From a virus: 20,380 bases of DNA. Below the pieces are notes generated by a model. That model saw only the letters and a list, made by a program, of their open reading frames with translations, did not search any database and was not told the DNA's origin. A program made the translations under genes and the position numbers. The stretch is from positions 1 to 20,380 of the IMG/VR virus record IMGVR_UViG_3300046332_000295. One strand, written 5' to 3'. Shown here one piece after another: positions 1 to 20,380 of this stretch. Each line of letters begins with the position of its first letter. Position 1 is the first letter of the stretch.

Positions 1-2
1 AT

Positions 3-83
3 TTTGGTAAACGCGCGTTCCTCCTCCCGCCCGTCCCCATCGTCGGCTTCCTCGAAGATGCCGAAGCCTTGGAGGACGCATAG
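3..83 (+). CDS. C-terminal end of an unidentified phage gene (partial)
   Basis: An open frame enters from the left edge and ends at TAG 81-83. It reads FGKRAFLLPPVPIVGFLEDA followed by EALEDA. The acidic alanine/glutamate-rich tail looks like a normal protein C-terminus, and the other two forward frames here look poorer (one hits a stop at once, one is Ser/Pro/Arg-rich). Only 26 residues are visible, so no family can be named. It would be the last gene of a rightward early or replication block; the next 190 bp are non-coding. I see no convincing intrinsic terminator right after it. Confidence 0.45.
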   Translation, partial: FGKRAFLLPPVPIVGFLEDAEALEDA

Positions 84-273
84 TGGGAAAGTGTAAATTT
101 TATTTTTCACAATACGGATTTTCTTGCAGATAGGTGTTTAAAATGATATAAAATTATTTCTATAGATGCCATTTTTAAAATCGCGTGTTTAAATTTGGCC
201 ATTTTTAAACATTAGGAGTTCCGCCACGTAGTACAAACCGTTAAAATTTGTGCGATTCCGTTAAAATTTTACC
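84..273. repeat. AT-rich non-coding spacer with three pairs of short direct repeats
   Basis: There is no ORF here. Three short words each occur twice: GTGTTTAAA at 134-142 and 185-193, GCCATTTTTAAA at 168-179 and 198-209 (30 bp apart), and CCGTTAAAATTT at 238-249 and 258-269 (20 bp apart). The last pair ends just before the -35 box of the antitoxin promoter. They could be binding sites for a phage regulator, iteron-like sites, or an UP-like AT-rich element; the sequence does not decide between these. Confidence 0.6.
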
Positions 274-303
274 TTGACAATTTTATAAAACTCTGCATAT
301 AAT
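274..303 (+). promoter_or_regulatory. Strong sigma-A type promoter of the type III TA locus
   Basis: A perfect TTGACA (274-279) and a perfect TATAAT (298-303) are separated by 18 bp, predicting a start near 310. It sits upstream of the tandem-repeat RNA and the toxin gene. A constitutive strong promoter before the repeats is the usual layout of type III toxin-antitoxin loci, where antitoxin RNA must be made in excess. Confidence 0.85.
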
Positions 304-310
304 AAGGATT

Positions 311-328
311 GTAAGGGTGTACCCTTAC
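311..328. promoter_or_regulatory. Palindrome at the transcription start (operator or 5' RNA hairpin)
   Basis: GTAAGGGTGTACCCTTAC has two perfect 8-bp arms around a central GT and begins where transcription should start. As DNA it is placed to act as a repressor operator. As RNA it folds into a 7-bp stem with a UGUA loop that would cap the 5' end of the antitoxin transcript. Type III systems are not known to need a protein autorepressor, so a phage repressor site or a protective hairpin are both possible. Confidence 0.6.
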
Positions 329-406
329 TTTGACAAATGAATTGACGTGTTCGCGTCGCATCTGTCCCGAAGAGGAGAGCCCCTTCCTATATCACCAAAA
401 AACGGG

Positions 407-490
407 GAATTAAAAAAGCGGTGAACTCTTTAACCGTAAGCGAGAATTAAAAAAGCGGTGAGCCTCTACCGTAAGTGAGGAATGAAAAAA
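407..490 (+). repeat. Tandem antitoxin repeats, 37 and 36 nt plus a partial third
   Basis: Units begin with GAAT at 407, 444 and 480. Units 1 and 2 share GAATTAAAAAAGCGGTGA, then a variable loop, then ACCGTAAG. Unit 3 is only GAATGAAAAAATG and runs into the 5' arm of the terminator. Each full unit has a CGGT/ACCG stem and an A-rich single-stranded part, which is where ToxN-family enzymes typically cut. The length falls in the usual type III repeat range. Confidence 0.85.
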
Positions 491-522
491 TGCAGGGTGG
501 TTTTTTGCTACCCTGCATTTTT
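486..522 (+). terminator. Intrinsic terminator between antitoxin repeats and toxin gene
   Basis: AAAAATGCAGGGT (486-498) pairs perfectly with ACCCTGCATTTTT (510-522), a 13-bp stem with a GC core, an 11-nt loop and a T tract. In type III systems this terminator limits read-through so that antitoxin RNA exceeds toxin mRNA. The position, 29 nt before the toxin start codon, fits that role. Confidence 0.92.
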
Positions 523-551
523 ATTGGTTTTAGCCTGTTGAGGAGGAAAAT

Positions 552-1073
552 ATGGGCACATTTCGGTTTTATCACATTGAGGAAAATTACATACGTTATC
601 TGCGCACCATCGACCCACGCGTGCAATATAACAAAGGCGAACACCGCCCCTATATAGGTATAGTGCTTTCGTTGAACGGCATGGAGTATTACGTTCCACT
701 TGAATCTCCCAAACCCAACCATGTCAACATAAAATCGGGCGGCCCAGTTTTAAAGCTGGATGACGGCAAATTGGGTATAATGGGTTTCAATAATATGATT
801 CCGGTTCTTCCGGGAAGCTTGCTGCCTTTCGACATCCTTGCCATCGAGGACGAGAAGTACAAAATGCTCTTGCTTAATCAGTTGCGTTACTGCGAAAAGC
901 ACCGCGACGTCATATTGACCCGCGCGCAAAGCGTATACCGTAAGACTGTGGACAAAAAAATTCCGTTCTATGCCAAAGACTGCTGCGACTTTCGCAAACT
1001 AGAGCGCAGATGCAAAAACTACGACCCTCATTATCAGCCCCGAAGTAACCGGAAGCAACGTCGTAGGCTATAA
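552..1073 (+). CDS. Type III toxin, ToxN/AbiQ family endoribonuclease
   Basis: The protein has 173 residues, the usual size for ToxN/AbiQ. Family landmarks in order: FRFYHI..NYIRYLR (4-18), the core RPYIGIVLSLNGMEYYVPL (32-50), SPKPNH (52-57) matching the [T/S]SPK active-site motif, LGIMGFNNMIPV (about 74-85), and YKMLLLNQL after a D-rich linker. A basic tail (RSNRKQRRRL) ends it. Members cut mRNA and their own antitoxin RNA at A-rich sites, act in the cytoplasm, and several abort phage infection. The start has AGGAGG at 541-546, five bases upstream. It lies directly behind the antitoxin repeats and their terminator. Family identity is very likely; the subgroup (toxIN rather than cptIN or tenpIN) is judged by eye. 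As a phage gene it probably stabilises the element or excludes rival phages. Confidence 0.9.
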   Translation: MGTFRFYHIEENYIRYLRTIDPRVQYNKGEHRPYIGIVLSLNGMEYYVPLESPKPNHVNIKSGGPVLKLDDGKLGIMGFNNMIPVLPGSLLPFDILAIEDEKYKMLLLNQLRYCEKHRDVILTRAQSVYRKTVDKKIPFYAKDCCDFRKLERRCKNYDPHYQPRSNRKQRRRL

Positions 1074-1076
1074 CGC

Positions 1077-1203
1077 AGACGCTCTTGAATATTGCATTTT
1101 AGGCGAGTGCCTTGTATACTGTATCTAGGATGCAGACCTCGCCGCGCGAGCCTTTTTGGCAGCGTACCATGGCGAGGTCGTTTCTTTTCTTAGCTGAGCG
1201 TCT
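1077..1203 (+). terminator. Structured intergenic region, probable toxin-gene terminator
   Basis: This gap between toxin and the convergent gene holds nested inverted repeats. GACCTCGCC (1135-1143) pairs with GGCGAGGTC (1171-1179), with an inner GCC-T5-GGC hairpin (1150-1160), followed on the + strand by GTTTCTTTTCTT. A small AGGC-GAGT-GCCT hairpin lies at 1101-1112. The flanks AGACGCTC (1077-1084) and GAGCGTCT (1196-1203) also pair. The T-rich tail after 1179 supports termination of toxin mRNA; the outer pairing may be chance or a larger fold. Confidence 0.5.
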
Positions 1204-1399
1204 ATTCTTGCATGTTATCCGGTACAGGCTCGTATGTTTCTTCAAAAATCTCCTTTGCGCATGGATAGCGCTCTCCGCGAACGCCGGTTATGATCCAATC
1301 TCCCGCATTCGCATGCATACGCCCCTCCAGCGTGTCGATGCATATTTCTTCATCCGTTTGGTACGCCTCAACAACTACCGGCTTTTTTCTGAATTTCAT
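1202..1399 (-). CDS. Small phage protein, PGDYG-like
   Basis: This 65-residue protein starts MKFRKKPVVVEAYQTDEE and continues with AGDWIITGVRGERYPC and FEETYEP. The RKKPVVVEA start and the [P/A]GD[Y/W]I..G..GE.YP..x..F..TYE pattern are typical of a small family common in phages and usually annotated as PGDYG or hypothetical; its function is unknown. The start at 1399 was chosen over a longer in-frame ORF from 1555 because GGAGGG lies about six bases upstream of this ATG and the extra N-terminal residues look non-coding. It is convergent with the toxin gene. Its only visible promoter is at 1621-1649, with an intrinsic terminator in between, so expression may depend on read-through or antitermination. 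Confidence 0.8.
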   Translation of the reverse strand: MKFRKKPVVVEAYQTDEEICIDTLEGRMHANAGDWIITGVRGERYPCAKEIFEETYEPVPDNMQE

Positions 1400-1440
1400 A
1401 ACAAACCCTCCGCTTTTTGCTGCAAGTTGGTGACGCAAGC

Positions 1441-1614
1441 AAAACAAAGAGCCGCCAGCATTCCCCGTCTGGCAGCTCTTGTTCGTTGACATTGTCGCAC
1501 AGCGCGAAGCAGTAGGCCGCAGCCAATCGCTGTCGCTCTTGGGCGTCCCTTGCATAGGTCTCGCGCTCCAAACGCAAAGCGTTTGGGCTCGGCCGCAATG
1601 TACCGTCTAATCTG
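1441..1614 (-). ncRNA. Candidate small RNA or attenuator leader, about 170 nt
   Basis: A near-consensus promoter and an intrinsic terminator bracket this stretch on the minus strand. Internal structure includes a perfect CCAAACGC-TTT-GCGTTTGG hairpin (1568-1586), a GGG/CCC and a CAGC/GCUG hairpin, and a possible GGCCG/CGGCC closing stem. I recognise no known RNA family. It may be a free-standing phage small RNA, or the long 5' leader of the PGDYG-like gene with a conditional terminator. An overlapping 96-aa ORF was rejected because the promoter lies inside it. Confidence 0.55.
1447..1480 (-). terminator. Intrinsic terminator upstream of the PGDYG-like gene (minus strand)
   Basis: Read on the minus strand, AAGAGCTGCCAG pairs with CTGGCGGCTCTT (12 bp with one G-U) around a 10-nt loop and is followed by TTGTTTTG. 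On the plus strand there is no T tract, so it acts leftward. It lies between a strong minus-strand promoter and the start codon at 1399, so it either ends a small RNA or works as an attenuator. Confidence 0.8.
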
Positions 1615-1620
1615 TTGTTC

Positions 1621-1649
1621 AGTATATCACGCAAAATTCGCCCTGTCAA
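1621..1649 (-). promoter_or_regulatory. Strong minus-strand promoter
   Basis: On the minus strand TTGACA (1649-1644) and TATACT (1626-1621) are exactly 17 bp apart, predicting a start near 1614. It is one of the best promoter matches in the window and points toward the candidate RNA and the PGDYG-like gene. Confidence 0.75.
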
Positions 1650-1729
1650 TTTGGCCATTTCGTGAGGTCGCGAAAATGATACCCATGCATAAAACCAAAA
1701 AACTCGAGTTCCGGTTTTACAAACAAGAA

Positions 1730-1762
1730 TAAACCTCCGGTGCTACCAACACCGGAGGTTTA
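1730..1762. terminator. Perfect 13-bp hairpin upstream of integrase
   Basis: TAAACCTCCGGTG (1730-1742) pairs perfectly with CACCGGAGGTTTA (1750-1762) around a 7-nt loop. The minus-strand side is followed by TTCTTGTTTG, so it could stop transcripts coming leftward from the integrase region. On the plus strand the tail is only TATAG. It may insulate the integrase gene from the TA and small-RNA units. The remaining sequence to 1868 holds only the integrase leader. Confidence 0.6.
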
Positions 1763-1868
1763 TATAGACAGCTTACCCCAAAGATGGAATAATCCACCAC
1801 CAAACGTGATTATACCACCTCTGGGGCAGGCTTGTCAAAGTATACCCAAAATGGAGGTGTGTAAGCAC

Positions 1869-2897
1869 ATGGCAAAGAAAAAATCAATGTACCAGCGCTC
1901 GGATGGGCTGTACGAGAAGAAAGTGACCATAAATGGAAAGCGCGTTGTGTTTCGCGGCAAAACCGAGCGAGAAATTTTTCAAAAAATTGCCGCGCACCAA
2001 GAAAAGGCCGAACGTGGTCTCACATTTGAAGACATGGCCAATGAATGGTGGGAAGATAAAGAACCTCGTCTCTCTCCGAATTCTGTGGGAGGTTACAATG
2101 CGGCCTTGCGACGCGCTATAGAGCGCTTTGGGGACGCGCCGCTCCAAGAAATCAACGCCACGCAAATCCGCAGCTGGCTCAATCATCTTGGCAAGCAAGG
2201 GTTTGCTCGCAAAACCGTGTCCAATCATTTAATTGTCATTACCGGCATTTTCTCATGGGCTTGCGAAAATCGCAATTATAAAGAAAACCCCTCCACGCTG
2301 GTTCACGTTCCCGATGGCTTAACAAAAAAGAGGCGCAAAATGCCAACGTCTGAAGAAATTTTCGCAATTCAAGCAGCTAAGAACAATCCGGATGGTTTGT
2401 TTTTCTATTTTCTCCTATACACAGGCTTGCGCCGCGGCGAAGCGCTTGCCCTGCAATGGAAAGACATTGATGCTGACCAAAATGTGATTCGCGTAACACG
2501 GTCACTATATTATGCTGGACACAACAAGGGCTCTTTCAAAGCACCCAAAAGTGATGCTGGCGAACGCGAAGTAATTTATCTCGACCGACTCAAGGGCGCA
2601 CTGGAACCGCACCGCAGCACTCCTGAGAGCTTCGTATTTGGCGGAGATTCTCCCCTTACATACAAAGCCCTTCAATGCCTCTTAAAACGCTATTGCAAGC
2701 AAACCGGATTAAATGTAACACCGCACCAGTTACGCCACGCTTTTGCCACTCTTTGCTTTGAGGCAAACATCCCTGAGAAAACAGCCCAAGGCTTGTTGGG
2801 GCACGCGCAGCTGTCAACCACAATGGACATCTATGCCGAGCTGCGTGACCGGAAACGCATGGAGGCCGCCGCCGCGCTGAATGGCACCGATTTCTAA
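1869..2897 (+). CDS. int: Tyrosine recombinase integrase
   Basis: A 342-residue site-specific recombinase for integration and excision. The N-terminal arm-binding domain (about 8-50) has the DGLYEKKVTINGKR..FRGKTERE pattern. A SAM-like core-binding domain follows (about 51-150). The catalytic domain has R188 in TGLRRGEAL, K227 in APKSD, H286 and R289 in HQLRHAF, H312 in LLGHAQ, and the tyrosine nucleophile Y322 in DIYAEL, so all key residues are present. The start at 1869 was chosen because GGAGG (1853-1857) precedes it; the upstream extension to 1740 runs through a hairpin and looks non-coding. The attachment site begins three bases after the stop, and its arm repeats fit the arm-binding domain. 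No excisionase is seen nearby. Confidence 0.95.
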   Translation: MAKKKSMYQRSDGLYEKKVTINGKRVVFRGKTEREIFQKIAAHQEKAERGLTFEDMANEWWEDKEPRLSPNSVGGYNAALRRAIERFGDAPLQEINATQIRSWLNHLGKQGFARKTVSNHLIVITGIFSWACENRNYKENPSTLVHVPDGLTKKRRKMPTSEEIFAIQAAKNNPDGLFFYFLLYTGLRRGEALALQWKDIDADQNVIRVTRSLYYAGHNKGSFKAPKSDAGEREVIYLDRLKGALEPHRSTPESFVFGGDSPLTYKALQCLLKRYCKQTGLNVTPHQLRHAFATLCFEANIPEKTAQGLLGHAQLSTTMDIYAELRDRKRMEAAAALNGTDF

Positions 2898-2899
2898 TT

Positions 2900-2917
2900 G
2901 GCACAGTAGTGGCACAG
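2900..2917 (+). repeat. Integrase arm-type sites, left arm (two copies)
   Basis: GGCACAGTA occurs at 2900 and 2911, 11 bp apart, about one helical turn, directly after the integrase stop codon. The same word recurs in the same orientation on the other side of the core. This is the expected layout of arm sites bound by the integrase N-terminal domain. Confidence 0.8.
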
Positions 2918-2956
2918 TATCACCAAAAAACGGCGATATAATCCCATTTTAATAGA

Positions 2957-2980
2957 GTTCAAGTCCCTGATGCCCCACCA
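2957..2980 (+). other. attP: attP core: 3' end of a tRNA gene (T-loop to CCA)
   Basis: From 2957 the sequence reads G, the T-loop TTCAAGT, T-stem CCCTG, acceptor strand ATGCCCC, discriminator A and CCA. No matching tRNA 5' half lies upstream; the preceding T-stem side (TAGAG) pairs poorly with CCCTG. This is what a phage attachment core looks like: it restores the 3' end of the host tRNA on integration. The host tRNA should begin GGGGCAT and have T-stem CAGGG. The isoacceptor cannot be named. Confidence 0.8.
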
Positions 2981-2985
2981 AAATA

Positions 2986-3029
2986 AAAACCGCGCCAATA
3001 AGCTAGAAATGGCTTAACGGCGCGGTTTT
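2986..3029. terminator. Bidirectional terminator between attP core and late operon
   Basis: AAAACCGCGCC (2986-2996) pairs with GGCGCGGTTTT (3019-3029), with an inner TAAGC/GCTTA stem. On the minus strand the hairpin is followed by TTTTTATTTT, ending the long late operon. On the plus strand it ends in TTTT. After integration it would also lie directly behind the restored host tRNA gene. Confidence 0.88.
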
Positions 3030-3076
3030 CTCGTATTTGTTGCGTCGGGTTTCGTCGGTCAAAACGTAGCAAAAAT

Positions 3077-3105
3077 GGCACAGAAAAGGCACAGTAATGG
3101 CACAG
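3077..3105 (+). repeat. Integrase arm-type sites, right arm (three copies)
   Basis: GGCACAG occurs at 3077, 3088 and 3099, again with 11-bp phasing and in the same orientation as the two copies left of the core. The sites fill the gap between the terminator and the end of the giant gene. Confidence 0.8.
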
Positions 3106-3130
3106 CTGACGTCTTTAAAAACTTTTTCCA

Positions 3131-6100
3131 TCAATACGGATTCTTCGCCTTGCTCGCCAACCCAAACAGCGTCCGCTTTTGCTCCGTTTCTAGCCGGGCT
3201 GCGTCCAAGTACGCCTGCACTTCCGCTTTGGTTAAACTTCCGTTTCCGTCCGTGTCGGCGTTTAACAATAAAGCCACGTATTGCGCACCTAGTCCTTCTT
3301 CTTCGGCCAGCTCGTACTTCTCTAGCTTTGCGTCGCTGGCTACGTAGCTCCACAGCTTGGCGCGTGTGGTGTCGCTGGTTTTAAGGCTCGTCAGGTATTG
3401 TGTGGCCTCGTCGGTGCTCACGCTGCCGTCTTTGTCCGTGTCCGCGAAAATCATCATGTCCACAAATCTTCCGGCCATCTTGTCCTCTTTGGCTTGCGCC
3501 AGCTTCTCCAATTTGGCATCGCTGGCCGTCAGCTCCCACAGCTCGGTGCGCTGGCTCTGCGTCAAGTCGGCTTTCTTTAGGTAGGCGTTCACTTCCGCCG
3601 CATTTAGGCTGCCATTGTCATCGGTATCGGCGTTTAACATCATGTTCACATACTCTGTGCCCACGCCTTTTTCCTGTGCAGTGGCGTATTTCTTCTGCTG
3701 CGCCTCGGTGGCGTTCTGCTCCCACAAAAGGTCTCTCTGTTCGTCGCTCAAGCCCTCTGCGCTGTTAATCGCCTTGCTGGCCTCTTTGGCGCTCACGCTG
3801 CCGTTGTCGTCGGCATCCATGGTGTCCCACAGGTCAAACAGTTGGTCTGCCTCAACACCGGCTTCTTTCGCTTCCTTGTACTGCTGCGTTTTCTTCACGC
3901 TCAGCGGCGTGCCGTCGTTGTCGTAGTAGTCGCGCACTTCGCTGATAGCGCTTTTTCCGAACAATGCCGCGCGCACCCAGTTGGCCGCGCCGGGCAAGCT
4001 CAAAAAGTCGTTGTTTACTTCGGTTTGCAGTTGCTCGCCCTTTTTGCTCTGGGTGTACAGGCCGCCTTGTGCCATGGTAGACAAGCCCTCTACCGTTTTC
4101 TTTAGCTGGTTTCCGCCAAACGGCAGCAGCATGGTGGCCGTCGGTGCGACAGCGCCTTTCCATAGTTGCTCCGCTATGTAGTTAACCTTGTTAGGGCTGT
4201 CCTCCTCGCTGTCCGTCAATGCGCTCAGAGCGTTGCCTACTCTCGTCAGGTCGTAGCTGGGCAGCGGCAAGCGTCCATTGCCCATTCCCAACATAGCCAT
4301 GGCCGCCGATGCGTAGGGTACACTGCTCAACGTTTCCGTGGCCATGTTGCCCACGGCACCCGTCACGTTGGTGAGTGCGTTTTCATCGTCCTCTACCGTG
4401 AACAAATCCTCGAAGAAGTCCCACAAAATGCGCAGCGGATCAAAGGCCGGCGCGTAGCCTGTCAGCATCTCCAGTGCCGTGTTCAAAACATACGCGCCGC
4501 CCACATACTTGGCCGCACCGATGCCCACAGCCGTAGCCACCTCTCCCTTGCTCTTTCCTGCGCTCAGTTCTTCGCGCACGTAGGCGGGCAGGTCATCGAA
4601 CAAGTTGTAGAAGTCGTTGCTAACCTCCGTCTGGAACATCGTCAGCGCTTTAAAGAACGGATTCTTGCTCTCCATGTACAGTGGCCGCGAGCCTTTGTCA
4701 CGTCGCGCCATCATGTCGGCCGCGTATTGATTGGCCGCCATAATAGCCGCCTGTTGGCGCTGGGTGTAGTCGCCCTCTGTCTGCGTTTTCATCTCCGATA
4801 GGTAGCGAGAATAAAAGGCGAGGTCGGTCACGGCAGCCTCCACCGGTTCAAACAGATGGTCTTGCACCCAGTTGGATGCTTTCTGCGTCTTGCTCAGCGC
4901 CAGCAGGTCAACGCCTTTCTTGCCCTGCAAAAACTCGCTCTGCCCTGCAAGTCCGCTGCGCTTAAACTCTCCCGACACCAAGCCCCACGCCGCACGGGAA
5001 AAGTCCGACGCTTTCGACGTTGTGAAAATCTTTGGCACGGTAACAACGTTGTTGAGCGCGCTGCTCACGTTGCCCACTACGGAACTCCTGCCAAACTGCC
5101 CCATAATTTCGTTGGGAACATTCAGTGCCAAGCGGCCTAAGGCGTCCTCCACGGCGCGATCCATCAGCAGTTGCTTGCCGGCAAGCTTGTTGGTGTACTG
5201 CGTCAGCCAGCTTGCGAAGTTGCCGTAGCCCTTGTTGGCCTCGATGTCCATGTATTCGCCTTGAATCACCTTGTCGATTACCGCCCTGTCTGCCTCCGTC
5301 ATGTTCTCGCGCATTTCCAGCTTTGTCATGATGCTGTCCATGTGGTCTTTCATGTCGGTTAGGTTGTACCGCCCACGAATAGCCGCGTCCAAACTGCGCA
5401 GCTTCATCACGTCGTCGGTGTGGTACAACATGTCCATTACGCTCAGCGCGTAGCTCTGAAATCCCTGCTCGCAGTCGTAGGTAGTCTGCACGCCGCTTCG
5501 TTTTTGGAAGAACGATACCCAGCGGCTGCTGGGTCGGCGATCGGCGGTCAGGCCGTTCACGCTGGTGGGCAGTGTGCTTACACCGTCGTCCAACCCCATT
5601 TTCTTGCGCAGCTTCTCTATACCGTCGCTTTCGCTGAAATGTGGGAAATAGTTCTCCACCTTGCCGATGGGCGACATACCGCGCGATACGCGGTAATCAT
5701 TGATGACGTTGTAAAACTCCTCGTAGGTCTTGGTGTAAAAGTCTACCGCGTTCTTCACTTTCTCGGCGCTCACGTCGCCCATGTGTTCCAAAATAGTCTT
5801 GGCTTCCTTTTGGTTCATGTACTTGGGCAGGCTGGTCACGCCCACATTACCCTTTTCGATGTCCTCTATGGTGATAGGTCGGCCATTTTCGCCAATGGTC
5901 TGCTCGCCAACCAGCTGCACCAAGCGGCGCTCGGTGTCGTTCAGGTCTAAGGCGCGCGCCTCGTCAAATAGCTGGTTTAACACCTGGGTCTTAGCGCTTT
6001 CGTTGTAGTGGATGGGCGTTATCAGGTCATCCACCAACTTTTGCCCCAGCGTATCCCCAAACACCTTGCGGAACACGCGCTCCGGCGTGCGGCTGTTCAT

Positions 6101-9100
6101 GCCGATGCGGCTTATCAGTCCATCTTTTGCAATGGCTTCTAGGTTGTCTTGGCTTTCCAGCATGCTCTTGTATTTCGCCTGCTGCATGAAGAAAATCTGC
6201 TCTTTCGTGCCTTGCACACCGTTGGCTTTCGCGTCCGCCTGCATCTGCGCCACATTGGCCAGCGTCTGCACCACGTTGGCGCGGTCTTGTGCGCCGATGT
6301 CGCGCATTTCAATCTCGCCGGTGGCCACGGCGCGCGCATTGCGCACTTCGCTGGCTGTGGCGCTCATCGCGTCGGCCAGTTGGTTAAACTCGTTCCTCAG
6401 CTTCTTCGCCTGTGTCTCTGCCGCCATTATCTGCGCCGCCGTGTCGGTGTTGCTCACGCCCATGGTGATAGGATGCTGCACAATTTTCTCGCGCAAACCG
6501 ACGGCCGCGCCGCTTTGTGTGGATTCTTTTGCACTTTGCTGCGCAGTTTCGCTTGCGCCGCTTTGTGTAGATATCTCTGCCGCATTTTGCGCTTGATTGA
6601 ATAACGGCAGGCCGCCTTGCATCGATGTGCCCCCGTTGCGCACCTGCTGCACGTGCTCCCGTATGTCCGTTCCGTCTGATAGGGTGGTGGGCACGTGGAG
6701 GCTGTGGAACTCGCTCAACCCGCTGTCCTCTTGGAGCTGTCCTGTTTTAAAGAAGCTTTTGATGTCGTTTACAACGCGGTCGCCGCGCACATTGCCTTGA
6801 TACCGCTTGGTTGCCAAAATTTCGCCATTTCCCCCGGAAATATCCAAGCCGAACCCGTGTTTGGCTTTGCCAAGCGTGTCGGCCATTGTGCGGATTTTTT
6901 GCAGCTGCGCAGTGCTCGGCATCGTTTCGCCCGAAATATCCACGCCGGGGCTTTCCGGCATCACGCGCACATTCCCTTCGGCGATAAAGCGGTTCATTGC
7001 CGCCGTCCCGGTCTGGTTTTCTCCCAGTTCGGTCGTACCGAAAACGTCAACAATTTCTCGGTGGTCGCTGCCGCGTTGATTTTTTCCGTCTCCGAAATTC
7101 AACATTGTGCCGTCTTGCAAAATATACCCGGCACTCTCAAAACGCGTTGTCGTGCCAAACGCCTTGGCCGCCTCTTGCGCGTGATATTGTTCCGCCGTCA
7201 ATCCGCTTTCTTGCATAGCTTGGTCGTAAGCCTGCTGCTTGTATGCACTCATCTCTTGTTGCAAGGCACGGTATCGCTCGTTCAATGCGCCCTCTTGTTC
7301 GCGCAATCTCGCGGCGCGCTCATCAAAGGCTTTACGGTGCTGTTCGTAGGTTTTCCAGTCTTGGCTTTGTTCTTGCCATTCCTTTAGCCTGAAAATTCCG
7401 CGTTCTTTCTTCGCCGCTTCCCTTTTCGCCAGAATGTCCCGTACTGCCTCACTGTCTTCCCACGCGCTTCGCTCTTGAGCCAGCGCACGTTTCTCGCTTC
7501 GCAGTTCCGTAAGGGCTTCGCTTATGTTCTGCGTTGCAACGTCGGCATTGTTTACCAGATTTCGTCCATTTCTTCTTTCGTTGTTCCTGCGGCCATCAAA
7601 TACAACGTTTCTTCCGTCCAGTTCTTCTGCTTCAAGGCTTCTTCCTGCTCCTCGGGTGGCATTCCAAGTATCTTCCACGCCTCCAACGCTGTTTCCATTC
7701 TCTCGGGCGGCAATGGTTCCGGAAACGCGTACGCTGGGTATTTCTCCATTTTCTCCATCAGCTTCATAAACTCCTCGTCGCTTTCCATCTAATTCACCCC
7801 TATTTTTGGTTTCGTCCTCAGCGTATCCCATTTGTCGCAACATGTCAATGTATTTTTTTGTTGATGGCTGAGCATAGCGCACATTTCCAGTTAGGTCGGG
7901 AGTATTTTTTCTTAGTTCCTCCCTATTCAGCATCAGTCGGTTGGCAACGTCGCGCGCCTCCACCTCTCCTGCTGCTTCATTGTATTTTTTTGTGTGAGCT
8001 GCTTTCCAGCTTTTGCTTTCTGTTTGCTCTGCTGCGTACTGTTTAACATAATCCATGCGTTCTTCTGGCGTTTTGAGTTTCTTGTACTCTGCGCTATCTC
8101 TTACCGCCTCAAACGCTTCAATTTCCGCCCAATGCTTTGCCTTTGTTGGATTGCTCCCTCCCGCAAATCCCTCTCTAATTTGGATAGCATGTTGAATTTC
8201 ATGCAGCGCCGTGCCCTTAGGTGCGCCCCTCATTAGAGAGATGCTGTTGTCGCCAATGTTATATCTTCCCTCCAGCATATCCTTGCCATCTAAATCCATT
8301 TTTAGGCGCATGTTAAGTATGTCGGGATAACTTCGCTCTAGCTCCGGATGATAAAGCGCCTCGCGTAGATACACTTCATCTCGCAGCGGCTCTTTGTATA
8401 CTGCCTTGCTGTCATCTATTTCGGTGCGCCACTTTCCGTCAGCACCCCTAAACCATCCTGTCTGTTGGCGTATTGTCTCTGGGTCTTGCCCATCTTGCTC
8501 CATCTCTTGTGCTCTGGCCTGCTGGGTCAGGTCTACACCCCTCGCGTTTACGCCCACATAGCTGTACTTCGTCCCCTCCACCTCGGAGCTCTCGCCGCGC
8601 AGCAGGTTTACCAGCGTTCTTTCCGCTTCGTCCAACATTGCCTTTTCGCTGTTTTTCAGCGTGATGGCAATGTTGTTTTTTATGCCGCGTATAAAGTCTA
8701 AGAAGCTCTCTATCAATGTGCGGTCATGCCCCACCAGCTCCAGCAGGGTGTCCGGGTCTTGGGCTATCTGCTCCGCAATTTTCAGGCACACTTCTTCGTT
8801 CAGCGCATTTGTGTTTATCGTGCCGTCTGCATTCAACACGCTTTCCCGCGCCGCGCTGCCCTCGGCAGTGTACGCATTGCGCACTTGGTCGGCGTATTCG
8901 CCCATGGCTGCGTTTCGCTGGGCATAGTTCAGTATGGCCTTTTGGAAGGCTTTCCACTGGCGCGCATTGTTGGTTTTCATCGCGTGCCCCGTCTCGTGCA
9001 CTGCCGACGAAAACGCACTGTTTGTCATGGCAAGGTTCACGGTCATGGTGTCGCCTGCGATCCACGCGTCTGCCTGGCTGTTTTCTTCATACACATAGGC

Positions 9101-11479
9101 CACATTCAGGCCGCCGTGTTTTGCCAGCTTCTCCACTGCGTCCAGTTCTTGCTGTGTTACGCGCTGCTGCTGCAAGGCGTAATCCTTGGCCGCCTCGCTG
9201 GTTATCGCCGCATTTTCCAGCGTGCGCAGCTGCGCCACCTTGTGCCGCTCGCCCGTTTGTGCGTTTGTTTCATACAGTGGCAAGTTTGTTTTCTCTGTCG
9301 TGCTCTGTGCTTGGTTGAATATCGGCAGCCCACCCTCTTGCGCTGTGCTCGCCGCTTTGGTGTTGTTTTTAACGCTGTCAACCCCTGCGGCGTTGTTTTC
9401 GATGACACTTTCGGTGACACTTTTCGCAACTTCTTGCGAGTTTGCTCCAACTTCTTGTGAATTCGATGCAGCACCTTGCGCCGTATCCGGCAGAGGCAGC
9501 AGCGTTATCCCCTGCTCGGCGGCGTCCGCTTGGTTTTGCATCGCCAATACACCGATGTCGTAGGCGCTCACCGTGCCCCCGTCGGTTACATCCAAGGCCA
9601 GCTGCTGCGCCAGTTGGTTCGCCCTGGTGCTCTCCGGCAGGCTCAACCCTTGGCTGATTACGTCGTTTTGCAAGCTACCTTGCGTCATCTGTTGGCCGAT
9701 GGTGCTTGCGTACACATTGTTGCGCACCAAGCCTGCCGACCCCATCAGGCCGCCGCTCAGCGCACCGGCTAAACCGGCTTCGCCTACACGTTTCGCAATG
9801 TACAACGCCGTGGCCAGTGTGGCCTGTGCTTTTGTATCGTCCGGGTGTTCTTCCATGTACTGTGCCGCATACTGCGCCAGCTCGCTTTCGTCACCAAGAA
9901 TCACCATCTCTGAGAGAATGTTCATTACCTCGGTGGCCGATTCTTCCGTAAATTCGTTGCCCATCTGCGCCGCCGTGCGCTTCAAAAATTCTTTCACGCT
10001 GCGCGTCGCGCCGCTTCCTGCCAATTCTTCCAGCTTGCTGAAGCTGAAGCTTTCGCCCAAGTACTCGGCCACGCCGTTGGCCACGCCCAGCGCCAGCGCC
10101 TGCCCGGGCGTGCCGCCTTGCTCTGCCGCTTGGTATGCCCCGCTGCCTGCGCTTTGCAAAGCCATCATGGCCGGTGCGGCCGCGCCAAACAGTGCTATAT
10201 TCACTACGTTGTCTATGGTGGACAATCCCGCGCTGGTCAAGAACTTCGCCCAGTCCGGCATATCGGCTGTAATGCCCTCGGTGGCCGCGCCGGCAATCTT
10301 CTGCCCTATCATGTTTGCATTGTTCGCGTCCATGGGCACGTAGTTGCCCGTCGCGTCGCTCACTACCTTTTCTGCCGCGTCCAGCACGGCCAGCGGTTTG
10401 GTGGCAATGGTGCTCACGTTCAGCCCCGTGCCGTACAGTGCACCCGCCACGCCGCTGTCGGCCAGCTCATAAGCCTTGTCGCTTTTCTCTGTGGCGTTGG
10501 CCTCGTTCAAGGCTCGTTCTAGGGTTTTAAAATAGGCCAGAGCGCTCTTTTTGTCCCCTTTGTTCAGGTAGTAGTTATACACCGCCAGCTGGTCGTCGGT
10601 CATGTAGTTCACGCGATCGTCCATGGCCACGTTGTCCGTCTCGTCGAACAGTGTTCCTATACCGCCGGATGTCGTTGCGCCGGAGAATATCCCTAAAAAC
10701 GGGCTGCCGCCGCTGTAGTCCTCTTTGCGGCTCAATCCACCCTGTGCTGCCACGGTGGCAAAATCCGGGTCGCTCATGGCTGTTTGTTCCAGCTCCGTGC
10801 GCTTGGCGGTTTGCTCGCTGTAATACTTCTGGTTTTTTGCGTCCGTCACAGCCTGCGCCCTCTCGGCCAGCTCTGCCGAACCCTGTGCGCCGGCTTCAAT
10901 TATTTCTTCCGCTTTGTCATAATCCATTCCCTGCGCCAACAGGCTTGCCTTCGTCAGCGTTTGGCCTATGCCGGTGTTGTTCACTAAGTTTTGCAGCTTT
11001 TCGCCCAGCCCCAGCTTTTGCTCCAGCGCCGCGTTGTAGGTTTCCTCGTCGTAGCCCTCGCCTGTCGCGTCCTGCGCCGCAAGGCTCTCCTGTGCCACCT
11101 GTGCACGCTGCTCATTGGTCAGTGTCGGTGTGGTCTTGCTGCTCTGTGCCGTTTCGTTTATCGCCGCAGCGTCCAGCCCTTGCGTGCCGGCAGTCACCGC
11201 GTTGCCAAAGCCTATCAGCCAGTCGCCCAGCGACGTTTTCTTTGTCGTCTGTGCGTCCTCCTGCGCCGTTTCGCCCAGTATCGGCAAGCTCACAATCTCC
11301 GATTTTTGGCTTGCTTTCTCCTGCGTGCGCTGCTTTGCCATCTCGGCCTGATAGGTGTCGTTCCAAATTTTGGCGTATTCGTCCTGCTCGCTCTGCGCCC
11401 GTGTGCGCTGCTGCGCCTTTGCCATCTCCGCCTGATAGGTTTCGCTCCATATTTTGGCATATTCGTCCATCTTCGACAT
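3131..11479 (-). CDS. Giant polyvalent virion/ejection protein with metallopeptidase and EF-hand motifs
   Basis: A 2782-residue protein, GGAGGG six bases before its ATG. It opens with two copies of DEYAKIWxxTYQAEMAK (from residues 5 and 33). Ala/Gly-rich helical segments follow (about 350-600). A first zinc-peptidase-like motif HETGH is at 828-832 and a second, HEIQH, at 1093-1097, the latter in a segment resembling large polyvalent protein-associated domains with GEVEARDV further on. Coiled coil covers about 1310-1450; a domain with GYILQDG and SDHREI follows. Long helices lead to FFKALTMFQTEVSNDF (about 2271) and a possible membrane-active helix near 2315-2335. Four EF-hand loops end the protein (2555-2753). 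Size, position and modular architecture fit an internal virion protein injected with the DNA of a short-tailed phage; the peptidases might mature virion proteins or attack cell-envelope proteins. These roles are inferred. Shadow ORFs on both strands were ignored, except one at 7552-7788. Confidence 0.85.
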   Translation of the reverse strand: MSKMDEYAKIWSETYQAEMAKAQQRTRAQSEQDEYAKIWNDTYQAEMAKQRTQEKASQKSEIVSLPILGETAQEDAQTTKKTSLGDWLIGFGNAVTAGTQGLDAAAINETAQSSKTTPTLTNEQRAQVAQESLAAQDATGEGYDEETYNAALEQKLGLGEKLQNLVNNTGIGQTLTKASLLAQGMDYDKAEEIIEAGAQGSAELAERAQAVTDAKNQKYYSEQTAKRTELEQTAMSDPDFATVAAQGGLSRKEDYSGGSPFLGIFSGATTSGGIGTLFDETDNVAMDDRVNYMTDDQLAVYNYYLNKGDKKSALAYFKTLERALNEANATEKSDKAYELADSGVAGALYGTGLNVSTIATKPLAVLDAAEKVVSDATGNYVPMDANNANMIGQKIAGAATEGITADMPDWAKFLTSAGLSTIDNVVNIALFGAAAPAMMALQSAGSGAYQAAEQGGTPGQALALGVANGVAEYLGESFSFSKLEELAGSGATRSVKEFLKRTAAQMGNEFTEESATEVMNILSEMVILGDESELAQYAAQYMEEHPDDTKAQATLATALYIAKRVGEAGLAGALSGGLMGSAGLVRNNVYASTIGQQMTQGSLQNDVISQGLSLPESTRANQLAQQLALDVTDGGTVSAYDIGVLAMQNQADAAEQGITLLPLPDTAQGAASNSQEVGANSQEVAKSVTESVIENNAAGVDSVKNNTKAASTAQEGGLPIFNQAQSTTEKTNLPLYETNAQTGERHKVAQLRTLENAAITSEAAKDYALQQQRVTQQELDAVEKLAKHGGLNVAYVYEENSQADAWIAGDTMTVNLAMTNSAFSSAVHETGHAMKTNNARQWKAFQKAILNYAQRNAAMGEYADQVRNAYTAEGSAARESVLNADGTINTNALNEEVCLKIAEQIAQDPDTLLELVGHDRTLIESFLDFIRGIKNNIAITLKNSEKAMLDEAERTLVNLLRGESSEVEGTKYSYVGVNARGVDLTQQARAQEMEQDGQDPETIRQQTGWFRGADGKWRTEIDDSKAVYKEPLRDEVYLREALYHPELERSYPDILNMRLKMDLDGKDMLEGRYNIGDNSISLMRGAPKGTALHEIQHAIQIREGFAGGSNPTKAKHWAEIEAFEAVRDSAEYKKLKTPEERMDYVKQYAAEQTESKSWKAAHTKKYNEAAGEVEARDVANRLMLNREELRKNTPDLTGNVRYAQPSTKKYIDMLRQMGYAEDETKNRGELDGKRRGVYEADGENGEIPSVRVSGTIAARENGNSVGGVEDTWNATRGAGRSLEAEELDGRNVVFDGRRNNERRNGRNLVNNADVATQNISEALTELRSEKRALAQERSAWEDSEAVRDILAKREAAKKERGIFRLKEWQEQSQDWKTYEQHRKAFDERAARLREQEGALNERYRALQQEMSAYKQQAYDQAMQESGLTAEQYHAQEAAKAFGTTTRFESAGYILQDGTMLNFGDGKNQRGSDHREIVDVFGTTELGENQTGTAAMNRFIAEGNVRVMPESPGVDISGETMPSTAQLQKIRTMADTLGKAKHGFGLDISGGNGEILATKRYQGNVRGDRVVNDIKSFFKTGQLQEDSGLSEFHSLHVPTTLSDGTDIREHVQQVRNGGTSMQGGLPLFNQAQNAAEISTQSGASETAQQSAKESTQSGAAVGLREKIVQHPITMGVSNTDTAAQIMAAETQAKKLRNEFNQLADAMSATASEVRNARAVATGEIEMRDIGAQDRANVVQTLANVAQMQADAKANGVQGTKEQIFFMQQAKYKSMLESQDNLEAIAKDGLISRIGMNSRTPERVFRKVFGDTLGQKLVDDLITPIHYNESAKTQVLNQLFDEARALDLNDTERRLVQLVGEQTIGENGRPITIEDIEKGNVGVTSLPKYMNQKEAKTILEHMGDVSAEKVKNAVDFYTKTYEEFYNVINDYRVSRGMSPIGKVENYFPHFSESDGIEKLRKKMGLDDGVSTLPTSVNGLTADRRPSSRWVSFFQKRSGVQTTYDCEQGFQSYALSVMDMLYHTDDVMKLRSLDAAIRGRYNLTDMKDHMDSIMTKLEMRENMTEADRAVIDKVIQGEYMDIEANKGYGNFASWLTQYTNKLAGKQLLMDRAVEDALGRLALNVPNEIMGQFGRSSVVGNVSSALNNVVTVPKIFTTSKASDFSRAAWGLVSGEFKRSGLAGQSEFLQGKKGVDLLALSKTQKASNWVQDHLFEPVEAAVTDLAFYSRYLSEMKTQTEGDYTQRQQAAIMAANQYAADMMARRDKGSRPLYMESKNPFFKALTMFQTEVSNDFYNLFDDLPAYVREELSAGKSKGEVATAVGIGAAKYVGGAYVLNTALEMLTGYAPAFDPLRILWDFFEDLFTVEDDENALTNVTGAVGNMATETLSSVPYASAAMAMLGMGNGRLPLPSYDLTRVGNALSALTDSEEDSPNKVNYIAEQLWKGAVAPTATMLLPFGGNQLKKTVEGLSTMAQGGLYTQSKKGEQLQTEVNNDFLSLPGAANWVRAALFGKSAISEVRDYYDNDGTPLSVKKTQQYKEAKEAGVEADQLFDLWDTMDADDNGSVSAKEASKAINSAEGLSDEQRDLLWEQNATEAQQKKYATAQEKGVGTEYVNMMLNADTDDNGSLNAAEVNAYLKKADLTQSQRTELWELTASDAKLEKLAQAKEDKMAGRFVDMMIFADTDKDGSVSTDEATQYLTSLKTSDTTRAKLWSYVASDAKLEKYELAEEEGLGAQYVALLLNADTDGNGSLTKAEVQAYLDAARLETEQKRTLFGLASKAKNPY
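3224..3817 (-). repeat. Four EF-hand repeats at the C-terminus of the giant protein
   Basis: Loops DADDNGSVSAKE (2555-2566), DTDDNGSLNAAE (2618-2629), DTDKDGSVSTDE (2680-2691) and DTDGNGSLTKAE (2742-2753) each match the 12-residue calcium loop D-x-D-x-[DN]-G-x(5)-E. They recur every 62-63 residues, each followed by a similar helix, showing tandem duplication. Calcium binding is expected from the motif. Confidence 0.88.
6591..6616 (-). repeat. Second copy of a 26-bp imperfect repeat in the giant gene
   Basis: This copy encodes GGLPLFNQAQ (about residues 1622-1631). The first copy at 9309-9334 encodes GGLPIFNQAQ (about 716-725) and differs at four of 26 bases. They flank a 2.7-kb block with both HExxH motifs and the overlapping ORF, and sit in linker-like Ala/Gln/Ser/Thr-rich protein. 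Confidence 0.75.
7552..7788 (-). CDS. Overlapping 78-aa ORF inside the giant gene
   Basis: This ORF is out of frame with the giant gene and on the same strand. It starts MESDEEFMKLMEKMEKYPAY and ends at TAA 7554-7552. AGGGGTG lies about eight bases before its ATG. The product is acidic, Met/Glu-rich and helix-like with a hydrophobic pattern (FPEPLPPERMETALEAWKIL, TLYLMAAGTTKEEMDEIW). In the giant frame the same DNA gives a Gly/Arg/Asn-rich stretch in which nearly all glycines are GGA and CGA/AGA arginines abound, unlike the rest of that gene. This suggests the 78-aa frame is the one under selection. No function is recognised. It may be a true overprinted gene, or the remains of a separate gene now read through in another frame. 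Confidence 0.55.
   Translation of the reverse strand: MESDEEFMKLMEKMEKYPAYAFPEPLPPERMETALEAWKILGMPPEEQEEALKQKNWTEETLYLMAAGTTKEEMDEIW
9309..9334 (-). repeat. First copy of a 26-bp imperfect repeat in the giant gene
   Basis: Encodes GGLPIFNQAQ just after a low-complexity linker containing NSQEVGANSQEV. Its partner lies at 6591-6616. The repeats may mark domain borders that recombined as a cassette, or processing sites. Confidence 0.75.
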
Positions 11480-11517
11480 GAATTACCCTCCTGTTGTTTC
11501 GTTTTTTGCCGCCCTTC

Positions 11518-11546
11518 TTGAAATAGGTATGTACCTATGCTATACT
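11518..11546 (+). promoter_or_regulatory. Promoter of the inserted + strand cassette, with operator in the spacer
   Basis: TTGAAA (11518-11523) and TATACT (11541-11546) are 17 bp apart. The spacer holds the palindrome ATAGGTATGTACCTAT (11523-11538), two 7-bp arms around TG, so a bound dimer would block RNA polymerase. It lies back to back with the giant gene start and drives the three small genes. Autoregulation by the ribbon-helix-helix-like product is a natural guess. Confidence 0.82.
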
Positions 11547-11575
11547 GAACATATCAAGCAAAAGGAGGCTTGTTT

Positions 11576-11722
11576 ATGCCCACTGAAAAAGAAATTGTTA
11601 TTGTTCAAAAAGCCACTATTTACGACATCAAGCGCATCCTGCGCGAAAACCCCGACAAAGTCTACACCTGCGAGGAGCTGGAACAGATTTTGGACGCCTA
11701 TGTTATCACCGTTGAACATTAG
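11576..11722 (+). CDS. 48-aa hypothetical protein, first gene of the cassette
   Basis: The product reads MPTEKEIVIVQKATIYDIKR, then ILRENPDKVYTCEELEQILD and AYVITVEH. AGGAGG (11563-11568) lies seven bases before the ATG, and the start is about 24 nt after the expected transcription start. It is predicted to be small, acidic and mostly helical, with no membrane segment or Cys/His zinc pattern. I recognise no named family. It is followed after 17 nt by the ribbon-helix-helix-like gene, so the two are probably co-translated. A small antitoxin, anti-repressor or host-takeover peptide are all possible. Confidence 0.75.
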   Translation: MPTEKEIVIVQKATIYDIKRILRENPDKVYTCEELEQILDAYVITVEH

Positions 11723-11739
11723 TGCAAAGGAGCGTCCGC

Positions 11740-11910
11740 ATGACACCCCAAGAACGTTACGACCAAAAAAACGCTCTCCGTCTCAGCCTAAAATTGAACA
11801 AAGGCACCGATGCCGATGTGTTGCAGCGCCTGCGCGAAGTTCCCAGCAAACAAGGGTATATAAAATCTCTCATTCGCGCGGATATTGAAAGACGGCACGC
11901 TTCGCGTTGA
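11740..11910 (+). CDS. Ribbon-helix-helix-like small DNA-binding protein
   Basis: The product has 56 residues. The segment NALRLSLKLNKGTDADVLQR (11-30) followed by KQGYIKSLIRADIE (37-50) has the alternating beta-strand then two-helix pattern of Arc/CopG-like proteins, with the typical [K/R]-x-L-x-x-D-I at the end. AAAGGAG lies about seven bases before this ATG; a longer version from 11722 was rejected. Proteins of this shape bind short palindromes as dimers, so it is the best candidate for binding the operator at 11523-11538. It lies 17 nt after the 48-aa gene and 19 nt before the DUF2442-like gene. Regulator or antitoxin cannot be separated by sequence alone. Confidence 0.78.
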   Translation: MTPQERYDQKNALRLSLKLNKGTDADVLQRLREVPSKQGYIKSLIRADIERRHASR

Positions 11911-11929
11911 AGCTTGAAAGGAGTTCGCT

Positions 11930-12319
11930 ATGAACACACCCGTCTGGGTCGTGCGCGAGGTATCCGCGCGAAAGGATTACACCCTGCTTATCACATTTGC
12001 CGACGGTTCAATTAAGTGCTACGACGCGCGTCCCTTGTTGGAAAAGCCTATCTACGCGCCGCTCAAAAATCTTTCGTTCTTTCTTAGCGCCAGAGCTGAG
12101 TGCGGCACCGTCGTGTGGAGCGATGATGTCGACATCTCCCCCGAGCACCTGTACGAGTGCTCTCAGCCGCGTTACAATGCCGAAACGGAGGCCGCCATGC
12201 AGGAGGCGCGCGACATTATGAGTGGCAAGATTCAAGCCAAGTGTTACCAATCCATTCGAGAGATGTTTGCGGATTTAGACGCCGACTGTGATGACCGTCC
12301 GTGTTCCGACTTATCCTAA
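11930..12319 (+). CDS. DUF2442-like protein with RelB-like C-terminal tail
   Basis: A 129-residue protein, AAAGGAG six bases before its ATG. Residues 5-80 match the DUF2442 pattern: YTLLITFADGSIKCYDARPLL, then CGTVVWSDDVDISPEHLYE. DUF2442 proteins are often partners of DUF4160-type toxins. Residues 84-120 (AETEAAMQEARDIMSGKIQA, then KCYQSIREMFADLDAD) resemble the toxin-binding tail of RelB/DinJ-type antitoxins. Together this suggests an antitoxin or regulator. No toxin gene follows: an intrinsic terminator lies 16 bp after the stop. It could be an orphan antitoxin, an anti-defence protein acting on a host toxin, or a simple regulator. Confidence 0.8.
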   Translation: MNTPVWVVREVSARKDYTLLITFADGSIKCYDARPLLEKPIYAPLKNLSFFLSARAECGTVVWSDDVDISPEHLYECSQPRYNAETEAAMQEARDIMSGKIQAKCYQSIREMFADLDADCDDRPCSDLS

Positions 12320-12334
12320 TCCCAATTCAACGCC

Positions 12335-12361
12335 AGCCCACCCGGGTCTCTCGGGTGGGCT
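12335..12361 (+). terminator. Intrinsic terminator of the + strand cassette
   Basis: AGCCCACCCG (12335-12344) pairs perfectly with CGGGTGGGCT (12352-12361), 10 bp with a 7-nt loop, followed on the plus strand by GTTTCGTTGTT. The minus side has no T tract, so late transcription running leftward should pass. It closes the cassette as a self-contained unit. Confidence 0.85.
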
Positions 12362-12379
12362 GTTTCGTTGTTCCGGTTG

Positions 12380-13378
12380 TTACTTGTTCTTCATCGCGTT
12401 CAGCACAGCCGCGTTGGCCTTAATAGACGCTATGGTGCTCTGTGGGCTGCTCAGCGAGGTTGTCGCTGCGTTGTAACCATTCTTCATCGCCGTCCACGTT
12501 TCGTTGTTGATGCCAAGCGGCGCGTCCGTGCCGGTGGCCGCCTTAACGGTGCTGTTGCTCGTGCTTCCGGTGCTGCTTGCGGTGCTTGTACTGCTTGTCC
12601 CGCTCGCCGCGGCCGCTGCCGCCACCTGCGCCGCCAGCGCCTCCGCCTGTTTCTCTGCCAAAGTCTGTTTGGCCGAAAGTAGCTGCTGGTTTACATATTG
12701 TTCCAATGTCAGCTTTTGGCTGGCTATGTTCTGCTTTAGCGTGTTGATGGCATCCGCGTAACTGGTCTGGTAGTCCGCCAGCGCCTTGGCCTGCGCCGCT
12801 TGGTATTGGTTCAGGCTGTCCGTGTAGGCCGTGTCGTAGCTCGTCTTGGTGGCGTTGTAACTGCTCTGCTGCGCCGCTTTGTTTTCTTCTAACTGTGTCA
12901 ACAGGTTTGCCAACTGCTCGTTGCGATCCTGCTCCAACGTGCCGCGGTTTGTTCCGTACTCGTTGGCCATGCTCAAAAGCGTGCTCTCTGCCGCGCCGCC
13001 GCTGCGCCCCAGCGCCGCCAGCTGCTGGCCTAGGTTGCGCTGGTTCATCATGTTGTTGATGTACGCCTGCTGCAAGCTCTTGGCCGTGTTCTGGTTTACC
13101 GTGGCCGTGTTGCTGTCGTATCCGCTTTGCAGCAAATTCACCGCCGCATCAAAATCCGCCTTGGCTGTGGCCAGCTGGTTGTCGTAGTTGGCCTTTTGCG
13201 TGTCATAGATTTTATTGTAGTAGTCGTTGGTGCTGGCCACATTCGCGTCGTAGGCCGCCTTTTGCGCCGCCGTTTGCTCTTGCAGCTGCTTTTCCAGCGC
13301 CGCCGTTTGTGTAGATAAATAGTCGCTCAGGCTGGCCGCTGTGCTGTTGTACAAATTCTCATATGCCGCCGTGCTCAT
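12380..13378 (-). CDS. Coiled-coil virion protein, probable ejection or internal protein
   Basis: The product has 332 residues, rich in Ala, Gln, Asn, Tyr and Ser. Long heptad-like helices (about 20-240) contain tandem Y-D/N-x-x-x-x-x spacing. In the middle, MMNQRNLGQQLAALGRSGGA, then AESTLLSMANEYGTNRG, is a signature I know from internal or capsid-associated proteins of Gram-positive phages. An Ala run and a Ser/Thr linker (about 245-285) precede a short C-terminal domain. GGGGGAG precedes the ATG. It is the last late gene before the inverted cassette and the giant gene, a place where podoviruses usually keep their ejection proteins. A tail-associated or scaffold role is the alternative. Confidence 0.7.
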   Translation of the reverse strand: MSTAAYENLYNSTAASLSDYLSTQTAALEKQLQEQTAAQKAAYDANVASTNDYYNKIYDTQKANYDNQLATAKADFDAAVNLLQSGYDSNTATVNQNTAKSLQQAYINNMMNQRNLGQQLAALGRSGGAAESTLLSMANEYGTNRGTLEQDRNEQLANLLTQLEENKAAQQSSYNATKTSYDTAYTDSLNQYQAAQAKALADYQTSYADAINTLKQNIASQKLTLEQYVNQQLLSAKQTLAEKQAEALAAQVAAAAAASGTSSTSTASSTGSTSNSTVKAATGTDAPLGINNETWTAMKNGYNAATTSLSSPQSTIASIKANAAVLNAMKNK

Positions 13379-13390
13379 AGCTCTCCCCCC

Positions 13391-13669
13391 TCAATCGTCC
13401 CCGCCGGGTGTCGTGTAGCTCAGCGCGCGGGCACTGTCGCTGATTCCGGGTGTAGTCGGATCTTGAATCGCGTTGTACAGGCTGGCCAAGGCCAGCACAC
13501 ATACATACGGGTTCGCCAATGCGTCTAAAATAGTCTGCCCTAAAATGGGCCAGCTAGTGATGTCTGCACCTGTGATGCCGAAGTAAGCCAATACCGGCGT
13601 GCCCAGCGCCAGTATAATTTGCACCCAAAATGCCGGGTTTTTTGCTCGTACTGTCCAGTTCACGTTCAT
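13391..13669 (-). CDS. Phage holin, phi-LC3 type
   Basis: A 92-residue inner-membrane protein. NVNWTVRAKNPAFWVQIILA, then LGTPVLAYFGI, is the classic start of phi-LC3-family holins, with a first membrane helix at about 13-31 and a second at about 52-68 (NPYVCVLALASLYNAIQDP). The acidic tail ends GGDD. Holins open the membrane at a set time so that endolysin reaches the cell wall. AGGAGG precedes the ATG and overlaps the end of the upstream gene (2-bp gap), so the lysis genes are translationally linked. Confidence 0.92.
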   Translation of the reverse strand: MNVNWTVRAKNPAFWVQIILALGTPVLAYFGITGADITSWPILGQTILDALANPYVCVLALASLYNAIQDPTTPGISDSARALSYTTPGGDD

Positions 13670-13671
13670 GT

Positions 13672-13944
13672 CTAATCCTCCTTGTGTTCCAATCGGTCAA
13701 TGCGTCGGTGCGCCTGCTTGGCGCTCTCCTGCACGGCAGTAATCTGTCGGCCGTGCTCCTGCGCTTCTTTCTTTAAGTCCAAAATGTCACTGCGGACGCC
13801 TACCAAGACATCCAGTTTCGCATTTACCATACCGCGCCACTCAGCATCACCGCTCACTTGTTTGTCGCGTCCGGAAAGCCATCCGGCCAAGCCCACAAAG
13901 CAGCCTGCCAAGGCGATCAAAATCGATAATGTGTTTACATCCAC
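13672..13944 (-). CDS. Membrane-anchored coiled-coil protein of the lysis cassette
   Basis: A 90-residue protein with one N-terminal membrane segment (LSILIALAGCFVGLAGWL, about 6-23) and then a charged coiled coil (NAKLDVLVGVRSDILDLKKE to HRRIDRLEHKED). The arrangement is like XhlA-type hemolysin/holin helpers, although XhlA has its membrane helix at the C-terminus. The start is GTG at 13944 with AAGGGG eight bases upstream; the first in-frame ATG would remove the membrane segment. It lies between endolysin and holin, supporting a role in lysis control or as a second holin. Confidence 0.75.
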   Translation of the reverse strand: MDVNTLSILIALAGCFVGLAGWLSGRDKQVSGDAEWRGMVNAKLDVLVGVRSDILDLKKEAQEHGRQITAVQESAKQAHRRIDRLEHKED

Positions 13945-13956
13945 TTCTTCATCCCC

Positions 13957-14679
13957 TTACGCCTCAGATATCTTGAGATATTCCCCGTCGGCGTTCTCAA
14001 TACAAGCCCAGCCGCCGCTGTTCTCGCCTGTTTTAAGAAATGCCCACTTGTTCTTCGTTTGCACCACCTCATAAGCAGCACCTTTGCTTAAAAGGTCGAG
14101 TTGTACGCTCTCTCCCTCCGCCTCCGGATACGCCCGCAAGCGTAGGCCGTTTACTAAAACGGTAGCCTTGTACTTCTTCTCCGTCTCATTTTCGTGAGCG
14201 CCTGCCGCGCTGTCGTAGTTGTCGTTGCCGCTGTAGATACCACACTCGTTGGGGATATCGCTCCACTCCTCGGGACTGACGGCGTTTGCCTCGGCGCTTC
14301 CACCTTTGTAAACCCCAAAGTGCAGATGCCTGCCGGTGCTTTGGCCTGTACTGCCTGCCACGGCAATGACATCGCCCTGTGCGACAGACTGCCCTACCTT
14401 AACCAAAACAGTTTTCAGGTGCTGATAGCGCTCAAACACTCCCTCCGCTGTTTGCACGTCCACATAATTGCCACGGCTACTGTCGCTGGAAATGCGAAGA
14501 ACAACGCCGCCGGTTACCTCGCGCACGTTCCATGCGCTTTCGTCCACGGCTTCCCCCGCCGTGCGCGTGGGAACGATGTCCTGTCCTCGGTGCATCTCGG
14601 TTATTTTTTTGCCGTTGTAGGTGTAGGTGCGCCAGCCGTAGGGGCTGGTAACGCGATTGATTCCTGCGAATGGTGTCAT
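13957..14679 (-). CDS. Endolysin: M23 metallopeptidase with SH3-like domain
   Basis: A 240-residue cell-wall hydrolase. The M23 (lysostaphin-like) domain spans about 1-140: the zinc motif HRGQD (H30, D34), YQHL with H87, and HLHFG with H118 and H120 are all present. This fold cuts peptide cross-bridges of peptidoglycan. After a linker, residues about 166-240 form an SH3-like wall-binding domain (VNGLRLRAYPEAEGESVQLD, then KWAFLKTGENSGGWACI). No signal peptide is seen, so release needs the holin. The start at 14679 has AAGGAG eight bases upstream; a GTG three codons earlier overlaps that site. A tail-associated peptidase is less likely because it adjoins the holin. Confidence 0.9.
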   Translation of the reverse strand: MTPFAGINRVTSPYGWRTYTYNGKKITEMHRGQDIVPTRTAGEAVDESAWNVREVTGGVVLRISSDSSRGNYVDVQTAEGVFERYQHLKTVLVKVGQSVAQGDVIAVAGSTGQSTGRHLHFGVYKGGSAEANAVSPEEWSDIPNECGIYSGNDNYDSAAGAHENETEKKYKATVLVNGLRLRAYPEAEGESVQLDLLSKGAAYEVVQTKNKWAFLKTGENSGGWACIENADGEYLKISEA

Positions 14680-14684
14680 TAAAA

Positions 14685-14807
14685 TCACTCCTTTGATAAA
14701 ATTTCTTGCGCTTCAGCCTCCGTCAAAGCGCCGCGTGTTACGGCGTCCGTCACCTGTTTTTCTTTCCACAGCCCCAGCTTGTACCACTTTTGAATTTTTT
14801 CAAACAT
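14685..14807 (-). CDS. XkdX-like 40-aa phage peptide
   Basis: The 40-residue product reads MFEKIQKWYKLGLWKEKQVT, then DAVTRGALTEAEAQEILSKE. The MFEKIxKWYxxGLW start and the D/A-V-x-x-G-x-[IL]-T-x-x-[EQ] end are characteristic of the XkdX family, found after tail-fibre genes in many Firmicutes phages; its function is unknown. GGAGGA precedes the ATG and overlaps the stop region of the upstream gene. The stop is five bases before the endolysin start. It is too short for ordinary ORF cut-offs. Confidence 0.88.
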   Translation of the reverse strand: MFEKIQKWYKLGLWKEKQVTDAVTRGALTEAEAQEILSKE

Positions 14808-14810
14808 TCT

Positions 14811-15149
14811 TTATTCCTCCATCAGCGTATCGGTCATCATGGCCGTGTACATTACTTGCGCTTCCAGCTTTTCCAGCTCCGACGCAGCCGTCACCGGCTG
14901 CTCATCATTTGCTTTCTCTTCTTCGGTGCGTTCCACCGCTTTGCCGTTTTCCAGCTTGTAATTCAGTCGGCCGTGTTCATCGTACACAGGCTTGTCCAAA
15001 TAGTTTCCCTGTGCGTGGTGATATCGGTCGCCCACGCCCTCATCCACGGCTACCCAGCCGGTCAAATCTGTCAAAAATTCGCTGCTGTTTACAGCCACAA
15101 CGCGCCCATCTTCATCCGGACGCATATAGACAATATATTTTTCAGACAT
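14811..15149 (-). CDS. Small tail-fibre-associated protein
   Basis: A 112-residue protein placed between tail fibre and XkdX. It has MSEKYIVYMRPDEDGRVVAV, a central WVAVDEGVGDRYHHAQGNYL and YDEHGRLNYKLENGKAVERT, followed by a Glu-rich helix. Proteins with the DKPVYDEHGRxxYKLENGKxxERT pattern are common at this spot in Clostridia phages and are usually annotated as hypothetical or tail proteins. A fibre chaperone or a virion component are both possible. It starts 14 nt after the fibre stop codon. Confidence 0.7.
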   Translation of the reverse strand: MSEKYIVYMRPDEDGRVVAVNSSEFLTDLTGWVAVDEGVGDRYHHAQGNYLDKPVYDEHGRLNYKLENGKAVERTEEEKANDEQPVTAASELEKLEAQVMYTAMMTDTLMEE

Positions 15150-15163
15150 TGCAATTCTCCTTT

Positions 15164-17209
15164 TTACAAATCAGCAGACGCTGTAAACGTCAACGAGTAA
15201 CAGGCTCCCGTTTGCCACGATGAAATACTGCCGTCTATCGTCACGGTCAGAAGTATCGCATTATTGTAGCGTGTTGAAACGGCAACCCCTTTTATCGCAT
15301 ATACAGTTCCGTTGCATACAAAGTTATCTAAGTTTGACGGAAGAGTAATGGTTGGAGTTGTCCGCATAGTCACTGGTAGAGGTACATTCAAATAAACAGT
15401 CGAATTTAAAACCGAACCTACAATTTTGGAAATAGGGATATATTGATAGTAGCGTTTGCATTTTGCCAACTCTTCTGCATATCCCTTGTCGTACCATGGC
15501 GTTGCGCCGGTGCCGGCTTCCACCTTAGCCCATGTAACGGTGCAGGCGGTGTCTGCTTGTATGTTAAGACGTTTTACGCTGCTGTCCCACCATGTTGTCA
15601 CCGTTCCGGAAGATACCCCCACCTGTTTGGTTACCTCTGAGCCTGGGTCACGTTCTAGCGTTTGAAAAATTACTGTACCTGCGGTAAGCGCAAGCCCCGA
15701 GGAAGACAGCGTTACAGAACCATTGTTCAAATACCAACGGTCAATGAAATAACCCGTTTTCGTAATTGTGCCTGATGCGCTTCGCTGGTTAACCGGATTC
15801 AGGAAATTGCTGTTGTCCAGTAAATTGGGGCGGGCGGCAATGCTCAGCGCCGTGTCCGCGGTATTCTGCGCTGCTGTTGCCACATTGTTCACAGCCTCAA
15901 TCGCCGCCTTTTGCGCCGTGCTTACCGGCTTGTCTGTGTCAGCGGTGTTGTTAACGCTACCAAGCCCAACCTGCGCCGCTGTCACCTCGTGGGGGTTCGT
16001 CGCCTTGAAGTGCTTCACGAGCTGTGTTGCCCCCTGCGCCAATTTCCCAAGCGTCACGCTTAGCTTTTCGCCGCTGGTCGGCTGAATGTCGCCATAAAGC
16101 GTCGCGTCGAACGTCGGTGTCTGGTCGTCGGTGGCCACGTTTGGCACGTTGCCCAAGCCAATGTCCTCTTTCGTCAAAACAACGTCCGCCACGCTCTTGC
16201 CGTTCACGCTCTGCACCAAGCCCGGCTCGCCCTGTGCGCCTTGCGGGCCTGTCGGCCCTTGTACGCCCTGCTCGCCCTTCACGCCTTGCACCCCTTGAAT
16301 GCCTTGTACGCCCTGCTCGCCTCGCTCGCCCTGTATTCCTTGAATACCCTGCGGGCCCTCGTCGCCGGTGTCACCTTTATCGCCTTTATCGCCCTTGTCA
16401 CCCTTGTCTCCCTTAGGGCCTTGCGCGCCAGTCGGGCCTTGTGCGCCTTGCAGCGGCCCCAAATTCACCCATGTGCTTGTCTGCATGTCCCAGAGATACA
16501 CTTCGTTATACTCAGCGTCTCCCACTGCGTAGCACTCGCCCAACGCACCCGTAGCGTGCGATGCCTTCAACGCGTCCAGCGTGGCATATAGGCCACCCGG
16601 CTGCAAGCTGGTGCCGTCCTTGCCTGCGTCGCCCGTGTCACCCTTATCGCCTTTATCGCCTTTTGCACCTTGCGCGCCCGTGTCGCCCTTTTCTCCCTTT
16701 TCGCCACGCGCACCGCGAGCGCCCTGCACACCTTGTGGCCCTTGAGGGCCTGTCGGGCCTTGCACGCCCTGCTCGCCCTGCTCGCCCTGTATCCCTTGAA
16801 TGCCCTGCTCGCCTTTGTCTCCTTGCTTGGCTGTCAGGATTGTCACATTGCCGGTGTCTCTTACCGTTGCGCCGGTAATTTGCAGCCTGCCGCGCTGGGG
16901 CATCACTTCGCCCACGTCGTTTAAAATCAAGTGGCCGCCGCTGCCCACCGTCTCAAAAATCACTCCGTCTTTCGACGCCTCAATCTGCCCGTCATCGTTC
17001 AGGCGCATCACAGCGAAGTCCTCGCACTGCACGGCGTTTTCCAGTCCCTTTTCTTCCATCCACTCCACCGTGGCGTTGTGCTTTTCCTGCAATTCCTCAG
17101 CGCGCAGGTCAAACTGCTTCTTTAACCATTCCGCTTTGTTCACATGCGTGTCGCTCAATTTTGCAATCGATGCCACAAACGCTTTCAGCTTCAATTTGTC
17201 CAAACCCAT
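15164..17209 (-). CDS. Collagen-like tail fibre / receptor-binding protein
   Basis: The product has 681 residues. An N-terminal helical, virion-attaching region (1-60) and a small beta domain (about 65-125) precede two collagen-like Gly-X-Y blocks (130-199 and 255-330). A carbohydrate-binding-like module with GGLYATLDALKASHATGALG and VYLWDMQTSTWVNLGPL (205-253) separates them. Next come NPHEVTAAQVGLGSVNNTAD-type fibre repeats, then a jelly-roll-like C-terminal region ending ELAKCKRYYQYIP and a beta-rich tip. Collagen stretches trimerise fibres; the tip probably binds the host surface. The start at 17209 has GGAGGTG upstream, four bases after the preceding gene; the longer ORF from 17269 overlaps that gene and was rejected. 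Confidence 0.88.
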   Translation of the reverse strand: MGLDKLKLKAFVASIAKLSDTHVNKAEWLKKQFDLRAEELQEKHNATVEWMEEKGLENAVQCEDFAVMRLNDDGQIEASKDGVIFETVGSGGHLILNDVGEVMPQRGRLQITGATVRDTGNVTILTAKQGDKGEQGIQGIQGEQGEQGVQGPTGPQGPQGVQGARGARGEKGEKGDTGAQGAKGDKGDKGDTGDAGKDGTSLQPGGLYATLDALKASHATGALGECYAVGDAEYNEVYLWDMQTSTWVNLGPLQGAQGPTGAQGPKGDKGDKGDKGDKGDTGDEGPQGIQGIQGERGEQGVQGIQGVQGVKGEQGVQGPTGPQGAQGEPGLVQSVNGKSVADVVLTKEDIGLGNVPNVATDDQTPTFDATLYGDIQPTSGEKLSVTLGKLAQGATQLVKHFKATNPHEVTAAQVGLGSVNNTADTDKPVSTAQKAAIEAVNNVATAAQNTADTALSIAARPNLLDNSNFLNPVNQRSASGTITKTGYFIDRWYLNNGSVTLSSSGLALTAGTVIFQTLERDPGSEVTKQVGVSSGTVTTWWDSSVKRLNIQADTACTVTWAKVEAGTGATPWYDKGYAEELAKCKRYYQYIPISKIVGSVLNSTVYLNVPLPVTMRTTPTITLPSNLDNFVCNGTVYAIKGVAVSTRYNNAILLTVTIDGSISSWQTGACYSLTFTASADL
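16220..16447 (-). repeat. Collagen-like Gly-X-Y block 2 of the tail fibre
   Basis: Residues 255-330, with GDKGDKGDKGDKGDTG and several GIQGIQG and GVQGVQG units. The DNA repeats closely (G-P-T-G-P-Q-G is shared with block 1), so recombination or slippage between blocks could change fibre length. Confidence 0.85.
16613..16822 (-). repeat. Collagen-like Gly-X-Y block 1 of the tail fibre
   Basis: Residues 130-199, with GEQGVQGPTGPQGPQG and GDKGDKGDTG units. It shares several words with block 2, which lies 166 bp further along the gene. Confidence 0.85.
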
Positions 17210-17213
17210 ACTC

Positions 17214-19112
17214 TCACCTCCGTATTTTTCCGCCAATTTGGTATCGAACGTGCACCGCATACAGTCCAAACGGTTCGCTCTCCCGGTCGTTGCGCACCCG
17301 CACTTGGAACAGCTTCACCTTTTTCGCCCCCTTGCGGGTGTAAATCACGGTGGGGCGATCCAGTGTGTTGAATGTGAATCGAGAGAAGTCCACGTCGTCC
17401 CAGTCCAGAATATCAATGTCCTGCTCCCGCACGTCCGTTTCGTGTTCCTTATCCGTGGCGTAGCTCACCACCGCGCCGCTTCGCGCAAACGGCTGGCACA
17501 CCACCCACACGCCCTTCACGTTCTTCAAGTTCGCCCACGTACCCAAGTTCATCATGGGCGTGCACCACTGCGCTTCCACCGGGCGTGGATCGCTTCCGTC
17601 GGCGTTGTCGCAGTCGTTGAATTGTTCTCCCGCTTCTCCCGGCCAAAACTCCCGCACCGCGCCGTCGTTCGTGCCAAACCGCAGCCGTCCATCCTGCACC
17701 CACAGCGCCGTGGCGTTGATGCCCGTCCAGTAGTAGCACTCCATTTGGTATCCGCTTTGCGGCTCGCGGGCTTGATAATATTTCTGCTCGCTGTCCAGCA
17801 GATACAGCCGTTCTCCGATGGCCAGCGCGTAGAACCGCCCCCACACCACTGCGCAGGCCGCCGCTCTCTGTGCGTCCGTGGCCGTGCTCAAGGCACTGTT
17901 GATGTAATAGCTGCGCGTGCAGGCATAGCGCTCGCCCGTCAGGTTGTTGGGCGTCAACGCTGTCACGCCTCGGTTGCTTAAATACAGCGGCTCGCTGGCC
18001 ACACTGCCGAAACACCGCTCACTCACCGCGCCTACGCCCTGCACCACTGCGCTGAGAGCAAATACCGCGTTGCCGTCGTCGTCCAAACTGCCGGTGCGCA
18101 CAAACACATTGCGCTCGTTCTCCTCGTCGGCCTTGTGCGTCACCAAGCTGCCGCTCAGCACGCTGTACCCCACAATGGCGCTTTTCTCGCCGCCCAGGCT
18201 GCCGTAGTTTGTGTCCCCAATGTACGCCGGGTCGTTCCACTCGCTCCACCAGTCTACGTTGGGCTCGTCCGTGCCTCCGGCCAAGAAAATGCGATCCATT
18301 GCGCCGCTCACGCCGTACAAAATGCACAGCCGCTGCGCGTTCACCGTGTCGGCCTTGCCCTCGGTTTCGTAGGTAATCTGCACGTTGTCCTCGCCCTCCA
18401 CAGGGCTCTCCCCCGGCGCGGTTTTAAACGTCACCTTGCCCAGCGTTCGATCCACTTCAAAGTCCGTTCCCTCGGCCATGTCCACCCACGCGCCCTCGCT
18501 GTCCAGCTTCTGCGCCGTCACCTCGGTGTCCGTCAGGTCGGCAAAGCTCAGGTAATACGCCGTATCGTCCGCTGTTCCCAAATAGCTCTCAGTGCGCTTG
18601 CCTGTCAATAGGTTCACCGGCTTGTAGCTGGTGGCACCCGTCTGCCCGTTGGGCGCTTTCGCAATGGTGATCAACGGCACCGTGGCAATCTCGCTCACCG
18701 GTGCACATTGTTCCCCGTCGAAATAGCGGTATTTCTTGCCGTCCAATATCCACAGCTTGCCGCCCAGCTGCACCGCCGTACTGTTCGCATCTGCCATGTC
18801 GGTGCACACCGCCGTGGCCGTCGCATCCGTCAGTTTGTACAGCTTTGTGCCGGCGTGCACAAGGTCTATCCGCTCGCCCTTAGAGTGCAGACTGTACGCC
18901 CCGTGCACCGCGCCGTCCAGCTGGCACACCGTGTGATACCCCGGCCTTTTAGCTGGGTAGCCGTCCGCACCCGGCATCATGTTGGGTGCTTGTGGGCTGC
19001 GATACACTTCCACGTGCGTCACGTCGCTGGTTAAATCCACGCCGCGAAAGCCCTCCAGCACCATATTTTTCACTGTGCTGGTTTTCTTTGTCACGCTTAT
19101 ATCCTTCGGCAT
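17214..19112 (-). CDS. Tail hub / stabilisation-type protein (P22 gp10-like position)
   Basis: The product has 632 residues and is rich in short beta strands. The start, FRGVDLTSDVTHVEVYRSPQ, then APNMMPGADGYPAKRPGYHT, resembles podovirus tail hub and stabilisation proteins, which open with a virion-contact segment and a KRPGY-like turn. Repeated blade-like units follow (AGTKLYKLTD, GGKLWILDGKKYRYF, GERLYLLDSEQKYYQ, DGRLRFGTNDGAVREFW), suggesting a propeller. GAGGTG precedes the ATG, eight bases after the upstream stop; the fibre gene follows by four bases. Its place between adaptor and fibre, with no tape measure in the window, supports a short tail. The exact family is not certain. Confidence 0.72.
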   Translation of the reverse strand: MPKDISVTKKTSTVKNMVLEGFRGVDLTSDVTHVEVYRSPQAPNMMPGADGYPAKRPGYHTVCQLDGAVHGAYSLHSKGERIDLVHAGTKLYKLTDATATAVCTDMADANSTAVQLGGKLWILDGKKYRYFDGEQCAPVSEIATVPLITIAKAPNGQTGATSYKPVNLLTGKRTESYLGTADDTAYYLSFADLTDTEVTAQKLDSEGAWVDMAEGTDFEVDRTLGKVTFKTAPGESPVEGEDNVQITYETEGKADTVNAQRLCILYGVSGAMDRIFLAGGTDEPNVDWWSEWNDPAYIGDTNYGSLGGEKSAIVGYSVLSGSLVTHKADEENERNVFVRTGSLDDDGNAVFALSAVVQGVGAVSERCFGSVASEPLYLSNRGVTALTPNNLTGERYACTRSYYINSALSTATDAQRAAACAVVWGRFYALAIGERLYLLDSEQKYYQAREPQSGYQMECYYWTGINATALWVQDGRLRFGTNDGAVREFWPGEAGEQFNDCDNADGSDPRPVEAQWCTPMMNLGTWANLKNVKGVWVVCQPFARSGAVVSYATDKEHETDVREQDIDILDWDDVDFSRFTFNTLDRPTVIYTRKGAKKVKLFQVRVRNDRESEPFGLYAVHVRYQIGGKIRR

Positions 19113-19120
19113 GGTTCACC

Positions 19121-19507
19121 TCAGTAGTAGTCTTGTATCGCTTCACACAGGCCGCACGCAGCCTCGCTCAGCGCGTTGATAAACCGGCTTCTAAAATGAT
19201 TCCAGTCGCTGTCTGCGTCGTCCTCGCGCATCATCTCGGCCGCCAATCCGTAGGGCAGCGCAATGCGCAGCAGTTTCTCGTGGCAGTCGATGTCTGTGCC
19301 GCTGCTCGCCAGCTCCGCCGCCGTCACTCTCGGTGCGCTGTCCAGTTCCTGCACGCCCTCGCTGCGCCGCAGCGTGTTCTCCGTCTCCAGCATCTCCGCC
19401 AGCAGCACGTTCAGCCACGCGGCACCCACCGTCATTACGTCCTCGTTTTCCTCGGCAGTCAGTCCCAAGTAGGCGCTGGCCGTTTCAAATACTTCGTAGG
19501 CCGTCAT
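19121..19507 (-). CDS. Head-tail adaptor-like protein
   Basis: A 128-residue helical, acidic protein: MTAYEVFETASAYLGLTAEE, ENTLRRSEGVQELDSAPRVT, then LPYGLAAEMMREDDADSDWN and a final helix ending AIQDYY. Small all-helical proteins with a LPYGLAAxMMxxDDxDxxxxxxxxxRF pattern sit between capsid and tail genes in many phages and act as head-tail adaptors or packaging tunnel parts. GGGGG lies before the ATG. It is the first gene after the capsid-gene terminator. The role rests on position and helical pattern rather than a sure family match. Confidence 0.7.
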   Translation of the reverse strand: MTAYEVFETASAYLGLTAEENEDVMTVGAAWLNVLLAEMLETENTLRRSEGVQELDSAPRVTAAELASSGTDIDCHEKLLRIALPYGLAAEMMREDDADSDWNHFRSRFINALSEAACGLCEAIQDYY

Positions 19508-19529
19508 ACAATCCCCCTTTTGTCCAAAA

Positions 19530-19551
19530 ATGCCCCCGTTTCCGGGGGCAT
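19530..19551 (-). terminator. Intrinsic terminator after the major capsid gene
   Basis: ATGCCCCCG (19530-19538) pairs perfectly with CGGGGGCAT (19543-19551), a 9-bp stem with a 4-nt loop. On the minus strand it is followed by a T tract and GGACA. It lies between capsid and adaptor genes and should reduce downstream expression, giving more capsid than tail protein. Confidence 0.88.
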
Positions 19552-19565
19552 CCTGTCAGGGCTTA

Positions 19566-20380
19566 TCAGCCGGTCACGGTCACGGTTGTAACCGGGCTGG
19601 CAAAGCTGCCCTCTTTCACTTGATAGGCTTTTACCACCATGCCCTTGGTCGCGCCGGTGGTCGTGCCCGCTTTGGCTGTGATGCTGTAGCGCGGATCGCT
19701 TCCATCGGTGGTGTACCACGCCGTCGCGCCGCTGGCTGCGGTAATAGCACCGCTGGCAGCCGCCACGGTGGGCGCAGCCAACACCGTCACGCCGTTGCCG
19801 GTGGTCACGTCTGCATAAACGCCGTTGGCCTTTTTCCCATATACGAAGCAGTCGTAATAGAATCGGCCTTCAATCAGGTTGCCGCTGATGCCGGGCGGGT
19901 CGGTGTGCAGCTTGTTGTCCCAAATCTTCTCCGGGGCGCAGGCTGCGCGCTTGTGCACCAAGATGAAGTTCACGCCGGTGGGCAGGTAGTCCTCCGGCAC
20001 CTCAATTACCGGCGATTTAAACAAGTTGCCGATGTGGTTCTCGCACAGCGCAGCCGTGCCCAGCTTTTCTAACTGTGCGAAGTGCTTGCACTCCAACAGC
20101 GCATTGAATAAAGCGCTGGTCACATACCACGTGCGGTCAGCCAAGGGCACTTTCGCGTCCAAAAACGCCTTGCGCGCAGCGGCCACACGTGCCACCACGT
20201 TTTCAGCGTCGATGGCTGCCGCGTTGCCCACAATGTTGCCCGCCAAGTTGGCCAATCTGCCCAGGCAGTACTTATCGTATTCCGGAATTACCATCTCGTT
20301 GGTCTGGATGTTCATAAACTTGCCGGCCTTGTTAATGGCTTGGTCTTTCGTGTTGCCCTTGTCGATCACCGCCGAGAAGC
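19566..20380 (-). CDS. Major capsid protein, N-terminus outside window
   Basis: At least 270 residues are visible; the frame stays open to the right edge, and the GTG at 20369 is internal. The segment AVIDKGNTKDQAINKAGKFM, then NEMVIPEYDKYCLGRLA, matches the region of HK97-fold capsid proteins common in Firmicutes phages (typically F[ST]xxIDKGNxxDQ...PExDxY). A beta-rich P-domain-like part follows (about residues 110-190 of the visible part). The last ~70 residues (TVAAASGAITAASGATAWYT, then DGSDPRYS) look like a chitobiase C-terminal/Ig-like domain, a kind of domain often exposed on phage heads. A strong terminator follows, as is usual for highly expressed capsid genes. Confidence 0.8.
   Translation of the reverse strand, partial: FSAVIDKGNTKDQAINKAGKFMNIQTNEMVIPEYDKYCLGRLANLAGNIVGNAAAIDAENVVARVAAARKAFLDAKVPLADRTWYVTSALFNALLECKHFAQLEKLGTAALCENHIGNLFKSPVIEVPEDYLPTGVNFILVHKRAACAPEKIWDNKLHTDPPGISGNLIEGRFYYDCFVYGKKANGVYADVTTGNGVTVLAAPTVAAASGAITAASGATAWYTTDGSDPRYSITAKAGTTTGATKGMVVKAYQVKEGSFASPVTTVTVTG

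Follow-up and report, generated by a model that had tools for sequence, protein, structure and literature searches.

The window, by which we mean the whole stretch of DNA analysed, corresponds to a 20,380-base virus record in IMG/VR, on whose minus strand a giant ORF (11479..3131) wholly encloses, in the +1 phase, a second ORF of 78 codons (7788..7552), which starts with an ATG at giant codon 1231 and ends in TAA. The arrangement is that of an embedded gene pair, with both ORFs on the same strand, each in its own frame, and the smaller one provided with its own start codon and ribosome-binding site (AGGGGTGA, -6.5 kcal/mol). The first-pass annotation had reported a gene within a gene at 7552-7788 with its own ribosome-binding site, without giving the strand; the ORF, the preceding AGGGGTG(A), and the ATG were all confirmed. 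The features to which we refer, from 5' to 3' along the giant gene, are the following:

3131..11479, minus strand: giant host gene, encoding a 2782-aa phage polyvalent protein and open across the small gene in the other frame.
9566..10660, minus strand: N-terminal module, residues 274-638, recognized by its conservation.
8402..8566, minus strand: LPD23 domain, residues 972-1026 of the giant protein (E 7e-20).
7520..8419, minus strand: stretch of low GC and low GC3, about codons 1021-1320, covering the module end and the small gene.
8189..8203, minus strand: HEIQH zincin motif, residues 1093-1097, in a metallopeptidase-like module lying immediately 5' of the small gene.
7802..7930, minus strand: C-terminal tail of the LPD23/HExxH module, ending in ...YIDMLRQMGYAEDETKN; the homologous tail is a natural gene end in loci L116 and L195.
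7794..7801, minus strand: Shine-Dalgarno (SD) sequence of the small gene.
7789..7791, minus strand: TAG stop in the small frame, abutting the ATG.
7552..7788, minus strand: candidate nested small gene, 78 aa, pI 4.25, ATG to TAA in the +1 frame of the giant gene, with a coding signal.
7552..7790, minus strand: putative giant-frame passenger, a Gly/Arg/Asn-rich linker at residues about 1231-1310, delimited from the codon listing and scores.
6707..7426, minus strand: next giant-frame module, residues 1352-1591, with homologues in L108, L123, L134, and L119.
3857..6103, minus strand: C-terminal module, residues 1793-2541, recognized by its conservation.

The giant product was assigned to the polyvalent proteins from its LPD23 match, its HEIQH motif, and a context of phage structural genes like that of Bacillus phage Page: the giant gene sits among structural genes, and a 632-aa protein of the window is related to a protein of that phage. 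(A close relative is the IMG/VR contig L015, which has 94% identity to the first 190 residues of the 632-aa protein and does not reach the giant gene.) Residues 274-638 and 1793-2541 match the giant protein of MT835607 (L010), and residues about 965-1204 match peptidase-like modules of many phages, a module of the LPD23/HExxH type being the end of a stand-alone protein in many of them; residues 1231-1310 are covered by none of the giant's matching relatives. Since the module at residues 1352-1591 has homologues, the giant frame appears to be a real protein again 3' of the small gene. A partition of the locus into three separate genes—A, the small one, and C—was ruled out, in that C lacks a start codon around 7550 and, on both sides, the homologous modules are in one frame. 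Codons 1021-1320, poor in GC and GC3 for the giant gene, are on that account a likely acquired cassette, in which both the small gene and the end of the module lie.

Certain other features of the window deserve mention. EF-hand matches are found near the giant C terminus, where Asp-rich EF-hand-like repeats occupy positions 3131-3800 (minus strand). A linker motif, GGLP(I/L)FNQAQ, is repeated on either side of the peptidase/small-gene part of the giant protein, once in a linker some 240 residues downstream of the N-terminal module and once near residue 1620; that motif resembles the GLxLP motif of the nested family described below and may mark module joints. Positions 15164-17269 (minus strand) encode a 701-aa tail-fibre-like protein with collagen-like Gly-X-Y repeats, and the DNA matches to tail fibres of Erwinia and Cronobacter phages are short and come from that repeat only.

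The SD sequence stands at a normal spacing from the small-ORF ATG, which codon is immediately abutted by the in-frame TAG. The SD duplex has an energy of -6.5 kcal/mol, versus -6.9 for the window's own 632-aa gene, and so an ordinary value in this phage; an SD of this quality precedes 5 of the 146 ATGs inside the giant gene, two of the others falling within the small ORF, and is weaker than at most gene starts in the same phage. The product, MESDEEFMKLMEKMEKYPAYAFPEPLPPERMETALEAWKILGMPPEEQEEALKQKNWTEETLYLMAAGTTKEEMDEIW, is acidic, and a single-sequence AF2 model of it is helical, with a mean pLDDT of 73 for the best of five models and about 52-56 for the rest, consistent with the folded acidic protein that the first-pass annotation had considered plausible; a fold search with that model returned nothing significant. 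The product is not itself a spanin of the Rz1 type, a Pro-rich lipoprotein with signal peptide and lipobox: the 78 residues include neither a Cys nor a hydrophobic leader. A stand-alone search with the 78-aa protein, which the same annotation had proposed as a check, yielded zero homologues in the databases and genomes scanned: Pfam, PHROGs, NCBIfam, PADLOC, PDB, phages, plasmids, and GTDB contigs; IMG/VR, queried with two degenerate patterns and with 8-mers; and genomes of the order and class of an Oscillospiraceae genome, in about 785 scans. Matches at L001 (10 aa, inside a DNA polymerase-like ORF) and at L091-L093 were rejected as due to chance.

By length the small ORF is unexceptional, being the third-longest +1 open run in the giant gene and matched by 62% of codon-shuffled giants. 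Codon-usage scores built from the genes of the window itself were, over codons about 1231-1309, +0.23 for the small frame and -0.15 for the giant frame, while over the rest of the giant gene all 78-codon windows in the +1 frame scored -0.02 or less and all giant-frame windows -0.03 or more. The maximum-likelihood switch segment, computed without information on start or stop codons, comprised codons 1226-1307 with an LLR of 30.5 (next best elsewhere, 8.6), the edges of which segment agree to within about 5 codons with the small ORF from its ATG to its last codon (1231-1308); all other alternative-frame runs of at least 60 codons in the giant gene had a negative coding score. The signal is concentrated at the two acidic ends of the small ORF, some 25 middle codons being neutral. 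Because the codon signal thus switches to the small frame almost exactly from ATG to stop, and does so uniquely in the giant gene, the small frame looks like the older coding frame, with the giant gene reading the same bases as a linker. GC3 over the overlap is 0.65 in the small frame, a phage-like value, versus about 0.35-0.40 in the giant frame. The latter had been described as rich in Gly, Arg, and Asn, with GGA, CGA, and AGA codons and unlike its flanks, and we indeed count 34 such residues among 79, encoded mainly by those three codons. With the giant residues fixed, the small frame stayed open with a probability of 0.0006 under codon permutation and 0.07 under synonymous resampling; with the small protein fixed, the corresponding probability for the giant frame was 0.14-0.31. 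This asymmetry (0.06-7% versus 14-31%) suggests that the small frame is the primary one, with the giant frame as its passenger.

Corresponding positions in three further loci bear on the origin of the arrangement. In L115 the giant frame runs past the same LPD23/HExxH tail and there contains a 67-aa ORF in the +1 frame with a positive coding LLR. In the viral contig L116 and in L195, a Subdoligranulum variabile plasmid, a module tail (ERIGYTEDEI...) homologous to the window's MLRQMGYAEDET ends a gene, and the next gene, which overlaps it, is an acidic one of 160-170 aa. The small proteins in this slot of the window, L115, and L116 are unrelated to one another. The module and the small gene in L116 and L195 constitute a cassette duplicated in tandem (positions 1-5300 and 849-6331, respectively) upstream of a capsid-like gene, and between the copies in L116 the small gene is less similar (86%) than the module (96%). 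At the junction, L116 has the run GGGGGG and copy 2 of L195 the run GGGGGGG: with seven Gs the upstream gene stops at a GTGA stop/start overlap, with six it continues in the +1 phase. Since these runs differ by one base, a single-step route from adjacent to overlapping genes is plausible, which single-base-indel route is visible between L116 and L195 and not within the window. A candidate nested case at L116@241 was dropped, its stop-to-stop ORF probably reaching upstream of the true start.

To place the window among other long phage genes, we scanned 329 ORFs of at least 500 aa and found 1,277 ORFs of 45 aa or more nested within them. A coding LLR above 10 was reached by 22 of these, and after the removal of edge and spurious cases the remainder were all in the +1 frame; the matches in L059, L012, L119, and L088 were dropped as spurious-looking. 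A shared core emerged in L132, L139, and L010, with L134 and L135 similar, and a profile search of 394 genomes from the order of G001—with alignment A3 as the query, in which the first residue of the L139 row was set to M by hand—added L196(rc), L197, L198, L199(rc), L201, L202(rc), and L204(rc), all of them +1 within long ORFs and those marked rc lying on the reverse complement. The resulting family thus comprises proteins of 55-83 aa, each encoded in +1 within one of 12 other giant ORFs, with the core xVExxDGxLVSVPxDKLxxWqkAQ and often an N-terminal GLxLP motif; a search of Pfam and PHROG with it found no family above noise. The window's 78-aa protein is not a member: queries with the family, whose core for that comparison was '(Y)xVExxxGxLVSVPxDKLxxW', gave zero matches to the window at E<=0.01.

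Within this family the mean pairwise Z was 6.7 for the small frame versus 1.3 for the giant frame, from which values the small frame is conserved and the giant frame over it is not. Selection on the smaller frame, which the first-pass annotation had suspected in the window, is thereby shown for this family of equivalent nested ORFs. The members with a clear ATG have SD energies of -6.6 to -11.7, versus a mean of -3.2 for background ATGs, and those SDs are mostly canonical (GGAGG). In 9 of 11 independent members an HExxH motif follows the small ORF at 81-95 codons, versus 2% at random positions; the window differs in having its HExxH 138 codons upstream of the small ORF. For the seven intact members that were found irrespective of the giant frame, the chance of that frame being open in all is about 1e-10 (synonymous resampling, product), which value suggests that both frames are maintained; over 14 cases, a set partly selected for open frames, the log10 of the product is -18.3. 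In a phase simulation, given the small proteins' sequences, the host frame could usually stay open when the small ORF was in +1 and rarely in +2, and the mostly closed +2 phase offers a possible reason for the exclusive +1 placement. A family member in L200/L205 has one stop in the giant frame and is a decayed copy, seemingly a chromosomal remnant. Three GC-rich phages (L141, L159, and L173) have a strong +1 codon signal after an HExxH module, with WDPEEEGRxExEAYQKHRQRQRGGPV in the +1 frame over a conserved Ala/Gly-rich giant frame; we counted these as supporting cases only, in that both frames look conserved and the SD is weak. Such ORFs therefore occur at about 18 loci—the window, L115, L021, the three GC-rich cases, and the 12 of the conserved family—all in +1 and mostly adjoining a zincin domain, so that the nested architecture recurs in unrelated phages and seems to be a recurrent design that has been overlooked, not a frame left open by chance.

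On these comparisons of sequence, we consider it probable that the 78-aa ORF is a real small phage gene, formerly a neighbour, that was overprinted after the upstream gene lost its stop and whose own start is still used. In the ancestral state, the LPD23/HExxH metallopeptidase module would have formed the end of one gene, with the small gene standing separately and directly 3' of it; an indel of one base where the two met would have removed the upstream stop; and the upstream frame, by luck open in the +1 phase, would have traversed the small gene and become fused to further modules. The small protein would be made from the same message by internal initiation at its own SD and ATG, and the giant protein would read the same bases out of frame as a flexible linker.

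An identical pattern of codon signal would be expected if the 78-aa stretch had once been in the giant's frame and two indels at its edges had displaced it to +1, the ATG, the SD, and the stops being accidental, and a low-complexity linker could tolerate such a compensating pair. That history, however, requires each of two indels to have fallen within a few codons of its mark—the one of the TAG-ATG with its SD, the other of the TAA—and the nested family members elsewhere display canonical GGAGG SDs, conserved small frames, and nearby in-frame stops; we accordingly regard it as improbable. Quite improbable, too, is that the giant protein is the sole product and that the small frame, in an unusual linker rich in purines, is open by chance: the unremarkable length and the want of homologues would fit, but the coding log-likelihood of the small ORF is unequalled in the giant gene, an LLR above 10 is rare among the nested ORFs scanned, and the SD and ATG are correctly placed. 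Recent birth of the small frame inside a pre-existing giant gene, although a known origin of nested viral genes (PMC8227390) and compatible with an orphan protein, is very improbable, in that it predicts the reverse of the phage-like codon usage and GC3 that sit in the small frame instead of the giant, and in that the small gene is separate in the homologous architecture of L116 and L195. The first-pass annotation had left the choice between an overprinted and a captured gene; the captured gene is favoured, since the small frame carries the coding signature, and the newly overprinted one is not.

If the overprinted former neighbour is accepted, the likeliest role of its product, though one that we hold to be doubtful, would be that of a small trans-acting partner of the adjacent metallopeptidase, such as an inhibitor or chaperone quieting that enzyme until packaging or injection; the sole pointer to a regulator or inhibitor role is that such ORFs repeatedly adjoin a zincin metallopeptidase domain. 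Because the proteins of the window, L115, L116, and the conserved family are not detectably related, a function common to them is something we infer. In a more general and likewise tentative form, which we rate a little more favourably, giant polyvalent proteins may routinely host +1 small genes in the linkers flanking their zincins, the products being trans-acting peptidase partners—inhibitor, chaperone, or co-packaged regulator—that spread as two-frame cassettes. Should the products indeed regulate the peptidase, they would help to account for the control, ahead of delivery, of an injected protein that bears a protease. Since gene-finding programs usually suppress any ORF that is nested within a long gene, a class of small phage proteins may be missing from the catalogues.

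Polyvalent proteins of phages and conjugative elements are giant multidomain proteins with zincin-like metallopeptidase modules, for which processing of their own polypeptide or action on host proteins has been proposed (Iyer et al., 2017; PMC5512222). The giant protein of the window resembles them in its zincin motif and in its LPD23, which is Pfam's 'large polyvalent protein associated domain', and differs in that one of its linkers contains a separate small gene in another frame. Neither 'overlapping' nor 'frameshift' occurs in the main text of that paper, and 'nested' appears twice, of a protein fold; in the literature searched, which includes few subscription papers, we met with no account of genes nested in polyvalent proteins. 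The toxin-immunity cassettes of polymorphic toxins offer another likeness, in that a peptidase module is followed by a small gene and the duplicated cassette of L116 has the small gene as its less similar part (86% versus 96%); in the window, however, the small gene is inside and not after the host gene, and an immunity role for it would be hypothetical.

The closest architectural precedent among the systems compared is a nested +1 phage gene, Rz1 within Rz of lambda, of which both overlapping and separate versions exist elsewhere, and for which loss of the upstream gene's stop codon was envisaged as one route to embedded spanin genes (PMC6139136). As in lambda, a small gene is contained complete, in the +1 phase, within a larger one of the phage, and both genes have starts of their own. 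Whereas Rz1 is a lipoprotein and Rz a membrane lysis protein, the host gene in the window encodes a polyvalent protein of more than 2,700 codons, and the nested product is predicted to be a soluble, acidic, helical protein encoded within an interdomain linker.
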